IMG/VR virus record: IMGVR_UViG_3300032309_002862 | Coordinates: 1-62,272 of that record | Source: a virus | Direction: 5' to 3' (one strand) | Length of the DNA stretch: 62,272 bases | Part shown: piece after piece, positions 1-62,272 of the stretch | Layout of the letters: each line of letters opens with the position of its first letter | Numbering within the stretch: position 1 is the stretch's first letter | Notes under the pieces: generated by a model | Database searches by the model: none | The model's input: the letters and a program-made list of their open reading frames with translations, nothing else | What the model was told of the DNA's origin: nothing | Translations under genes and position numbers: made by a program

Positions 1-1
1 C

Positions 2-601
2 CGATCTGGAACATCGGGTTCTTCTGGAACAAGTGGTAGTTCAGGTTCTTCTGGAACAAGTGGTAGTTCAGGTTCTTCAGGAACATCAGGTTCTTCAGGA
101 ACATCAGGCTCAGCTGGTACATCAGGAGCTGCTGTGCTTGTTAATTTAGACACAACTACTGATGGTACCGCAGTTACTGGTACAACATCAAATACTGTAA
201 CTTCAAGTATTACGATTCCGGCTAACACTGTGGCAGTTGGTGATGTAATAAATATTAGGGTAAGATCGAGAAAAACCGGAACAGCCGGAACTATTACAAT
301 GAGATGGTATGTTAATACTTCAGCTGCAATTGGAGGGTCAACAGTAGGTACTAGTACAACTCCCGTAGCGGCAAATATATATATACAGATGTCCAGGTCA
401 TTAGCAGTTAAGTCCGCAACTGTTACAGAAGCTTATCAAGGTGGGGGAGCCACATTGGTTGACGATGTTGCATTTACAGCATCGCCAACTAATAATAATA
501 TAGACTGGACCGTTCAGCAATTTTTCGTAGTAGCACTTCAAAACGGTGCTACTGGTGATAGTTCACTAAGTTCATTCATAAGTATACAAATATACAAATA
601 A
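2..601 (+). CDS. Collagen-like tail fibre or virion surface protein, C-terminal 199 residues (5' partial)
   Basis: The reading frame is open from the first bases of the window, so the gene begins upstream and only its C-terminal end is seen. The visible part opens with 14 perfect Gly-X-Y triplets (GTS, GSS, GSA, GAA) at 8-133. A non-repetitive domain of about 155 residues follows, rich in Thr, Ser, Val and Ile with an alternating beta pattern, ending in SSLSSFISIQIYK. Collagen-like Gly-X-Y stalks followed by a compact beta trimerisation or receptor-binding head are common in phage tail fibres; here the assignment rests on architecture, not a recognised domain. A GTG at 134 could be mistaken for the start, but the frame continues upstream without a stop. 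The next region is a glycan-synthesis cassette, which makes this Ser/Thr-rich stalk a possible glycan acceptor (inference). Confidence 0.75.
   Translation, partial: RSGTSGSSGTSGSSGSSGTSGSSGSSGTSGSSGTSGSAGTSGAAVLVNLDTTTDGTAVTGTTSNTVTSSITIPANTVAVGDVINIRVRSRKTGTAGTITMRWYVNTSAAIGGSTVGTSTTPVAANIYIQMSRSLAVKSATVTEAYQGGGATLVDDVAFTASPTNNNIDWTVQQFFVVALQNGATGDSSLSSFISIQIYK
8..133 (+). repeat. Gly-X-Y (collagen-like) coding repeat, 14 triplets
   Basis: Every third codon is Gly and the other two positions are Ser or Thr apart from three Ala near the end. At DNA level the 27-base block beginning GGTTCTTCTGGAACAAGTGG is repeated with little change, which implies recent expansion by slippage or unequal recombination. 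The array certainly extends upstream of the window. It is a protein repeat, not a CRISPR array or regulatory iteron. Confidence 0.85.
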
Positions 602-611
602 ACAGAGCGTA

Positions 612-809
612 ATGGATTATATAGAGATAAATAATAATATTATAACTTATAGAGGTTTTGAATACCGATATGAGTCTTATGAAAAGATTGATGATATGTG
701 TGTTCAGATCTACATGGGAGAGGGATTATATGCATTTATGGGTAATAATACTACAATTAATAATGTACTTTGTAAAAATGCTGATGAAATAATAAGTCGT
801 CTACCATAA
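612..809 (+). CDS. Small unknown protein (65 aa)
   Basis: A 65-residue acidic protein (MDYIEINNN...IISRLP) beginning 10 bases after the fibre gene. It has no signal peptide or membrane segment. The aromatic-rich core (YRGFEYRYESYEKID) and the repeated N and I residues suggest a small folded domain, but I do not recognise a family. It sits between the fibre gene and a coding remnant, so it could be a fibre accessory protein or chaperone (inference from position only). Its stop codon is followed at once, in the same frame, by 41 further sense codons described separately. Confidence 0.55.
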   Translation: MDYIEINNNIITYRGFEYRYESYEKIDDMCVQIYMGEGLYAFMGNNTTINNVLCKNADEIISRLP

Positions 810-935
810 TATAGCACGGCAACGTCAAGGTCCTTCTCATATAATATAGGTTCAACAATAGGTACTGATGTAGGGGATATAAGATGGACCTCCCATATAG
901 AGGATGTTGAGATAGCAGTTCCTATAGCTCAGTAA
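810..935 (+). pseudogene. Orphan C-terminal coding remnant of a structural protein
   Basis: Directly after the TAA at 807-809, in the same frame, 41 sense codons run to a TAA at 933-935. They encode a protein-like segment (YSTATSRSFSYN... to EIAVPIAQ) with Ser/Thr-rich and beta-strand-like composition resembling the ends of fibre proteins. There is no start codon near its beginning. The simplest reading is a leftover of a fibre gene whose end was displaced by insertion or recombination; stop-codon readthrough from the 65-residue gene is less likely. The gap 936-984 holds nothing else I can identify. Confidence 0.4.
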
Positions 936-984
936 TAAACGAAACAAAGATATCCCTTAATTGTATAACAAGTAAAGATACTTT

Positions 985-3675
985 GTGAAGAAATTATTGG
1001 TAATAACATCTCATCTGTCAACCGGTGGACTACCACAGGTTGCCTGTAAGAAAATAGAACTCTTAAAAGACGATTATACTATAAAGTGTGTTGAATATGG
1101 CTGTCATTCTTGGGATTTTGTTGTTCAGAAGAACAGGATTAAGAATTTGATAGGTGAGGAAAATCTCATTACTCTATGGGATGATAAAAATGTTTTAATC
1201 GATGTCATTAACGATTTCCAGCCTGATATTATATCGATGGAGGAGTTTCCTGAATTTTTCATGGATACTAATATCGCAAGACAAATCTATAAAAAGGATC
1301 GTCAGTATAAAATCTTTGAAACCACACACGACTCAAGTTTCAACCCGAGATCTAAAGTTTGGCTCCCCGATAAATTTATCTTCGTTAGTGTGTTTAATGC
1401 TATACAGTATTCAATGTTTGATGTACCTTATGATGTCATTGAATACCCTATTGAAAACAGAGAGAAGAGGAAGGACTTGTTCCAAGAAAAACTTGGATTC
1501 GATAAATCATGGAAACACGTTGTTAATATTGGATTATTTACTGAAAGAAAAAACCAAAAATACATTTTTGAAATTGCTCGTAAGTTAGAAAATAGTAAAA
1601 TTAAGTTTCATTTTATTGGTAATCAGGCAGATAACTTCAAAAGTTATTGGGAACCGTTGATGAATAATAAGCCTGAGAACTGTATTGTTTGGGGAGAAAA
1701 GGATAATGTAAATGAGTTTTTGGAAGCGTCCGATTTATTTATGTTCCCGTCAAAAGGAGATAGGAATAATAAAGAATTAAACCCAATTGCTATCAAGGAA
1801 GCGATTGAATATGGTATTCCAATGATGATGTATAACTTGGATGTGTATTGTGGAAAATATGATAAACTTCCTCAGGTTACATTTCTAACTGGAAACATAG
1901 ATGAAGATGTAAATAATATGCTGGACGTATTAAATCCTGTGGATATTGATTACATATTCGATTTTGGTTTTAATTGTGATAATAATCAGGTTACAATTGC
2001 CTATGATGTAAATAATATGCCGCATGTATTAAATGCCGGAGGTATTGATTCCCTATTCAATTTTGGTTTTAATGGTGATAATAATCAGATTACAATTAAC
2101 TATAACGGAAACCAAAAGCTTAATTTTAATGTTAGCATTAGGGATCTGACATCCAAAGCACCAATGTATTGGTTTAATTTACCTTTGGAACATCCGATAT
2201 TCTATTGGACGATGCCAATTCCTATTCATATTAAGAAATTTAAAGATAATCCTAATTTCAGAGGGTTTTTGATTGAGTTTTATGATTGTGAAACGAACGA
2301 ATTAGTTTTTGGGCAAGAATTAATAGTTAATAGTAATTTTCACCCGGGAATTCCTGAGTTTAAATTTAAACCTTTGGATTGTAATTACATTAATTATTAT
2401 GAGTTCTTTGTTGACAGATGCTATGATGGTTTAAACTTGGAAAACCTTGATACGGTAATTGATATTGGTGCGAACGTTGGATTATTTGCCAAGTATATGT
2501 ATTCGGTAAATGCTAATAAAGTCATTCTAGTTGAGGCAAACCCATATTTGAGGGATAGTATTGAATATCATTTAGATAATGATTTGGAAAAATCTGTTAT
2601 TTATATGAATCCTGTTTATAAAGAACATACTAAAATTGATTTCATGTTCTCAAAGGAAAATTCAACTATTGGTTCAAATGTTTTAAATGTTGATGGACAA
2701 TTAGACAGCGTTGTTAGTTGTGATACAATTACAATAGATGACATTTACAAGGATAATAATTACGGTAGAATATCGTTATTTAAATGTGATATTGAAGGTG
2801 GTGAATATCCTTTGTTTGAATCAATAACTGACGAACAAATTAATTTGGTTGACAGATTTATGATCGAGTTCCACGAAAACAATGATGGTGAAATTAATGT
2901 TATAATTGATAAACTTGAAAAGAATAATTTTGAATATGAAATTATTGTTTTTGATGGTAGTAAAAAAACTAAATCAGATAAGCACACTAAACACGGAGTT
3001 ATCTTTGCTAAACCAAAGAATGTTAAGGTAAGAAAACCTGGTACTTTAGCATCATCTGTTTATGACGTAACGAAAAATTTTGAAGAACGATTAGCGGAGT
3101 ATACAGGAGCACCTTATGCGGTTACTGTGGATAATCAAAGTAACGCTTTATTTTTAGCGTTGTATTATGAAAAGATTACTGGTAAAACAATTAAAATACC
3201 AAGTAGAACATATCCATCAGTTCCTTGTGAGATTATTCATGCTGGTGGTAAAGTTGAGTTTGAACCTGTTCAGGGAACAACACTGAAAGGTGCTTACCAA
3301 CTATACCCAACAAATGTTTGGGATTCTGCTTTAAGATTTACTAGTGATATGTATACACCAGGAACACACATGTGTGTATCATTTACTGGTCCATATAAAC
3401 ACTTAAAACTGGGTAAGGGTGGTGCAATATTAACTGATGACTTTGAAGCTTATAAGTGGTTTAAACGAGCTAGATACTCGGGTAGAAATGAAGTTTCATA
3501 TCATGATGATAATTTTGATATGCTAGGCTGGAATTTTTATATGATGCCTGAAATTGCTTCAAGAGGTTTATTACTTATGAACCAGTTTTATAATATGGAC
3601 GGAACACCTAAACATAATGATGATTTAGAATTACCTTATCCTGATTTATCGAAATTCAATGTTTATCAAAAATGA
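985..3675 (+). CDS. Trifunctional fusion: GT4-like glycosyltransferase + FkbM methyltransferase + DegT-like aminotransferase
   Basis: An 896-residue protein starting at GTG (MKKLLVITSHLSTGG). Residues about 1-305 look like a GT-B glycosyltransferase of family 4: the N-terminal GG loop, and a C-terminal half with NIGLFTERKNQ and ASDLFMFPS...NPIAIKEAIEYG. Residues about 308-373 are a 33-residue tandem duplication. A beta-rich linker follows. Residues about 489-640 are an FkbM-type SAM methyltransferase (VIDIGANVGLFAKY, VEANP, KCDIEGGEYPLF). From about 682 to the end is a DegT/DnrJ/EryC1-type PLP aminotransferase fragment (TVDNQSNALFLALY, a candidate PLP lysine in GPYKHL, then KGGAILTDD). At roughly 215 residues that last domain is shorter than the usual 350-400 of the family, so activity is uncertain. 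It opens the cassette and overlaps the next gene by 4 bases. Confidence 0.75.
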   Translation: MKKLLVITSHLSTGGLPQVACKKIELLKDDYTIKCVEYGCHSWDFVVQKNRIKNLIGEENLITLWDDKNVLIDVINDFQPDIISMEEFPEFFMDTNIARQIYKKDRQYKIFETTHDSSFNPRSKVWLPDKFIFVSVFNAIQYSMFDVPYDVIEYPIENREKRKDLFQEKLGFDKSWKHVVNIGLFTERKNQKYIFEIARKLENSKIKFHFIGNQADNFKSYWEPLMNNKPENCIVWGEKDNVNEFLEASDLFMFPSKGDRNNKELNPIAIKEAIEYGIPMMMYNLDVYCGKYDKLPQVTFLTGNIDEDVNNMLDVLNPVDIDYIFDFGFNCDNNQVTIAYDVNNMPHVLNAGGIDSLFNFGFNGDNNQITINYNGNQKLNFNVSIRDLTSKAPMYWFNLPLEHPIFYWTMPIPIHIKKFKDNPNFRGFLIEFYDCETNELVFGQELIVNSNFHPGIPEFKFKPLDCNYINYYEFFVDRCYDGLNLENLDTVIDIGANVGLFAKYMYSVNANKVILVEANPYLRDSIEYHLDNDLEKSVIYMNPVYKEHTKIDFMFSKENSTIGSNVLNVDGQLDSVVSCDTITIDDIYKDNNYGRISLFKCDIEGGEYPLFESITDEQINLVDRFMIEFHENNDGEINVIIDKLEKNNFEYEIIVFDGSKKTKSDKHTKHGVIFAKPKNVKVRKPGTLASSVYDVTKNFEERLAEYTGAPYAVTVDNQSNALFLALYYEKITGKTIKIPSRTYPSVPCEIIHAGGKVEFEPVQGTTLKGAYQLYPTNVWDSALRFTSDMYTPGTHMCVSFTGPYKHLKLGKGGAILTDDFEAYKWFKRARYSGRNEVSYHDDNFDMLGWNFYMMPEIASRGLLLMNQFYNMDGTPKHNDDLELPYPDLSKFNVYQK
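1906..2103 (+). repeat. Tandem 99-bp in-frame duplication inside the fusion gene
   Basis: Bases 1906-2004 and 2005-2103 are two copies of a 99-base unit starting GATGTAAATAATATG and ending in TAT. By eye about 83 of 99 positions match. Each encodes 33 residues (DVNNM..VLN....DFGFN.DNNQ.TI.Y). The unit links the GT4 domain to the following beta-rich linker. Confidence 0.85.
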
Positions 3676-4475
3676 AAGAAATAAATTGTGTATTTTCTGT
3701 AGGATACCGATGTAATTCTGTTCAGTTTTTAAGAAGATTTGAAGTGTCAAAATTTTCAGGGCCTTTTGACTGGATGTATATTGATTTAGAAACATCATTG
3801 ATGAATATACATAATAGGTTTGAATTTTATTTAGATGATATTGTTATTTTAAACAAAAATGAGAATGAGTTAATTAATATTAAAAATAAAAATTTCGAAT
3901 CGATTAATCCCGATATATTGAAATTATACAATTCCAATATATCATATATGAATGAAGATTATTTTAAAACTAGATTACCTATAAATCAAAATTTTACAAT
4001 TGTAAATTCAAGTGATCTATATGAATGGAATAGGATTTGTGTTTTTCTACATAATGATTTAACCTCTGATGCTGAAGTTAATAAACTTAAAATTAGAATT
4101 GATAGGTTAAATGAGGTGATGGATAAAGATAAAAATAAAGTAATGTTATTTTACATATCCAAAATAATTGAATCAAAAACAATAGATGAAGAGATTAATG
4201 AAATATATTCATTAGTTAAAAAATATAATATAGAATCAAGTTTAGTTTCAATATTATGTACACCAAATTATAATGATGATATAAAAGTTATCGATAATTG
4301 CTTTTTTATTATTAAAAATGTACCTGATTACACCCATCAATTTGAAAATAACAAAACAGATAATAATTTTGAATGGTTAGAATATGGAATGCATGGGATC
4401 AATTTTGAAAAAGAATATGAAATAATAAGAAACAATTTTGATTTATCTAACTTGTTAAATAAAGAAGAAGTTTAA
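3672..4475 (+). CDS. DUF1796-type (putative papain-like cysteine peptidase fold) protein
   Basis: A 267-residue protein starting with an ATGA overlap to the upstream gene. Its N-terminus (VFSVGYRCNSVQFLRRF, then KFSGPFDWMYIDL) matches the DUF1796 signature, in which a Gly-x-x-Cys is followed by an LRR stretch and G-P-F-D-W. DUF1796 is predicted to have a papain-like cysteine peptidase fold and is often found in polysaccharide or capsule clusters; its biochemical role is not established. The rest is very Asn/Ile/Lys-rich with low GC. No signal peptide or membrane segment is seen. Its place inside the cassette suggests a part in glycan assembly or glycoprotein handling (inference). Confidence 0.65.
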   Translation: MKEINCVFSVGYRCNSVQFLRRFEVSKFSGPFDWMYIDLETSLMNIHNRFEFYLDDIVILNKNENELINIKNKNFESINPDILKLYNSNISYMNEDYFKTRLPINQNFTIVNSSDLYEWNRICVFLHNDLTSDAEVNKLKIRIDRLNEVMDKDKNKVMLFYISKIIESKTIDEEINEIYSLVKKYNIESSLVSILCTPNYNDDIKVIDNCFFIIKNVPDYTHQFENNKTDNNFEWLEYGMHGINFEKEYEIIRNNFDLSNLLNKEEV

Positions 4476-4503
4476 AATTGAATATAATGGAAAAATGGAT
4501 AGA

Positions 4504-5397
4504 ATGAAAATTGCAATTACAGGATCCAAAGGATTCATTGGCTCGTGGTTAATGAATGAATTAGAACAAAACGGACATGAAGTTCACGGTATAGATATAA
4601 ATGATGATCAACAATCTGACTTACTACAACCAAATGTGTTTAAAAACTGGATAGAAAAAATTAAACCAGATGTTTGTTATCACTTGTCAGCTCAAGTTGG
4701 GCGATTGTTTGGTGAAAAAGACGTTGTTCATACAATAAGGCAGAATGCTGAAATTTCAGCAGTTGTTGCTAAATGGTGCGGTGAATTTGGTATTAGACTA
4801 GCTTACGTTTCAACCAGTGAGGTTTACGGGGATCAAGCAGAAAGTACTTGTGATGAGTATGGTAAGTTATTACTTCCACATAATTTATATGGTTTGTCTA
4901 AAAGATGGGGTGAGGAAGTTTCTCAACTTTTTGCCCCAAAGGATTTAGTCATTGCTCGATTATCCATGCCATATGGACCTGGTGTTCCTCCTGGTAAAGG
5001 TAGAAGAGCGATGGATACTATGTTGTGGCAAGCTTATCATAGACTACCAATTACTGTGCATCAAGGTTCTGAAAGATCCTGGTGTTGGGTGGGAGACACT
5101 GTTAAAGCTTTAAGAATGATTATCGAAAATCCATCTCCCGGGGTCTATAACATAGGTAGAGATGATGACCCAAGATCAATGTTAGAAATTGCACAAAGAG
5201 CGTGTCAATTATCTGATGCCTCTGAGGACTTAATTCAATTAGTTCCTGCGCCCGCAATGCAAACTGTTATAAAGAGATTATCAACGGATAGAATTAGAAG
5301 TTTGGGCTGGGAACCAACGGTTGAACTTGAAGAAGGTATAAAAATAGTTTATGAATGGATCAAAAAGTTTGATATCAACAGTGTTGAACATCCATAA
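4504..5397 (+). CDS. NAD(P)-dependent sugar epimerase/dehydratase (extended SDR)
   Basis: About 297 residues if it starts at the ATG at 4504 (MKIAITGSKGFIGSW); an in-frame ATG at 4495 would add three residues. I prefer 4504 because family members usually begin a few residues before the Rossmann strand. The nucleotide-binding GxxGxxG (GSKGFIG), the SEVYGDQ strand and the catalytic YxxxK (YGLSK) are all present, and residues after about 210 carry the usual substrate-binding half (VYNIGRDDDPRSMLEIA). Extended SDRs of this type convert nucleotide sugars, for example by 4-epimerisation or 4,6-dehydration; the exact substrate cannot be read from sequence. It probably supplies a donor sugar for the neighbouring transferases. 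Confidence 0.85.
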   Translation: MKIAITGSKGFIGSWLMNELEQNGHEVHGIDINDDQQSDLLQPNVFKNWIEKIKPDVCYHLSAQVGRLFGEKDVVHTIRQNAEISAVVAKWCGEFGIRLAYVSTSEVYGDQAESTCDEYGKLLLPHNLYGLSKRWGEEVSQLFAPKDLVIARLSMPYGPGVPPGKGRRAMDTMLWQAYHRLPITVHQGSERSWCWVGDTVKALRMIIENPSPGVYNIGRDDDPRSMLEIAQRACQLSDASEDLIQLVPAPAMQTVIKRLSTDRIRSLGWEPTVELEEGIKIVYEWIKKFDINSVEHP

Positions 5398-5412
5398 TTT
5401 TTGTTATTAAAA

Positions 5413-7935
5413 ATGAAAATATCTCTTGTATTATTACATTATAATAGAAAGAATCTTCTTATAAAGACATTAGATTCAATAATGAATTCTTCTGTTAGTA
5501 AGAATGATTTAGAAATAATTATAATTGACGATGCAAGCATCGAAGAACATAGTATTAAAGAAATTGATAGTTTGTTTCCTGAACTAAAAATCAAAACTCA
5601 TTTTTTTAATTACGAAGAAAAATGGTGGTTGTGTCCAGTCATACCACTAAACAAAGGAATATCTATGGCAACTGGTGATGTTGTTGTTTTTCTTTGTGGG
5701 GAATGCATGTTGATTGGTGATGTCATTTTGGACATCAAAAAAAGAATTAAACCAAATGATTATTTAGTTTATGCAGCTTTATCACTAACAAAAGAAGAAA
5801 CAGATTTCATCTCTTTACTGAGTTATCCTGAGATTTTAAACTTAAATCTCGAAGGCAATATGTGGTATCAACACAGTATTCATAATAATTTGCAATTAAA
5901 TTTTTGCACAGCAATTTGTAAGAGTGATTTAGACGAGCTTGGTGGTTTTGATGAGAGGTATGGATGGGGAGTTGATTTTGGTGATGGGGATTTTATACGA
6001 AGAATCAAAAGAAAGGGTATGAATATAACTTCGATAGATAATCCACTTACCTATCATCAACATCATGAAAAAGTAATTTATATAGAAACCGAACAAAGAA
6101 GATACAAGTTTCCGCCAAAAAATCAAATTTTTGATGAAAAACTCTACGATTATGTCTTAAGTAATGAACCTAATAACATAAAAGTCATAAATTCATTTAC
6201 TTCTATGAGAGTAGATAAAATAATATTCTCCATTGATGATAATCCCGAATATGATGGATTTTGGGAAATTAACTCTGAAATATGTAAAAATAAATTAGGT
6301 ATCACTCCTGTTTTATTTAGAATTACTGATAATGATAGCGATTTTTATGAAGATACCTGGGGTATTGTTAAGAATGTTAAAGCAATTCCTAATATAAATA
6401 CGGGATTCCAAGCTCAGATATACCGAATGTACGCGACTAAGTTTTTTGAAAATGAATGTGTGATGACTAATGATATTGACATGTTACTTTTCAACAAAGA
6501 TTTTATCACTGAAAATATTAAAGATATCCCTGCTGGTGATTTAGTTATTTTAAATAGTGATGCTTATGATCCAGTAAGACCTGAATGTGTTGGTGTATAC
6601 TCAGGTCCTGATAGATATCCAATTTGTTATGTTGTTGGTAAAGGTTCGACTTTCAATAAAATAATAAATAACAATGTTTCTTTTGATGAGTATTGTAATA
6701 GACTTATTAAGTTAGATTTAAACTGGGACACTGATGAAATTTATTTTGGTAAATGTGTTAATTCACAAAAAGAAGTTACCGTACATAAAGTGATAAGAGG
6801 GTATAGTACTAATTTCTTTTGTCCTAATAGAATTGAGAAACATAATTTTAATAATTCAGGAATATTCTCGATTGATTTAGAAAAAAATATTAATTTGGAT
6901 ACCTTTATAGATTGTCATTGTGCTCGGCCTTATATACAACATAAAATTGCGATTGATAATATTAAAAATGCTATATTGAAAAAAGAAAAAAAAGAAATTT
7001 ATTTAATCGGATGTCATATTGAAAATGAACGACAAAAAGAATTACTTTATGAGTTAGTTGAATTTTTAGAAAAAAATAACAAAAAATTTGTTTTAACTAG
7101 TCATACAACTATACCTGATGACATTATCAAAAAAAGTGTCGGGTTTATATATGATTCGGATAATCCAAAATATAAAACTTGGGATCTTAAAGGATTTCCT
7201 AAATTTGTTTTCCGGAATGAAAATTTCAACATTGAATCCCCCTATATTACTTATGGGGCATCAGATTACTACCACGTTGGAGTTATTAGATTAATTATTA
7301 ATGGTTTAAAATATCTTAAAACACTTGATTATGATATAGTTCATTGGATTGAGTATGATTCAATACCTGTCACCGAGATGGATACTAAAGCTAATGAATT
7401 ATTGAATGAAAATGATTTTATTTTTTATGGTATAGGTACAAGATTTTCGTTTAATTTGTCTAAAGTAAATGATGAATTTATTAGTATGGACAACGATGAA
7501 ATATTTAAAAATCTATCAGAAAATAACTATTTGGCGGAACAACTGATTGGTAATAAATTGACTAGTGGTGTTAAAAAAACTATTTTCTTAAATGAAGAAG
7601 ATAGATTTCTTTGGGGTAGATATTCACAAAATTTTAACAATCAAAAAATAAATTTTAGTTTATTTGAGAGCGGGAATGATGTTAATATTTTCATAACTAA
7701 TATTTCTAGTGATGTTGTAAATGTTTTAATTGAGCATAGAAATGAAAACATAAGTAAAATAGAGATTTACCCTAATGTATGGTTTTTAAGACAAATTTGT
7801 TTTATCGGGGATGCCGGTGATTTAAAGATTTCACTTATTGAAAAAGACAATAAAACTGCTATTATGGATGAAAATTTAGGTGACCCTAAAAAATACGAAT
7901 CGATAGTTAAGTCAGTTAATTTTATTGGGAAATAA
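5413..7935 (+). CDS. Large GT2 glycosyltransferase with additional GT-like domains (840 aa)
   Basis: I take the ATG at 5413 (MKISLVLLHYNRKNLL) rather than the in-frame TTG at 5401, because the GT-A fold starts right there. Residues about 1-240 are a GT2 domain: VLLHYNRKNLLIKTLDSI, IIIDDAS, and the acceptor-site region GGFDERYGWGVDFGDGDFIRR. Residues about 250-500 look like a second GT-A-type domain, with TNDIDMLLFN as a DxD-like element. A third block from about 527 (IYLIGCHIENERQKELL) resembles the C-terminal block of the GT2 protein at 9139. No membrane segments are visible, so a cytoplasmic, soluble multi-step glycosyltransferase is likely. The stop overlaps the start of the next gene by one base (TAATG). 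Confidence 0.75.
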   Translation: MKISLVLLHYNRKNLLIKTLDSIMNSSVSKNDLEIIIIDDASIEEHSIKEIDSLFPELKIKTHFFNYEEKWWLCPVIPLNKGISMATGDVVVFLCGECMLIGDVILDIKKRIKPNDYLVYAALSLTKEETDFISLLSYPEILNLNLEGNMWYQHSIHNNLQLNFCTAICKSDLDELGGFDERYGWGVDFGDGDFIRRIKRKGMNITSIDNPLTYHQHHEKVIYIETEQRRYKFPPKNQIFDEKLYDYVLSNEPNNIKVINSFTSMRVDKIIFSIDDNPEYDGFWEINSEICKNKLGITPVLFRITDNDSDFYEDTWGIVKNVKAIPNINTGFQAQIYRMYATKFFENECVMTNDIDMLLFNKDFITENIKDIPAGDLVILNSDAYDPVRPECVGVYSGPDRYPICYVVGKGSTFNKIINNNVSFDEYCNRLIKLDLNWDTDEIYFGKCVNSQKEVTVHKVIRGYSTNFFCPNRIEKHNFNNSGIFSIDLEKNINLDTFIDCHCARPYIQHKIAIDNIKNAILKKEKKEIYLIGCHIENERQKELLYELVEFLEKNNKKFVLTSHTTIPDDIIKKSVGFIYDSDNPKYKTWDLKGFPKFVFRNENFNIESPYITYGASDYYHVGVIRLIINGLKYLKTLDYDIVHWIEYDSIPVTEMDTKANELLNENDFIFYGIGTRFSFNLSKVNDEFISMDNDEIFKNLSENNYLAEQLIGNKLTSGVKKTIFLNEEDRFLWGRYSQNFNNQKINFSLFESGNDVNIFITNISSDVVNVLIEHRNENISKIEIYPNVWFLRQICFIGDAGDLKISLIEKDNKTAIMDENLGDPKKYESIVKSVNFIGK

Positions 7936-8558
7936 TGATAGTAGGTTTTGAACAATATAGACATAAGTACAACTTTAATGTCACTGGTGTAATTCATGTT
8001 GGTGCCCATGTTGGTCAAGAGTATGATGAATATACAAGAACATTTGGTATGGTACCTACATACTGGTTTGAACCTATACCACATGTGTATAAAGAACTAT
8101 CTAAAAATTTAAATGGTAAACCTAATGCATTTTATTATAATGTTGCGATAGGTGAAAGAAATTGTGTACATGAAATGTATCTTGATGATGGTAATGAACA
8201 ACAAAGTTCTTCATTATTGAAACCAAAGGAACATCAAAGTTTTTACCCGCATATTAAATTTAGTGAAGAAAATACTATTAGCATTACTTTAAGTACATTA
8301 GATTTTTATGATATAACTTCCTGTAATGTTTTAGTTTTGGATACACAGGGATATGAGTTAAATGCTCTTAAAGGTTCAATTAATACTTTAAAGAATATTG
8401 ATTACATATTCACAGAGTTTAATCGGATTGAAATGTATGAGGGCTGTCCATCTATTGAGCAACTTGATGAATTTTTATCTCCATTTGGGTTTCAAAGACA
8501 AGAGACATGGGATGTTGACGGTGTTTGGGGTGATGCTTTTTATTTAAAAAGACTATGA
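7935..8558 (+). CDS. FkbM family SAM-dependent methyltransferase
   Basis: A 207-residue protein with the FkbM pattern: VIHVGAHVGQEYDEY (motif I), WFEPIPHVYKEL (the acidic SAM-ribose residue), and LDFYDITSCNVLVLDTQGYELNALKGS...IDYIFTEFN, the D-x-x-G-x-E segment typical of FkbM. These enzymes O-methylate sugars or polyketide hydroxyls; in a glycan cassette, sugar O-methylation is the natural reading. It is a full-length single-domain protein, unlike the FkbM domain inside the fusion at 985. Translationally coupled to both neighbours (TAATG upstream, 4-base overlap downstream). Confidence 0.85.
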   Translation: MIVGFEQYRHKYNFNVTGVIHVGAHVGQEYDEYTRTFGMVPTYWFEPIPHVYKELSKNLNGKPNAFYYNVAIGERNCVHEMYLDDGNEQQSSSLLKPKEHQSFYPHIKFSEENTISITLSTLDFYDITSCNVLVLDTQGYELNALKGSINTLKNIDYIFTEFNRIEMYEGCPSIEQLDEFLSPFGFQRQETWDVDGVWGDAFYLKRL

Positions 8559-9142
8559 TTAAGAAAGCGTTTATTGGTAATGGAGGTCATTTAAGGGAAG
8601 TAATTGCTCACACAAATTATGATGTAACTAGATTTGTTGAAGACGAGTATTTCAAAGGGGAATATAATACATTACCCTTATCACAATTTAATCCGAAAGA
8701 ATACTCTATTATGATTGCAATTGCTGATAGTCAAGTTAGGTCAAGAATTCAAAAATCACTACCTGAGGATACTAAATATTTTTCATTCATCCATCCATCT
8801 TCAATTTTATTGGACAGAAATATTGTAATTGGTGAGGGTTCATTTATCGGGGCTAATTGTATTATAACTACCAATGTTAAGATTGGTAATCACTCGATTT
8901 TAAATAGAAATGTTAATATCGGACATGATGTAGTCATAGGTGATTGCTTTAGTGCTATGGCGGGTTCCGTTGTTTCTGGGAATGTTTTAATTGGTGATAA
9001 TTGTTATATGGGTAACAATTCATCTATACGAGAAAAAATAACTATTTGTGATGATGTAATAATTGGGATGAACGGAAGTGTTGTTAAAAATATTAATAAA
9101 CCTGGAACCTATGTTGGGGTTCCCGCTAATAAAATTAAATGA
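8555..9142 (+). CDS. NeuD/PglD-like sugar O- or N-acyltransferase (left-handed beta-helix)
   Basis: A 195-residue protein with an N-terminal Rossmann-like region (KKAFIGNGGHLREVI) and, from about residue 80, hexapeptide repeats of the LbetaH fold (IVIGEGSFIGANCIITTNVKIGNHSI...), including NVNIGHDVVIGD with the catalytic-type His. It ends in PGTYVGVPANKIK, the usual end of this family. Such enzymes transfer acetyl or other acyl groups from CoA to amino or hydroxyl groups of nucleotide sugars. With the aminotransferase-like domain upstream, an acylated amino sugar is a plausible product (inference). Confidence 0.85.
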   Translation: MIKKAFIGNGGHLREVIAHTNYDVTRFVEDEYFKGEYNTLPLSQFNPKEYSIMIAIADSQVRSRIQKSLPEDTKYFSFIHPSSILLDRNIVIGEGSFIGANCIITTNVKIGNHSILNRNVNIGHDVVIGDCFSAMAGSVVSGNVLIGDNCYMGNNSSIREKITICDDVIIGMNGSVVKNINKPGTYVGVPANKIK

Positions 9143-10878
9143 TGGAAAAATTACTTACGGTTATAGTACCGTCTTATAATTTTGAAAAATATCTTGAAGA
9201 GTGCATCGATTCAATCTATAGCCAAGAATTAAATTACGGATTTGAGGTTATTGTTAGAGATGATTGCTCAACAGATAATACTAAGGATGTCTTAATTAGA
9301 TTGGAGGAAAAATATCCTGATCTAATTATTTTAAATGGCGATGTTAACTTAGGGGCTCTTGAAAATATTAGAACTTTATTAAATTACTGTAAAACAAAAT
9401 ACATTGCGTATATTGATGGTGATGATTATTTTGATAATTATACAATCTTAAATGAAGAAGTTGAGTTTTTAGAAAACAGCCCAAATTATAGTATGGTTTG
9501 TACAGGAACAAGATATTTGTATCCTGATGGTACCAAGATACCTACAATTCCTGGATTGTTTATTAGTTCATTTCTTGACGATGTAACACCAAATGATTTA
9601 CTAACTATCAATCATGCATCCTTTGCAAGAGTGTTTAGAAACGTTCCAAATTTAATAAAGGATTATTTTACAAATTTACCTTATGTTGATTGGCCACTCA
9701 ATTATGAAATTAGTAAACATGGTTTAATTAAGTGTATTCATAAATGTGGTGGAATATATCGAATATCAAATGATGGTATGTTTTCAAATATTTCAGAAGA
9801 GGAAAAAAACAAAAAAAACATAATAGTTTCTAATGAACTCAAAAGACAAAATATTAAAGATGGGTTTAAAACAATAACAATAGTTGATTGTTTCATTCAT
9901 AATCAAAATGTTTTAAATAAGTTGGAGTTGTGTGTTAATAGCTTAAAAAAGCATAACCATACAATACTTCTTGTGTCTAATACTATTGTTCCTGAACATA
10001 TATTGAAAATTGTTGATTATCATTTATATAACTCAAATAACATTCTTTTTGAAGGTGAGTATACCAATCGCGAGCCAGTTATTTTTTGGAAAAATCTTGG
10101 CTCATTAACAGCTCATGAAGTTATAGATACGATACAAAAACATGGATTACCTGTTATGGTTAATTTGTTCAACTCATTAGATTTGTGTAAGTCATTTGGG
10201 TTTACGCATTTCCAAAGAATTGAAGTTGATGATTTATATAGTGAAGAAGGTTATGAATACATGACAACTGTACCAGTGATTTGTTCTACCCAAAACAAAA
10301 AGGGAATGTTTTATTTTAATGAAGGTAGAGATGTTTCGTTCCATTATTTTTATTGTGAAATAGAATACTTCCAACAGATAATTAATAGGATTAATTGTGA
10401 GGATGACTATAGAAATTACTTACAGACTAATGGGTATGGTACTGATTTTATAAATGTTGAAAAGTACCTTTATGATAATATAAATAGAAACGATTGTGGA
10501 CTGCTAGTTAGAAAAGACGGCGAGATTGGTATGAAAGCTGATTTTCAAAATACCATATGGAATACTGAAACGACCGCTAGTAACCTATCCTCTAAATTTA
10601 AAGGATGCCCTACAAAAATTTATAGCATTAAGGGACAAAATTCGATAATGGTATTATCCTATAACCACAATCATTTCAGATCTGAGAGAAGAATAGTTGT
10701 GAAATATATCGACGGTACTTTAGAAACCTTACATCACGGGTTAGAAAACTACGGACATTGGTCATTTAACATTTTTGAAAATGTGATCGAGAAAATATCG
10801 GTATATGACGCCCAAAATGATGTATTTTTATACGATTTTATAAATGAAAATATACTTGATTATATTGTTTTCCTATGA
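9139..10878 (+). CDS. GT2 glycosyltransferase with C-terminal GT-like block (579 aa)
   Basis: Begins with a clear GT2 catalytic domain: TVIVPSYNFEKYLEECIDSI, VIVRDDCSTDNT, and the metal-binding region YIAYIDGDDYFDN. From about residue 244 (KTITIVDCFIHNQNV) a second block resembles the third block of the protein at 5413, including TIVPEHILK versus TIPDDIIKK, followed by a short acidic element (FQRIEVDDLYS) where a metal ligand could sit. No transmembrane helices are seen. Start 9139 uses the ATGATG overlapping the upstream stop; 9142 is equally possible. It is likely one step of oligosaccharide assembly. Confidence 0.8.
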   Translation: MMEKLLTVIVPSYNFEKYLEECIDSIYSQELNYGFEVIVRDDCSTDNTKDVLIRLEEKYPDLIILNGDVNLGALENIRTLLNYCKTKYIAYIDGDDYFDNYTILNEEVEFLENSPNYSMVCTGTRYLYPDGTKIPTIPGLFISSFLDDVTPNDLLTINHASFARVFRNVPNLIKDYFTNLPYVDWPLNYEISKHGLIKCIHKCGGIYRISNDGMFSNISEEEKNKKNIIVSNELKRQNIKDGFKTITIVDCFIHNQNVLNKLELCVNSLKKHNHTILLVSNTIVPEHILKIVDYHLYNSNNILFEGEYTNREPVIFWKNLGSLTAHEVIDTIQKHGLPVMVNLFNSLDLCKSFGFTHFQRIEVDDLYSEEGYEYMTTVPVICSTQNKKGMFYFNEGRDVSFHYFYCEIEYFQQIINRINCEDDYRNYLQTNGYGTDFINVEKYLYDNINRNDCGLLVRKDGEIGMKADFQNTIWNTETTASNLSSKFKGCPTKIYSIKGQNSIMVLSYNHNHFRSERRIVVKYIDGTLETLHHGLENYGHWSFNIFENVIEKISVYDAQNDVFLYDFINENILDYIVFL

Positions 10879-11594
10879 ATTACAGAATTAAATTAGTTCA
10901 TTTACAGACAACGCAGAATGAACACAGAGAAAAAGAGTCACGAAAATCTGTACAACAGGTAATCCCTTATGGTATTGAGTATGTGTTGCATCAGAATGAG
11001 CTATATAGTTCATTACCTCCAGCTCATACCAGTGTTAGACCGCATAATGTTAGGATGGGCAAGTATGAAGATGTCAATGACCCTGAATATGGTAACGCTT
11101 TAACCCCGGCTCACTACGGGTGTTTCGAGGCTTTTAAAATTGGAATATTGTCTGAATTTGATAATGATTTGGACTTTTTAATTGTGTGTGAAGGAGATTG
11201 CATTATAGAAGTGCCGATTGAGGAGTTTATCGATAGAGTTAATCAGGTTTGCGATATTGTTAATCTGGAAGATATCTCTTATTTTTCATTTGGCGATACT
11301 AAAACTTTAGATCAGGGGTGGCATCAATCTGATGTAGTGAGAGAAATACCCAATCAGGATTTATTGTTTATTACAAATAAAATTATTGGTTTACAATGTG
11401 TTATGTTTTCAAAAAAGTCACGTAAAGCAATAATGAATCAATTGAGAACTCATAGATGGGATTGTGCTGACACATTTTTTAATATAATATGTGCAGAACA
11501 GGGATTAACTATGGGTGTTTTAAAAAAGAGAATAACAACACAAGTGGATGGTGAATCATTCATTGATAAAGAATATAAAATTTTTACAAAATGA
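10875..11594 (+). CDS. GT25-like (LPS biosynthesis type) glycosyltransferase
   Basis: A 239-residue protein. LTPAHYGCFEAFKI resembles the GT25 motif in which L-x-x-G-E-x-G-C is followed by S-H, and FLIVCEGDCIIE resembles the LILEDD metal-binding element, here with E-G-D rather than E-D-D. Near the C-terminus, HRWDCADTFFNIICAEQG fits the acceptor-side motif. GT25 enzymes include LPS and collagen galactosyltransferases. The match is by motif layout only, so I call it GT25-like. It shares ATGA overlaps with both neighbours. Confidence 0.6.
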   Translation: MNYRIKLVHLQTTQNEHREKESRKSVQQVIPYGIEYVLHQNELYSSLPPAHTSVRPHNVRMGKYEDVNDPEYGNALTPAHYGCFEAFKIGILSEFDNDLDFLIVCEGDCIIEVPIEEFIDRVNQVCDIVNLEDISYFSFGDTKTLDQGWHQSDVVREIPNQDLLFITNKIIGLQCVMFSKKSRKAIMNQLRTHRWDCADTFFNIICAEQGLTMGVLKKRITTQVDGESFIDKEYKIFTK

Positions 11595-12580
11595 AAAAAA
11601 TATTAATAACGGGATGTGCGGGATTAATCGGGGCTAATTTCTCAAGGTATCTTTTAGAAAAAGGATATTTTGTTATAGGTATTGATAATTTTTTTGGTGG
11701 TTATGAAGATTTTTTACCATCATCTGATAATTTTATATTTTATAAAAAGAATTTAGAAAGTGATGACATTAAGGATATTTTTGATTTGCATAATATCGAT
11801 TGTGTTTTTCATTTTGCGGCTTATGCTGCGGAAGGACTATCACCATTTATACGTAAATTTAATTACGTAAATAATGTTTTAGCATCAGCGTCATTGATTA
11901 ACGAATGCATTGAAAGAGATATTAAAATAATTTTCACATCCTCTATGGCGGTATACGGTAATCAGCCCGCACCATTTACCGAGGATATGGTACCAACTCC
12001 TATTGACCCTTACGGTATTGCTAAATTTTCAATTGAACAAGATTTGAAATGTGCAAGTGAACAATTTGGTTTGAGATATAATATAGTTAGACCCCATAAT
12101 GTTCTTGGAATATATCAAAATATATGGGATAAATATCGAAATGTTATTGGTATTTTTATAAATAAAATATTAAATAACGAAGATATTATCATTTATGGTG
12201 ACGGGGAACAAACAAGAGCTTTTTCAAATATTAAGTTTTACATGGAACCATTTGAAAAATTAATAACTTCTTTTGATAACCAGATTTATAATATTGGTGC
12301 TGATAAGTATTTTACCATAAATGAAGTTGCAAATATGGTAAAATTGGTAGCTTCAAAATATGGTTACGATACAAATATAACATATGGCGAATTTAGACAT
12401 GAAGTTAAACATGCTTATTGTAGCCATGAAAAATCAATAAATCAACTTAGCTTTAATGACGATACTAATTTAGAAGAATTGATTGATGAAATGTTTTGCT
12501 GGGCAGCTAAACAACCATTTAGAGATGTTAAAAAAATGGATTATGAAATTAGTAAAAATTTATATTCATATTGGAAATGA
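11591..12580 (+). CDS. NAD-dependent epimerase/dehydratase (UDP-glucose 4-epimerase-like)
   Basis: A 329-residue extended SDR: MKKILITGCAGLIGANF (GxxGxxG), FHFAAYAAEG, TSSMAVYG, and the catalytic YxxxK in PYGIAKFSIEQ. The substrate half contains GDGEQTRAFSNI and IYNIGADKYFTINEVA, as in GalE/WbpP-type epimerases. It is a second, clearly different paralogue to the gene at 4504, so two different donor sugars may be made by the phage. Cytoplasmic. Confidence 0.85.
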   Translation: MKKILITGCAGLIGANFSRYLLEKGYFVIGIDNFFGGYEDFLPSSDNFIFYKKNLESDDIKDIFDLHNIDCVFHFAAYAAEGLSPFIRKFNYVNNVLASASLINECIERDIKIIFTSSMAVYGNQPAPFTEDMVPTPIDPYGIAKFSIEQDLKCASEQFGLRYNIVRPHNVLGIYQNIWDKYRNVIGIFINKILNNEDIIIYGDGEQTRAFSNIKFYMEPFEKLITSFDNQIYNIGADKYFTINEVANMVKLVASKYGYDTNITYGEFRHEVKHAYCSHEKSINQLSFNDDTNLEELIDEMFCWAAKQPFRDVKKMDYEISKNLYSYWK

Positions 12581-15423
12581 GTAAGTATAATGTTGATGTG
12601 ATAATGTTGGCTAATAATCTGTATGATACACATTATGAGTTAAGTTTAGAAACTATCAATTCTCTTAGAATGACTAATGGGGATGTTAAATTTAACATAA
12701 TCATTATTGAATCAAACAATAATTCAAATTATGTTTTTGACGATTGCCTTATTGTAAAACCTAATAAAAAATTCAACTACGGTGAATTTACAAATATCGG
12801 TTATACGTATTGTACAAATGATTGGGTTATGGTTATAAATAATGATCTGATATTTACACCCGAATGGTTTAATGAAATCATAAAAGTTTATGAAGAAAAC
12901 CCAAATATAAAATCATTTTCATCGTATGAACCTAATTTTTTAGGCGCTTATTATTGGGGATATTATAATGATACCGATAATTTATATTTTGAGTATAAGG
13001 TTCCTATGTACTTAACAGGGTGGTGTTATTTACATAAGCGGGAAATTTTAGAAACCATTGGTGGATGTGATGAACAATTTAGTTTTTATTATGTTGATAA
13101 CGATTATGGGAAAATGTTAGAATATTATAACATACCACATTGTTTAGTTAAAAGTTCAATTGTGTACCATAAAGCTAATCAAAGTCATGATACTATACCT
13201 GATTTAGTGAACGATGTAAAATTTAAAGAAGATGAAATTTTATTTCTTAAAAAATGGAATAATATAGGGTATAATCCTTATAATATCAATACGCATAAAA
13301 AGTTAAATATGAAAATTACGCAAGTAACACCAGGGGTTATTACAATACCGCCAAATGGATGGGGTGCAGTTGAAAAAGTAATATGGGAATACCATAATAG
13401 CATTAGAGAATTAGGGCATGAATGTGATATAAGATATCTTAATGAGGTGGATATTAACAGTAGCGATATCGTTCATATCCATATGGCTAATTTGGCTATT
13501 GAAGCAGCAAACAGAGGTATCCCTTATATCTTCTCATTACACGATCATCATGTTGTTTATTACGGTAAGGACTCATCCAACTACCAGCAAAATTTAGAAG
13601 CGATTAAAAGGTCTATAGTATCTTTTACTCATGCTGAGTTTTTAGTTGATTACTTTGATGGAACTGATAAGCTGTTCTATCTATCACATGGTGTTAATAC
13701 TGGGTTCTTTAAAAATGATAACCCAAAAAGAACGGAACATAAATTGTTATGCCTGGCGAATAATGGTATTTTGAGTGATTCAACATACGATAGGAAAGGA
13801 TTTAGATATGCAATTGAAGCTGCAATACAATTGGGTTTACCAATTACAATTGCCGGTCCGGAAAACAATAGAATATTCTTTGAACATCATAATGACTTAT
13901 TAAATTATGATAAGTTAACATTAATGTTCTCAAATCCAAATGAAGAACAGATATTGGAACTATATAAAAGTCATTCGATATTCTTGCATCCTTCTATGTT
14001 AGAAGCTGGACATCCAAATCTAACATTATTAGAGGCGGTGTCTTGTAATATGCCGGTTGTTGGCACTTATTTGGGATCACAGACAATCGAAGGAATGGTT
14101 GTGGTTGAAAGAGACGTGGATCAGATAGTTAGTGGTATTAGACAAGTTATCGATAACTACGATCTATATCTAAATAACACTGAAATAGATAGACAGAAAT
14201 ACGATTGGAGTGTTATTACCAAAAGGATGGTTAGGATTTACGAAGAACTTATTAGAAGTAGGAAGAATCTGAATAATCTCGAGACAAAACAAAGATTTGA
14301 TGAAGTTTTCGAAAATACCGAGATAAAACCAAAAGAGATGGTTGAGAAAATTGAAATAATTAATCATTACATCAATGGGGCTTTGGCTGAAATAAAGGGA
14401 AATAGCGACGGAAGATATTTGGTTGAGTTTTGGAATAGAAATGGTGATTGCGAGTATCGGGATGAGATCGGGTGTAACATGTGGGTTAAATTGAATAAAA
14501 AGTATTTTGATGAATACACTTTGAAAATTTACTCTGGCGGTAATTTAATCAGCGAGAAGAAATATGATGCTAAAAATAAAAGAGTTTATATTGCATTAGA
14601 CTCAAGATCATTAGGTGATACACTCGCTTGGCTACCGTATGCTGATGAATTCAGAAAGAAGCATAACTGCAAAGTTATTTGCTCAACTTTTTATAATGAT
14701 TTGTTTGTTAAGGGATACCCTGAAATACAATTCGTTTCACCAGGAAGTATCGTTCATGGTGCATATGCTATGTATGAGATAGGTTGGTTTTATGATGAAT
14801 CAAGAGAGCCGAGTTTACCCAACACCGTGCCCCTGCAGAAAACTGCAACGGGTATATTGGGTCTTGAATTTGAAGAAATCCGACCTAGCCTTTCTTTTGA
14901 TAGATCCAATAGACCACATGATAAAAAATATGTAGTGATTTCAACCAGATCAACAGCTGGCTGTAAGGAATGGGAGCATGATAAATGGCAGGACCTTGTT
15001 AATTTTCTAAAGTCAAATGGGTATGACGTTGCTGTGATTCAAGAGGACGGGACTAGCCTAGATGGTGTAATAGATTGGACTGGCTCAGACCCACTAGAGA
15101 AAAGAATGAACCAGATATATCATGCTGATTTTTTCATAGGGCTTGGATCCGGATTGAGCTGGCTTTCTTGGGCGGTTGGAACCCATGTGGTTATGATTGC
15201 TAATTTTTCAGAGGATGGACATGAGTTTACCGGTAACACCACACGTATAACAAATAAGAGTGTTTGTAATTCATGCTGGAATAACAAGAATTTTAAATTC
15301 GATAAAGGAGACTGGTACTGGTGTCCAGTAAACAAGGGTACTGATAAACAATTCGAATGCCATAAGTCAATATCCGTAGATATGGTGACAAATAAAATTA
15401 AAGAAAAAGGACTGATAAAATGA
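12577..15423 (+). CDS. Triple fusion: GT2 + GT4 + TibC/Aah-like O-heptosyltransferase
   Basis: I choose the ATG at 12577 because it makes the same 4-base ATGA overlap seen across this cassette; a TTG at 12571 is in frame. The 948 residues hold three domains. About 1-240 is GT2-like (NVDVIMLANNLYD, FTNIGYTYCTNDWVMVINND, GGCDEQFSFYYVDNDYG). About 245-590 is GT4-like (ITQVTPGVITIPPNGWGAVEK, LHPSMLEAGHPNLTLLEA). About 600-948 resembles the bacterial autotransporter heptosyltransferases TibC and Aah: a small N-terminal beta domain, then SRSLGDTLAWLPYADEFRKKH, ISTRSTAGCKEWEHDKW, GLGSGLSWLSWAVG, and four Cys at 897, 900, 916 and 928 (CNSCW, WYWCP, QFEC) matching the iron-finger of that family. TibC-type enzymes O-glycosylate Ser residues of surface proteins. 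A standalone enzyme is usual, so the fusion is odd. Confidence 0.75.
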   Translation: MSKYNVDVIMLANNLYDTHYELSLETINSLRMTNGDVKFNIIIIESNNNSNYVFDDCLIVKPNKKFNYGEFTNIGYTYCTNDWVMVINNDLIFTPEWFNEIIKVYEENPNIKSFSSYEPNFLGAYYWGYYNDTDNLYFEYKVPMYLTGWCYLHKREILETIGGCDEQFSFYYVDNDYGKMLEYYNIPHCLVKSSIVYHKANQSHDTIPDLVNDVKFKEDEILFLKKWNNIGYNPYNINTHKKLNMKITQVTPGVITIPPNGWGAVEKVIWEYHNSIRELGHECDIRYLNEVDINSSDIVHIHMANLAIEAANRGIPYIFSLHDHHVVYYGKDSSNYQQNLEAIKRSIVSFTHAEFLVDYFDGTDKLFYLSHGVNTGFFKNDNPKRTEHKLLCLANNGILSDSTYDRKGFRYAIEAAIQLGLPITIAGPENNRIFFEHHNDLLNYDKLTLMFSNPNEEQILELYKSHSIFLHPSMLEAGHPNLTLLEAVSCNMPVVGTYLGSQTIEGMVVVERDVDQIVSGIRQVIDNYDLYLNNTEIDRQKYDWSVITKRMVRIYEELIRSRKNLNNLETKQRFDEVFENTEIKPKEMVEKIEIINHYINGALAEIKGNSDGRYLVEFWNRNGDCEYRDEIGCNMWVKLNKKYFDEYTLKIYSGGNLISEKKYDAKNKRVYIALDSRSLGDTLAWLPYADEFRKKHNCKVICSTFYNDLFVKGYPEIQFVSPGSIVHGAYAMYEIGWFYDESREPSLPNTVPLQKTATGILGLEFEEIRPSLSFDRSNRPHDKKYVVISTRSTAGCKEWEHDKWQDLVNFLKSNGYDVAVIQEDGTSLDGVIDWTGSDPLEKRMNQIYHADFFIGLGSGLSWLSWAVGTHVVMIANFSEDGHEFTGNTTRITNKSVCNSCWNNKNFKFDKGDWYWCPVNKGTDKQFECHKSISVDMVTNKIKEKGLIK

Positions 15424-15689
15424 AAAGCGTAGATTTACCGGAGGAGACCCTGTTAGAAATTCAGGATTTATTGGCTAGAATTAGCTATTCTAAAATGGAT
15501 TTAGGAGAAGCCCACTTAGCGGTTTCTAATTTTGAAAAGGAATTGGAAAATTTAAAATTAGAGAGAGAAAAAAAGATAGCTGTCTGTGTAGACCTAGAGC
15601 AGGAGAAGACTAGGTTAGTGATGAGAATAGTTGAGTCCTATGGTGAGGGTGATCTTGATCTTAATAGCGGCAAATATTTCGTAAAGTAA
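15420..15689 (+). CDS. Small coiled-coil protein (89 aa)
   Basis: An 89-residue, highly charged protein that is almost entirely predicted helix: heptad-like Leu/Ile spacing from residue 8 to 70 (LLEIQDLLARI, NFEKELENLKLEREKKI). No membrane segment or known motif. The start overlaps the upstream stop as in the rest of the cassette, so it is probably cotranscribed with it, but the downstream gene is set apart by a late-promoter-like motif. Function unknown; the T4 head and tail regions contain small coiled-coil chaperones, and this could be one. Confidence 0.6.
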   Translation: MKSVDLPEETLLEIQDLLARISYSKMDLGEAHLAVSNFEKELENLKLEREKKIAVCVDLEQEKTRLVMRIVESYGEGDLDLNSGKYFVK

Positions 15690-15708
15690 TTTGGCAACTC
15701 TGGAGGGT

Positions 15709-15718
15709 GATATATAGA
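15709..15718 (+). promoter_or_regulatory. Putative late promoter element GATATATAGA
   Basis: Exact GATATATAGA, 29 bases before the ATG at 15748, in the short gap after the glycan cassette. One of six exact copies found before virion genes, so it probably starts the packaging and tail transcription unit. Confidence 0.6.
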
Positions 15719-15747
15719 GAAATCACTATCAAATAAGACCAGAGCCA

Positions 15748-18255
15748 ATGAGTTTCAATCCGGAGGATAGGCTACCAAAGCCAATTAATAAAGTTCTGAA
15801 TACTAACGGTGAGCAATACGATCTCACTAACCCTAGATTCACAACTGCTGATGGGCTGGAGAATACTACGAAGATCCCGTTCTCTTCGACTGATGACTAT
15901 TTTTCAACACAGGAGGCTGCTGAAGCTAGAGCACAGCAGATAGGATGCGGTGGATATCACACTGTCATTATAGAGGGTAAGCTTTATTATAGACCCTGTG
16001 AAACCGCTAATTACTATTCTATTAGAAAGCAGCAGTTAGATTCTGCTCTTAATTTTCAGTACATTGGTAACTATAGGGTTTTAACGTGGGACACTCCTTT
16101 TTTTGGCGTTAGAAAATACAAGGGGTGGATAATAGATGCTTCATATAGCAATAATTCAGGACCTAGTATAAATCCTAATGACGTTCTTGTTGAGTTTAGA
16201 TATTCCATAGATGGTGAATCCTGGTCCCTTTGGTCAACTGTAGGTACAGCAATGAACAATTTCTCCAATACGGAGGCTGCTATTTTCGAAATAAACCTGG
16301 ATCCTGCGGATAAATTTTATCCGGAGTTTAGGTTTACCTCGGTTCTAATTAATCCCGACGGAACACTGGGATATGAGTCTAATGAGCCGGTTGATCCTAA
16401 CGTAACCATAGTGGATTTTCAATTGGATATCGAATATGATTTAGACTATTTGTCAAATGCATCATTGGATAATAAAGTTATAGCTCCTGCTTTGAGATGT
16501 TCTAATGAGTATACAAATAGACCAGTAGTATTTGACGATTGCAGATTCACTTTCAATCCTTATGCTGTTAATAGAGCGCTTAACCTTTATCAGGATCTAA
16601 GTAAAATAGTAAATAAGGTATTTGGACTTGATGTTAACTATTATTCTGTGCAACCTCAGGCTAGAGGTAAGGATGTGATACTAAAGGAATATACACTGTT
16701 CAACGTTGTCGATGAGAAGTGTATAAAAGTTCTAGTTAACCAGAACCAATTTCCCGATAATAAAATTAACTACGATCCGTTTGGTTTACAGTTTGATGAG
16801 CCCTTTGAGATACAGATAGACAGAAGGTATTTCGAGGGAATATTTGGAAATGGATCACAGCCTAGAAAAAGAGATATTATTTATTTCCCGATAACTAATA
16901 GAATCTATGAGATAAATTCGACATATCTTTTCAGGGATTTCATGAATGCTCCCGTTTATTATAAGATCGAGCTAAAGAAATACCAGCCAAAGAGCAACAC
17001 ATATTTCCAGGATCCAGCATACAAAGAGGAATTGGATGGCATTGCACTTACAACCCAGGAATTGTTTGGTGCTGAAGTAACTAGTGAGGAAGAAAAAGTA
17101 ACAAAGAGACAGCAATACAACGAGACAACATATGTTAGATCACAGGATCCCATTAGATCATACATCTATTACAATTTAGCTATCATTGGATATGATCTTA
17201 ATAATAACTGGACGATAGTTCTTAATAACTATTATGATCTTGAATCATCATTTGTTGACAATTCAGAATTTACATCAGATCCATTCAAATATAGGAATGC
17301 CATAAGATATAAAGATCTTCCTAAGCTTGGTCTTAAGGAAGAATTGTCTCTGACGTCTTGGTGGAATCTGAGAAATGCTTACGATGATACGAAGCTTAGA
17401 AAGATAGGATTTCCTGTTATAAACGTAGATGTTTCTTCCTATACTGAATCTTATGTTGTTTACTCCACATACCCAATAAAGCACAATCTTACAGCATGGA
17501 ACAGTTATGCAGATAATCCCAATGGATATGTTGCAATACAGGGTGATGCTGCTCACAGCGGTGGATATCTAGTAAGAAGTGTAATAGACGAATACACATT
17601 CACCACGATAAATCTAAGTGTTGATTTCGATCCTGGTGTTACGACATGGAAAATGCAAAAGGCACAATCACGTAACTTCCTTAGTGGACTTTATATGGAG
17701 GGATTAGAATATAGGGGATTCAGATTTGATATGATCCATTCTGGCTCTATAGAGCAAGATGCTACAAACTATATTCAGCAGGGAAGCTTTTATTTGAGAC
17801 TTAATAATGACATAGAAATTAACTCTCCGCTTCAGTTCACCGCTAAACACGGCGAATGGTATGCTATTGTAGTAAACGTTTCAAATAAGTATAAGCAGAT
17901 TTCAATAAATGCTTGGCAGTTATCCTACGATCCAGTTAATCCTCAAGCGCAGTCTAGTGAATTAATTAAGGTTCACGAGTACGTTCAAAGCTTGGATTTA
18001 CCTGTTCTATTCGACGCTCCTTCTGTTCCGGTGACCGATGTTAGCAGTCCTTTCTATGGAACGGATCAGAATTCCTATAAGGTGTTTACTTCCCCACTAT
18101 ATTTGTCAAATGTAAGATTGTTCAAGAATATGATAGATATAGATAACCAATCAACCGTCTTAAACCAGAATATTGTAAGAGACACACAACTTGCACACAT
18201 TATAGATAACGCTAAACCGCTTCTGAACGTTCCTAGATTTGTTCGTAGCCGTTAA
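15748..18255 (+). CDS. Large virion structural protein, possible neck (gp14-like) protein with lectin-like C-terminal region
   Basis: An 835-residue protein with no signal peptide. The N-terminal third is beta-rich (fibronectin-like: VLVEFRYSIDGESWSLWSTVG). A central segment around residues 370-460 (RKRDIIYFPITNRIYEI, then YYKIELKKYQ) resembles the part of T4-type neck proteins where a short IIY.P stretch precedes a FEI segment; this is a weak pattern match. The C-terminal half (SLTSWWNLRNAYDD... to GEWYAIVVNVSNKYKQISI) has the look of a concanavalin/LamG-type jelly roll. Position just before the terminase genes is where T4 keeps neck genes 13-15. It starts after a late-promoter-like motif, which supports a virion role. 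The exact function is unproven. Confidence 0.5.
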   Translation: MSFNPEDRLPKPINKVLNTNGEQYDLTNPRFTTADGLENTTKIPFSSTDDYFSTQEAAEARAQQIGCGGYHTVIIEGKLYYRPCETANYYSIRKQQLDSALNFQYIGNYRVLTWDTPFFGVRKYKGWIIDASYSNNSGPSINPNDVLVEFRYSIDGESWSLWSTVGTAMNNFSNTEAAIFEINLDPADKFYPEFRFTSVLINPDGTLGYESNEPVDPNVTIVDFQLDIEYDLDYLSNASLDNKVIAPALRCSNEYTNRPVVFDDCRFTFNPYAVNRALNLYQDLSKIVNKVFGLDVNYYSVQPQARGKDVILKEYTLFNVVDEKCIKVLVNQNQFPDNKINYDPFGLQFDEPFEIQIDRRYFEGIFGNGSQPRKRDIIYFPITNRIYEINSTYLFRDFMNAPVYYKIELKKYQPKSNTYFQDPAYKEELDGIALTTQELFGAEVTSEEEKVTKRQQYNETTYVRSQDPIRSYIYYNLAIIGYDLNNNWTIVLNNYYDLESSFVDNSEFTSDPFKYRNAIRYKDLPKLGLKEELSLTSWWNLRNAYDDTKLRKIGFPVINVDVSSYTESYVVYSTYPIKHNLTAWNSYADNPNGYVAIQGDAAHSGGYLVRSVIDEYTFTTINLSVDFDPGVTTWKMQKAQSRNFLSGLYMEGLEYRGFRFDMIHSGSIEQDATNYIQQGSFYLRLNNDIEINSPLQFTAKHGEWYAIVVNVSNKYKQISINAWQLSYDPVNPQAQSSELIKVHEYVQSLDLPVLFDAPSVPVTDVSSPFYGTDQNSYKVFTSPLYLSNVRLFKNMIDIDNQSTVLNQNIVRDTQLAHIIDNAKPLLNVPRFVRSR

Positions 18256-18267
18256 TTTTTTTAATTT

Positions 18268-19047
18268 ATGCCACGTAGAAAACCAAAGATGAACAAGGTC
18301 GTCGAGGAAAAAATCAAAGAAACCCTCGATTCAATAATACTTGATGAGAATTTAGATTCAGTAGAAACTGGAACTGGAGAATTACCGAGATTAAAAACAA
18401 CGGTGCAGATGGATTTTGAGGAGGAAAAAATATCCGCTGCAAGGGATGCCAAGTCTTTGCTGGATTCCTTAGCCATGTTCTATCTTGATGATTCTGGTGC
18501 AGATAATAACCCTTATCTTGAATACCGTAAGAAAATAGATTCCATGAACATCTCGTCTATGACATTCCAGCTTAAGAGTGCACAGCATGCGATAACTAAG
18601 CTATTGGAAGAAATAGACATGGGTAATATGACGCCTAGACTTTTCGAGGTTTTAGCTCAACTACAGGGACAGGTTATACAAATATCTAAAGATCACCAGG
18701 CTTATTTGGATAAAATGGAAAAAAGCTACAAGGTGATGAAGGGAGATATTGATCAGAAGAATTACAACGGAGCTGTTAGAATAGGACCAGACGGGAATTA
18801 CACAGAACCCGCGAAAGGATTAGGTGACGGAGCAGGGATTAAGGTTCGTGGAACAAGGGGATTGATGGAGAATCTGAGGGATCTGATAGGTGCTGAAATA
18901 GTAGACGTTAAACCAGAGGAGATCAAGCCAGGAGCTGTTGTTAATGCTAGGGATAAGATAAGGATGGACGCTGAAGAGAAGGGATACGAGGGTGAAATAC
19001 CAGAGGGCGGGGACGATCTTCAGATAGAGGATGATCTTTTTAATTAA
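18268..19047 (+). CDS. Candidate small terminase subunit (gp16-like)
   Basis: A 259-residue protein immediately upstream of the large terminase, with a 5-base gap. It has a basic N-terminus (MPRRKPKMNK), a central all-helical region with long amphipathic helices (residues about 90-155, IDSMNISSMTFQLKSAQHAI to AYLDKMEKSYKVM), and a charged C-terminal tail. T4 gp16 is about 164 residues, centred on coiled-coil helices that form the ring; the layout and synteny fit, but I see no specific sequence signature. The alternative is another packaging accessory protein. Confidence 0.5.
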   Translation: MPRRKPKMNKVVEEKIKETLDSIILDENLDSVETGTGELPRLKTTVQMDFEEEKISAARDAKSLLDSLAMFYLDDSGADNNPYLEYRKKIDSMNISSMTFQLKSAQHAITKLLEEIDMGNMTPRLFEVLAQLQGQVIQISKDHQAYLDKMEKSYKVMKGDIDQKNYNGAVRIGPDGNYTEPAKGLGDGAGIKVRGTRGLMENLRDLIGAEIVDVKPEEIKPGAVVNARDKIRMDAEEKGYEGEIPEGGDDLQIEDDLFN

Positions 19048-19052
19048 TTTTT

Positions 19053-20897
19053 ATGGCGGAAGAAACAAACAAGAATCAGCCTGATCTGAATGATGGTAAT
19101 TATTGGAGCACGGCTAAAGTTAACGAGTTACTTAGAAAAGCAGACGAGGAAGGGCTAGACTTCAAGAGCGTAGACAATCCTTTTCATGACAATAACCCTG
19201 AGCTAAGAAGATCCAATGTTCTGTTCGAGTACACACAGGATGAGATAATAGAGATCGACAAGTGCGCAAGAGACGTTATCTATTTTGCAAAATATTGTCA
19301 GGTTATGACAGATACTGGTCTTGCTTATATTACCCTGAGAGAATATCAAGAATCGGTATTAAGAGAATATCAGGCCAATAGATTTAATATATTTCTAGCA
19401 CCCCGGCAGGTTGGTAAATCCATAATGTCCGCTGTTTTTCTGGTGTGGTTTTTACTTTTCAACCACGATAAAAATGCGATGATCCTGGCAAACGTTGGTG
19501 ACACAGCAGAGGAATTGATGGATAAGATAAAGGCCATAATAAAAGGATTGCCTTTCTTTCTGAAGCCCGGAATGATGGTCAATAATGTAATGTCTGTGCG
19601 TTTTGATAACGGCTGTAGGGTTATTGCTAAAACGACCACTAAGACATCCGGTATCGGTTTTACTATTCATTTTTTATACATGGACGAGTTTGCTCACATT
19701 AACTCATCCTTTATGGAAGCTTTCTTCAGGTCTACATACCCCACGGTATCTTCCTCGAAGGTGTCCCGAATCATTATAACATCTACACCAAATGGAATGA
19801 ATAAGTTCTATGAGATGTATATGAGCGCTGTTAAGAAAGAGAACACGTTCAATCCAATTAGGGTTGATTGGTGGCAGGTACCTGGTAGGGACGATGTGTG
19901 GAAACAGAATGAAATATCTAACCTTGGATCCGAGGAGCTATTTAATCAGGAGTACGGTAATCAGTTCTTAAGCTCCTCTACTTTGCTACTTGGATCACAG
20001 GAGTTACAGAAGATAAAAAGAAACGAGGTAGAGTATTTATGGAGGGAGATTGATGAATTTCATTACTCTGACGTAAATTATGAGAATTTTCTATGGCATC
20101 CTAAATTTGATATAGATAGTGCTGCAGAAGGGAATAAAAAATATGTTGTATCCGTAGATCTCTCAGGTGGAAACAAGGGTGACTTTACCGTCATTAATGT
20201 TTTTAAGGTCTCTCCTCTTCCAAGGAAAGTAATAGAAAGAATAGGTGAATTTGAGGACGAGGGTGATTTCTTTGGTCTTATTCAGGTTGGTATATTAAGG
20301 GACAACGAGATAAAACTGGAGGATGTTGTTAAGATACTTAGAATACTGGTAAAGAATGTACTAGGTGTCGAATCTGTGAAAATAGCTCTTGAGATTAACT
20401 ATAAGGGTGAACTTTTAGTTGATAAATTCCTTTCTGATGATGATTTATTTGAGGAAATTTTTGTTTACACTAAGCATTCTGAATCTGCTAGATCTTCTAA
20501 AGCTGGTATAAAATACAATGAAAAGAACAAGATGAAAAACTGTGAGCAGCTCAGAACACTTATTAGAGCAGACAGAATATTAGTGAATGATAAGAAATGG
20601 ACAGTACCCGAGCTATTCACATTCGGGCTGAATTCAAGAGGAACATATTCCAGCCAAACAGGTCATGATGACGTTGCTATGTCCCTGGTTAATCTCTCCT
20701 CTGCTTTTGAAAGTGGCGATTTCTACCAACTGGTCGGAGAACTTTTTGATGCGATGGAAACCCCATATAAAGGATTAATATTAAATAAAATGGGGGAAAC
20801 CGGGCAATCCCAATCTTCTGATGAATTTGGATTCGGAAACCAAGGTCCTTCTACCAAGGACGGAAAAAGCTTTAGAGACTTTAGTTCCATGATGTAG
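19053..20897 (+). CDS. terL: Terminase large subunit (ATPase + nuclease, gp17-like)
   Basis: A 614-residue packaging motor protein. ATPase domain: adenine-binding LREYQESVLREYQ, Walker A FLAPRQVGKS near residues 114-122, and Walker B FLYMDEF near 207-213 followed by AHIN with the catalytic acid. A coupling motif (IIITSTPNG) lies near 245. The C-terminal RNase H-like nuclease begins around 365 (VVSVDLSGGNKGDF, the first metal Asp), with later acidic residues (LEINYKGE, TGHDDVAMSL). The length matches T4 gp17 (610). It cuts concatemeric DNA and drives it through the portal; two portals are encoded in this window. Followed by a gap with a late-promoter motif and the sheath gene, the T4 16-17-18-19 order. 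Confidence 0.95.
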   Translation: MAEETNKNQPDLNDGNYWSTAKVNELLRKADEEGLDFKSVDNPFHDNNPELRRSNVLFEYTQDEIIEIDKCARDVIYFAKYCQVMTDTGLAYITLREYQESVLREYQANRFNIFLAPRQVGKSIMSAVFLVWFLLFNHDKNAMILANVGDTAEELMDKIKAIIKGLPFFLKPGMMVNNVMSVRFDNGCRVIAKTTTKTSGIGFTIHFLYMDEFAHINSSFMEAFFRSTYPTVSSSKVSRIIITSTPNGMNKFYEMYMSAVKKENTFNPIRVDWWQVPGRDDVWKQNEISNLGSEELFNQEYGNQFLSSSTLLLGSQELQKIKRNEVEYLWREIDEFHYSDVNYENFLWHPKFDIDSAAEGNKKYVVSVDLSGGNKGDFTVINVFKVSPLPRKVIERIGEFEDEGDFFGLIQVGILRDNEIKLEDVVKILRILVKNVLGVESVKIALEINYKGELLVDKFLSDDDLFEEIFVYTKHSESARSSKAGIKYNEKNKMKNCEQLRTLIRADRILVNDKKWTVPELFTFGLNSRGTYSSQTGHDDVAMSLVNLSSAFESGDFYQLVGELFDAMETPYKGLILNKMGETGQSQSSDEFGFGNQGPSTKDGKSFRDFSSMM

Positions 20898-20921
20898 ACC
20901 CTTCTTTTTCTAATTTGGTTT

Positions 20922-20931
20922 GATATATAGA
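20922..20931 (+). promoter_or_regulatory. Putative late promoter element GATATATAGA
   Basis: Exact GATATATAGA in the 62-base gap between terminase and sheath, 28 bases before the sheath ATG, with the extended context TTTGATATATAGAC. It would give the very abundant sheath and tubes their own promoter, as in T4. Confidence 0.65.
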
Positions 20932-20959
20932 CAAAGAAGAAAAAAATCATAAAGAAATA

Positions 20960-23900
20960 ATGGCACAAAAAATTAAAATCGACTATTCACAATTTAGAGC
21001 ATCGGGCGTTTACACCCTGGAATTTGACAGTTCCGCTAGTGTTATATTAACGTCTACCACTATAAGATTGGTAGTTGGATTCTCTAACAAGGGCCCATTC
21101 AACACACCGGTTTACATACCGGATGCATCTACAATGATCTCGATTTTTGGTGATATTGATAGATCACTAGAAAATAGAGGATCTTTCTTCCAAAGATCTA
21201 TACTAACCTGCTTGAATGCGGGACCAGTTTTTGCTTTAAATTTATTGAAGCTTAATGATGATTTAGACAGTGCTACTCCTGATGTTGTTGATTACAGATC
21301 TTATTCTGTTGACACTGAACAATTTAATGGTATTTTAACAAGTAAACTATACTCGTCTTTTTATAACAAAGAGAGATTTTGGTTTGCTTCAACTGAATAC
21401 TTCTTGGCCACATTGAGCTTACTAGATCAAGGAAGATTACTCAACCTTGTTAATCTTGGTCAACAGCCAATGAGTGTTATCATAAGAAAGTCCACTGACT
21501 CGACAACGCCAATAAAGGGATATAATATCTTCGCTATAGATTGGTATGGTGCTGATAATGTGCCTAGTTTTATGCACCCTTATGATTACATTCAGGATTA
21601 TTTCATTGATGTTATTGCAGTTTCTGGTAGTTGGACTAATTACCCGCAGCTTTCTGTGGATCCTCAATGGAGCCAATATTTTACAGCCAATGGATTTATT
21701 AAGAGTCAGATGGATAATTTCCTTAATAATCCTAATGTTCAGCTTCTTGTTTATCAAACAGGATGTATTATACCTGATTTTACCGATTTGAATGGAGTTA
21801 ATCAGTACATCCAAACGTTGGTTAATAGTGATACTGCTTCAACCGGTTTATTCTGTGCCGTAGACGAAAAGGCGTTTGATGATATTTGTAATAATGTTTA
21901 TAGGATAGATCTTGTAGGTAATAACCTTATCGACGAATTAACATCAGATAGAGACCTACTAAGCCCAAGACTTGATTTCTTAAGTTACGATCAAGCTTTA
22001 TTGGCTGATTATTTATACACTGAAGCAAATTACGGAGTTACTGGTGCATCCGGTGCAACTGGTGGTAATATGTACGTTGGTACTTTATTCGATCCGATCA
22101 CATTTGGAGCTACCGGTGGTACAACAGCCAAGGGTCTTTACGCAAATACATTCCAGGCTTACGATCCGAATTCATTTGATGGTGGATATCACTATATCAT
22201 TACAGGTACAGGTGGAGCACCTCCTTTAACGACATCTCAGAAATCTTCTCTTAAAACATTCTGTGATATTTCTTCTTCGGCTGATCAGAAATTTATTATA
22301 GGTAAAGCTACTATACCTGCTGGTGTAACGGGATCTGTTCCTTCAAGTTTCGGAGGTCCAAACACAACCCAACTAGTTAAGCTTAAGATAGCTTTAACTA
22401 AGACTTCTAATTCGGAAGTTAAAATTCTATGGCAACATCCGTTAGATACTGCTTTCTATAGATCTCAAGGTATTACAGTTGAGCCTTGGTCTTACCTGCA
22501 ACAAGTTCCTATTGATCCTGATATTGCATTTCTAAATTCCGGTGTTGGTGTATATCAATTTGGATGGGCCGATAGAGTAGGCGAGGAGTCTATATTAAAC
22601 CCAGACGGAGCAGGAGTAACAGGATCGGGATTCCCCAACGGATATTCTAACGCTTTGATAGCGTATTCTATGTCTAACCCTTATATTGATTTTCAATATA
22701 ACGAGACTGCAGATGGCGATATTATTTGGAAAAATTCAGACGGTACGGACATTCAATATCTGGATTACCAAAGCTTGGTTGATGTAGATGGATTTCCTTA
22801 TGTAGCGGTTAGATCTTTTAGTAATACTTCTAGAGATATTACTAGCCTAGAAAATATTGCTGCCTTTGGCGCTTCTTATGCCTCAGATAATGTGGGTCTC
22901 CCAGTTTCTGCAGATAAGATAGACATCATATCACAAAATGGAAACATAAACGAATACCTTAATGTTATAACTAGGGTAGATGCCACAACGTTTACTGTAG
23001 GTTTAGACGCCCTTGGTAACGTTCCTTTAGCAGTTGGCGATTGGATAGTTTCTACTGACCTTAATATATGTTTAGATGCTGCAGGGACAAGACAGTCTAG
23101 ACTAGGAAAGATCACTACGGTTTCTGCTACAACAACTAGCGGTGTCTACAGAGTAACTTGTGCTAGACCAGTACTTTATTACTCAGGAACACCTCTAAGA
23201 GTTCAGAAGTTCACATCGATTGAGGATTTCACTACATCGTTTGATTTCACATACTTCCAAGGTTTCACTATGACCGAAAGGCATAGACCAAATGGAACTG
23301 ATGCTAGATTAACTGAGATATTAGATGTACTTTACAATACAGATCTTGCTATAGCGCTTGCTAATAAGGACGCTATAACTTACAGATACATTATTGATAC
23401 ATTCGCTGGACAAATACTTCCTAATTCTAAGTATCAATTGAGTAAGTTGGCGATGATGAGACAGCAATCTCTTGCTATCATCAATGCGCCTTCTACTGCT
23501 CAATTCCAGGCTTCTACAGATCCTAGATTTACTGATGCACCTACAGCTACTAATCCTAAGCCTCTGTTAAACACTGCTTATATAGCTTCCGGAGGTAATC
23601 TATCCTTGAATCCTACATATACATTCAGTCTTCCTTCCGAAGCTGATGGAGCTAAATTCTGTGCATTCTACTCACCTTACATCACTATAAGGGAGTCAAA
23701 CAGAAACGTAAACGTTCCACCGGCAGCTTTAGTTTCTAATAATTTCATTAGAAAATTTGCGACAGGTGAGCCTTATGCAATAGTAGCAGGCCAAAAAAGA
23801 GGGGTTCTTTCAGGACAAACTATAGTAGGTGTTGAATATGATTATAGTGATGCAGACAGAGGAAATTTAGAGCCATTCGGGATAAATCCTATCATCAGAA

Positions 23901-24301
23901 GAAAAGGGATTGGTGTAGTTATATTCGGTAACGGAACTGCTTATCAACAAGTTAATTCTGCATTCAGCCTTGTTCACGTTAGAGATTTGCTCATCAGCAT
24001 TGAAACTGACACCAATCAAATTCTTTCTAACTATCTGTTTGACTTCAACGAGGATTCAATCAGACTTGAAATTAAGACTTTGGTTGATAATTACTTAGAC
24101 GGAGTAAGAGCAGGAGGTGGTATTTATGCTTATAAGACCATCATGGATGCTACTAACAATACACCAGCGATCATTGATATGAACATGGGGGTTATTGACA
24201 TCATCATCGAGCCTGCAAGAGGTATACAGAAATTCATAAACAGAATCACTGTAACCAGAACAGGCGGTATAGCTGCTGGCGGATTCATACAGTTTGTATA
24301 A
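20960..24301 (+). CDS. gp18: Contractile tail sheath protein (gp18-like), unusually long
   Basis: A 1113-residue protein, against 659 in T4. N-terminus: SGVYTLEFDSSAS and VVGFSNKGPFNTPVYI, typical of T4-like sheath handshake and domain I regions. The C-terminal core is also typical: HVRDLLISIETDTNQILSNY, YLFDFNEDSIRLEI and a closing strand FINRITVTRTGG. The extra length lies in the middle and includes Gly/Thr-rich loops (GVTGASGATGG near residue 360) and beta-rich stretches, probably an outward-facing added domain. It polymerises round the tube and contracts on infection. It is followed directly by two tube genes. Confidence 0.93.
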   Translation: MAQKIKIDYSQFRASGVYTLEFDSSASVILTSTTIRLVVGFSNKGPFNTPVYIPDASTMISIFGDIDRSLENRGSFFQRSILTCLNAGPVFALNLLKLNDDLDSATPDVVDYRSYSVDTEQFNGILTSKLYSSFYNKERFWFASTEYFLATLSLLDQGRLLNLVNLGQQPMSVIIRKSTDSTTPIKGYNIFAIDWYGADNVPSFMHPYDYIQDYFIDVIAVSGSWTNYPQLSVDPQWSQYFTANGFIKSQMDNFLNNPNVQLLVYQTGCIIPDFTDLNGVNQYIQTLVNSDTASTGLFCAVDEKAFDDICNNVYRIDLVGNNLIDELTSDRDLLSPRLDFLSYDQALLADYLYTEANYGVTGASGATGGNMYVGTLFDPITFGATGGTTAKGLYANTFQAYDPNSFDGGYHYIITGTGGAPPLTTSQKSSLKTFCDISSSADQKFIIGKATIPAGVTGSVPSSFGGPNTTQLVKLKIALTKTSNSEVKILWQHPLDTAFYRSQGITVEPWSYLQQVPIDPDIAFLNSGVGVYQFGWADRVGEESILNPDGAGVTGSGFPNGYSNALIAYSMSNPYIDFQYNETADGDIIWKNSDGTDIQYLDYQSLVDVDGFPYVAVRSFSNTSRDITSLENIAAFGASYASDNVGLPVSADKIDIISQNGNINEYLNVITRVDATTFTVGLDALGNVPLAVGDWIVSTDLNICLDAAGTRQSRLGKITTVSATTTSGVYRVTCARPVLYYSGTPLRVQKFTSIEDFTTSFDFTYFQGFTMTERHRPNGTDARLTEILDVLYNTDLAIALANKDAITYRYIIDTFAGQILPNSKYQLSKLAMMRQQSLAIINAPSTAQFQASTDPRFTDAPTATNPKPLLNTAYIASGGNLSLNPTYTFSLPSEADGAKFCAFYSPYITIRESNRNVNVPPAALVSNNFIRKFATGEPYAIVAGQKRGVLSGQTIVGVEYDYSDADRGNLEPFGINPIIRRKGIGVVIFGNGTAYQQVNSAFSLVHVRDLLISIETDTNQILSNYLFDFNEDSIRLEIKTLVDNYLDGVRAGGGIYAYKTIMDATNNTPAIIDMNMGVIDIIIEPARGIQKFINRITVTRTGGIAAGGFIQFV

Positions 24302-24341
24302 AATTTGATCACTCAGAAGCAAATAGATAAATAGTTAGTAT

Positions 24342-24896
24342 ATGGCAGGCTTACCACATTTTTCAAACTCGATCTCATCGATAAATAACTTTGAACCGGT
24401 TTACTTAAACCAGTTTGAGGTAGTAATAAATCCACCAGCTGCTGTAGCTGGTGGACCTATTCTTTTACAGCACGTAACGAAGGTTTCTGGTATGGATGTA
24501 GATAAAAATCCAGCTCCTGTAGCTCAGAAGTACAAGTTTGCAAAAAGAAACTACGCGGGAGCTAAACCAGATACTACTGGAATGACCGTTTCAATGAGCT
24601 TCACTGTGAACTTGAACGATGCTAATTCTATGTATGTTTTTAAAACACTAAGACAATGGACGGATCTTATCTATAATCCTCTAACCGGAGCAATGGGTGT
24701 TAAAAATGACTATGTAGGGTCAATAGTTATTTCAATCTTTAATAAAAACGGTGACGTTTTTAAAAGAGTAGTTTGTAAAGACTGTTTCCCGCTTAGCGCA
24801 ATTTCGCCAATGAACATAAGTTATGCAGCAGAAGAGGTTTGGAAGATAGACAATATGGAATGGGCAGTTGATTATTGGGAAGATCTATTCCTATAA
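24342..24896 (+). CDS. gp19: Tail tube protein, copy 1 (gp19-like)
   Basis: A 184-residue tube protein (T4 gp19 is 163). It has the family layout: FEPVYLNQFEVVI at the N-terminus, KVSGMDVDKNP, KYKFAKRNYAG, the conserved LRQWTDLIYNPLTGAMG, and DYVGSIVISIFNKNGDVFKR near the C-terminus, ending in DYWEDLFL. It forms hexameric rings stacked inside the sheath. The next gene is a clear paralogue. The 40-base gap after the sheath contains GATAAATAGT, only 6 bases before the ATG, probably too close to be a promoter. Confidence 0.93.
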   Translation: MAGLPHFSNSISSINNFEPVYLNQFEVVINPPAAVAGGPILLQHVTKVSGMDVDKNPAPVAQKYKFAKRNYAGAKPDTTGMTVSMSFTVNLNDANSMYVFKTLRQWTDLIYNPLTGAMGVKNDYVGSIVISIFNKNGDVFKRVVCKDCFPLSAISPMNISYAAEEVWKIDNMEWAVDYWEDLFL

Positions 24897-24912
24897 AAAA
24901 AATTAAGAAGAA

Positions 24913-25488
24913 ATGTCAGGATTACCACACTATACTAATTCTCAAGCTGCTATACAGCTTTACGAACCAGTTTATCTTAACCAGTTCGAGGTTATTATTA
25001 ATACTCCAGCGGGTGTTCAGCAGTTACCTGGTTTAAATGGAGAATTGATACTGACACAGCAGGTTAAGGCTATATCAGGTATGACCGTTGATATACAGCC
25101 AGCTGGACCAGTTGAGCAATTCTATAAGTTCGCTACTAGAAGATATGCAGGTGGTGAACCTTCTCAGACCGACATGGATTTAACCATGGAATTTGAGGTT
25201 AACCTTAACGAATCCAATTCGATGACGGTGTACAGGACTCTTAGACAATGGTCGGATCTTATCTATAACCCATTGACTGGTGCTATGGGACTTAAGCGTG
25301 ATTATGTTGGATCTATGGTTATATCTATATTCAATAAGCAGGGTGATGTTTTTAGAAGAATAAGAATACCTGTTTGCTTTATAAGTACGCCAATACCAGC
25401 TTTGGAGCTAGATTATGACCAAGGAGCTAATATCTATAGTATCAGTATTTCTTGGAAATGTGATTACTGGGAAGATCTTTTCTTGTAA
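24913..25488 (+). CDS. gp19: Tail tube protein, copy 2 (gp19-like paralogue)
   Basis: A 191-residue paralogue of the preceding gene, aligned along its whole length: SGLPHYTNS versus AGLPHFSNS, FEPVYLNQFEVVI versus YEPVYLNQFEVII, LRQWSDLIYNPLTGAMGLK, DYVGSMVISIFNKQGDVFRR, and the same DYWEDLFL end. It differs mainly in a short insertion near residue 40 and in the last third. Either the tube is built from two subunit types, or one copy forms a special ring at the tube end (tail terminator or baseplate side). A strong terminator follows, so the unit sheath-tube-tube ends here. Confidence 0.92.
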   Translation: MSGLPHYTNSQAAIQLYEPVYLNQFEVIINTPAGVQQLPGLNGELILTQQVKAISGMTVDIQPAGPVEQFYKFATRRYAGGEPSQTDMDLTMEFEVNLNESNSMTVYRTLRQWSDLIYNPLTGAMGLKRDYVGSMVISIFNKQGDVFRRIRIPVCFISTPIPALELDYDQGANIYSISISWKCDYWEDLFL

Positions 25489-25507
25489 AACAAAGAAACT
25501 TAAAGGG

Positions 25508-25537
25508 AAAGGACACTATAAATTGTGTCCTTTTTTT
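25508..25537 (+). terminator. Rho-independent terminator after the tube genes
   Basis: Stem AAAGGACAC (25508-25516) pairs perfectly with GTGTCCTTT (25525-25533) across an 8-base loop and runs into a T tract to 25537. It ends the sheath-tube transcription unit. Confidence 0.85.
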
Positions 25538-25544
25538 GTGGACC

Positions 25545-25561
25545 GTTATATAATTTATAAC
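25545..25561. promoter_or_regulatory. Short inverted repeat GTTATA-N5-TATAAC
   Basis: A 6-base perfect inverted repeat around TAATT, between the terminator and the ATG at 25578. It may be a promoter or operator for the tail-chaperone unit; the AT-rich content means chance cannot be excluded. Confidence 0.25.
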
Positions 25562-25577
25562 ATAAGATCTTAATATT

Positions 25578-26717
25578 ATGAAGAATTTATCGCCCGAGGA
25601 AATCCTCAGAAATAAAGAAGCAGCTAGTGGATTCGTCTATGACGATCCTAAAGATGAAGTAACTGTAACAAATACCGAGAATCCGGTTACACTAAACGAG
25701 AATCCGGTTACCCTAAGTGAAAATGCTTACGCCTCGCAGGAACCATCTCCTCCTAAAGCACCTATTGAGGAGCAGCCTGTTCAGAACCCCCCTAATTCGT
25801 TAGGCAGGGTCGAAAGAAAGCATCCTTACTTTCAACAGGAAGCTCAATCTACTCAGCCCCATAATAGTGCTCAAAAACAGCCTGGTGAGTTAGGCTGGAA
25901 GAATATACCAATGGGCATACTTCCATCAAAGGGTATGTACTACCCAGATGGCACTAGAATAGCTATTAGAGCTGCGGAGGTAAAGGAAATCAGACATTTC
26001 TCAACGATAGACGATGAGGATAGAATAGACATAGAGGAAAAATTAGGCTATATCCTAGATAAGTGTATGAGAATGGATTTTCCGACACAGGGTATAGTTT
26101 CTTATCAAGACCTAAAATCCGAGGATAGATTTTTCATAACATTAGCAATAAGAGATCTAACTTTTACTAGAGGTGAGAATAGTGTAATATTGATTCCTAA
26201 TAATCCCTGTGAATCTAAGGAATGCCCGGTAAGGGAAGGATTTGAACTTAGAACCGGTGTTTTGTCGATGTATGAAATTGAAGATAAAATACTGGAATAT
26301 TATGACAGCGAAAGAAGATGTTTTTCTTTTGATATAAAGAAGCTGGATAAAAATATTAAGATGTTTGTTCCTAGTATAGGAGTTACTAAAAGAATATCAG
26401 ATTTTATAATATCCCTTGCCAAGAGAGGCGTTGAAATAGATGATGCTTTTGTACAGATATCCCCTTTCATATTTGAGGATTGGAGAACTCTAACTGAAGG
26501 GTCATTTCAGGCAAGATTAAAAGACAGTGATTCCTGGTCAAAAGAGGAATTCAGCTTACTGTTTGAATTATCTGAAAAAATAAAAATAGGTACAAAGTCC
26601 AAGGCATTGGTAAAGTGCCCTAAGTGCGGTGGAAGGGAGGTCACCGCCGACATTACCTTTCCCAAAGGGCTTAGATCCCTTTTCGTTATTTCAGATATCA
26701 TTGGAGAACTTCTTTGA
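25578..26717 (+). CDS. Tail assembly chaperone or baseplate hub assembly protein (gp26-like), zero frame of a probable frameshift pair
   Basis: A 379-residue protein. Residues 1-110 are low-complexity (a repeat ENPVTL, then Pro/Gln-rich). A folded domain starts at WKNIPMGILPSKGMYYPDG and continues with a repeated acidic-aromatic helical region; near the C-terminus is a zinc-ribbon half, CPKCGG. T4-type phages carry gp26-family baseplate proteins that end in a CPxCG ribbon, and tail genes between tube and tape measure commonly encode chaperones made in two forms by frameshifting. The zero frame stops at TGA 26715-26717, 15 codons after the slippery run at 26658; an 86-codon frame continues. 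I infer that this gene and the next frame make a short and a long product. Confidence 0.6.
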   Translation: MKNLSPEEILRNKEAASGFVYDDPKDEVTVTNTENPVTLNENPVTLSENAYASQEPSPPKAPIEEQPVQNPPNSLGRVERKHPYFQQEAQSTQPHNSAQKQPGELGWKNIPMGILPSKGMYYPDGTRIAIRAAEVKEIRHFSTIDDEDRIDIEEKLGYILDKCMRMDFPTQGIVSYQDLKSEDRFFITLAIRDLTFTRGENSVILIPNNPCESKECPVREGFELRTGVLSMYEIEDKILEYYDSERRCFSFDIKKLDKNIKMFVPSIGVTKRISDFIISLAKRGVEIDDAFVQISPFIFEDWRTLTEGSFQARLKDSDSWSKEEFSLLFELSEKIKIGTKSKALVKCPKCGGREVTADITFPKGLRSLFVISDIIGELL

Positions 26718-26889
26718 TCTGAAGTTTAGACTATGGAAGGAGCACGGTCTTGATCCTGAATGGGTAGAGAGAATACCTTATTATGAATACCAGATATGGA
26801 TAGATAAGCTTAATCTCGCTATCGATGTTGATAATCAAGAGGTACTTGCAGATTCAGGAAAGAGCACAGTTTTCTCTTTTAGGAAGTAA
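26614..26889 (+). CDS. +1-frame extension of the tail chaperone gene (frameshift product C-terminus)
   Basis: This frame opens after a TAA at 26611 and runs to a TAA at 26887-26889. Its protein from the shift point reads FPKGLDPFSLFQISLENFF, then KFRLWKEHGLDPEW and YYEYQIWIDKLN, well-formed helical protein of the kind seen in tail chaperone extensions. An internal GTG at 26629 could in theory start it alone, but then its first residues would overlap the zinc-ribbon code, and no ribosome-binding signal is seen. Joined by a +1 shift at 26658-26672 it would give a product of about 436 residues. A single-gene sequencing or natural frameshift error is the alternative. Confidence 0.6.
   Translation, partial: SALSAVEGRSPPTLPFPKGLDPFSLFQISLENFFDLKFRLWKEHGLDPEWVERIPYYEYQIWIDKLNLAIDVDNQEVLADSGKSTVFSFRK
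26658..26672 (+). other. Candidate +1 ribosomal frameshift site TTTCCCAAAGGGCTT
   Basis: Zero-frame codons TTT-CCC-AAA-GGG-CTT read F-P-K-G-L; the +1 frame TTC-CCA-AAG-GGC-TTA reads the same five residues. Every tRNA in the run could therefore re-pair one base downstream with few mismatches. It lies inside the only overlap where both frames are open (26614-26714). Confidence 0.6.
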
Positions 26890-26901
26890 AATTGCAACTA
26901 A

Positions 26902-26911
26902 AATATATAGA
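26902..26911 (+). promoter_or_regulatory. Late promoter-like element AATATATAGA
   Basis: A one-base variant of the GATATATAGA motif, 20 bases before the ATG at 26932. Confidence 0.45.
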
Positions 26912-26931
26912 AATAAAGAATTATTTCATAA

Positions 26932-28389
26932 ATGTCATCTACCGAAAGTGAAAAACAGTTCATTGACCTATCGAGAAGTTTAGAGGGTCTCGTTGGTGAA
27001 TTGAAAAAAATGAACATATCGTCTATCAAGGAAGATATTAAGAAACAGGGTGATGTTATAGAGAGATCACTCGGTAATGTAAAGGGTAGCTTTAGGAGAG
27101 GTGGTAAAACTAAGGATGATGGAAACTATTTAGTTGGTGAGAATGGGCCAGAAGTGGTTTCGCTTCCTACCGGATCCTCAATAATACCTTTAGATGTTTC
27201 AGATTTAATAGAGGGATTAAAAAATGTTTCTAAGCTCAAGGACGATCTCGATGATAAGACTTTAAACTATGACAAGGATAAGGGTGTTGTAGTTACACCA
27301 GCAGGCGATTTTGATATTGGCTTTCTAAAAAGCCAGATCGAAAAGCAAATAGCTGAGGATGCTGCTATGGATGTTTCCGATGGTGGTAAAAGTGCAGAAG
27401 CTGTAGTTGCTCTTGAAAAATTACAGGATAAGATAAAAAATGCTAAACCTGAAAGCAAAGAGGGAAGCATGGATGAAAAAATTGGTAAATCAGCGGGCCC
27501 GAGTGCAGAGGAAATAAAAGCGGAGAGAGAAAGATTATTAGCGGAAGACTATGAATTCTATACCGAATATCCTAAAAGCCTACAGGATGATCTAGATTCT
27601 TATATAAGTAGTTACAATTCTGGACCTGGCTCTTCCCTTAATAAAACTGCGGAACCAGAATTAACTGAGAAGGAAAAGCCTAATTCTAAAGAGGAAAGAG
27701 AGGGAAAGGAAAGGGATAATTCAAAAGAGGAAAGCACAGAGAAGACCTCAAAAAAGAAAAATAAAAAAGAAAAAAAAGAAAAAGAGGGGACTGGAGAAGG
27801 TCTATTTTCTAAAGGAAAGTCAACCGAGCGTAAGGAGAATAAAAGTGGTAGTGCTATAAGTACAGGTCTTTCCATTCTTGAAAAAAAATCAGGGCTAACA
27901 GATAAAGCTGTTAACTTGGGATCCAAATTTGGTATATCTGGCGATAAAACCGAAAAGTTAATCAACACGGCTAATCAGAAAGCTGTAAGTAAAGTTCAGG
28001 ATTTGGGTAAAAAATCACCTAAGGAAAATACGGATAAAGAAGATACCAAAAGTAAAGCAGTAAACGAGAAGCCTGAATTGAATCCACCACCTAAGCCAGC
28101 ACCACCACCCGAACCCAAGCCTGCTCCAGCCGCAGCCCCTGCCCCGGAGAAGAGCAAATCAGCAAATCCGGAGGCTAGCTCAAAATCAGAAACTACTGAG
28201 ACACCTAGCAAATCAGGGACATCTGAGCCCTCGTCTAGTGGAGCTTCTAATTCTTCCTCTGGTGCATCTCTGTCTAACGAGGATGCTAAAGACATTAAAA
28301 GCCTTCTTAGTAAGATAGCAAATACGCTAGCTGGACCACTAAATATTAGTTCACCTGATCCTTTTAGACCAGATTCTAGAAGAATTTAA
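26932..28389 (+). CDS. Tail-associated low-complexity protein with a tape-measure-type motif
   Basis: A 485-residue protein. The helical N-terminus (LSRSLEGLVGELKKM) is followed near residues 64-86 by YLVGENGPEVVSLPTGSSII, which matches a motif typically found near the C-terminus of tape measure and related tail proteins (VGE.GPE.V.LP.GS.VIP). The rest is mostly low-complexity: Lys/Glu/Ser-rich from about 225 to 310 and Pro/Ala-rich from about 383 to 405 (PPPKPAPPPEPKPAPAAAPA), then Ser-rich. It sits right after the tail chaperone pair, where a tape measure is expected. Its length would fit a tail shorter than T4's, but the central disorder makes me cautious: tape measure or a tail-tip accessory protein. 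Confidence 0.45.
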   Translation: MSSTESEKQFIDLSRSLEGLVGELKKMNISSIKEDIKKQGDVIERSLGNVKGSFRRGGKTKDDGNYLVGENGPEVVSLPTGSSIIPLDVSDLIEGLKNVSKLKDDLDDKTLNYDKDKGVVVTPAGDFDIGFLKSQIEKQIAEDAAMDVSDGGKSAEAVVALEKLQDKIKNAKPESKEGSMDEKIGKSAGPSAEEIKAERERLLAEDYEFYTEYPKSLQDDLDSYISSYNSGPGSSLNKTAEPELTEKEKPNSKEEREGKERDNSKEESTEKTSKKKNKKEKKEKEGTGEGLFSKGKSTERKENKSGSAISTGLSILEKKSGLTDKAVNLGSKFGISGDKTEKLINTANQKAVSKVQDLGKKSPKENTDKEDTKSKAVNEKPELNPPPKPAPPPEPKPAPAAAPAPEKSKSANPEASSKSETTETPSKSGTSEPSSSGASNSSSGASLSNEDAKDIKSLLSKIANTLAGPLNISSPDPFRPDSRRI

Positions 28390-28423
28390 TTTAAATCCTC
28401 GGGTTTCATGCGGATTTTTGTAT

Positions 28424-28431
28424 TACATTTG
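28424..28431 (+). promoter_or_regulatory. Possible host-type promoter -7 box TACATTTG
   Basis: TACATTTG fits the Bacteroidota -7 consensus TAnnTTTG, 17 bases before the dCMP deaminase ATG. No convincing TTTG box lies at the expected spacing upstream, so this is weak. Confidence 0.25.
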
Positions 28432-28448
28432 AGGTATATTAAACTGGA

Positions 28449-28997
28449 ATGCCTATGTCAGAAAAGATACTCTTTAAAGATCTATCTTTCATAAATGAAG
28501 AATTTATAGAAAAAAACATCTCCTGGAGAGTTATACCACAGCCAGATTCAACGTATTTACTTTTAACTGGTGATAACTTATATTTAAACGAAAAAGAGGA
28601 GAGAATGGATTCCGTGTATCTTGAGATGGCTGAATCCTGGGGAAAGAATTCCCATTGTAAAAGAGCACAGGTTGGATGTTTAATGGTTAAAAATAAGTCT
28701 ATTATATCGGATGGGTATAACGGATCACCAACGGGATTTCCTAATGTATGCGAGGATGAGAAAGGTGATACCCTATCATGGGTTTTGCATGCGGAGGCAA
28801 ATGCTATAACAAAGTTAGCTAAGAGCACTCAGAGCTCCGATGGCTCTACTATTTACGTAACTCTTTCCCCTTGTTTCGAATGCTCAAAACTAATCATTCA
28901 ATCCGCTATAAAAAGAGTAGTTTTTACCGAGCTATATAGGAAGCATGATTCATTGTCCTTTCTTTTAAGAGGCGGGATTGAATTAATGAAATTATAA
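28449..28997 (+). CDS. cd: Deoxycytidylate (dCMP) deaminase
   Basis: A 182-residue zinc deaminase that would convert dCMP to dUMP and so feed dTTP synthesis. The zinc and catalytic motifs are present: HAEAN near residue 114 and PCFEC near 141-145. YNGSPTGFPNVC is the typical dCMP deaminase loop after the first strand (RAQVGCLMV). An N-terminal extension of about 50 residues precedes the deaminase core, which starts at MDSVYLEMAESWGKNSHC. T4 encodes the same enzyme (cd). The gene begins a new unit after the tail genes, with a possible host-type promoter, consistent with earlier expression than virion genes. Confidence 0.92.
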   Translation: MPMSEKILFKDLSFINEEFIEKNISWRVIPQPDSTYLLLTGDNLYLNEKEERMDSVYLEMAESWGKNSHCKRAQVGCLMVKNKSIISDGYNGSPTGFPNVCEDEKGDTLSWVLHAEANAITKLAKSTQSSDGSTIYVTLSPCFECSKLIIQSAIKRVVFTELYRKHDSLSFLLRGGIELMKL

Positions 28998-29017
28998 TTT
29001 GTAAATATATTTATATA

Positions 29018-29632
29018 ATGATAGAACAGAAAGAGAAGGCTGAGAAAAACATCCAAAAACTTGCAGGAAATTTCCTATTCGAGAAGAACGAGAAATCATT
29101 CAAAGAACTTTTTGAGAGATTGAGACCAGGTGTATTGAATCACTGCTACGTTATTCTAAAAGACAGGGAATTAGCGGAGGATGCTTTCATCAACACAATG
29201 ACCAAGATCTGGACTAAAATAGATCAATATGATGATGAGAGAGGTAATTTCTCTACGTGGTGTTATAATATTGCACGTAACGAGAGCTTGTTGCTAATTA
29301 AATCTAGAAACAAATACGTTTCACAGAATGAAAAGGAATTAGATTTCCATTCAATTAAGCACGATTCAATCATGGGCGAGCATTATGTTCTAGAAAATTC
29401 AATTGATTATGCTTTTTTCAACGAAGAGAACACTGTTGATGCCGTATATGAGGCGGTCATAGACGAAATAAGGACATTACCTGAACTCTACCGAGACATT
29501 ATGGTAGACCGAGAGATAAATGGTATGAAATACAAGGACATAGCGATCAAATATGGTATCAAGAAAAGATCCATAGCTACGAGAATAAGAAGAGCAAGAG
29601 CTAAGATCAAGAAAAAAATGGGGAAACCTTAA
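29018..29632 (+). CDS. Sigma-70 family (ECF-like) RNA polymerase sigma factor
   Basis: A 204-residue sigma factor with region 2 and region 4 only, the ECF layout. Region 2: LFERLRPGVLNHCYVIL, then RELAEDAFINTMTKIWTKI and GNFSTWCYNIARNESLLLI. Region 4 is near the C-terminus: LPELYRDIMVDREINGMKYK, then the helix-turn-helix YKDIAIKYGIKKRSIATRIRRAR. The style is like Bacteroidota ECF factors, suggesting acquisition from a host. It would redirect host RNA polymerase to some phage genes. The window also encodes a gp55-type late sigma, so two classes of phage promoter can be expected. Confidence 0.9.
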   Translation: MIEQKEKAEKNIQKLAGNFLFEKNEKSFKELFERLRPGVLNHCYVILKDRELAEDAFINTMTKIWTKIDQYDDERGNFSTWCYNIARNESLLLIKSRNKYVSQNEKELDFHSIKHDSIMGEHYVLENSIDYAFFNEENTVDAVYEAVIDEIRTLPELYRDIMVDREINGMKYKDIAIKYGIKKRSIATRIRRARAKIKKKMGKP

Positions 29633-29666
29633 TGGAATAATACGATATAAATTAAAAGTTAACATC

Positions 29667-30080
29667 ATGTTTGGAGCACTAAAGGAATTTTACATCTACC
29701 TTAAATATCGTAAGATGGTCAAGAGCGAGGCTGCAAGCGATATAATTTGGACCAGAAGGGGACTTAGATACGATTGGCTTTGCAGAATTTATACGGTGGT
29801 TAATCTTCCACCGCAGGTGACACTATCAAAGGATTTGCCTCTGGAGTCTAGACCATCTTTTGTTTTTGAAACGATTAAGCCTATTAATGAATATTTAGGA
29901 AAGGTTGGGCTGGAAGAGATGATATCTGTTTCACTTGATCCTATCCAGACAACTAACAATGAATCATACCTTGTCGTGTATTATTTTGTTTTCCGTAAGC
30001 TGACTTGGTTTTGGTTTATTTTTTATTCCATACTTTTGCCTGTTTCATCAATTTGGGCCATAATTCACTTTCTCTTTTAA
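29667..30080 (+). CDS. Unknown protein with C-terminal membrane helix (137 aa)
   Basis: A 137-residue protein. The first 110 residues are mixed alpha/beta, ending in ESYLVVYYFVFR, and the last 25 (WFWFIFYSILLPVSSIWAIIHFLF) form one hydrophobic membrane helix. No family recognised. The sequence GATATAAATT, resembling the T4 late box, lies 13 bases upstream of its ATG. It stops 11 bases before the nuclease gene and may be in one unit with the sigma factor. It could be a tail-anchored inner-membrane protein acting on the host. Confidence 0.55.
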   Translation: MFGALKEFYIYLKYRKMVKSEAASDIIWTRRGLRYDWLCRIYTVVNLPPQVTLSKDLPLESRPSFVFETIKPINEYLGKVGLEEMISVSLDPIQTTNNESYLVVYYFVFRKLTWFWFIFYSILLPVSSIWAIIHFLF

Positions 30081-30091
30081 ATTATAATACC

Positions 30092-30898
30092 ATGAAAGAA
30101 ATACTGCTAAAAGAGAAAGATGAAATAGAGAAGAGACTTAAAGTGTTTAATGATGCTAATTTTATTTTTGACGAACCTTCACATACCTACACATACTCTG
30201 GTAAAAAATTCGATTCAGTTACAACTTTCCTGAAGAATTTTAAAGAACCGTTCCAGAGGGATTATTGGGTAAGAGAAAAAGCAAGACAGAGAGGAGTTGA
30301 CCCGTCTGTCATAGAGAACGAGTGGAAGGAAAAAGCTGACAAATCTACTGTTCTCGGTACAAACGTACATAAATGGATAGAGGATTTTTGGACTGGCCTT
30401 AATCCAGAAATGCCTGAACCAGGGGAGGAGATGGAGAGAGTTTTGAAGTTTAAGGAATTGTACGAGCAAAAATTAAAAGATCTAGTTCCCCTGCCTTCTG
30501 AGCTAAAAATATTCTCTAAGAAATGGAGATTAGCTGGAACTATAGATCAGCCATTTCTAATGTGGGACGAGAAGAGAAATAAAATTTTAATATTAATAGG
30601 CGACTGGAAAACAAACAAGGAATTTAAGCACGACGATCATCCAAAGGGGAGATATAAAAAATTGCTTAGACCTTTTCATACTCTTTACGAGAATCAGCAT
30701 AATGAATATTCTATACAGCTTTCCATGTATAGACTGATACTAGAGGAAGCTATTGGTTTGGAGACCGAAAGCGGATTCCTAGTTCATATAGGACCAGATG
30801 GACCCGCTAGAATATTCCCAGCGAGAGATCTTCGAGCTCCTCTTAGAGCCTACCTAGATCAAAATAGAGCAGAGTCTGATATCTTCGATATTGAATAA
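30092..30898 (+). CDS. PD-(D/E)XK superfamily nuclease (Cas4/RecB-like)
   Basis: I start it at ATG 30092 (MKEILLKEKDEIEKRL); a longer frame reaches 30005 but would overlap the upstream gene by 76 bases. At 268 residues it has the RecB/Cas4-like pattern: GTNVHKWIEDF with the His near residue 92, LAGTIDQPF with the first acidic metal ligand near 152, IGDWKTNK as the (D/E)-x-K motif near 170-175, and QLSMYRLILEE as the Q-x-x-x-Y motif near 209. Such nucleases trim or degrade DNA ends in recombination or host-DNA breakdown. A cytoplasmic enzyme; its exact role is unknown. Confidence 0.8.
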   Translation: MKEILLKEKDEIEKRLKVFNDANFIFDEPSHTYTYSGKKFDSVTTFLKNFKEPFQRDYWVREKARQRGVDPSVIENEWKEKADKSTVLGTNVHKWIEDFWTGLNPEMPEPGEEMERVLKFKELYEQKLKDLVPLPSELKIFSKKWRLAGTIDQPFLMWDEKRNKILILIGDWKTNKEFKHDDHPKGRYKKLLRPFHTLYENQHNEYSIQLSMYRLILEEAIGLETESGFLVHIGPDGPARIFPARDLRAPLRAYLDQNRAESDIFDIE

Positions 30899-30948
30899 AA
30901 TAGTGAAACTTATTACTAAAAAGAAGTATAAATTAAAAAAATAACAAA

Positions 30949-31488
30949 ATGGCTACTAGACAAAAGGAAAAAAACGAAGAATTGAATTTAGCATCCTCAG
31001 CTAATTTAGATAGATTACCAGGTGAGATTGAAACTATGGAATTTGGGGGTATGCACATTTCGGTTGATGAAGAAAAAGTTCAAAGAATTGAAAAAGAACT
31101 AGAGGAAAAAATAGAGGAGTCCAGAAAAAAAGTATATGCTGTTTCTATGGATACCGAAGCATTCCAAGCTTTTAAAAAATACATAACCGAGAGTGCTGAA
31201 TGGAGCTCCACCGAGTCTATTGGTATTGTAGAGATTAGCAAATCTATCTCTAAGATTGAAAAAGAAGGAATTAAAGACAACATGGTTTATATGAGCTCTT
31301 TGACTCTTGAGGCTAGTCACTATTTCATTTCTAAGTCAAGAGGTAAAGGACTAGATGAAGCAAAGAACTTCATTAAGCTATACAAGCCTATTGATATTGC
31401 ATTAAATGATGTAAAAGAGGACAATAGAAATATCGAGGAGATTAGAAAAAGATTAAACGCAGCTCAACAAGGTATAGAGCTAGTGTAA
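30949..31488 (+). CDS. Unknown coiled-coil protein (179 aa)
   Basis: A 179-residue, highly charged, mostly helical protein. N-terminal 35 residues look flexible, then VDEEKVQRIEKELEEKIEES forms a helix, and the rest alternates helices (DTEAFQAFKKYITESAEW, KNFIKLYKPIDIALNDV) ending with a heptad segment NRNIEEIRKRLNAAQQG. No known motif. AGTATAAATT lies 14 bases before the ATG. A strong terminator follows directly, so it ends a unit. Confidence 0.55.
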   Translation: MATRQKEKNEELNLASSANLDRLPGEIETMEFGGMHISVDEEKVQRIEKELEEKIEESRKKVYAVSMDTEAFQAFKKYITESAEWSSTESIGIVEISKSISKIEKEGIKDNMVYMSSLTLEASHYFISKSRGKGLDEAKNFIKLYKPIDIALNDVKEDNRNIEEIRKRLNAAQQGIELV

Positions 31489-31509
31489 TTAATTTTTAAA
31501 TAGCATCTA

Positions 31510-31540
31510 AAAAAGCCGGGTTTCCGGCTTTTTCTTTTTC
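31510..31540 (+). terminator. Rho-independent terminator
   Basis: Perfect 10-bp stem AAAAAGCCGG / CCGGCTTTTT (31510-31519 and 31524-31533) with loop GTTT, continuing into a T-rich tail. Ends the unit running from the deaminase or sigma gene. Confidence 0.9.
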
Positions 31541-31593
31541 CAAAATAATATTAGATAAATACTTAGTACTTTAAAACAATAAAACAATAAAAC

Positions 31594-31887
31594 ATGAAAA
31601 CATTAGAAAAAATTAAGGAATATTCCTGGTCAATTACCCTTTTCTTACTTTTAGTTGTATTTTTAAAACAATGCGGAGTAAACAGAGAGGTTGATAGAAT
31701 AGATAAAGAGATTAAGAAAATAACACAATCCACCGATTCTATACAAGAGTCACTTATAACTAAGGATCAGATGGATAATGCTCTTAAGCAGAATATGTTC
31801 AATTTTCTTATTTACGAAGACGATTTCGATAAAGGAAAAACCTCTTTGTCTGATATAAAATCCAAGATAGAAAATCCTAATAAGTAA
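31594..31887 (+). CDS. Small membrane-anchored coiled-coil protein (97 aa)
   Basis: A 97-residue protein with one N-terminal membrane helix (WSITLFLLLVVFLKQCG, residues about 12-28) and a short charged N-terminal tail, followed by a coiled-coil stretch (VDRIDKEIKKITQSTDSIQESL). The topology is probably N-in with a periplasmic helix. Five bases separate it from a four-helix membrane protein, suggesting joint expression and perhaps a complex. Two-gene membrane modules in phages include holin/spanin and superinfection-exclusion pairs; no sequence signature decides between them. Confidence 0.6.
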   Translation: MKTLEKIKEYSWSITLFLLLVVFLKQCGVNREVDRIDKEIKKITQSTDSIQESLITKDQMDNALKQNMFNFLIYEDDFDKGKTSLSDIKSKIENPNK

Positions 31888-31891
31888 TCGT

Positions 31892-32650
31892 ATGGAGAAA
31901 GGATGGCTAAAATACTTTATAATAGGAACTTTTGTTTCTCTTTACCTCGTAGTGTCCGTAATCTCTACGATACACGTTATTCAATTCTTTGATCTTACAA
32001 ATCCAAAGTGGCTTTCAGTGTCACTTGCGATAGCTTTTGAACTCGGTGCAGCTGCTTCCCTTGCTTCCCTTATAGCTCTAGATAAGATGAACAAATTCCT
32101 AGTTTGGATACTTTTTATAACGCTTACTGCTATGCAAGCTATGGGAAATACCTACTATGCATATACAAACATACAGGATTTCCAGGGATGGAGCGAGCTA
32201 TTTGGCTTAATAGAAGAGGATGTTATATTTCAAAAACGTATATTGTCGATAATCAGCGGTGCAATACTTCCTCTTGTAGCGCTGGGCTTTATAAAATCTC
32301 TAGTTGATTACATAAAGCCAGAGGTTCAGGAGCAGATATTGAACCCCGACACTATCGGGGAAGAAGATGATGCTTCACCTGTGATGGATCTAGAGATCGT
32401 GGCATCTAGCGATAAACACGAGGTTCCTTTGGAAAATAATGTAGATGTTATAAGTATATCTGAGATGAAAGAGGAGGATCCTGCTATCAAAATTGAGGAA
32501 GCTAGTGATCTACCAGATTTGCAGTATGTAAACGTTGGAGAGGATCGTCCTGAAGCTAATAATCAGATTTTACCACAGACTTTCAACGAAATAACGAACG
32601 CTAACTCCAACAGAAAATCACTGAAGCAAGGCGTTCCCCCTTTCATATAA
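31892..32650 (+). CDS. Four-helix membrane protein with long cytoplasmic tail (252 aa)
   Basis: Four hydrophobic segments lie in the first 150 residues: YFIIGTFVSLYLVVSVISTI, WLSVSLAIAFELGAAASLASL, FLVWILFITLTAMQAMG and ILSIISGAILPLVALGFI. A charged, acidic, probably disordered tail of about 100 residues follows. The small-residue-rich second helix (AFELGAAASLASLIAL) suggests tight helix packing. No family recognised. With the small anchored protein upstream it could form a membrane complex in the infected cell, for example a lysis-timing or exclusion function (inference from topology only). Confidence 0.6.
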   Translation: MEKGWLKYFIIGTFVSLYLVVSVISTIHVIQFFDLTNPKWLSVSLAIAFELGAAASLASLIALDKMNKFLVWILFITLTAMQAMGNTYYAYTNIQDFQGWSELFGLIEEDVIFQKRILSIISGAILPLVALGFIKSLVDYIKPEVQEQILNPDTIGEEDDASPVMDLEIVASSDKHEVPLENNVDVISISEMKEEDPAIKIEEASDLPDLQYVNVGEDRPEANNQILPQTFNEITNANSNRKSLKQGVPPFI

Positions 32651-32671
32651 GGATAAATAAAAGAATAAGAA

Positions 32672-33361
32672 ATGGCAGATTACCCACAGATCCAACAGGA
32701 GTCAGATAACTTAAATTACGACGGAGGAGGTAGTACAGGCGGTACATATACCCAAACTGTACAGGGTGGATCTACTAGTGCGCCAGTTTTCACACCTGGT
32801 GCTTGTACTTTTACTGCTAGATACACTAACGTTGCTAGAACAAGGGAAGCATTACCGCTGATAGATTGGACGTTTAAGTATAAGAACCAACCTGCTTTTT
32901 TTAAATACTTCAAGTCCTCTTTTAATGTATGCCTGCAGTCAAATGTGATGGATACCCTGAGCTTAGCTTCTTTTTTCCATCCTTTTCTTTCTTTCTCTAG
33001 TTACCAAAAGCAAACATTTGTAATAGCTCCGGATACTTCAATCGATGTAGATACTGGTAATTTTGCCAACACATTAAACGAGGTTAGCTTTATATTGGCA
33101 AGAGCTTATTATCTACCGACACAAAAGGGAGCTGCTAGAGTATTATTTTGGGACTACGACGGAAACACTAGATACCCGATGGGTGAAATAATGGTTTTAA
33201 CCGGCGCTGTAAAAGAGGATCAGAATTGGAAGGGGTGGAATATAAGTTCTTTCTCTAATATAGGTCACACAGGTCCTGTATCCAATCCTAGTTTGGGTGG
33301 CATCACCTTTACAAACCCAACCGAATCGCCAGTTAAACTGGTAGTAATAACAGCAAACTAA
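32672..33361 (+). CDS. Beta-rich virion-type protein, paralogue 1 (229 aa)
   Basis: A 229-residue protein with a Gly/Thr/Gln-rich N-terminal segment (DGGGSTGGTYTQTVQGG) and a beta-rich body. Its second half aligns with the following gene: WDYDGNTRYPMGEIMVL here versus WEYRGNEYFMGELTVL there, then a GWN, GPVS.P, GGIT...NP pattern and a closing strand (KLVVITAN). The layout, N-terminal flexible arm plus beta-sandwich, resembles small capsid decoration or fibre proteins, but no family is recognised. GATAAATAAA lies 10 bases before its ATG. Confidence 0.5.
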   Translation: MADYPQIQQESDNLNYDGGGSTGGTYTQTVQGGSTSAPVFTPGACTFTARYTNVARTREALPLIDWTFKYKNQPAFFKYFKSSFNVCLQSNVMDTLSLASFFHPFLSFSSYQKQTFVIAPDTSIDVDTGNFANTLNEVSFILARAYYLPTQKGAARVLFWDYDGNTRYPMGEIMVLTGAVKEDQNWKGWNISSFSNIGHTGPVSNPSLGGITFTNPTESPVKLVVITAN

Positions 33362-33362
33362 T

Positions 33363-33848
33363 ATGGCAACAAGACCCGTTATATGTCCCTATATAGAACC
33401 AGAGGGATTGAAATTCGAAAGAACTAACCTGGTTATAGATTCAAACAGCATGATGAATCCTCAAATAGTGCTTATGTTAGAGGATTTGTTATTTGATGTT
33501 CCTGCATATTCAAAATCCACAATAAATCTTAGAGCTGAATCCTGCGCACTGATAAGCCAGTCGGACATAGCGGATCCTGGAGGGTACGTTAGCTTTATAG
33601 CTATTAAAGCAGTATACCCAGCTGGGACTTTAGAAAAAGACAAGTTCATTACATGGGAGTACAGGGGCAATGAATATTTTATGGGCGAACTTACTGTATT
33701 GAGCGGTGTTAATATCACAACTTTTGATTCGGAGCAATATGGATGGAATCTGGCTAAACCTGGACCAGTATACCAGGACGGAGGTATAACGGTGTGTAAT
33801 CCCCACTTAGATAAAAGGGTAATTTTAGAGATATTGGTTTGCAGATAA
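33363..33848 (+). CDS. Beta-rich virion-type protein, paralogue 2 (161 aa)
   Basis: A 161-residue protein beginning two bases after its paralogue. It lacks the Gly-rich arm but shares the second half (WEYRGNEYFMGELTVLSG, GWNLAKPGPVYQDGGITVCNP, LEILV). The first half (MATRPVICPYIEPEG, VLMLEDLLFDVPAYSKSTIN) is also beta-rich. The adjacent, diverged copies suggest a heteromeric surface or fibre component. It is followed by two GATATATAGA motifs. Confidence 0.5.
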   Translation: MATRPVICPYIEPEGLKFERTNLVIDSNSMMNPQIVLMLEDLLFDVPAYSKSTINLRAESCALISQSDIADPGGYVSFIAIKAVYPAGTLEKDKFITWEYRGNEYFMGELTVLSGVNITTFDSEQYGWNLAKPGPVYQDGGITVCNPHLDKRVILEILVCR

Positions 33849-33849
33849 T

Positions 33850-33859
33850 GATATATAGA
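33850..33859 (+). promoter_or_regulatory. Putative late promoter element GATATATAGA (distal of a pair)
   Basis: Exact motif overlapping the end of the upstream gene, 51 bases before the ATG at 33911. A second exact copy lies 30 bases downstream, so this gene appears to have tandem late promoters. Confidence 0.5.
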
Positions 33860-33879
33860 CCAAAAAGTACTCTGAAAAA

Positions 33880-33889
33880 GATATATAGA
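33880..33889 (+). promoter_or_regulatory. Putative late promoter element GATATATAGA (proximal of a pair)
   Basis: Exact motif, 21 bases before the ATG at 33911, within the usual 13-29 base spacing for this set. Confidence 0.6.
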
Positions 33890-33910
33890 ATACAAAAAAA
33901 TTATTAACTC

Positions 33911-36592
33911 ATGGACTTCATTAACAAAGTACAAAAATTAAAAGAAACTACTACCTCACCGGAGGTTAAATCTCTGTGTGAGAACTTCTTAAACGAGGCA
34001 TCAAATAAAAATACCCTTATAGAGGGACTTAAAAATTCCAATGATGCTGAGGTTTCTGGTTTCTTAAGAGAAAATACATCAAACATCTGGAATGATTTCA
34101 GAAATCAAGAAATGGAAGCTTCCAAAAGAGCAGCTTCTTCACTTTTGGAATCTTGGAGCCAGAATACATCTAAAGGAGATAATTCCGGAACTTGGATTAC
34201 GCCTTCTAAAGAAAAATCAGGTGATAAAGAGATGAGTTCTTTAAACGAGTCCCTTTCTCACATAAAAGGTGATAAATCTGTTAATTCTTTTTTAACTTCT
34301 GAGTCTATTAAAAATCTAGGTGTTCTTGAGTCTGTTAAGTCTCTTCTTAGTTCACCTGTTGCCGAGCACATGAAGGCTAAGATCATGTTAGAGAATTATA
34401 AAAATATCCTTGTTAATAAGAATATCCCAGAGTATGCAGTTATTGAAAATTTTGTTAATGATTTAAGCCAATTGACATGGGATGCTAAATCTAAGGAGGT
34501 CTTTGAATCACTTCTAGATAAAGCTAATACTTACAACAGAGAGATATACGTTTCTAAAGTGATAGATTCTATTAAGGGATCTGGATCTAGAGAATTTTAC
34601 TCTGATCTTTATGAGTGTTTAAATGAGTGGATGGTATCTAAAGACAAGTCAAACGGTCTCCTAGTTAATCAAATCTCTAAATATTCTTTCAATCCTGTAG
34701 TTAAAAACCTTATAAACTATTTGAATCTTAACGAAAGTCGAAAAGATTCAAGCAGACTTTCTATCCCTGAAACTAATCAAGGTGAATCATACGTAGAGAG
34801 AGCTTATTCCGCAATGGCAACTAATGAGGATCAAAATTTCGCATTTGGCCTTGGTGGATTTATTTTCGAAGCAACAGAGAATGGCGTACAGAGAATAGAC
34901 GCTAAGACTGCAGCTTCTTCATACGGTAATACATTTGTTAATCTATTGGGAATTACTTCTAGACCCGATGTTAAGATAAATGAAGCGGGTGTTCATTTCT
35001 CAATCGGCAAGAAGGTAGTTAGTATAACAGAAGGAACGGAGAATAATCCTAATGTATTTGTTGGTAGAAATAAATTAGCTTTCTCTAATGTTAACGAAAT
35101 GGCTAAGATAATAGGATTGGAAGTATCCTCTTATATGGGATATAACGATATGTCTCTTGTAAAAGATATAGCTACCGTTTATGAAAATTACAATTCTTTC
35201 GTGGAGCTTGATTTTGCTAAGTCGATCGTATCTAGAATTTACGAGGGACTTTCTGTTAATCTGTTCAAATGGAACGATAAGATCTACCTTCAAAGAATAA
35301 ATGAAGCTATGAGAGAGAATTCAATATTCTCTGTTAATAGCATGCAAGCTGTTAAGTTAGTAAAAGACACATTAAGATATGATATTTCTGAAGGCCTAAG
35401 CGAATTCTTGGTTGGTGAATTAAGAACTAAATCGGTTCTTCTAAATGACAGATCTAGTCTTCTTGAAAACATACAAAATGTTGAGGAACAGTTGGCCAAA
35501 GTTCAATCCTTGATAGAAAATCCTAACTACTCGCATTCGTCTGAGCTTAAAGAAGCAGAGAAAATGCTAAAAAGGGAATTGAAGGTTTTAAGAAATAAAT
35601 GGGCTAGCATCAACGAGGAGATCGAGAAAATTGAAAATGTTGATTTAGATCCTAGCATGTACCTTATAGAGGATGCTAAATTTAATATAGGAGACTATGT
35701 TAAAATAAAAGAATCAGGAGAAACCGGTAAAATCGTTTCAATAGACGGTACTTCGGGAAGATATACAATTTTAACCGATGCGGGTAGAACAGAGGATCAT
35801 AGAGTAAACGATATTCAAGATTTAGAGGAAGCTATGTCAGATGCAGCAGAAAAAAATGCTGAAAAGACAAGTGATTTCGATAAAGACTATTTCGACAATG
35901 ATCCTGCTAGTGATATAGAAAGTGACGAGTCTGAAGAAGAGGATGGCACCGAGGAAGTAAAGGAATCAAATGCTACTTTATCTAAAGCACCTACGAGAAC
36001 TAAAAATGTTAAAGAAAAGCAATCACAGCCAACATATGCTAAAGCTCCTAGATCTAAGGATCAGGAGAAACCAATGGCTCACGATCTAAAGAACCCTAAA
36101 GCTGCTCACTATGCTGAAGGAATCAAAGGACAAAAGCCAACAGATTTTGATGTTGCTGGATATGCGATTGGTTATAATATCGACGAAGCTAGCGAAGTAA
36201 AGGACGGATCACAAGGATTAGCAGAAGCTCCTAATTTCGGTAAAATCGAGAGAATGCATGATAAAAATGCTTTAGCTGGTATGTCACAGAAACACGGATA
36301 CGCGAAAGCTCCTGGTGGGAATGACAAAATAGATCTTTCATTGGATCTACTACACGGATATAGAAAGGTACAGGAAGGGGTAAAAGGCGATGTTTCTAAA
36401 ACGGATCCGAATCTTGCTGTAGCACCTTCTTTTAAAGGTGGGGAGAAAAGCATCATGGCTCATGACATTAAAAACGAAAAGGCTTTTAATTTCGCTACCG
36501 CACCAAGCAAGCACAGAGATGCTATAGACTTTGGAATAAATGACGAGATTGGTTATAACGTAGACGAATCTGAATTGCAAAAAAAAAAGTAA
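33911..36592 (+). CDS. Large virion protein with KOW/SH3-like segment and C-terminal repeats (893 aa)
   Basis: An 893-residue acidic protein, mostly helical in its first 560 residues, including a coiled coil (residues about 515-575). A KOW/SH3-like strand set follows (FNIGDYVKIKESGETGKIVS), then an acidic linker. The last 220 residues carry loose repeats, with two copies of MAHD[LI]KN.KA...DF...IGYN[IV]DE and several (Y/F)AKAP or AP.F elements. The zero frame ends in QKKK then TAA, just after a run of ten A; the same repeat style continues in the -1 frame to 36750. Two late-promoter motifs precede it. Likely a structural or internal head protein; no family recognised. Confidence 0.6.
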   Translation: MDFINKVQKLKETTTSPEVKSLCENFLNEASNKNTLIEGLKNSNDAEVSGFLRENTSNIWNDFRNQEMEASKRAASSLLESWSQNTSKGDNSGTWITPSKEKSGDKEMSSLNESLSHIKGDKSVNSFLTSESIKNLGVLESVKSLLSSPVAEHMKAKIMLENYKNILVNKNIPEYAVIENFVNDLSQLTWDAKSKEVFESLLDKANTYNREIYVSKVIDSIKGSGSREFYSDLYECLNEWMVSKDKSNGLLVNQISKYSFNPVVKNLINYLNLNESRKDSSRLSIPETNQGESYVERAYSAMATNEDQNFAFGLGGFIFEATENGVQRIDAKTAASSYGNTFVNLLGITSRPDVKINEAGVHFSIGKKVVSITEGTENNPNVFVGRNKLAFSNVNEMAKIIGLEVSSYMGYNDMSLVKDIATVYENYNSFVELDFAKSIVSRIYEGLSVNLFKWNDKIYLQRINEAMRENSIFSVNSMQAVKLVKDTLRYDISEGLSEFLVGELRTKSVLLNDRSSLLENIQNVEEQLAKVQSLIENPNYSHSSELKEAEKMLKRELKVLRNKWASINEEIEKIENVDLDPSMYLIEDAKFNIGDYVKIKESGETGKIVSIDGTSGRYTILTDAGRTEDHRVNDIQDLEEAMSDAAEKNAEKTSDFDKDYFDNDPASDIESDESEEEDGTEEVKESNATLSKAPTRTKNVKEKQSQPTYAKAPRSKDQEKPMAHDLKNPKAAHYAEGIKGQKPTDFDVAGYAIGYNIDEASEVKDGSQGLAEAPNFGKIERMHDKNALAGMSQKHGYAKAPGGNDKIDLSLDLLHGYRKVQEGVKGDVSKTDPNLAVAPSFKGGEKSIMAHDIKNEKAFNFATAPSKHRDAIDFGINDEIGYNVDESELQKKK

Positions 36593-36750
36593 GTCGTAAC
36601 TATTATTTTGCTCCTGAGAACCCGGAACAAAATAAATCAGGTAAGCCTTTCGTAGATTCTCTAAAGGGAAAGTTCGCAAAGGCTCCGACTAAGCCGATAA
36701 ACAAACACGTAGAGGACAGCGAGGAAGACGAGGCCGAAACAAACAAGTAA
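36579..36750 (+). CDS. -1-frame continuation of the repeat protein after an A10 run
   Basis: The run of ten A at 36579-36588 precedes the zero-frame TAA at 36590. In the -1 frame the sequence stays open to TAA 36748-36750 and reads YYFAPENPEQNKSGK, then GKFAKAPTKPINKH and an acidic end, the same AKAP-style elements as upstream. No start codon with a leader is visible. This fits programmed -1 frameshifting or transcriptional slippage on A10 making a minority longer form. A one-base homopolymer error in the assembly, with the real gene simply ending at 36750, is the main alternative. Confidence 0.55.
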
Positions 36751-36798
36751 AAGCTTAATATAAAGATAAATTCTAAAATTTAAGCACAGAGATAAAAT

Positions 36799-36834
36799 AT
36801 CCCCTGTTTCTAATAAGAATGGGGGATTTTTTTT
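36799..36834 (+). terminator. Rho-independent terminator
   Basis: ATCCCC (36799-36804) pairs with GGGGAT (36822-36827), followed by a run of eight T from 36827. The loop is long at 17 bases but can partly pair. It separates the virion gene from the gp55-like gene. Confidence 0.65.
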
Positions 36835-36855
36835 GCATATAAAAAACCCCGCAGA

Positions 36856-37215
36856 ATGGCAAAAGTTTATGTTAAAAACAGTGAGCTCCTTAGAGCTGTA
36901 TCCGAATCTAAAGAGAAGGGTCAGCTAACAAGAGAGACGATCGATATGTTTACCCTCATGATAGAAGGTATTTCTAAGAAGATGGCTTACAAGGATCCTG
37001 ACGATAAGGACGATTGTATGGCTTTTGCCATGGAGGATCTTTGCAAATATTGGAATAGATTTGACCCTGCTAAATCTAATAATCCATTTGCCTACTTCAC
37101 GCAGGTTGCAAAGAATGGATTTGCTAAGGGATGGAAGAAATTACACCCACCAAAGAATCCCAAAACTATACCCTTCAGTTATATAACAGGAGAGGATAAT
37201 AGTTACAACGTTTAA
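36856..37215 (+). CDS. gp55: Late transcription sigma factor, gp55-like
   Basis: A 119-residue homologue of T4 gp55, the sigma that directs RNA polymerase to late promoters. YVKNSELLRAV matches T4 YVNNKELLQAI, and IMLIAEGLSKR in T4 corresponds to TLMIEGISKKM here. The region-2-like FDPAKSNNPFAYFTQVAKNGF matches the T4 segment [21 protein letters not shown]. T4 gp55 is 185 residues and ends in a hydrophobic-acidic peptide that contacts the sliding clamp; this protein stops much earlier (GEDNSYNV), so clamp contact may be absent or supplied by another protein. It probably reads the GATATATAGA elements. Immediately followed by gp4. Confidence 0.85.
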   Translation: MAKVYVKNSELLRAVSESKEKGQLTRETIDMFTLMIEGISKKMAYKDPDDKDDCMAFAMEDLCKYWNRFDPAKSNNPFAYFTQVAKNGFAKGWKKLHPPKNPKTIPFSYITGEDNSYNV

Positions 37216-37216
37216 T

Positions 37217-37702
37217 ATGTCCATAAAAAAGGTTAAACCTAACGGAAAACACAAACATGGGCTTTATAGTCCACAGAATCCCGATAAGTACATAGGTGAT
37301 ATACATAATATCATTTATAGATCTTCGTGGGAGCAGAGATTCTGTGCATATTGCGATAGAAACGAAAGGATAGTTAAATGGAGCTCTGAACCTCTTTTTA
37401 TAGATTACTGGAATCCATTAGATAAGAAAATGCACAAATACTATGTGGATTTTTACATAAAGACTCTAAAAGAAGACGACACCTATCAGGAGTGGATAAT
37501 AGAGGTTAAGCCAGAGTCACAAACTCAAAAGCCGATATACGAGGGTAAAAATATGACTCTTAAAAAACTAGAGAGCTATAACTATAATATGAAAATATGG
37601 ATAACAAATCAGGCAAAATTTAAAGCTGCTAAAGAATGGGCTATCCAAAGAGGTTTTAGATTTGGTGTAGTTGACGAGAAATTTCTTTTTAATAGTAAAT
37701 GA
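37217..37702 (+). CDS. gp4: Head completion protein (gp4/gp50-like, nuclease-fold)
   Basis: A 161-residue homologue of T4 gp4 (150 residues). Shared elements: NIIYRSSWEQRFCAYCD, IVKWSSEPLFIDYWNPLDKKMHKYYVDFYI, and WIIEVKPESQ. The D-x-F-Y and E-V-K-P residues form a PD-(D/E)XK-like core, also conserved in T4. gp4 acts after DNA packaging to make the filled head competent for tail joining. The start is one base after the gp55 stop; the stop overlaps the next gene by 4 bases. Confidence 0.9.
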   Translation: MSIKKVKPNGKHKHGLYSPQNPDKYIGDIHNIIYRSSWEQRFCAYCDRNERIVKWSSEPLFIDYWNPLDKKMHKYYVDFYIKTLKEDDTYQEWIIEVKPESQTQKPIYEGKNMTLKKLESYNYNMKIWITNQAKFKAAKEWAIQRGFRFGVVDEKFLFNSK

Positions 37703-38343
37703 GTTTTTCTGAAAAAATAAAATCATACAAGGACGGATTCATATCCCAATCTGAGACTGTTTCTAAAACTGACGAGTATTTTATAAGCTCCTATATAAAG
37801 TTATCGAACAGGGATTTTCGACCTGAAAAGTTCGACGGCCAATTTCTTCCCGGTAAGATCTATATTTTTAGATATAATCCTAAGCAGAAACCAGATGACG
37901 GTAAAAAAAAGGAGAAGGAGTTCATAAACAGACTACCGATAGTTTTAGCTTTTGATGTTAAGAAATCAAAAGATCTAAACAACATCCTATATGGATCGGA
38001 TTTAATAGCTACCCCACCTGATGAAAGAGTTAAGATATTGGAGAGGGTCTATGATTTTTCAGAGAGCATAATAGATTCTAATAAAAAATCGGGAAGCCAA
38101 TCTCCCGTGAACCTAAGTGGTGATAATGTAAAGTCTTTATTGAAAGGTACTGGATATATTGGAAGCACTAAAGGATTCGATATTTCATCAATGTCTGAAG
38201 TCTATGTTATAGGCTATGATGATTGGAAAAAAATACCATATCTTAGTGTAGCCCTTCTTCAAGGGTCTTCTCCGATTGAGATATATAATTCCTATAGATC
38301 GAAATTAAAAGATAATTCTGGTCTAGAAAATAAAAATAAGTAG
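37699..38343 (+). CDS. Unknown virion-associated protein between gp4 and the portals (214 aa)
   Basis: A 214-residue protein, translationally coupled to gp4. FLPGKIYIFRYNPKQ followed by LPIVLAFDV is a beta-strand pair seen in several uncharacterised T4-like phage proteins. Residues about 125-165 form a Gly/Ser-rich loop, and a strand and helix end it (VYVIGYDDWKKIPYLSVALL). T4 has gp53 (a baseplate wedge) after gp4, but this sequence does not resemble gp53. Likely structural by position. Confidence 0.5.
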   Translation: MSFSEKIKSYKDGFISQSETVSKTDEYFISSYIKLSNRDFRPEKFDGQFLPGKIYIFRYNPKQKPDDGKKKEKEFINRLPIVLAFDVKKSKDLNNILYGSDLIATPPDERVKILERVYDFSESIIDSNKKSGSQSPVNLSGDNVKSLLKGTGYIGSTKGFDISSMSEVYVIGYDDWKKIPYLSVALLQGSSPIEIYNSYRSKLKDNSGLENKNK

Positions 38344-38346
38344 TGA

Positions 38347-39921
38347 ATGGCTGGTTTTATAGATAACGAAAATGGTAATCCGGTATTTCAGAGGATTAGG
38401 GAATCTGTTAAGTCGATCTCTAAGTTCGGTATGAAATACGAGGACATGGTGATTAAGAACTCCATGGCTGTTGGCGCTACTGAAGCTGCTTTCATTAATC
38501 AGAACAAAACAAACGTTCCTGATGAGAATATGATGTATAGTCTTGCGAAGCAAGATACTATGGTCAAACAGTATATCTCTTATTTCGACAAGGATTATAA
38601 GGGAAAGAGGGATTATCTTAGGAAATTCTCTCTTAACCCAGAGATAGAAGGAGTTCTTGATATTGTTTGCGACGAATCCATAAACTACGACCCTTCTAAT
38701 TATTACGCATATCCCGATTTTCTAGATATAACTACTCTAAAAGAAAAAACAAGAGAAAAGGTTTATGATGTTTTTAGAAAAATATATGACATCTGGGGAT
38801 TTAGCGATGATATAACAGCATGGCAATTCTTTAGACAATTCATGGTGGACGGATTCCTTGCATTTGAAATAATCTGGGACAATAGGGGGAAAGAGATAAT
38901 TGGATTTAAAGAATTGGACGCTACTTCTTTAATACCTAGCGTAGAAAAACAACCAGACGGAAGACACGTTAACGTTTGGATACAATTTCCGAATGACCCT
39001 AAAAAGACAAGGATGCTATATGACTCACAGATCATATACATGTCTTATGCTAAGGGAAATTCAGTTTCCAGATTAAGTTACGTTGAGAGATTAATTAGAC
39101 CTTATAATACCCTAAGAATTATAGAATACACTAGGGTAATTTGGTCAGTGATGAATGCTTCATTCAAGCTTAAAATGACCGTTCCTGTTGGATCAAGATC
39201 ACCTCAGAAAGCTATGCAGACCTTGGGTGAACTTATGAGTATCTATAAGGAGGATATTAGCTTGAGCGATGATACTGGTGAATTGCTAGTTGACGGAGCA
39301 CCTAAGATACAATTCTATAAGAATTATCTGATACCACAGGGCCAAAACGGTCAACCTACAATTGAGCCCTTGACAATGGAGGGACCGAACTTAAATGATC
39401 CTGCCCCTCTTGCATATTTCTACGATAGATTCATAGAGGAATCTAAAATACCTGCTACAAGATTTAAGGGATTAGATGGATCTTCTAGTGCAACATATTC
39501 CAACACTGCGGATGGCCTGGACAAGGAAGAGGTAAGATTTAGTAAGTTCATAAGTAGATTGAGAACCAATTTTCAGGATATCATTATAAAGCCACTTTGG
39601 TTACAAATATGTAAAGACAATCCGGAATTAGAAAAAGATCTAGTTTTTAAGAGCCAGCTTGGACTTAAGTACATCAGCGAGAACCCTTTTAGGGTAAACC
39701 AGGAGATGGAATTGATCACCAAGAGAAAAGAAAGCGTAGATTCGCTAGCTCTTATAATGGAAGACGACGATAAACCTTATTTTTCGCAGACTTACTTAAT
39801 TGAGAATTTTCTCGGACTTACACCTGCAGACATTAAAGCTAACAAGATAGCAAAAGAAAAGAATGCCAAGAAGAAAGAGAAGGAAGGCGGAGAGGAAGAA
39901 GCACCAGAAGTTACTTTATAA
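38347..39921 (+). CDS. gp20: Portal protein, copy 1 (gp20-like)
   Basis: A 524-residue portal (T4 gp20 is 524). Landmarks: KSISKFGMKYEDMVI, YISYFDKDYKGKRDYLRKFSLNPEI, the wing/stem region FRQFMVDGFLAFEIIWDNRGKEI with GFKELDATSLIP, and YAKGNSVSRLSYVERLIRPYN. The tunnel-loop/crown half contains SRSPQKAMQTLGE and RFSKFISRLRTNFQDIIIKPLW. It would form the dodecameric ring at the capsid vertex through which DNA is packaged. The tail end is Lys/Glu-rich. Fifteen bases later a second full portal paralogue starts. Confidence 0.93.
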   Translation: MAGFIDNENGNPVFQRIRESVKSISKFGMKYEDMVIKNSMAVGATEAAFINQNKTNVPDENMMYSLAKQDTMVKQYISYFDKDYKGKRDYLRKFSLNPEIEGVLDIVCDESINYDPSNYYAYPDFLDITTLKEKTREKVYDVFRKIYDIWGFSDDITAWQFFRQFMVDGFLAFEIIWDNRGKEIIGFKELDATSLIPSVEKQPDGRHVNVWIQFPNDPKKTRMLYDSQIIYMSYAKGNSVSRLSYVERLIRPYNTLRIIEYTRVIWSVMNASFKLKMTVPVGSRSPQKAMQTLGELMSIYKEDISLSDDTGELLVDGAPKIQFYKNYLIPQGQNGQPTIEPLTMEGPNLNDPAPLAYFYDRFIEESKIPATRFKGLDGSSSATYSNTADGLDKEEVRFSKFISRLRTNFQDIIIKPLWLQICKDNPELEKDLVFKSQLGLKYISENPFRVNQEMELITKRKESVDSLALIMEDDDKPYFSQTYLIENFLGLTPADIKANKIAKEKNAKKKEKEGGEEEAPEVTL

Positions 39922-39935
39922 ATAAAAAAATAGAA

Positions 39936-41585
39936 ATGGCAGGATTTATAGATCCCATACAACCAAATAGTGCATTCGGAACGATACTGAGAAGTCTTTC
40001 TCAGATATCTAGGTTTGGTATGAAGTACGAGGATATGGTTGTTAGGAATTCACAGGCCATAGGTAAAACCGAATCTGAATTCTTCAATGAGCAGGGAACA
40101 GGATTTACAGAAAGTGAAGCTTTTTATTGGACGGTTTCTCATTCTGATACGAAGGTAAGAAAGTACATAGCTTATTTCGATAAGGATTATATAGACAAAA
40201 GAAACTTTCTTAGGAAGTTTTCGCTAAACGGTGAGATTGAGTTTATACTCGATACGGTAACTGATGAAGCTGTGGTTTACGACGAGAAGAATTATTTTGC
40301 ATATCCCGAGATCAAGAATTTGGACGTAAGCGATAAGGTGAAAGATAAACTGATGGAGAATTTTTACCGGATCTATCATCTTTTTAATTTTCAGGAAAGT
40401 ATATTAGCTTGGCAGGTATTTAGGCAGCTCCTAATTGATGGGTTTCTAGCTTATGAGATAATCTACGATAGCAGAGGCAAGCAAGTTATTGGATTTAAAG
40501 AACTCGATGCAACATCACTTCAGCCTATGGTTGAAAAAGTTGGCGAAAATGATTTTCAGCAGGTTTGGGTTCAGTATCCAAAGAATCCCCAAATGACAAG
40601 AAAGCTTAAGAATGAGCAGGTTATCTACATATCATATGCTAAAGGTAATTCAATTTCCAGGGTAAGTTATGTTGAGAGATTAGTTAGATCCTATAACATC
40701 CTGAAAATAATGGAGAACAGTAGGATTATATGGAATGTCATGAACGCTTCATATAGATTGAAGTTTGTTATACCTATAGGTACACAGTCACCACAAAAGG
40801 CCATGCAAACGCTAGGACAAATAATGTCTTATCATAAAGAGGAGATATCTATAAACGACAATTCAGGGGAATTGACTGTTAACGGAAGACCAAAAATTCA
40901 GTTCTATAAAAACTATCTTTTCCCTGAGAAGGATGGTGTTTCTCCTACCATAGAAACACTAAATGCAGCTGGACCTGATTTTAATATCATGGACAACGTG
41001 CTTTACTTCTTCAATAAACTAAAGCAAGATTCTAAAATACCGTATGCGAGATTTGCTTATAGAGGTGGAACACCTGCAAACAACCAAATTAGCATTGATT
41101 CTTTAGAAAGAGATGAGATAAGGTTCGAGAAGTTTCTTTCCAGATTGAGATCGATTTATCAGGAAATCATAGTTAAGCCTCTTTATATACAAATGTGTCT
41201 TGATTATCCTGAGCTTGTAAAAGATAGAAGCTTTAAAACTAATCTTGGAATTAATTTCGTAAGGGAAAGCGAATTCAACGATCTGGTTGAACTTGCTAAT
41301 CTAGTTAAAAGAGGGGATTTTATAAAATCTCTTGCTGACATGAAAGTTAAAGTTGGTGAAGAAGAGCAGCCTTATTTTGATAAAGATTTCCTTGTTCAGA
41401 GATTTTTAGGTCTAACACCGGAGCAGATAGAGGGCAATGCTTCATACAAAGAGCTTGAAGCTAAATCTGCTAAAAAGGAAAGCTCTACTAGCGGAGCTGA
41501 GGGCGAGGCAGCTCCAGCGGAAGAAGAAGCGGCAGCTCCAGCGGAAGAAGAAGCGGCAGCACCCGCTGAGGAAAAGACTGCATAG
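39936..41585 (+). CDS. gp20: Portal protein, copy 2 (gp20-like paralogue)
   Basis: A 549-residue paralogue of the preceding portal, aligned end to end: MAGFID, RFGMKYEDMVVRNSQ, YIAYFDKDYIDKRNFLRKFSLNGEI, FRQLLIDGFLAYEIIYDSRGKQVIGFKELDATSLQP, YAKGNSISRVSYVERLVRSYN, SPQKAMQTLGQIM, RFEKFLSRLRSIYQEIIVKPLY. All regions are kept in both copies, so neither looks like a decaying pseudogene. It differs most at the extreme C-terminus, a repeat of APAEEEAA three times. A terminator follows. A mixed ring or two alternative vertex rings are possible. Confidence 0.92.
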   Translation: MAGFIDPIQPNSAFGTILRSLSQISRFGMKYEDMVVRNSQAIGKTESEFFNEQGTGFTESEAFYWTVSHSDTKVRKYIAYFDKDYIDKRNFLRKFSLNGEIEFILDTVTDEAVVYDEKNYFAYPEIKNLDVSDKVKDKLMENFYRIYHLFNFQESILAWQVFRQLLIDGFLAYEIIYDSRGKQVIGFKELDATSLQPMVEKVGENDFQQVWVQYPKNPQMTRKLKNEQVIYISYAKGNSISRVSYVERLVRSYNILKIMENSRIIWNVMNASYRLKFVIPIGTQSPQKAMQTLGQIMSYHKEEISINDNSGELTVNGRPKIQFYKNYLFPEKDGVSPTIETLNAAGPDFNIMDNVLYFFNKLKQDSKIPYARFAYRGGTPANNQISIDSLERDEIRFEKFLSRLRSIYQEIIVKPLYIQMCLDYPELVKDRSFKTNLGINFVRESEFNDLVELANLVKRGDFIKSLADMKVKVGEEEQPYFDKDFLVQRFLGLTPEQIEGNASYKELEAKSAKKESSTSGAEGEAAPAEEEAAAPAEEEAAAPAEEKTA

Positions 41586-41630
41586 TCCAGCCTAACACTC
41601 TAATACGTAATTACATTTATCATTCTCCAT

Positions 41631-41658
41631 AAACCGTCGGAATACCTACGGTTTTTTT
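41631..41658 (+). terminator. Rho-independent terminator after the portals
   Basis: AAACCGTCGG / CCTACGGTTT (41631-41640 and 41645-41654) with one internal mismatch and a 4-base loop AATA, then a T tract. Marks the end of the portal unit and the start of replication genes. Confidence 0.85.
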
Positions 41659-41661
41659 ATT

Positions 41662-41669
41662 TATATTTG
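41662..41669 (+). promoter_or_regulatory. Possible host-type promoter -7 box TATATTTG
   Basis: Matches the Bacteroidota TAnnTTTG -7 consensus, 23 bases before the ligase ATG and just after a terminator. The upstream -33 TTTG box is not evident. Confidence 0.3.
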
Positions 41670-41692
41670 TATTATAACTAAATAGAAGTAAA

Positions 41693-43015
41693 ATGATTAA
41701 AGAACTAAGAATCTTAAAGGAATTAGAGGAACTTACTGGAGAGGGATCACAGAAGAAAAAGCAGGAAATAATCAAACAAAATTGGACCTCTGAATTAGCT
41801 TACGTTTTTGACGTGTGCTTCAATCCATTTGTTACTACCAAGCTACATAAGCTTAATTTTTCAGAGGATCCGAGCGATTCTTTTGGACTGGATAACTTCA
41901 AAGAGCTCGTTGAAAAATTAAAATCAGCTCCTGCAGCTAATAATTCTATAAGGTTAGAAGCTAATCAGATGGTAAACACCAGAATTACCGATGATAGTGA
42001 CGACGCTGACCTTAGAAAGATTCTAATGAAGGTGCTAACCAAGAGAATGAACGTTGGGGTTGGTGCGAAGCTGATCAACAAGGCTATTGGTAGAGAGGTG
42101 ATACCTGATCCATCCGTTATGTTAGCAACCGACGACCAAGATTCGCTTCTAAACTGGGATAAGATCTATTGTGAGGAAAAGTATGATGGCGTAAGAGTAA
42201 TAGCTATTTATAAGGAAGGCGGATTTAGTTACTTTACCAGAGCTTTTAATGAACTTGATGCAGATAAGCTGCACAAGATTACATTTTCTCTTAAACAGAT
42301 AATGAACTTTTCAGGATTGAAAGGCTCTTGGTTCTTTGATGGTGAATTAACAGATCACAATAGGAAATCAGTAAGTGGTAAGGTTACGCAGATACTGAAG
42401 GGGACTGCCCCAGACAATATAGGGGATAGTATCATATTCAATGTCTTTGATCTCGAAGAATATGACACGCTAAGAGCTGGCGTTGGAATTCTACCCTATT
42501 CGGTAAGAAGACAGACACTAGAATCTGTTATGAAAAACGTAGAAGAGAGCGAGCCAGTAAAATTAGCTACAATGTGGGAACTTGAAGATCCCTCTCAGAT
42601 TACTTCAATCTATCAAAAAATAGTAGATGCAGGAGGAGAGGGAGTTATCTGTAAAAAAGATAGCGTTTATCAATGTTCTCGATCAAAGAATTGGATAAAA
42701 TTCAAAGAGGTTAACGAATGTGATCTTGTCATCCGGGGATGGTACCCAGGAGAGGGTAAAAGGGAGGGCTTCATAGGTGGACTTGTATGCACGGACCTAT
42801 CTGAAACCTTGCATGTTAAAATAGGATCAGGTTTTACCGACGAGGACCTTAAATCATTGAGTGCTAACCCAGATGCCCTTCGAGGGAAGATATGTGCTGT
42901 GCAATACAATGTTACAATTACTGACAAGTTTGATAATAGATCACTATTTTTGCCTAGATTCGTAGAGATAAGAAACGATAAGTCAGAGGCTGATGATTTA
43001 TCATCCAAATTTTGA
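41693..43015 (+). CDS. ATP-dependent DNA ligase (gp30-like)
   Basis: A 440-residue ligase. An N-terminal DNA-binding helical domain (residues 1-150) is followed by motif I, EEKYDGVRVIAIY, with the adenylated Lys near 163; motif III, WFFDGELTD; motif IV, GGEGVICKKDS; and motif V, NWIKFKEV. The OB-fold (VIRGWYPGEGKREGFIGGLV, LHVKIGSGF) completes the T4 gp30/eukaryotic type. It seals nicks during replication and repair. First gene of the replication unit. Confidence 0.95.
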   Translation: MIKELRILKELEELTGEGSQKKKQEIIKQNWTSELAYVFDVCFNPFVTTKLHKLNFSEDPSDSFGLDNFKELVEKLKSAPAANNSIRLEANQMVNTRITDDSDDADLRKILMKVLTKRMNVGVGAKLINKAIGREVIPDPSVMLATDDQDSLLNWDKIYCEEKYDGVRVIAIYKEGGFSYFTRAFNELDADKLHKITFSLKQIMNFSGLKGSWFFDGELTDHNRKSVSGKVTQILKGTAPDNIGDSIIFNVFDLEEYDTLRAGVGILPYSVRRQTLESVMKNVEESEPVKLATMWELEDPSQITSIYQKIVDAGGEGVICKKDSVYQCSRSKNWIKFKEVNECDLVIRGWYPGEGKREGFIGGLVCTDLSETLHVKIGSGFTDEDLKSLSANPDALRGKICAVQYNVTITDKFDNRSLFLPRFVEIRNDKSEADDLSSKF

Positions 43016-43049
43016 GAAACAGTTTCGTTAATTTCTAATATAATACAAT

Positions 43050-44000
43050 ATGATGCAGGAATTATTAACAGAGAAATTAAGGCCCAAGGAAATTAGGCAT
43101 ATGATATTGCCTCAGAGAATAAGAAAGATCTTTGAGACTAACGGGCTCAATCATAATGTTCTTTTATCTGGTAGCCCTGGTAGCGGTAAGACCACGCTTG
43201 CTAAAATATTAGCAGCACCATACCCGCACCTTTTTATAAATGTTTCGGATGAGAGTTCTGTTGAGACGATACGTACTAAAATTAATGATTTTTGTTCAAC
43301 AATGTCGATTATGGACGGTGCTTCCTCAAAGAAAGTGGTTGTATTGGATGAGTTCGACGGTGCATCCGATCAGTTCTATAAGGCTTTAAGAGGAACTGTA
43401 GAGAAGTTTGCATCTAATACAAGATTCATTGCTACTTGTAACTGGATCAATAAGGTTCCTGATGCAATTCAGAGCAGATTTGAGGTGATTGACTTTGATC
43501 CCGTTTCTTCAGAGGAGGAGAACGAAGTAAAATCAGAATGGAGAAAGAGAATAAACCTTATCCTGAATAAGGTTTCTATTGAAATAGACGAAGAATCTCT
43601 TCTGGAATTTGAGAGAAATTTCTATCCTGATTTGAGATCCTCCCTTAACAAGATCCAAACCTGGATGCTAGAGGGAACTAATAAAGTTGATCTAGCAAAA
43701 GTTAGAGAAATAGGATGGAGTTACGAGTCACTCTACAATTTACTCTTTTCCCCACCGGACCCAATTGGTAACTATCAGAACTTAGTTGGAGAATATAACG
43801 GAAAGACCGACGACATAATGGGTGCCTTAGGTGATGAATTCGTACAGTGGGTTATTAAAAACAAAAAATCACATTCTAAGATTATCCCTGGTGTGATAGT
43901 TCTAGTGGCTGAACATCAGGCACAAAGACTTCAGGTTATCGACCCGATGGTTTCTCTTCTTTCCCTATTTTACCAGATACAAAAACTTATACAGCCATGA
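43050..44000 (+). CDS. gp44: Sliding clamp loader large subunit (gp44-like, AAA+)
   Basis: A 316-residue AAA+ ATPase (T4 gp44 is 319). LLTEKLRPKEIRHMILP at the N-terminus, Walker A GSPGSGKTT near residue 41-49, Walker B KVVVLDEFDGAS near 96-106, sensor 1 RFIATCNWINKVP, and the arginine finger region QSRFEVIDF. A C-terminal collar domain completes it. It loads the ring clamp on DNA for the polymerase. The start could be 43050 or 43053 (ATGATG). The adjacent upstream bases read TTTCTAATATAATAC, a possible promoter. Confidence 0.93.
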   Translation: MMQELLTEKLRPKEIRHMILPQRIRKIFETNGLNHNVLLSGSPGSGKTTLAKILAAPYPHLFINVSDESSVETIRTKINDFCSTMSIMDGASSKKVVVLDEFDGASDQFYKALRGTVEKFASNTRFIATCNWINKVPDAIQSRFEVIDFDPVSSEEENEVKSEWRKRINLILNKVSIEIDEESLLEFERNFYPDLRSSLNKIQTWMLEGTNKVDLAKVREIGWSYESLYNLLFSPPDPIGNYQNLVGEYNGKTDDIMGALGDEFVQWVIKNKKSHSKIIPGVIVLVAEHQAQRLQVIDPMVSLLSLFYQIQKLIQP

Positions 44001-44308
44001 AAGAATTAGCAGAAGTTATTAATAGAAACGGATACATCTATAAGCAATTAAAGAGAACGGACAAAGCTGCGATGTATTCTCAATCTGATGCGGAAGATCT
44101 GGAAGCAGATTTCAAGGCATTTGAGGTTTTTAAGATAAAAATAGGAAAAGCTAAGGTTGTTTTTGGAGTCGAATTACCAGAAAAAGAAAAGTTCCCAAGT
44201 GATGAGGATTTTGGTAAATGGGCTTGGACGTATACCGATTACGAGAAAGCTATCGATAGATTCAATAAAATAGAGAACGGAATAGAAGACGAGGAAGACA
44301 ATGAATAA
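43997..44308 (+). CDS. Unknown small acidic protein (103 aa)
   Basis: A 103-residue protein in the replication unit, overlapping both neighbours (ATGA with the clamp loader, 8 bases with the next gene). The conserved-looking part is KWAWTYTDYEKAIDRFNKIENG, a Trp-Ala-Trp helix followed by an amphipathic helix, and the tail is highly acidic (GIEDEEDNE). Similar short proteins occur among T4-like replication genes without an assigned role. Confidence 0.6.
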   Translation: MKELAEVINRNGYIYKQLKRTDKAAMYSQSDAEDLEADFKAFEVFKIKIGKAKVVFGVELPEKEKFPSDEDFGKWAWTYTDYEKAIDRFNKIENGIEDEEDNE

Positions 44309-44834
44309 AAAAAGAGTTATAATAGCAGGAAAGGGAGCTTCTGGCAAGGACCACTTGAGAAAGATGATGGTTGAGGAAGGCTTCAATTATTGTGTTTCCC
44401 ATACAACTAGACCGATGAGATCCGATGAGGAAGAGGGTATAGATTACTATTTTATAAAAGAGGCGGATGCTTACGGGATGATACTAGAAGATCTTTTTTT
44501 GGAGCACACCATATTTAATGGATGGGTTTACGGAACGAGTAAATCGGAGTTTCACAAATCTAATTTATTTATAATGACACCTTCTGGAATTTCTCAGTTA
44601 TCACCTGAAGACAGAAGAGAGTCCATTATTCTCTATGTTGACATCGACGAGAATATAAGAAGAGAAAGAATGTCTATGAGAAGAGATGCAGACGACGCTG
44701 ACCGTAGAATAAAGGCAGACGAGAAAGACTTCTTGAATTTTATAGATTACGATTTCTCTATAACTGATTCTGCATTTAACAGGATACCGAAGGAACTATA
44801 TAGTGTATTAAAAAAAATAGAACAGAATGATTAA
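44301..44834 (+). CDS. Guanylate kinase-like nucleotide kinase
   Basis: A 177-residue protein with a P-loop AGKGASGKDHL (GKD rather than GKS/T, as also seen in T4 gp1 dNMP kinase), followed by the GMP-binding signature VSHTTRPMRSDEEEGIDYYF and HTIFNGWVYGTSKSEF. These are the core guanylate kinase motifs. The lid region RRERMSMRRDADDADRRIKADE follows. It probably phosphorylates dGMP (and possibly other dNMPs) for DNA synthesis. The enzyme is slightly shorter than cellular Gmk (about 205). Confidence 0.85.
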   Translation: MNKKRVIIAGKGASGKDHLRKMMVEEGFNYCVSHTTRPMRSDEEEGIDYYFIKEADAYGMILEDLFLEHTIFNGWVYGTSKSEFHKSNLFIMTPSGISQLSPEDRRESIILYVDIDENIRRERMSMRRDADDADRRIKADEKDFLNFIDYDFSITDSAFNRIPKELYSVLKKIEQND

Positions 44835-45963
44835 TATCTTGTGTGATGGTAACTATGTCCTACATAAAACCTTTGGGGTTTTTGCTGGTTATGGTAATGT
44901 TGATCCTGGTAAGGTTTTTTCTAAAAAATCCGACCAGGCTATGTTTATTAGAAAAGTAGCGACTGACCTGTGCTCCTCGTTAAACAGTTTGCCTTCAGGG
45001 GGAAGACTTATTTTTACAGCGGATAGCAAAAGTTGGAGAAGAGAAATCGAGATTGAAAACGGCGGATATAAGTCAAATAGAACAAAGGACGAGAATGTTG
45101 ACTGGACTATTTTCTTTGAGCTTATGGATTCTTTTGGCCGTCAACTCGAGAAAATGGGGTTTATCTATTCTAAAGTAACAGGAGCAGAGGGTGACGATCT
45201 TCTTTACATGTGGTCGAAGCACTTTAACAATAACGGGGAGGATTGTATAGTACTATCCGGAGATAAGGATTTACACCAGTTAGCTAGATTTGAAGGCTCA
45301 AATTGGACTATAACATGGAATAGTAATAATAAAAAGAACGTAGTAACTACCCCTATTGGATGGAAGTCTAATTGGTTAGAAAAAGAGGAGGAAGCTAGCA
45401 TTTTTAATATGGGTTCTGTTATATCTCCTGATAAGGGAAAATTAAAAACTTTGCTTTCCAAGTGCGAATTGAATGAGGTTGATCGTGAATTATTTGTTCT
45501 GAATAAGATGTTTGTAGGTGATAAGGGAGACGCTGTACCTTCTGTTTGGGAAATCCGTCAGAACGGTAAAACCATGGGATTCACACCTAAAAAAAGCGAG
45601 GCTTTAATAGAAGCAATGAACGCATCTGAAGAATGGAAGAATATAAAACCAAACGAGCTCCTAAGTAGTAGTGAATTTCTTAACTGGGCTTCTGGGTTTA
45701 TATTGAGAGCCATGAAGGATGTAGACTCTTCTGAAAATAGAAATAAGGTCTCAGCTAACATCAGAAGAAATTACAAGCTTATGTGGCTGGATGACACAGT
45801 ATTTCCGGATAAAGTAGTTTCTGATTCGGAAGCAGAGATAGAAAGAGGGATTTCACTAGAAAGAAAATCAATAACATTAGATAGAATAAAAATACTAGAA
45901 GGTACAAATTGGATAGCACCTAATTATAGCCCATCCTCATTTGACCCCTTTGCAAACCTATAA
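44827..45963 (+). CDS. rnh: RNase H / 5'-3' flap exonuclease (T4 Rnh-like)
   Basis: A 378-residue FEN-family nuclease. N-terminal ILCDGNYVLHKTFG contains the first metal Asp; LIFTADSKSWRREIEI and YKSNRTKDENVDW form the conserved arch region with basic residues; VTGAEGDDLLYMWSK and IVLSGDKDLHQLAR carry the central and second acidic clusters; FVGDKGDAVPSVW is the helix-turn/H3TH entry. It removes RNA primers and flaps during lagging-strand maturation, and works with the ligase at 41693 and the clamp. Confidence 0.92.
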   Translation: MINILCDGNYVLHKTFGVFAGYGNVDPGKVFSKKSDQAMFIRKVATDLCSSLNSLPSGGRLIFTADSKSWRREIEIENGGYKSNRTKDENVDWTIFFELMDSFGRQLEKMGFIYSKVTGAEGDDLLYMWSKHFNNNGEDCIVLSGDKDLHQLARFEGSNWTITWNSNNKKNVVTTPIGWKSNWLEKEEEASIFNMGSVISPDKGKLKTLLSKCELNEVDRELFVLNKMFVGDKGDAVPSVWEIRQNGKTMGFTPKKSEALIEAMNASEEWKNIKPNELLSSSEFLNWASGFILRAMKDVDSSENRNKVSANIRRNYKLMWLDDTVFPDKVVSDSEAEIERGISLERKSITLDRIKILEGTNWIAPNYSPSSFDPFANL

Positions 45964-45965
45964 GG

Positions 45966-46394
45966 ATGGAACTTTTTGACATAGTAAAGAAAATATTTGA
46001 AAAGAAGGAGCCAAAGTGGGCTGAGGTAGCTAAGTTAGATAAGAACAGGAATTTTTTCATGCTTAATAGGATAATGTCCATCCAATTTCCTGTTCAGGCT
46101 AATCAGTTCAATAAATTAAAGATAACACCACATAATGTTATAGATTGGTGGCACGATACATTGAGTCCTAGATTCACCTCCCCTCCTAAATGGATCTATA
46201 CAAAGACCAAAAAATCTTCTGAGAAAAAAGATAGCTCTAAAAAGGATCACAATTTTGAGGATGCTGAGAAGTTCATAAGAGAAAAGTTCGAGGTTTCTAA
46301 AAGGGATCTTGATCAGATTAAGAAGTTCTATCCAGATAGATATAATGCTTGGCTATCCTCCGTATCGGATCAATTGGGTGTCAAGAGTAAGTAA
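45966..46394 (+). CDS. Candidate clamp loader small subunit (gp62-like)
   Basis: A 142-residue protein two bases after RNase H. The segment NRNFFMLNRIMSIQFPVQAN followed by FNKLKITPHNVIDWWHDTLS and KWIYTKTKK resembles the gp62 pattern in which a short 'N-Y-x-x-N-R-x-L-S' helix is followed by 'A-N-x-M-N' and a 'K-R-F-x-K-W' turn. The C-terminal helices (FEDAEKFIREKFEVSKRDLDQI) also fit. T4 gp62 is 187 residues and sits next to gp44; here the two are separated by three genes. The similarity is weak, by layout, so the call is tentative. Confidence 0.45.
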   Translation: MELFDIVKKIFEKKEPKWAEVAKLDKNRNFFMLNRIMSIQFPVQANQFNKLKITPHNVIDWWHDTLSPRFTSPPKWIYTKTKKSSEKKDSSKKDHNFEDAEKFIREKFEVSKRDLDQIKKFYPDRYNAWLSSVSDQLGVKSK

Positions 46395-46403
46395 ATATAT
46401 AGA
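46394..46403 (+). promoter_or_regulatory. Late promoter-like element AATATATAGA
   Basis: One-base variant of the motif, 15 bases before the ATG at 46419, overlapping the previous stop codon by one base. Confidence 0.4.
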
Positions 46404-46418
46404 GGATACACTGTAATT

Positions 46419-46970
46419 ATGAGGAAAGAGCATTCAAAACTTATCGATAAAGTTATATCCAGTTTAGATTGGGATTCTATTTTTGAGGTCTATAAGGCAT
46501 TTAAAATGGGAATAGGCGAGGGTAGCAACGTTATACCTGGCATTAAAAGAAAACCTTTTAGCGATTCTCTTACCAAGAATGACATAAAGGGAGAGCTTAA
46601 GACTATACTAAAACAGGTAATAGACGGAGATATATCCGACATAACATACGGCCCTTGGATTATAAACTGGGACAATGGCGACTGGGAGCCTGTTGAGGAT
46701 GAGATGGACGAGGATATCGATGATCAGGAGGAGGAAAATATTGAAGATCCTAATATAGTAAACTCAAGGCTTGAGGTTATCTATGCACCTCAACGAATAG
46801 CCCTTATAATTAACTCATTAAAGGATGAACAACCCGAGGGAGAACTCAATGACTCTTATTTAATAGAGAGCTTGATGCAGAAAGCTATTAAGAATGAGGA
46901 TTATGAGCTAGCTTCTAAATTCAGGGACATTCTGAAGCATCAGGATAAAGAACAAAGTTCTGATATATAG
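46419..46970 (+). CDS. Unknown protein with C-terminal UVR-type helix pair (183 aa)
   Basis: A 183-residue acidic protein. The N-terminal half (KLIDKVISSLDWDSIFEVYKAF, then KNDIKGELKTILKQVIDG and YGPWIINWDNGDW) is unknown; a Glu/Asp-rich linker follows (residues about 88-112). The last 35 residues, LMQKAIKNEDYELASKFRDI, fit the UVR motif (two helices with D-x-E-x-A-x-x-x-R-D) used by UvrB and UvrC for protein contact. No nuclease or helicase motif is present. The neighbouring UvdE-like gene makes a repair or regulatory link possible. Confidence 0.55.
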   Translation: MRKEHSKLIDKVISSLDWDSIFEVYKAFKMGIGEGSNVIPGIKRKPFSDSLTKNDIKGELKTILKQVIDGDISDITYGPWIINWDNGDWEPVEDEMDEDIDDQEEENIEDPNIVNSRLEVIYAPQRIALIINSLKDEQPEGELNDSYLIESLMQKAIKNEDYELASKFRDILKHQDKEQSSDI

Positions 46971-46973
46971 TAG

Positions 46974-47465
46974 GTGAAATACATTAAATCGATAAACGAA
47001 TTTGACACAGGTACCCCTTTTGGTGATACCTATGGATACGGCGGGGCAAATGGTGTTTTTAAAATAAACTATAAGCCATTTTCTGATCTTTCTATAGAGG
47101 TTGGCCCGGATCCAAATGTGCCTAGGTCTATAAAGGGATCGGAATTTCAGGTTGGTGATTTCGTTGTAGCTGAGCCTATTAACTCTAAGAGCAAAAAGAA
47201 TAAAAAGATTGGTATAATAGTTAGAGCTCAAAAAACACCCGACTCAAAGGGATTTAGATATTTCATACAGGTTTTCAATATAGGGAAGCTTACTGAGAAA
47301 GTAATAGAGGTCAAGCCTAATGCTATACAATTTATAGACCAAGGTGATAAAGGACACCAGGATCTGCTTTCCAAATACAAGATCGCTCAGCTTCCTGGTA
47401 AAGCATTCAATTCTCCTACCGTTTACAACGATGCTGATCTTGGCCTTTCTACCGTAGGTGGATAA
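46974..47465 (+). CDS. Unknown protein with SH3-like strand set (163 aa)
   Basis: A 163-residue protein starting at GTG (MKYIKSINEF), three bases after the upstream stop. Residues about 60-110 (FQVGDFVVAEPINSKSKKNK to GIIVRAQKT...FRYFIQVFN) look like a small SH3-like barrel of the kind used for binding other proteins. The N-terminus, a short basic-aromatic helix ending in INE, resembles T4 capsid-targeting sequences, so it could be a packaged protein. No family recognised. Confidence 0.5.
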   Translation: MKYIKSINEFDTGTPFGDTYGYGGANGVFKINYKPFSDLSIEVGPDPNVPRSIKGSEFQVGDFVVAEPINSKSKKNKKIGIIVRAQKTPDSKGFRYFIQVFNIGKLTEKVIEVKPNAIQFIDQGDKGHQDLLSKYKIAQLPGKAFNSPTVYNDADLGLSTVGG

Positions 47466-47506
47466 CGGAACTTAAGTCATTTCCTTTAGTATAATAATAA
47501 AAAGGA

Positions 47507-48403
47507 ATGATTTCTTTAGACAAGTCTAATTTAGGGTACATCGGTCTCCCGAAGAAAATAAAAGGAAACGGGCAGGTTAAAATAAAATCTGTTTATGATT
47601 TTCTTAAGGTAGTTAGAGATTCGATTGTTTATAATTCAAATCTAGGACTTAACATATTATGTCTGGATATAAGCGAATTTGATAATCCGGAACTGTTCGT
47701 TGATTTTAGTTTTGACGAGGAGGATCCTAAAATTTCAGGGATACTATCTAGTATACACGAGATTTCTAATATTAATAAATTTAGGACCTGCTTTATAATA
47801 CCGAAGGAATATTTTTTGGCTAGCCAACTAGACGGGGTTCCTGATAAAACAATAACACTTTTTGAGAGCCTAGGGTCCATATTAGATGTGCTGGGCCAGA
47901 AGGGTAGATCTATAATAGTTAGAATAGGAAGTGCATATGGAAACAGGAAGGAGACTATAGAGAGATTTTCAGTTAAGTTTGATTTAATATCTAAGCAAAC
48001 CCAGAAGAGAATATCGGTAGTTAACGACGATAAGCCCAGCCTTTTTTCGGTAACGGAACTCATATCGGGTTGCTATTATAAATCGGATGTACCGGTATCT
48101 TTTAGATTTCTTAATCATTTATTCAATGACGGAGGTCTTAGTACAAGGGAGGCTTTGTTTCTTAGCTGCTCCACATGGAAGTTCGGCAGTAATCCAATTA
48201 TGATTCACGCAGAGTCTGAGAGCGAGGATGAAAACGGATTTCCTGTTAATTCCAAGCCTTCCGGAAGATTGTCTAAAAGAATACCAACATTTGGTCTTTC
48301 TGTCGATGTTATAATAGATTCACCAGAGAAGGAATTTTGCTGCATTAATTATCTAAAGGACTTTAAGTCACTACCACCATTTGTATTTAATAAGAGAAAA
48401 TAA
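47507..48403 (+). CDS. Diverged UV damage endonuclease (UvdE/UvsE)-like TIM barrel
   Basis: A 298-residue protein whose strand order resembles UvdE: LGYIGLPKKI at the N-terminus, NLGLNILCLDIS, then IIVRIGSAYGNRKETIERFS (family: I-x-H-x-G, G-x-K, then R-F), RISVVNDDKPSLFSVTEL (family: L-E-N-D-D, with VTEL), PVSFRFLNHLF and NPIMIHAES. Several metal-ligand positions of UvdE are changed: the His of the I-x-H strand is Arg near residue 139, and the Glu of E-N-D is Val near 172. It may therefore have lost activity or use other ligands. UvdE nicks DNA 5' of UV lesions; with such changes a binding or structural role is equally possible. Confidence 0.5.
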   Translation: MISLDKSNLGYIGLPKKIKGNGQVKIKSVYDFLKVVRDSIVYNSNLGLNILCLDISEFDNPELFVDFSFDEEDPKISGILSSIHEISNINKFRTCFIIPKEYFLASQLDGVPDKTITLFESLGSILDVLGQKGRSIIVRIGSAYGNRKETIERFSVKFDLISKQTQKRISVVNDDKPSLFSVTELISGCYYKSDVPVSFRFLNHLFNDGGLSTREALFLSCSTWKFGSNPIMIHAESESEDENGFPVNSKPSGRLSKRIPTFGLSVDVIIDSPEKEFCCINYLKDFKSLPPFVFNKRK

Positions 48404-49104
48404 TGATCAATAAAGAAGTAAAGGAAAAAGCTCTGTATTTCGACGTAGAAACTGCGTCTTGTTTCGAAAGTCTAGAAGCATTAAACGAGAGAAATCCGAG
48501 ATTGGGTGAACTATGGGGTAAGAGAGCTAATTTCTATAGAAATTCTTACAAGGAATTATCAGAGATGAACGACGGTGAGATATTCGCTGAAAAATCTGCT
48601 CTGGAAGCTGAATTTTCAAGGGTAGTATGTGTTTCTTTCGGTAGTTTTAATGATGACGGTACGATAAGGACAACATCCTTCTTCGGTGATGATGAGATTG
48701 ACATTCTCAACAAAACAAACAAAATTCTTAACAATGCCCACTCAAAAGGGTGGAAGTTATGTGGACATAACATTAAGGGATTTGATATAGCTTGTCTAGG
48801 AAAGAGAATGCTTTATAACGGTATTACACCTTCTCAGAATATACAGGTTTGGGATAAAAAACCATGGGAGATGCCTTTTCTTGACACCGCAGAGATATTC
48901 TCCTTCGGTAATTGGATTGGTCAAAAATATCTAGGTCTAGACCTATTAGCATGCTCCCTTGATGTAAGATCTCCAAAAGAGGATATCAAGGGATCGGATG
49001 TCTCTAGAGTTTTCTGGATCGATAAGAATTTTGATAAAATTAAGGAATATTGCGAGAGGGACGTCGAGACAGTAATGCTGATCATGAATAAGATTTCGGT
49101 ATAG
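48403..49104 (+). CDS. DEDDy 3'-5' exonuclease (PolB exonuclease-like)
   Basis: A 233-residue protein with all the DEDDy motifs: Exo I LYFDVETAS (D-x-E), Exo II LCGHNIKGFDIACL (N-x-x-x-F/Y-D), and Exo III EYCERDVETVMLI (Y-x-x-x-D). The 60-residue insertion after Exo I (ERNPRLGELWGKR...) is common in the stand-alone PolB-exonuclease-like group, so I see it as a free exonuclease rather than a polymerase fragment. It probably removes 3' mismatches or processes RNA/DNA ends. One-base overlap (ATAATG) with the upstream gene. Confidence 0.85.
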   Translation: MINKEVKEKALYFDVETASCFESLEALNERNPRLGELWGKRANFYRNSYKELSEMNDGEIFAEKSALEAEFSRVVCVSFGSFNDDGTIRTTSFFGDDEIDILNKTNKILNNAHSKGWKLCGHNIKGFDIACLGKRMLYNGITPSQNIQVWDKKPWEMPFLDTAEIFSFGNWIGQKYLGLDLLACSLDVRSPKEDIKGSDVSRVFWIDKNFDKIKEYCERDVETVMLIMNKISV

Positions 49105-49127
49105 TTACACCTTATTGTTTTTTTCTT

Positions 49128-49137
49128 GATATATAAA
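49128..49137 (+). promoter_or_regulatory. Late promoter-like element GATATATAAA
   Basis: Two-base variant in the extended context TTGATATATAAA, 13 bases before the GTG start at 49151. Confidence 0.4.
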
Positions 49138-49150
49138 AGAAAAAAATTCT

Positions 49151-49930
49151 GTGGTTTTTAATTTCAAAAGTTATCTAAAAGAATCTAAAAGTCCCTTCTA
49201 TAACGAAGAACTTTGCCCTCTTTTTTGGGAAAAAGAAGGAGATGGCAAGGAGTTAGAGTGGAAGCTAGATCCTCTTGTAGGAAAGAAACTTCTGGATATA
49301 GCGAATGATTTTATAGAGGAAGGTTCGGATGTGCTAAAGAAAAAGGATGTTTTGGACATTCAGCTTGTTGGGTCCTTAACTGGTTATAACTGGAACCAGT
49401 ATTCTGATCTGGATCTACATATTATTGTAAATTTCAAAGACATGGGCGATGATCCTAAAATGATAGACTATGCTATGTATGGTCTAAAATTCTCATGGAA
49501 CACGAAACACGACATAACAATGAGAGGTCATGACGTGGAGATAGCAGTACAGGACGAAGGTTCTGAAAGCTACATTTCTACGGTATATTCACTTAGCAAG
49601 AAGAAATGGATTAAGAAACCTAAGTACTCACCACCTAAAATAGATGAGTTTATGGTAAATAAGAAGTTTAATTCTTTGGCTTACGATATAAGTAAGCTTG
49701 AAAATAAGCTAGTACTAGGTAACGTTTTTCCTTCTAATCCTAAGCCTCTTTATAATATGGCTGCTAAGCTAAAATCTAGGATAATGAAAATGAGAAAGGA
49801 GTCTTTGTCAAAGGGAGGTGAATTCTCCGTTGGCAATCTGGTCTTCAAGAAGCTTAGATCTGAGGGATATATAGGTAAATTGATCGATACGATCACAAAG
49901 GCATACGATAAAATATACACAATAAAATAA
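49151..49930 (+). CDS. Nucleotidyltransferase-fold protein (259 aa)
   Basis: A 259-residue protein starting at GTG (MVFNFKSYLKESK). Residues about 73-91 read VGSLTGYNWNQYSDLDLHI, the G-S-x(n)-S-D-x-D-L signature of the nucleotidyltransferase superfamily (polymerase-beta-like), with a further acidic strand around GHDVEIAVQDE as a possible third metal ligand. Such proteins transfer nucleotides to protein, RNA or antibiotic substrates; the target is unknown. The first 13 residues look like a T4-type capsid-targeting peptide with a possible gp21 cut after LKE (residue 11), raising the chance that it is packed in the head and injected. Confidence 0.65.
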   Translation: MVFNFKSYLKESKSPFYNEELCPLFWEKEGDGKELEWKLDPLVGKKLLDIANDFIEEGSDVLKKKDVLDIQLVGSLTGYNWNQYSDLDLHIIVNFKDMGDDPKMIDYAMYGLKFSWNTKHDITMRGHDVEIAVQDEGSESYISTVYSLSKKKWIKKPKYSPPKIDEFMVNKKFNSLAYDISKLENKLVLGNVFPSNPKPLYNMAAKLKSRIMKMRKESLSKGGEFSVGNLVFKKLRSEGYIGKLIDTITKAYDKIYTIK

Positions 49931-49942
49931 AGTAAAGAAATT

Positions 49943-52540
49943 ATGTACGTAATAATTCCCAATGGTACTATTAAAAAGGGAGATCCATTCCCGATGGTAG
50001 ACGTTCCAACTGACGTAAATGGAACGGACTATACAGATTTTGGATTGGAGGATTTTCAGTGGTGGGCATATAGTAAGCCATTTAACGATTGGTTCAAATC
50101 TTCGGGTAGATCGTGGCAAGCTTCAGAATCTGAGATAAGAAGTGAAGGTGATGCTTTGGTTGAAAAGTGGAAAAACGAGAAAGTAAAAGAGGGTAAACCC
50201 ATAATGAGCTTTTTGGATTTCGTAAATGAAAGTTTAAGATCTGAGTATATTGAACTTTTTGAAGAAGGACCGGAAGGTGAAACATCAGGAGTTTCTGAAG
50301 GAACTGGTATAACCCAACAGGATCAAATTAAATTCTTATATGCTTACACTAAGCTGGTTAAACAAGGTGCTATACAGACCACATTCGATATTAACACAGA
50401 TTTTAACGAAGGTGACGAGAAGGCTTTCTTTTTAACATTAGATCTTGATGATGGTGAAGAAGAAGCTTTGAATATGAAGGCTATAAAATTCAAGGCAAAG
50501 ACTGGATCCTCCTCCGGAGCAGGCAGACTTGCAGTAGCTACTGAGATGTATCCTGGCCCAGCAGCGATTCCGCCTGATGCAACATCGAATTATATAGTAA
50601 CAAAGATTCAGCAGGATCTTTCCTCACTAGGAGTATGGGCATCTGGAATGCTAGCTGGATGGGGGGTTTATACAGTGGCTGGTATTGTTGCAGTTCCTTT
50701 TTTAACGTATAGACTATTTAATGGGTGGAAATTTGCTTCCGCAGTGAAAGCAATAGGCAATGCAGGGGGTCAAAGTGCTGCAAAAACAATAGCGGATCTT
50801 TTAAAAGGTGGAAGAGCAGCCAGAAAGGGTACAGGAATTTTTGGAAGACTTGGAAAGATTGGTACGTTCGTTTTCAAAGAAGGATTGGGTACTGCAAAGG
50901 GATTTAAGACAGCAAGGCAGGCTTGGAAATTTGGATCTAAATTAAAGCCAGCTATGAGAGTGCTAAATGCAAGTAAGGCTTTCTTAAGAGGTACATCAGC
51001 AGCTGCTACAAGGGCGATACCTGTTGTTGGATGGGTGCTTCTAGCTGTTGACGCAGTGGGATCAATGATAAATTGGTATAGTGACAATCAAGCTCCAACC
51101 CCTGATGAAGCGGTTGAGCTTTTTGACGGTAAGAAGACTTTCTCCCCTAGCTCGATAGACGTTGGTGAATCTATAGTTCTTTGTTGGTCGCAGCCTGATG
51201 ATTCGGCTTGGGGTACAGCACTTTCTTTTATCGTAAGCAACATTGGCGAAAGTAGGACAATACTAGAAATGACAAAGATTATAGGCGACTCCTCTGGATA
51301 TTCTGTGTTTATATTACAATCAGCTAATTCTTCTAGTCTAAATGAGCAGATAAAGGATAGTATGTTAACTCTTATAGCAGTCCCTAATTCTGCTAAATTG
51401 GAAAATGGTGTGTTTGATAATGATGATTTTTCAGGAAGAATATGTGCTGTTTCCAAAGAGGATGTTAATGCGGAGGGTGATTCTATACCGGTTCCTTTTG
51501 ATTTTCAAGGGGTTTGCAACTGGGATACTTTAGTTAGCGCAGTTGAATCATCAGAAGGTGTATTCTTTAAGGCAGACCCCAATGCTCCAGCTACATATGA
51601 ATTTAATTTCGAGGACATGGACGGCGATAGAATAAACGTTGTTGGAACTTTAGTTACTGATGATGATCTTGCTAATTTAACCAATGATGACATAGAGAGA
51701 ATATTCTACGGAGGAATCAATACCGGGAACTCCAGGAGAGGCGAGGAAGCTGAGAGTGAAGAGGGGGAAGAAGAAGATATGGAGGATCTAGAAACAGAGG
51801 AGACAAATGAATCCTCTAGAGTAGTTAATTTTGGTAGTTTTAAAAGCGGTAGACTATACGAGAGTGGGGATGAAGAGGATACATCAGATGTACTAGATAC
51901 TTTCCAAGGCCCAGCAATTATAGCAATATATGTTTGCGACGAGGCAAATAGTAAGGCTTATGCTAGTAAAGAGATTGGAAGAAAAAAGAGATTGCCTCAA
52001 TTTACTAATTTCGCAATAAACTCTGATGACTACAATGCAAGACCAGGAACAACGATAGACGTAGATGTAAACAGCGACGAGGACATAGAGGATCCAAAAG
52101 CAGGTTATGCAGAGTACAGGGAAGGAAGTGAGGTTGATAGAGAGGTAGTGGTTGAAGAGCCTGTGAAAGATGATAAAGAAGAAGGAACGGAGGAAGTTCA
52201 GGCAGGTGACGGTAAAATAAAAGCTCCTGATATTACAAAGAAGGAAAGAAAGCACAGCACTGTTATTAAAGATGGAGACAAAGACGGTGGGATTAATCTA
52301 ATGGATGAATTCCTGACCACTGAAGACAAGGGTATTTTAGGTATATCTGATTGGGATAAGGTAACTATGGTAAAAGCTAGGTATGATGATAACGGTGAGA
52401 TATCTAAAATTATCGTCAGAAATAAGGATGCTGAATTCATGAAAAAATCAAAAGAATACGTTCCTTCTGATGGAGAATCATTCGAGATTGCAAAAAAATT
52501 GCTGCAAAGCGCGCAAAGTAGACTCGAAGTTAAAAAATAA
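49943..52540 (+). CDS. Large unknown virion-type protein with a hydrophobic Gly/Ala-rich core (865 aa)
   Basis: An 865-residue protein. After a 90-residue start region (WWAYSKPFNDWFKSSGRSW, then SFLDFVNESLRS, which resembles a processing site), residues about 220-380 are hydrophobic and Gly/Ala/Lys-rich (WASGMLAGWGVYTVAGIVAV, a second hydrophobic helix AIPVVGWVLLAVDAVGSMI) like membrane-active ejection proteins. The remainder is beta-rich with several very acidic linkers (EEAESEEGEEEDMEDLETEE). No known family. It lies directly before the protease-scaffold gene, so it may be an internal head protein cut by the phage protease. Confidence 0.5.
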   Translation: MYVIIPNGTIKKGDPFPMVDVPTDVNGTDYTDFGLEDFQWWAYSKPFNDWFKSSGRSWQASESEIRSEGDALVEKWKNEKVKEGKPIMSFLDFVNESLRSEYIELFEEGPEGETSGVSEGTGITQQDQIKFLYAYTKLVKQGAIQTTFDINTDFNEGDEKAFFLTLDLDDGEEEALNMKAIKFKAKTGSSSGAGRLAVATEMYPGPAAIPPDATSNYIVTKIQQDLSSLGVWASGMLAGWGVYTVAGIVAVPFLTYRLFNGWKFASAVKAIGNAGGQSAAKTIADLLKGGRAARKGTGIFGRLGKIGTFVFKEGLGTAKGFKTARQAWKFGSKLKPAMRVLNASKAFLRGTSAAATRAIPVVGWVLLAVDAVGSMINWYSDNQAPTPDEAVELFDGKKTFSPSSIDVGESIVLCWSQPDDSAWGTALSFIVSNIGESRTILEMTKIIGDSSGYSVFILQSANSSSLNEQIKDSMLTLIAVPNSAKLENGVFDNDDFSGRICAVSKEDVNAEGDSIPVPFDFQGVCNWDTLVSAVESSEGVFFKADPNAPATYEFNFEDMDGDRINVVGTLVTDDDLANLTNDDIERIFYGGINTGNSRRGEEAESEEGEEEDMEDLETEETNESSRVVNFGSFKSGRLYESGDEEDTSDVLDTFQGPAIIAIYVCDEANSKAYASKEIGRKKRLPQFTNFAINSDDYNARPGTTIDVDVNSDEDIEDPKAGYAEYREGSEVDREVVVEEPVKDDKEEGTEEVQAGDGKIKAPDITKKERKHSTVIKDGDKDGGINLMDEFLTTEDKGILGISDWDKVTMVKARYDDNGEISKIIVRNKDAEFMKKSKEYVPSDGESFEIAKKLLQSAQSRLEVKK

Positions 52541-52562
52541 GCAGATTTTTTAAAATAGAATT

Positions 52563-52572
52563 GATATATAGA
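52563..52572 (+). promoter_or_regulatory. Putative late promoter element GATATATAGA
   Basis: Exact motif in the 56-base gap, 24 bases before the protease-scaffold ATG, context TTGATATATAGA. Likely drives the head-assembly unit up to the capsid terminator. Confidence 0.65.
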
Positions 52573-52596
52573 AAATAAGAAAAGAAATATTTATAG

Positions 52597-54627
52597 ATGA
52601 AATATTCAGATACAATAAACGAAAATTATGTCTTCATCCTGGAGAAGCAAGATTTTATTCTTGAATCCAAGAAGACTAATAGTGATGACTACGTTCTGGA
52701 AGGCATTGCTGCTGTATTCCAAAAGGAGAACAACAACAATAGAATCTATACTGAGGGAGATTATCTTCCGCATCTTAGCTATTTGAAGGATAAGATTGCA
52801 CAAAAAAGACTAGTTGGTGAATTAGATCATCCGGAAAAATTTGACGTCTCTCTAAAGAATATTTCTCACATTATAACGGATCTTAATTACGATAAGGATA
52901 ATAAGACAATCAGGATAAAAGTTAAATTACTTGACACCCCAGCAGGACAAATTGCTAAGAAATTAGTAGATGCTGGAGTTCCTATCTCTATTTCATCAAG
53001 AGCAGCTGGTAATGTTGGTCCGGATAAGAAGGTAGAGATCAAGAAGATATTCACATATGATCTTGTTGCCGATCCTGGATTTCAAGACGCTCAATTAGAG
53101 AGAGTTTATGAAAGCGCAGGATTCACCCAATCTGATATTAAGAACTTTACTGATAAATATTCAGTCACATCTGGTCTAGAGTGTATCAATGAAAGTTTCG
53201 GTATTAAAAATAATTCCGGTGTGAAGATATATAAAGTTGAAAATAACGAGGAATTCGATAAATTGATCAACAATAAAGAAAAAAACAAAAAAGCCCTTAT
53301 GGAGAAGAATAATGAATTTGTAACAGCAGAAGAGCTCAATCAGTATTCCGTTTTCTTGAAAAACGAGATGGATTCGATGAAAATTGCTATGGATACAATT
53401 AAGGAACAAAAGTCTAATATTGACGAGTCTCAAGGAGGAAACACTTCTGAATATTGCAGAATCCTTGAGGGAAGAATTGAGAAACTTGAAAAGTATTCCG
53501 ATTATATAGCAGAGAATTTAGAAAATTCTGTTAAATATGGTGAATATCTAGCTGAGAATCTTGACAATTCTATTTCATATTCTAAGTATTTAGCTGAAAA
53601 CCTTGATAAGTCTATTGCTTATTCTAAGTATTTAGCTGAGAATGTTGATAAAGGAATTTCTTATACAGAATATATTGCTGAAAATGTTGATAGTTCTATT
53701 GAGTATTCTAAATATATTGCTGAAAAGCTTGATCAGAACATTCAATATTCAGAATATCTAGCTGAAAGCGTAGAAAAGAATATTGACTATTCTGAATACC
53801 TTGCAGAAAACATAGACGATAATATTCAATATGCTGAATATGTAGCTGAGAATTTAGATAAAGGAATTTCTTATGCTGAGTATGTAGCAGAAAATGTTTC
53901 TAGTAACATTAGCTATACTGAGTATGTAGCAGAGAATTTGAACAAGTCTATCACATATAGCGAGTATCTAGCAGAAAGCTTGAATAAGACTATCGACGTA
54001 ACGGAAAAAATTAATGAAAAGGTTAAAACCAACATTAGTTATTCTGAGTATATCGCAGAATCTTTAAATGATGAGTTTGGTAACAAGAACCAAGCACAAG
54101 CTCTTAAAGAGTCTATAAGCTTCACAACAAGAACATCAGCTGAAACTACAGGTTTTGCTGGAAGCTACGATGACTTAAGTTCTAAAATTGACAATTTAAT
54201 TGAGAAGGTTAAAACCCAAAAAACCGAAATCAACGAAGCAGCTAAAACTGCATATACACCTGCCGAAACACAAAAGGCGACATCACTACTTACCGAATCT
54301 TTGAATGACGAGAAAGTGTTTAACACCGGAATTAAATTCATTGACGAAATGCCAACTGAGTATGCTCAGGTATGGGAATCACTTAACGAAGGATACAAGC
54401 AATCTATTGTTGCTCAGTCTAACTTCTATAAGCTAGATACACCTTACCAAATCAGAAATTTCTGGTCTACCCGTCAATTAGGCGTTTCTCCTATCGGACT
54501 TCAAAAATTAGACGAGAGTGAAAACACATCCGATGAAAGAAATCAAGCTCAAAATCCAGGTTACAGCAATGCTTACATGGATATGATCGCTAGATCTCTA
54601 GAATCAAGATTTCAAACAAACAAATAA
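52597..54627 (+). CDS. gp21: Prohead protease fused to a repeat-rich scaffold (gp21-gp22 type fusion)
   Basis: A 676-residue protein. Residues about 28-180 are a T4 gp21/herpesvirus-assemblin-type serine protease: YVLEGIAAVFQKENNNNRIY, the His in VGELDHPEKF (H78), and the Ser in PISISSRAAGN (S133 or S134), with the downstream strand YDLVADPGF. After an acidic linker and a helical region, residues about 300-495 consist of fourteen imperfect 14-residue repeats with consensus YSEYLAENLDKSIS, a long amphipathic helix array. The C-terminal 180 residues are helical and end in RSLESRFQTNK. In T4 the protease (gp21) and main scaffold (gp22) are separate. This fusion probably builds the prohead core and then cleaves itself and its neighbours. 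Confidence 0.8.
   Translation: MKYSDTINENYVFILEKQDFILESKKTNSDDYVLEGIAAVFQKENNNNRIYTEGDYLPHLSYLKDKIAQKRLVGELDHPEKFDVSLKNISHIITDLNYDKDNKTIRIKVKLLDTPAGQIAKKLVDAGVPISISSRAAGNVGPDKKVEIKKIFTYDLVADPGFQDAQLERVYESAGFTQSDIKNFTDKYSVTSGLECINESFGIKNNSGVKIYKVENNEEFDKLINNKEKNKKALMEKNNEFVTAEELNQYSVFLKNEMDSMKIAMDTIKEQKSNIDESQGGNTSEYCRILEGRIEKLEKYSDYIAENLENSVKYGEYLAENLDNSISYSKYLAENLDKSIAYSKYLAENVDKGISYTEYIAENVDSSIEYSKYIAEKLDQNIQYSEYLAESVEKNIDYSEYLAENIDDNIQYAEYVAENLDKGISYAEYVAENVSSNISYTEYVAENLNKSITYSEYLAESLNKTIDVTEKINEKVKTNISYSEYIAESLNDEFGNKNQAQALKESISFTTRTSAETTGFAGSYDDLSSKIDNLIEKVKTQKTEINEAAKTAYTPAETQKATSLLTESLNDEKVFNTGIKFIDEMPTEYAQVWESLNEGYKQSIVAQSNFYKLDTPYQIRNFWSTRQLGVSPIGLQKLDESENTSDERNQAQNPGYSNAYMDMIARSLESRFQTNK
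53494..54078 (+). repeat. Fourteen tandem 42-bp coding repeats (14-residue unit)
   Basis: Each 42-base unit encodes Y-[SGTA]-[DEK]-Y-[ILV]-A-E-[NSK]-x(6) (consensus YSEYLAENLDKSIS). Thirteen units are full length and exactly in step (53494 to 54039); the thirteenth is the most diverged (VTEKINEKVKTNIS) and the last is cut short (YSEYIAESLNDEF). Fourteen residues is four turns of helix, so the array gives a regular amphipathic rod. Confidence 0.9.
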
Positions 54628-54644
54628 AAAAATAATTTCTAATC

Positions 54645-56375
54645 ATGAAACTAATTAATGAACAAGAAATCTATGATACCTGGTCGCCTCTAATTGAGAG
54701 CAAAGCTGGTATCACTGATTCAAACAAAAAATCGTGGTTGACTAAGTATTGTCACTACCACTCATTGAACGAATCTGCCGGTGCTTATAACACTCTAGGT
54801 GTAGTAAACGGTATGGGTAACGTAGCACCTCCTGCATACCCAGGTATGGGTTCTTTCTCTGGTTCTAACGCAGGTGGCGCTAACTTCGGTGCTAACCAAG
54901 GATTCTACAATCCAGTAAACAACGGATCTGGTGACAAATTCCCATCTCTTCTTCCATTGGCTATCCAAGTGGCTGCTAAGACTGTTGGATTTGATATCGT
55001 TCCTGTTATCCCAATGTCTGGACCAACTGGTATTTTGTCTTACCTAGACTACGTATACGCTGGTGGTAAAATTGCTGGTGCTACTTCTGCTACTGCTGGT
55101 GAGGATTTAGCTGATGCTCCAACAATGATCAAATTCCCAGTTTATCAAACAGCTTTAGGAACTGGTACTACTGGTGCTACTTCTGGTACATTCACTGTAG
55201 GTACAACTTATACTGTTACTGAGGGTGGTGGTACTTTGACTTTGATTTTCGTTGGTCTATCAAGAATCGATGGTTTCCCAATCTTCAGAATTAGCAATAT
55301 TTCTACTGGATTTAACGTTGCAAGTATCATCGATGGTAATCCTGTACAAGTAAGTTCAACTGGTTTCTACACTGGAGCAACTAGTGTTAACTATAGTGCA
55401 CAATTGGTTAAAGCTCTTGAAGATCACATCCAAGGTTTCTCTGGTGCTGGTTTCAACAACAACCAAGACTGGCAAGGTCCTTACGTTGATGGTACTAAGA
55501 CTTACAACCCAATGTTGAGAGGAGTAGCTGAATCTACTTACTACAACTCAATGGGTCTAAGCACCTTCACTAAGTTCGTAGAAGCTGAAACTTTCCAAGT
55601 AGCTGCTTCTGTAACTACGGAGCAAATCCAAGATTTGAACAAGCAATTTGGTATTGACGTTATCTCTATGATCGAGAATGCACTTGTTAACGAGGTTTCT
55701 CAAGCTATTAACAAGCACATCCTTTCTAGAGCATTTGCACTAGGTTGGTCTAACCACACCCAGTTCAACAACGTTCAAAATCAAAACTTGAACTTGAACT
55801 TGGTTCTTGGTGGTGGAACTGGTACAACTAGCGCTTACATCAATAAATCTGATGCTAACGTGACTATGCCAATCCCAGTTGGTCCATCTACTTCAAGCTA
55901 CGAGAACTTGTCAACTTTACAAAGAAGACTGTACTCTAGAATTCTAGCTGCTGCTAACGTGGTTGCTAACCAAGGTAGAAGAGGTCCTGCTAACTTCCTT
56001 GTAACTAACGCTGCTATCGCTTCTGCGTTACAAGATATTAGCCAGTTCACTTTCGCTCCGTTCACAAACACTCTAACTCAAAACAACGGTACTCTTTACC
56101 CAGTTGGTTCTCTAGCTGGTATGACCGTTTACGTAGATCAGAACATGAACTACAGCGACACTAGAGTTTGTGTTGGTAGAAAAGGTGGTGACGACGAGCC
56201 AGGTTTGAAATTCATGCCTTACATGATGGCTGAGTCTATCCAAACCATCTCTGAAGGTACAATGTCTCCGAAGATCGCAGTTAAGTCTAGATACGCTCTA
56301 GTTGAGGCTGGTATGCTTCCAGAGACTCTGTATTTCACTTTCTTCGTACAGCTTCCAGCTGGTGGAATCGTTTAA
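54645..56375 (+). CDS. gp23: Major capsid protein (gp23-like)
   Basis: A 576-residue HK97-fold capsid protein of the T4 gp23 type (T4: 521). Landmarks: FPSLLPLAIQVAAKTVGFDIVPVIPMSGPTG, YLDYVYAGGK, STFTKFVEAETFQVAASVTTEQ, a central DLNKQFGIDVISMIENAL, and QALKFMPYM-like end region (GLKFMPYMMAESIQTISEGT). The N-terminus (MKLINEQEIYDTWSPLIE) ends near a candidate protease site LNE43-S44, like the maturation cleavage of T4 gp23. A Gly/Thr-rich insertion around residues 180-240 may be the surface insertion domain. Codons are biased to C-ending forms (AAC, TTC, TAC) more than its neighbours, as expected for a highly expressed gene. Confidence 0.95.
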   Translation: MKLINEQEIYDTWSPLIESKAGITDSNKKSWLTKYCHYHSLNESAGAYNTLGVVNGMGNVAPPAYPGMGSFSGSNAGGANFGANQGFYNPVNNGSGDKFPSLLPLAIQVAAKTVGFDIVPVIPMSGPTGILSYLDYVYAGGKIAGATSATAGEDLADAPTMIKFPVYQTALGTGTTGATSGTFTVGTTYTVTEGGGTLTLIFVGLSRIDGFPIFRISNISTGFNVASIIDGNPVQVSSTGFYTGATSVNYSAQLVKALEDHIQGFSGAGFNNNQDWQGPYVDGTKTYNPMLRGVAESTYYNSMGLSTFTKFVEAETFQVAASVTTEQIQDLNKQFGIDVISMIENALVNEVSQAINKHILSRAFALGWSNHTQFNNVQNQNLNLNLVLGGGTGTTSAYINKSDANVTMPIPVGPSTSSYENLSTLQRRLYSRILAAANVVANQGRRGPANFLVTNAAIASALQDISQFTFAPFTNTLTQNNGTLYPVGSLAGMTVYVDQNMNYSDTRVCVGRKGGDDEPGLKFMPYMMAESIQTISEGTMSPKIAVKSRYALVEAGMLPETLYFTFFVQLPAGGIV

Positions 56376-56404
56376 TCCTAGTCTAATCTAGAAATAAACA
56401 TAGC

Positions 56405-56436
56405 AAAAACCCTAAGGAAACTTAGGGTTTTTCTTT
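56405..56436 (+). terminator. Strong rho-independent terminator after the major capsid gene
   Basis: Perfect 12-bp stem AAAAACCCTAAG / CTTAGGGTTTTT (56405-56416 and 56421-56432) with a GAAA tetraloop and a T-rich tail. The best terminator in the window, fitting the most expressed gene. Confidence 0.95.
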
Positions 56437-56473
56437 TGCCCTAATTTTTTTGCTTCTTTATTTTAAGATTGGT

Positions 56474-56483
56474 GATATATAGA
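56474..56483 (+). promoter_or_regulatory. Putative late promoter element GATATATAGA
   Basis: Exact motif 19 bases before the ATG at 56503, extended context GGTGATATATAGA, the same as at 15709. It restarts transcription after the capsid terminator. Confidence 0.65.
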
Positions 56484-56502
56484 CTGAAATTAAAATATCA
56501 AT

Positions 56503-57648
56503 ATGAGTAGATTTGCAAAATTTTCAGAATTTAAAAACATCAAGCCTCTATTAGAAAAAGCTAACAGTGAGGATATGATAGAAGTTAATTACATCATTTC
56601 CGAGCTAGATAACGATTCTATCATAGAAGAGGGGTTTTTAGATGATCTTAAAACTGGGGCATCTAAAATTCTATTCGGATCATTCTCCAAAGCGGGTATG
56701 ATTGATGACCTTAGAAAAAAATTGTTGGATCTTGAGATAAAATTCTACGATACAAAATTTGAATTATCAGATGAAATCGATAATCTAGAAGACGAGCTTG
56801 CTAAAGCATCTAAAGAAAAGAATGATTCAATGGCTTCTGCATTAAAGAAGCAACTCGATGCTAAGAATCAGGAAAAAACAGCTCTAGTGGGATCTCATAA
56901 AGCCAATGTTAAAAGAGTTTATGATCTATTGGATAAATTGATTACAAAAAGTTCAAGATTGAGAGAATACTGGGAAACAACAAGAGCAGAGGACGAGTAT
57001 AAATTAGAACAGGCTAAATACCAAGTTCTTAAGAATAGATCTGCTGACGCTGAAAGACTATCTAAGCAGAAATTAGAGATAGAGAAGGCAAAGAAAGATG
57101 CGGAAGAAGCTGCTGAAAAGTTCAAAGCGGAGCTAGCTAAGGGTTCTAAAAAGGATGATAAACCAAAGTCTTCCGGAATAGATTCAGAGAGGGAAGGTAA
57201 GATAATAAAATCTGGAAAGCCAAAGAGCATAATACAGAGAAAAAAAGACATCGGGATAGAGATCGCGAATCTTAAGGCTGATTTAGAAGAAGTTCTAGAG
57301 AAGGCTAGGAAAAAAATAATAAAAGGTCAAGCATCTGAAAACATTATTAAAAAGTTTCAGCGGGATGCTATTGAGATTGCTGTAATTCTAGACTCTAAAA
57401 TTAACCTACTTAATCTATATAAAGAGATGGGTAAGAACGAGGAAGAGATCAGAAGAAATGCATCGAAATCCTCAAAGATTAAAGACCTAACAGATAAAAT
57501 AAACAAAGCTACATCATCACAAGGCGGAACGTCGGGAGCAGCTCAGAAAACCGTACAAGATGCTTTTTCAGGAACCCCGAGTTCTTCTAAAATAGACAAG
57601 GCCACCAGTGATCTAGATTCGTTTTCTATCGCAAACGTTATAGCGTAA
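56503..57648 (+). CDS. Coiled-coil internal head or scaffold-type protein, copy 1 (381 aa)
   Basis: A 381-residue, Lys/Glu-rich, almost wholly helical protein. Long heptad stretches run from about 70 to 235 (LRKKLLDLEIKFYDTKFELS; AKASKEKNDSMASALKKQLD; KQKLEIEKAKKDAEEAAEKF). The segment LITKSSRLREYWETTRAEDEY aligns with the next gene's VIKKGNKRLSDYWEKEKAQADAD, so these are paralogues. The first 20 residues (MSRFAKFSEFKNIKPLLEKA) have a T4 capsid-targeting look, with a possible cut after LLE18. A disordered Ser/Thr-rich tail ends it. Probable internal head protein made after the capsid terminator. Confidence 0.55.
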   Translation: MSRFAKFSEFKNIKPLLEKANSEDMIEVNYIISELDNDSIIEEGFLDDLKTGASKILFGSFSKAGMIDDLRKKLLDLEIKFYDTKFELSDEIDNLEDELAKASKEKNDSMASALKKQLDAKNQEKTALVGSHKANVKRVYDLLDKLITKSSRLREYWETTRAEDEYKLEQAKYQVLKNRSADAERLSKQKLEIEKAKKDAEEAAEKFKAELAKGSKKDDKPKSSGIDSEREGKIIKSGKPKSIIQRKKDIGIEIANLKADLEEVLEKARKKIIKGQASENIIKKFQRDAIEIAVILDSKINLLNLYKEMGKNEEEIRRNASKSSKIKDLTDKINKATSSQGGTSGAAQKTVQDAFSGTPSSSKIDKATSDLDSFSIANVIA

Positions 57649-57668
57649 TATATTGACCACTAAAGACT

Positions 57669-58538
57669 ATGATTTTAAAATTTGAACAATGGGACCAATT
57701 GAACGAAGCAAGTGTATTGACTTCGATCAAAAATTGGCTAAGCGGTAACTTCGGCGGTGCCGTTGAAAAACTAGATAGCCTTATCCTGGCAATTAAAAAA
57801 GCGGAAACCGGGTACATAGGGGAGTGGGAAGACGTAGTCTCTGAGATCGACCAACTTGAAATCAAACTCCAAGGAGATGTTGATGCTGCTCAGGAAAAGT
57901 CCACTTTAAGAATGATAGAGAGAAAGAAGCAAATTCTAAGTGCAATAAAGAAAAAGAAGGAGAAGGAATTAGAAAACATATTCAGAAAAGTAGAAGTCAT
58001 CAAGAAGGGAAACAAGAGGCTTTCAGATTACTGGGAAAAAGAGAAAGCACAGGCAGATGCAGACATAGCTAAAAGAATGTATGATATAGCTAAATCATTG
58101 GGTGACGATGAGATGGCTTCTGATCTCTATGACAAATATAAGAAATTTCTAGATAAATCAACAAGATTGGAAAGTGTTCTTTCTAAAAAATACAAAGGTA
58201 AACTTGGTAAGCTTTCTGATAAGGAAGAGGAGTTAGAAAAGAGCGAGAGCTCACTTTCTAAGCTTTCTAAAAAACCACTAGGTGAATTTTCAGATAGCGT
58301 TAAGGACTTAGATCCAAAGGAAGCTAGAGAGCTAATGAAAATATGCACGGAGGAAAGAAACAGACTTTATGTTGATATGGATCTTGAGGTCTCTAGAATA
58401 GAAGAGGAAATAAAAAAGAAAAAGGATAGAGACTTTGAGATTGAAGCGGAAAGAAATATAAAAAAGATCAAAGAAAAATATCTTGAAAAAATCAGGGAGT
58501 TTAGATCTAAAATAACTTTAGCTAAAAGGTACTCTTAA
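57669..58538 (+). CDS. Coiled-coil internal head or scaffold-type protein, copy 2 (289 aa)
   Basis: A 289-residue paralogue of the previous gene: KLDSLILAIKKAETGYIGEWEDVVSEIDQLE, then the RLSDYWEKEKAQADADIAKRMYDIAK segment. Nearly all helical, with a final Lys/Arg-rich coiled coil (SRIEEEIKKKKDRDFEIE). The first residues MILKFEQWDQLNEAS fit the pattern of a T4 capsid-targeting peptide followed by a gp21-type site (LNE13-A14), the best such match in this region. Twenty bases separate it from copy 1, and 13 from the next gene, so the three probably form one late unit. Confidence 0.6.
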   Translation: MILKFEQWDQLNEASVLTSIKNWLSGNFGGAVEKLDSLILAIKKAETGYIGEWEDVVSEIDQLEIKLQGDVDAAQEKSTLRMIERKKQILSAIKKKKEKELENIFRKVEVIKKGNKRLSDYWEKEKAQADADIAKRMYDIAKSLGDDEMASDLYDKYKKFLDKSTRLESVLSKKYKGKLGKLSDKEEELEKSESSLSKLSKKPLGEFSDSVKDLDPKEARELMKICTEERNRLYVDMDLEVSRIEEEIKKKKDRDFEIEAERNIKKIKEKYLEKIREFRSKITLAKRYS

Positions 58539-58551
58539 AAAATTAATCCAG

Positions 58552-60987
58552 ATGAAAGAATATTACAAATATAATCCTATAGCCAGACAGATCTTTGAAG
58601 CTGAAGCGAATAAGGCGGGTGACGGAAAAAAGACTGTCTTGGATTTCGTAACAAGGGTTGTTGCTAATACTATGGATGTATTTAAGTCCATTGTCTTTGA
58701 TATTGCTTCTTCAAATGATAGAAATCCTGATGTTCTAAGAAATAAGCTTTACGATATTTCTAAATCAGGATCACTTTCTGAGCTCGTTTCAAAACTAAAG
58801 GATTACTCGGAGGACGCGAATCTTTCCAGCAGATTGCTATCAGACACGAAGGCAATGTATAGTGAATCACTCGATAAATTTTGCGATGTGTTACACAGAA
58901 TAGATGAAATATCCGCAGATAAAGGTAGGGATGCCCTACAGGAATTTAAGAGCTATTGCTCTTCTATACAAAGATCCGTTGATGTCTTGGCTAATGTTAA
59001 ATTAAAGAAGATAGAGGAAACTAAGAAACTTCTTAATGAGAGCATTTTTATGGGTTATGGTGAAAGAATAGAGAATCTTAAAAAGATACTTTACAACCTT
59101 ATTTCTAGTTGCGATGGCAAAAACCAAAAAATGGGATATGGTAAAGATTGGAGAAGAGTATTCATAGATCTGGATCAAAAGTTGGACGTCCTTGAAGCTA
59201 CCAGAAACGGTATAAGCGAAAGAGACCGAAAACACCTGGAGGATTTGGAGAAGCAGATTGAGAAGTATATGAACGAGTATTATTCTGCTGTTATACAATC
59301 CACTAATAGAAGTATGTCTGAAATAGATCAGGAGCCAGAATTAGCTAAATATTATTCTGATGCAACGGAGATATGTTCGGATGCTCTAGATATTCTAACC
59401 CGTGCTAAAACTCAGTATTTGGAGACCATGAAATCTTTAAGAGAAGAGATAGCTGAAAACGAAGCAGAGGTGGTTAAGTTTGTTTTTCCTATCAAGCTCG
59501 GCGATTCTGATGAAAACAAAAGATTTGCTGGTACAGGACTTATAGCTCATATACAGGATGCTTTAGCAGATGGCATACCTAGTTCTTCTTCTGCTCTTAA
59601 AAGCAGTGGAGAAAAGGGTACATTTGGACAGAAGACAGAGTCTGTTATTAAAGCCATCCAGAAAAATATGGGCAATAAGAACATAGACGGTAAAATGGAT
59701 AAAGCTTTACTAGATTCAATACTTGTATCAGATTTTATATCTAAAAAACACAAGGATCAAATAATAAATGATCTCAGAGCTCTAAAGAAACCTCTAAAGG
59801 AATCTATTCTTTCTTTTGTTTATGGCGATCCAATTTTCGAAGAAAAAATAGTGATAGACAAGGAAAGCTTTTCCAAGGATCTAGAATCTTATCTAACTGA
59901 CGACAAGGGAAAAAATAATTCCCAAAAAATGTCACAGAAAGAAAAGGATGCTTTTGACACTGATGATCTTGCTAAGAAATTGAGAAAGCACTATGACCTT
60001 AAGGTTGAATCTGACGATTTTAAAAGAGAGGACGGTAATTTTAGATCCTCTTATTCTGGACCTTTTATAGAAGCTTGGAATCAAGCTGTAACTGAGGTTG
60101 GTGAAAATACAGATTATCAATATTTCTTCTGGGAGGGTGGAGCATATGCTATAGATTCTGACAAAACGAGTCTTAAGACACCGTCAAATTGGAAATCGTG
60201 GGCTGAAGCTAGACAACTTAGAATGATGTCAGATGATGACTGTATGGATTTTGTTTCAAGTTATCTGGAAAACTGGGGCACGTTTGGAATGACGAGACCT
60301 AACTTTAGATCTGCGTCAATCAAGAGCTTGTATAAGAAAAATGCAGATCTTGATCTTGATTTTCCTGGCGTTTATGAGATGGTTTCTCAGATCCTTAAAA
60401 ACTCTGAAATACCGTACATACCATTCGATCTTTTAACTAAGAAGATTGGCAAAGCAGTAAAAGAAATGTCCCAAATTGGCGAAAGCGATCCCGATCTTGG
60501 AGCCTCTGATATTGTTGTCCTTAATAATCTTCTCTGCATGATTGCTAACACGGTTACATTCGATGGTGATAGATTCATAAGCTCTATTAAGTGGATTTAT
60601 GAAAACGTTTTGACCCCAAATGTATCTAAAAGAATAGCAGGTGATAGCATATTATCTAACAAATCTGAATCAGAAAAGAACGGATTTATGTTAGAATATG
60701 AAGGATCCACTATGAAAGTTAAGTCAACATCAGAGATAATCAACAAGGACGAGACAATAGATCAGTACAAGGATATAGATGATGGATTAGAGGGATGGGG
60801 AAGCCTTTCTAAAATGTCTAAGAGTAGTTCATCTCCTATCAAGTGTGCTTTTGGTAATAGTGTATATTTTATAGCATCCAGAGTTTATCCAAGCATAAAG
60901 ATACACGTGAAAAGAATGAATTCAACAGACTTTGCTCAAATGCCTCAGGAGGATAAGAGCAGATGTTATAATGTAAAGAATTCTTAA
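58552..60987 (+). CDS. Large helical virion protein with a peptidoglycan-binding-like segment (811 aa)
   Basis: An 811-residue protein, the last of three coiled-coil genes. The N-terminus (MKEYYKYNPIARQIFEAEAN) contains a possible gp21-type site IFE16-A17. Residues up to about 310 are coiled coil. Around 350-400, GEKGTFGQKTESVIKAIQKN and IDGKMDKALLDSILV resemble the PG_binding_1 repeat (G-x-F-G-x-x-T-x-x-A-V...Q, then D-G-x-x-x). The last 300 residues are mixed alpha/beta (YFFWEGGAYAIDSDKTS; FMLEYEGSTMKVKST). No enzyme motif seen. Internal head protein or an ejected cell-wall-contacting protein (inference). Confidence 0.5.
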   Translation: MKEYYKYNPIARQIFEAEANKAGDGKKTVLDFVTRVVANTMDVFKSIVFDIASSNDRNPDVLRNKLYDISKSGSLSELVSKLKDYSEDANLSSRLLSDTKAMYSESLDKFCDVLHRIDEISADKGRDALQEFKSYCSSIQRSVDVLANVKLKKIEETKKLLNESIFMGYGERIENLKKILYNLISSCDGKNQKMGYGKDWRRVFIDLDQKLDVLEATRNGISERDRKHLEDLEKQIEKYMNEYYSAVIQSTNRSMSEIDQEPELAKYYSDATEICSDALDILTRAKTQYLETMKSLREEIAENEAEVVKFVFPIKLGDSDENKRFAGTGLIAHIQDALADGIPSSSSALKSSGEKGTFGQKTESVIKAIQKNMGNKNIDGKMDKALLDSILVSDFISKKHKDQIINDLRALKKPLKESILSFVYGDPIFEEKIVIDKESFSKDLESYLTDDKGKNNSQKMSQKEKDAFDTDDLAKKLRKHYDLKVESDDFKREDGNFRSSYSGPFIEAWNQAVTEVGENTDYQYFFWEGGAYAIDSDKTSLKTPSNWKSWAEARQLRMMSDDDCMDFVSSYLENWGTFGMTRPNFRSASIKSLYKKNADLDLDFPGVYEMVSQILKNSEIPYIPFDLLTKKIGKAVKEMSQIGESDPDLGASDIVVLNNLLCMIANTVTFDGDRFISSIKWIYENVLTPNVSKRIAGDSILSNKSESEKNGFMLEYEGSTMKVKSTSEIINKDETIDQYKDIDDGLEGWGSLSKMSKSSSSPIKCAFGNSVYFIASRVYPSIKIHVKRMNSTDFAQMPQEDKSRCYNVKNS

Positions 60988-61035
60988 TTTCAATTATTTT
61001 ACGAAAACAAAACTCATTTTGATGATATAATCTTC

Positions 61036-61611
61036 ATGATTATCATATTTGAGGGTTGCAGAAATTCCGGTAAAACATTTCTCAGTAAACAGATATCTGA
61101 GGATTTGTACATACCTAGATTCCAATTTGATTTTGTTGAATACTTTAACGGGCTTAATCTGGAAAGCAAAGAAAGCGAATCTGCTCACTCTTTTTCTATG
61201 GGCAAGGATTTAATGCTAATGCAATTAAATCGGGATGGCTTCATACAGGAGGATGTTATCATAGATCGTGGATTTCTCACAGTTCTTTCTTGGGGATTGC
61301 TAGAGAAAAGAATAGATCTACCTACTTCAAGGAAGCATCTTGGTCTTTTAAACTCTAATGGCTTAACAAAGGATATCCACATCATTTACATAGAGGGTGA
61401 TAACCCCGACCAATCAGATAGAAATAAGGATATGTGGGATGACGTAGAGAAAACAAACAGTGAGAAGTTTGCTTATGAATTTATACTTCATCAGATATCT
61501 TCTGAACACACTGACATAAAAGTAACAAGATTCAGAAACGAATTTAATGAACAATCAATACACGATTTAGCAAAAATTATAAAGAATGTGCGGAATAATA
61601 CTAGCAACTGA
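61036..61611 (+). CDS. P-loop nucleotide/nucleoside kinase-like protein
   Basis: A 191-residue protein with MIIIFEGCRNSGKTFLSKQI (P-loop G-x-x-x-S-G-K-T) at the N-terminus, followed by DFVEYFNGL and VIIDRGFLTVLSWGL, a D-R-x-x-x-S-type motif of thymidylate and deoxynucleoside kinases. IHIIYIEGDNP forms the next strand. Length and order fit a dNK/dTMP kinase, but the lid arginines are not clear. It could supply dNTPs, or phosphorylate another small substrate. The last 26 bases overlap the next gene. Confidence 0.65.
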   Translation: MIIIFEGCRNSGKTFLSKQISEDLYIPRFQFDFVEYFNGLNLESKESESAHSFSMGKDLMLMQLNRDGFIQEDVIIDRGFLTVLSWGLLEKRIDLPTSRKHLGLLNSNGLTKDIHIIYIEGDNPDQSDRNKDMWDDVEKTNSEKFAYEFILHQISSEHTDIKVTRFRNEFNEQSIHDLAKIIKNVRNNTSN

Positions 61612-62272
61612 ATTTAACTCAACGGAGGAGATGTTAAATTCTATCTCTCATAGAGGAATTGAAAGAACCGATAAAAAACTAGAAGGTGTTACACTATGCC
61701 ATCATAGATTGCCTATCCAAACAGTGGAAGGTGATAATTGGTACCAACCAAAACAAATATCAGATGGTATCTATATGCTTTTTAATGGTGAGATTTTCAA
61801 CTATGATACTAATGCATATTCCTCCGATATAGAGTATCTTTGCAATCTTTTTAGCTCTTATAATTTCGGAGGCGTTGAAATGTTTTCAGCTCTTTTCCTA
61901 CCACATATGCAAACATGGGATGGCTTTTGGGCGATTGTCATATATGATTCGAAAACAGGCGATGTTATTTGCTTTACTGACCCATTGGGTAAAAAATGCC
62001 TATATGTTAATAAAGAAGGCGAGATATCCTCGGAGATAAAAGGTGTGCATCGTCAGGGATATTCCATAGACGATACTTATATTTCTAGCGTTAGAAAGTG
62101 GGGTTATAACACTGACAATAGAACTCCTTATAAGGAAATAAAAAGAATACTTCCTAATAACATCTACTCTTTTAACATAGTATCTCCTATGTTCCAACAG
62201 GTTTATCAAAAATACTGGGAGGGATTCGATTCACCTATTTATGAGCTTCGTGGTAAATCATACGAGGAACAC
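61586..62272 (+). CDS. Asparagine synthetase (glutamine-hydrolysing)-like protein, N-terminal 229 residues (3' partial)
   Basis: The frame opens at ATG 61586 (MCGIILATEFN) and stays open to the end of the window, with 26 bases of overlap on the previous gene. Cys2 is the expected class II glutamine amidotransferase nucleophile after Met removal. SHRGIERTD stands in place of the family SHRGPD, and CHHRLPI, YMLFNGEIFNY and WDGFWAIVIYD are close to the asparagine synthetase B glutaminase domain, with DPLGKKCLY as the ATP-side beta hairpin. The synthetase half lies beyond the window. The enzyme may make asparagine, or amidate another carboxylate such as in a glycan or modified nucleotide. Confidence 0.8.
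   Translation, partial: MCGIILATEFNSTEEMLNSISHRGIERTDKKLEGVTLCHHRLPIQTVEGDNWYQPKQISDGIYMLFNGEIFNYDTNAYSSDIEYLCNLFSSYNFGGVEMFSALFLPHMQTWDGFWAIVIYDSKTGDVICFTDPLGKKCLYVNKEGEISSEIKGVHRQGYSIDDTYISSVRKWGYNTDNRTPYKEIKRILPNNIYSFNIVSPMFQQVYQKYWEGFDSPIYELRGKSYEEH

Follow-up and report, generated by a model that had tools for sequence, protein, structure and literature searches.

The window, by which is meant here the entire stretch of 62,272 nucleotides of viral DNA that was analysed, contains among its tail genes a plus-strand gene whose 3' end is open in two reading frames. The zero frame extends from 25578 to 26717, with its stop codon at 26715-26717, and encodes a protein of 379 residues, referred to below as the short form, which matches PHROG 36717, a family of unknown function. 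The +1 frame is open from 26614 to 26886 and closes with a stop at 26887-26889, and both frames are open together over 26614-26714. At 26658-26672 lies a run of homotriplets, TTTCCCAAAGGGCTT, which is read as TTT CCC AAA GGG CTT in the zero frame and as TTC CCA AAG GGC TTA in the +1 frame and gives the peptide FPKGL in both. On these points a re-reading of the sequence agrees with an earlier note on this DNA, which had proposed a programmed +1 frameshift at the run. Under codon shuffling, 1.7 runs of at least four homotriplet codons are expected per window, and a second one is present at 2359; a run that comprises all four bases is rare (0.03 expected per window). Passage of a ribosome into the +1 frame at the start of the run would add the region 26659-26889 (plus strand), which encodes a conserved FSLFQ...PYYEYQ peptide, as the C-terminus of a long form of 436 residues, with ...ADITFPKGLDPFSLFQ... 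as the predicted junction peptide of the window's long form.

Upstream of this gene lies a tail-tube gene (24913-25485; PHROG 45, 4542 and 3629, tail tube). The earlier note had placed the frameshift gene between the tail tube and the next tail protein, of which the first part stands; the next gene, at 26932-28389, has no family match and could not be named as a tape measure. Tail-tube-like genes occur here in tandem (24342-24896 and 24913-25488), each matching PHROG 32623, and the tail sheath gene (20960-24301) is very long, with 1113 residues and its best PHROG sheath matches in residues 740-1102. Also near the tail genes are a gene for a sigma-70-family factor (29018-29632; Sigma70_r2 and r4_2 over the cut-off) and, adjoining it, one for a dCMP deaminase (28449-28997).

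Conservation of the frame overlap

Searching with the zero-frame protein (tblastn) detected relatives in 28 named phage records, among them Lak phages of Prevotella, phages of Chryseobacterium, Flavobacterium, Tenacibaculum and Sphingomonas, and uncultured records of 462-735 kb. Regions were fetched from 11 of these 28 records, and further loci came from IMG/VR scans, two of which supplied the best 80 of 229 and the best 80 of 130; several contigs entered twice among the IMG/VR loci. Altogether 197 sequences, made up of the window and 196 loci, were examined, and the four without a zero-frame stop inside the fetched DNA were left out; among the remaining 193, 91 tails (90 nt) and 125 longer stretches (660 nt) are distinct. 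Without exception (193/193), the zero frame ends at the equivalent place and the +1 frame overlaps it by 62-197 nt, and a distant relative outside this set (L212) has the same overlap. In one Lak phage (L003) the +1 frame runs into a TAG, and it continues in the Lak-like L210 when TAG is read as glutamine, a result for L210 only, L211 needing the same reading. A scan with L008 as query returned no relative. As judged from these sequences, the arrangement is common to many related giant phages, mostly of Bacteroidota. The reading of the two frames as an indel or a sequencing error, for which only the split frames themselves speak, has next to no probability and is already refuted by the relatives, since the overlap recurs in every one of the 193 readable loci (91 distinct tails); a relative with a single uninterrupted frame, which the earlier note had named as the observation that would overturn its proposal, was found at none of the 193 loci.

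Onset of dual coding and the proposed slip site

Within the homotriplet run, conservation is confined to one end. The complete run occurs in 3 of the 91 distinct tails; the AAA codon of the window varies freely in relatives (AGC, AAA, AAC, GGC, GGA, TAC, TCC, CAA, GAC and others), the GGG codon is GGA in the second clade, and only the TTT-C(CC) at the 5' end is kept. The idea that the run is a selected signal, and that a peptide equal in two frames looks selected rather than accidental, had to be given up: on the evidence of the tails, FPKGL in both frames is an accident of the window's subclade. What does recur is TTT followed by C, in 90 of the 91 distinct tails (26658-26661, plus strand, in the window), extended to TTTCCC in 83. 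The lone exception is L011 (TAC CCC ATC); L008 belongs to the 90 through a TTT-C ten codons downstream, its usual place being occupied by CTG GAA.

The position at which the second frame begins to be used is indicated by codon alignments of 53 distinct sequences of the clade that includes the window (clade W) and 58 of a second one (clade G); sequences within a clade are related, and the counts for W and G are hence not independent. Along the gene, synonymous differences amount to 0.77-1.19 of expectation and then drop in two blocks, separated by four to five free codons. The first block reads TGC GGT .. NNG GAG GTC ACC in W and GGT GAG GAG GTC CAC in G. The second starts with TTT (53/53 W, 58/58 G) and CCC (53/53, 58/58) and ends at the zero-frame stop (26658-26717, plus strand, in the window); from TTT on, their level sinks from roughly 1.0 of expectation to 0.18 in W and 0.07-0.23 in G, and past the zero-frame stop synonymous change in the +1 frame is at once normal again. 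This suppression between TTT and the zero-frame stop, followed by normal change, indicates that dual coding starts at TTT. Together with the frame overlap in all 193 sequences, it supports the proposal that a gene resembling tail chaperone genes undergoes programmed +1 frameshifting. Furthermore, the last upstream +1 stop lies one codon before TTC in 17 of 104 distinct sequences, and the shift can therefore not occur much earlier. The onset of the freezing, the invariant TTT and the ability of tRNA-Phe to re-pair with UUC together make UUU_C the best candidate site: a conserved TTT-C at which the P-site tRNA could re-pair, with L011 and, by place, L008 as exceptions.

The nearest rival is a slip on the following codon, in which tRNA-Pro on a rare proline codon in the P site would move from CCC to CCN, as in Listeria phage PSA, which shifts +1 at CCC (PMC5009743). 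It would give an identical peptide, CCC makes up only 9.4% of the window's proline codons, and TTTCCC is present in 83 of the 91 tails. However, it leaves unexplained why the preceding codon is TTT and never TTC (53/53, 58/58); the conservation of CCC is accounted for by the coding of proline in the +1 frame, and TTT-C occurs without CCC in L002, L193 and Lak phages (CAA), in L195 and L197 (CCT) and in L009 (CGA). We consider the CCC slip unlikely. Still less credit is due to a later slip at CTT TTC, either from CUU to UUU as in prfB or as a two-tRNA -2 slip: CTT TTC is found in 40 of the 91 tails and the +1 peptide is conserved best from FSLFQ on, but 44 tails have ATT TTC and L195 and L197 have TTA TTC, which, judged from the codons, cannot re-pair in this way, and the freezing sets in at TTT, seven codons ahead of CTT TTC. 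A -2 slip at TTT CCC was rejected by inspection of the codons, as neither tRNA could re-pair.

The hairpin upstream of the proposed slip site

The other frozen block, that upstream of TTT, was missed by the earlier note and is, on comparative evidence, a covarying RNA hairpin with a Shine-Dalgarno (SD)-like loop. In the window it occupies 26626-26647 on the plus strand, with the 5' arm at 26626-26632, the loop at 26633-26640 (AAGGGAGG) and the 3' arm at 26641-26647, which form seven pairs closed by a G-U pair. The loop ends in GGAGG (26636-26640), complementary to the anti-SD core of 16S rRNA and 17 nt away from TTT; the GAG at this place is present in 53/53 sequences of W and 58/58 of G. The hairpin of clade W, GCGGTGA[TATGGAGG]TCACCGC, has the stem variants GCGGAG..CTCCGC (L064, L078) and TGCAGT..ACTGCA (L111), and that of clade G, GTGTGG[TGAGGAGGT]CCACAC, the variant GTGCGG..CCGCAC. 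The 5' arms thus differ between the clades; the base of the stem lies 10 nt before TTT, and GGAG(G) lies within the loop, in both.

Standard pairs fill 98.9% of the stem cells in W and 98.7% in G, compared with 18-65% in slid structures used as control. The covariation score is 0.182 in W (shuffled, 0.137 +- 0.007) and 0.105 in G (shuffled, 0.078 +- 0.006), and in neither clade does any of 500 shuffles reach the observed value, although related sequences can exceed shuffles. Double-changed pairs are few (two in W, one in G), and by this measure alone G is not above the shuffles (345 of 500). In an amino-acid-preserving test, the stability of each hairpin was compared with that of 400 synonymous variants, a pass meaning that at most 5% were as stable. 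This test was passed by 59 of 82 sequences of W, G and l26 (a subgroup counted with W in the other tallies) and by 63 of 92 overall, as against 4/86, 9/83, 6/91, 4/97 and 2/93 at five sites of the same gene taken as controls. Within clade G, 29 of 47 sequences pass; L003, L004, L005, L007, L009, L193 and L198 fail, and several individual hairpins have weak folding z-scores. On the 3' side, where a pseudoknot was considered, RNAalifold brought up small pairs that do not covary, and past the zero-frame stop synonymous change is normal, so that no 3' element is proposed. A short CCC-NNN-GGG pairing in W can be explained equally well by coding.

The GGAGG might suggest a ribosome binding site for a separate gene in the +1 frame with a start of its own. 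Possible start codons upstream of the conserved block do exist in that frame in many of the 104 distinct sequences (GTG or TTG only in 69, ATG in 13), and annotators of four named phages have treated the extension as a gene of its own. This reading is nevertheless very improbable: 22 of the 104 lack any ATG, GTG or TTG in that frame ahead of the conserved block, dual coding begins at TTT, which is no start codon, and the genes of the window do not use SD sequences for their starts, with SD cores before only 4 of 47 gene starts, rarer than in random 17-mers (14.7%). A start within the gene, at the I/M codon that follows the hairpin, was discarded as well, this codon being ATT, ATC, ATA or CTT in W and ATG only in G.

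A +1 frameshift at UUU_C, stimulated by the 5' hairpin and yielding a short and a long tail assembly chaperone, is the reading that we regard as quite probable. The two conserved frames, the site at which dual coding sets in and the hairpin are observed; the slip mechanism, the role of the hairpin, the ratio of short to long form and the chaperone function are what we infer. Two proteins with a common N-terminus would be made from the gene. The majority of ribosomes would stay in the zero frame and stop at 26717, producing the short form, and a fraction would slip one base forward at 26658-26661, where the peptidyl-tRNA-Phe in the P site would re-pair from UUU to UUC with the slow CCC codon waiting in the A site. 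Reading in the +1 frame to 26889 would then furnish the long form with its extra helical domain. The hairpin, its base 10 nt upstream, would re-form at the mRNA exit of the ribosome and is the probable stimulator: its zippering may pull the mRNA backwards and so move the ribosome forward, and/or the GGAG(G) loop may pair with the anti-SD of 16S rRNA. According to PMC5009743, SD-stimulated +1 shifting has 3 nt between SD and slip codon and -1 shifting 9-14 nt, and the 17-nt spacing fits neither geometry; the same source states that 5' mRNA structure 'perhaps' stimulates +1 frameshifting. In Bacteroidia the anti-SD is described as occluded (PMC8710568), and the frozen GGAG loop deserves attention because the genes of the window, as in Bacteroidia, do not use SD sequences for their starts. 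The loop may pair with an anti-SD that has been freed, or bind something else. A phage-borne bS21 was rejected as a general partner, its gene being present in 2 of 20 records (L199, L200) and absent from the window. The chances seem evenly balanced that the conserved hairpin, its base 10 nt ahead of the P-site codon at the mRNA exit and its GGAG(G) loop complementary to the anti-SD, is the main +1 motor at UUU_C, naturally selected, acting without a 3' element and shared by a large group of phages in whose hosts the anti-SD is normally occluded.

Protein identity and known systems

Relatives of the window protein match PHROG 150 and 634 (11 and 16 of 61 rows), which T4 gp26 and gp51, run against the same library, identify as the gp26 and gp51 types. 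PF12322 (T4_baseplate) matches the relative from phage PAU with 33.9 bits against a curated cut-off of 24.5 and, at E up to 1, 6 of 15 members of A1; it does not match the window protein itself. Neither hmmsearch with T4 gp26 and gp51 nor hhalign against these single sequences gave anything significant. The AlphaFold2 model of the long form is confident overall (pLDDT 80, pTM 0.78), with a low-confidence junction at residues 362-365 and helices over 375-426. Below its own relatives, its viral fold matches consist mainly of baseplate hub proteins of the T4 type and of phage proteins without a name (ranks 7-21, E 9.6e-10 to 1.2e-4), which support the assignment to the gp26/gp51 family; a PDB fold search with the model found nothing significant. 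The earlier note's name of tail chaperone is plausible, with support that comes through the relatives. The protein resembles gp26 (short) and gp51 (long) of T4, probably a chaperone pair for the tail tape measure, and the window would belong with them by way of its relatives. T4 gp26 ends after its Cys motif, as the short form does, and gp51, like the long form, has additional sequence at the C-terminus; both T4 proteins match PF12322. The short form would accordingly be the counterpart of gp26 and the long form that of gp51; in T4, however, these are two separate genes on opposite strands, not one frameshifted gene as here. A T4 gp26, at 98.6% identity, is carried by MG010123.1, a record labelled Staphylococcus phage SAJK-IND and probably mislabelled.

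G/GT-type tail assembly chaperones bind the tape measure and the tube protein and are absent from virions. The corresponding gene arrangement is found here in part: the tube gene lies upstream and the C-terminal extension is present, and no family match was obtained for the gene downstream (26932-28389). In lambda G/GT, as described in PMC5009743, a frameshift towards the end of the first ORF lets a single gene close to the tail tube give two chaperones, one short and one long, as is proposed here; but lambda shifts -1, whereas a +1 shift, a 5' hairpin and a T4 gp26/gp51-like protein are proposed here. A very likely +1 shift in a myovirus tail chaperone is reported for HSTV-2, which differs in being an archaeal virus and for which the part of PMC5009743 available names no hairpin. 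In PSA, too, +1 shifting takes place in a structural module and involves a rare CCC codon. There, in capsid and tail shaft genes, CCC occupies the P site and is followed by a stop or a 3' pseudoknot (same source); here the proposed site is TTT_C, with a 5' hairpin and no 3' element seen. In prfB, too, a P-site tRNA slips +1 downstream of an SD-like element, yet the SD is 3 nt away and a stop codon occupies the A site (PMC8710568, PMC12421855). A prfB-type SD-driven shift was not found at the present locus, where GGAGG lies in a hairpin loop 17 nt from TTT and the A site holds a sense codon, CCC. Hairpins 5' of the site and thought to move the ribosome forward are described for T4 gene 60 and SARS-CoV; according to PMC5009743, the former stem-loop acts at the mRNA exit and pulls the mRNA in bypassing, and the latter favours +1 shifting only in synthetic constructs. 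In contrast, the covarying hairpin described here lies at about the same place upstream of a natural +1 site.

Phages of the T4 type were also inspected. Three of the four fetched have a gp51-like ORF that lies in the -1 frame relative to gp26 and overlaps it, the overlap containing T_TTT_TTC or T_TTT_TTG (P-SSM7, L206, 1845-2069; V09, L207, 1929-2141; RL2RES, L209, 1809-2030). From the sequences, this overlap is likely a -1 frameshift; cyanophage and vibriophage gp51 have been taken as shortened (Sullivan et al. 2010, PMC3037559). No gene annotated gp26 was found in three stretches of S-PM2 and one of KVP40, and a fourth S-PM2 stretch contains one gene annotated as tail assembly chaperone.

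In a literature search made mostly without full texts and covering few subscription journals, neither this frameshift nor a natural hairpin on the 5' side of a phage +1 site was found to have been described before. The large natural alignment, with clades that have different stems at one spacing, provides material for testing a 5' hairpin as +1 motor, in phages related to those infecting Bacteroidota, a host group in which the anti-SD is believed to be kept from pairing. Annotation can also be corrected: the +1 extension, annotated as a separate hypothetical gene in MA9V-2 (L008, 3902-4078), MaF61 (L009, 3866-4036), pT24 (L010, 3899-4120) and PAU (L012, 3899-4036), would be the C-terminus of the long form and no separate gene. 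Finally, the tail frameshift has been described as widely conserved 'except T4' (PMC5009743). The present findings suggest where T4 belongs, with gp26 and gp51 as the short and long forms, made by a +1 shift in the phages described here, perhaps by a -1 shift in cyanophages and vibriophages, and from two genes in T4.

Follow-up and report, generated by a model that had tools for sequence, protein, structure and literature searches.

A large clade of uncultured, huge myovirus-like phages carries two gp20-type portal genes in tandem, almost certainly functional paralogues that have been retained since one duplication. The portal is the ring that passes DNA into and out of the virus head, and it is usually the product of one gene; the structurally solved portals are, to our knowledge, all one-gene homododecamers. 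Models of DNA packaging, like those of the symmetry mismatches (12:5 at the motor and capsid, 12:6 at the tail), presume identical subunits. We lean, with some reserve, towards an account in which a gp20-type gene was duplicated in place and both daughters became indispensable, their products co-assembling in a mixed ring. The proteins belong to a known family; a clade-wide two-component portal coupled to a doubled tail tube is new, and our search of the full-text literature, from which subscription journals are mostly absent, returned no report of a two-gene T4-type portal.

The portal pair and its surroundings

The window, that is, the whole stretch of DNA analysed, comprises 62,272 bases of an IMG/VR virus record. 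The features on which the argument draws are the following.

19053..20897, + strand: terminase large subunit, present once as a full copy in the paired clade
24342..24896, + strand: tail-tube paralogue 1, 184 aa (PHROG); the tandem duplication co-occurs with that of the portal
24913..25488, + strand: tail-tube paralogue 2, 191 aa, 56% identical to paralogue 1
36856..37215, + strand: late-transcription sigma-like protein (gp55-like, PHROG 234), upstream of the portal in paired and single-portal clades
37217..37702, + strand: T4 gp4-type head-closure protein (PHROG 218), upstream of the portal in both clades
37699..38343, + strand: T4 gp2-type DNA end protector-like protein (PHROG 429), immediately 5' of portal A
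38347..39921, + strand: portal A, T4 gp20-type portal paralogue, 524 aa, C-terminal end ...APEVTL (ORF, Pfam, PHROG, tree, AF2 model)
39936..41585, + strand: portal B, T4 gp20-type portal paralogue, 549 aa, acidic APAEEEAA C-terminal tail (ORF, Pfam, PHROG, tree, AF2 model)
38347..41585, + strand: the tandem portal pair with its 14-nt gap, a unit kept in 100 distinct relatives (IMG/VR census)
41693..43015, + strand: ATP-dependent DNA ligase (PHROG), 3' of the portal pair in the paired clade
54645..56375, + strand: major head protein, present once at full length in the paired clade

The preliminary description had reported two full-length portal genes in tandem, neither of them decaying, and both statements are borne out. 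The reading frames run without internal stop or frame break, and strong purifying selection acts on both (see below). Pfam Portal_T4 (PF07230, cut-off 22.9 bits) is matched almost end to end, by portal A over model positions 7-427 of 433 (E 2e-56, 192 bits) and by portal B over positions 6-427 (E 4e-64, 218 bits), and both proteins match PHROG 213 (portal). They are 50% identical to each other over 521 aligned columns. AF2 models, which are of low to modest confidence (pLDDT 64 for portal A, 61 for portal B), place the elements of both proteins in the order wing, stem, clip, stem, tunnel loop, wing and crown; Foldseek ranks T4 portal chains first for both models (E 1e-17 to 1e-18).

The T4 gp20 portal (PDB 3JA7, 6UZC, 9MKB) belongs to the same Pfam family over its full length, is the top structural match to both models and has in common with A and B the order of wing, stem, clip, tunnel loop and crown. 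It is encoded by one gene and forms a homododecamer (PMC4493910), whereas here there are two half-identical paralogues, which differ from it at both ends, in the first ~80 residues and in the acidic C-terminal tail.

The pair sits in a T4-like myovirus head-tail module with terminase, sheath, two tail-tube genes, maturation protease and major capsid protein, and a clamp loader gene also lies 3' of portal B. Upstream of the portal, in paired and single-portal clades alike, there is a conserved 893-residue protein (33911-36592 in the window) without confident family match. Beside the module, a stretch of lower GC (985-15423; 27-32% across most of 2-14 kb) holds sugar epimerase, glycosyltransferase and methyltransferase genes and is possibly an acquired glycan cluster. 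No Shine-Dalgarno-like sequence precedes portal A (38343-38347) or portal B (39922-39935); the leaders are A-rich, and so is that of portal B in relatives.

Conservation and origin of the pair

A census of IMG/VR yielded 100 A+B pairs that are distinct as proteins and 110 that are distinct as nucleotide sequences. A always precedes B on the same strand, no gene intervenes, and the spacing ranges from -1 to 23 nt. Loci with one copy in the paired clade are cut by contig ends, apart from one contig with a frame-broken B, and no case of complete loss of A or B was found among the paired-clade relatives in this census. The preliminary description had raised the question of whether the other copy is lost in most relatives; both are kept in 100 of 100 distinct pairs. 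Retention in every relative checked suggests that both proteins are needed. A profile search of 16 large contigs (127-430 kb) found exactly two portals in each, a departure from the norm of one gene per genome. The sole frameshifted B (L220 / L448, IMGVR_UViG_3300044626_001692) is broken inside an A-rich stretch, where a sequencing or assembly error is possible.

INPHARED holds no nucleotide-level match to the window; by tblastn, portal B matches 2,057 of its records and portal A 852, at identities below 60%. A second place of portal similarity was seen by tblastn in only two INPHARED records, the 735-kb LR756501 and LR756503. In LR756501 it was rejected as a second portal, the profile search reducing it to a portal-like fragment of 62 residues (LR756501.1, 15166-15351), isolated and distant from the full portal gene. 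As to the host, a search for a link through bacterial genome contigs gave no match, and a Bacteroidota-type promoter pattern was discarded as a hint because it showed no excess.

A sister clade is made up of about 66 distinct single-copy portals, whose identity with A and with B alike is roughly 40-47%; by profile search, LR756500 (462 kb) and its relatives carry one portal each. In a maximum-likelihood tree of 65 portals, the A clade (support 100/99), the B clade (100/100) and the two together (100/97) are recovered, with the single-copy clade and other huge phages outside. As A and B are two supported sister clades, one duplication preceded the whole group. The sister clade, whose members LR756500 and IMGVR_UViG_3300042897_000994 have portals at 43-47% identity with A and with B, has the same upstream gp55- and gp4-type neighbours as the paired clade, which places the duplication in situ. 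It differs in having one portal gene and one tail-tube gene, and a comparison of neighbouring genes found no DNA ligase downstream of its portal. In LR756500 itself the terminase match is split into several pieces (LR756500.1, 193362-197788) and a TAA lies within the sheath match, which may reflect introns, inteins or faulty assembly.

The two genes have since been inherited together, distances among A copies and among B copies being closely correlated across genomes (r = 0.96). A and B are as similar between genomes (identity 0.498) as within one (0.500), so gene conversion between them is rejected over the folded body. Constraint is strong and nearly equal, with a median dN/dS of 0.019 for A and 0.017 for B among 31 genome pairs.

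Where the two copies differ

Divergence of A from B is focused on the pore-lining, stem and clip elements and not on the wing, which faces the capsid. With T4 gp20 domain boundaries (PMC4493910) transferred by profile-HMM alignment, and hence uncertain by a few residues, A/B-fixed differences occupy 24 of the 88 sites conserved within each type in stem, clip, channel and tunnel, and 10 of the 130 such sites in the wing, the crown and the N-terminal region. The enrichment has p = 2e-4 at the 0.8 threshold; the remaining two thresholds give 0.017 and 0.010. Differences in charge are among them. At T4~383 in the tunnel loop A has Asp or Glu and B has Lys or Arg; at T4~292, the tip that contacts the terminase, A has Lys or Arg and B has Gln; and at T4~339, near the inner clip loop, Gly in A corresponds mostly to Lys in B. 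In the T4 portal, gp17 binds at the tip of the clip, and the tunnel loops of adjacent subunits contact one another (PMC4493910).

In the channel loop, alpha7 and tunnel loop, portal A is nearer to the single-copy portal than to B, and in the wing, alpha5 and clip it is nearer to B; within the clip, B is nearer than A to the single-copy portal. Changes derived in A fall mainly in alpha5 and the clip, and those derived in B mainly in the channel loop, alpha7 and tunnel loop (7:2 versus 1:6, p = 0.04), an exploratory result in that the segregation between half-stems was noticed before it was tested and has p = 0.21 at the strictest threshold. Complementary degeneration in its strong form, with mutually exclusive losses, is unsupported: ancestral residues are lost in both copies at 53 sites against 17.6 expected under independence, an excess that fits fast sites common to A and B. 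Reciprocal changes do occur in the pore region, but over the protein as a whole losses in A and B do not exclude one another. For the covariation of A with B, the pairs offer an effective number of sequences of ~35.

Both proteins end in a variable acidic tail. The preliminary description had confined the extension of acidic repeats to the second copy; this holds in the window but fails across the 100 genomes, PAE-type repeats occurring on A in 34 and on B in 24, and many relatives have them on copy A with none on B. A C-terminal [V/I/F]TL-like motif (VTL, FTL) is present on at least one copy in 94 of the 100 genomes; in the window portal A has a terminal VTL-like motif and portal B has none. 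Where both copies have the motif, their last 8 residues agree better within a genome than after shuffling (6.0 matches versus 4.3; maximum of 5000 shuffles, 5.1). The matching ends are encoded by codons with synonymous differences, and they look as if both tails were to bind one partner.

We considered an overlapping T4-type late promoter as the source of the C-terminal TL and rejected it: TATAAATA overlaps the stop in 4 of 100 A copies and 4 of 100 B copies, and many B copies encode the last Leu by CTT or CTC. The rarity of the overlap and these codons together place the terminal motif at the level of protein. Within the window, the count of TATAAATA is not above chance.

One ring or two, and a doubled tail tube

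We propose a model in which the single gp20-type portal gene of an ancestor of this huge myovirus-like clade was duplicated in situ and both daughter proteins turned into indispensable portal subunits. Portals A and B would then co-assemble as one dodecamer at the sole packaging vertex. Co-retention without exception, equal constraint, comparable wings, a common terminal motif and divergence in the pore fit such obligate co-assembly, and on this comparative evidence from sequences A and B probably share one ring. For two equally constrained types in a ring of twelve, regular alternation is the simplest geometry. The simplest arrangement would accordingly be (AB)6, with six-fold instead of twelve-fold symmetry, although we hold regular alternation to be a conjecture with somewhat less than an even chance of being right. 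In such a ring the B-type lining of channel and tunnel loops would alternate with the A-type, ancestral-like lining, and A-type clips would alternate with B-type clips on the side of terminase and neck. A mixed ring was among the possibilities raised in the preliminary description; co-retention, co-inheritance and the divergence of pore and stem favour it, and it is from these that we infer the ring itself.

The specialisation of pore elements would also fit two separate homo-oligomeric rings, one the packaging portal and the other placed elsewhere, as a stacked connector, a pilot ring in the head or a special second vertex. Each copy has the complete portal fold and could form a ring, and the differences in clip and tunnel loop would suit different partners. 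However, the paired clade has one full-length copy each of terminase, sheath and major capsid protein, so that a second specialised vertex, also put forward in the preliminary description, is unsupported. The wings, which contact the capsid in T4, are comparably conserved in A and B, whose C-terminal motif is, moreover, interchangeable. We regard two such rings as unlikely, though deserving of serious attention.

It is less likely still that the two proteins are alternative or stage-specific portals, with A12 heads and B12 heads both made (for example, for different head sizes or packaging conditions) from interchangeable homo-rings. Such a scheme would make co-assembly unnecessary and would agree with both genes being intact, but the genes are adjacent and likely co-expressed, and that no lineage has lost either copy is not what one expects of interchangeable parts. 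Similarly improbable is a ring in which one copy is a minor part, say one to five subunits, marking a position such as a five-fold motor contact. Asymmetric subunits could help with symmetry mismatches, and the mismatches of the T4 portal with motor and capsid are real (PMC9958956), yet the near-equal evolutionary rates and constraint of A and B give no sign of a minor part. Finally, a recent or dispensable duplicate, kept for dosage or as the minor fitness variant once suggested for this pair, would suit the tandem layout typical of recent duplicates but can be dismissed, since the copies have diverged by 50% from a single ancient duplication, every one of the 100 distinct pairs retains both, and dN/dS is as low for one as for the other (~0.02).

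The co-assembly model gains a wider setting from the tail tube. Its gene is paired in 11 of the 12 AB contigs searched, the twelfth match lying at a contig end, and single in all 11 sister-clade contigs with a match as well as in LR756500 and LR756501. With tail tube and portal paired and terminase single, the two ring-forming parts of the conduit are doubled and the packaging enzyme is not. The matched duplication suggests the same shift from one subunit type to two along the whole DNA conduit. It is tempting to go further and suppose that the whole conduit was rebuilt from paralogue pairs, as a six-fold (AB)6 portal and a tube of two alternating or layered proteins, but we consider this rather doubtful. 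If true, portal and tail would share six-fold symmetry, and DNA would be packaged and ejected through a single channel equipped with tunnel loops of two kinds.

Related solutions are known in other rings. In the tail tubes of P74-26 and T5 a duplicated domain gives a pseudo-hexamer of two domain types (PMC10034513). As in the paired clade, the subunit of a DNA-conduit ring has been duplicated; there the copies are fused in one protein, whereas the tube paralogues here are two separate genes. In the fungal V-ATPase a ring subunit was duplicated and the daughters are obligate in one c-ring (Finnigan et al. 2012, as related in PMC7982386). The proteins are unrelated and the comparison is one of working principle, a mixed ring being demonstrated in the V-ATPase and inferred for the portals.

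A conserved portal of two subunits would allow one to ask which of them contact the motor, whether the tunnel loops form two classes and whether the step from 12 to 6 towards the tail occurs within the portal. More broadly, the clade would be a case in which a phage ring protein shifts from one subunit type to two, with the tail tube changing likewise. A third adjacent pair of paralogues in the window, without match in Pfam, PHROG or PADLOC, lies at 32672-33358 and 33363-33848; its members are 28% identical over 147 residues.
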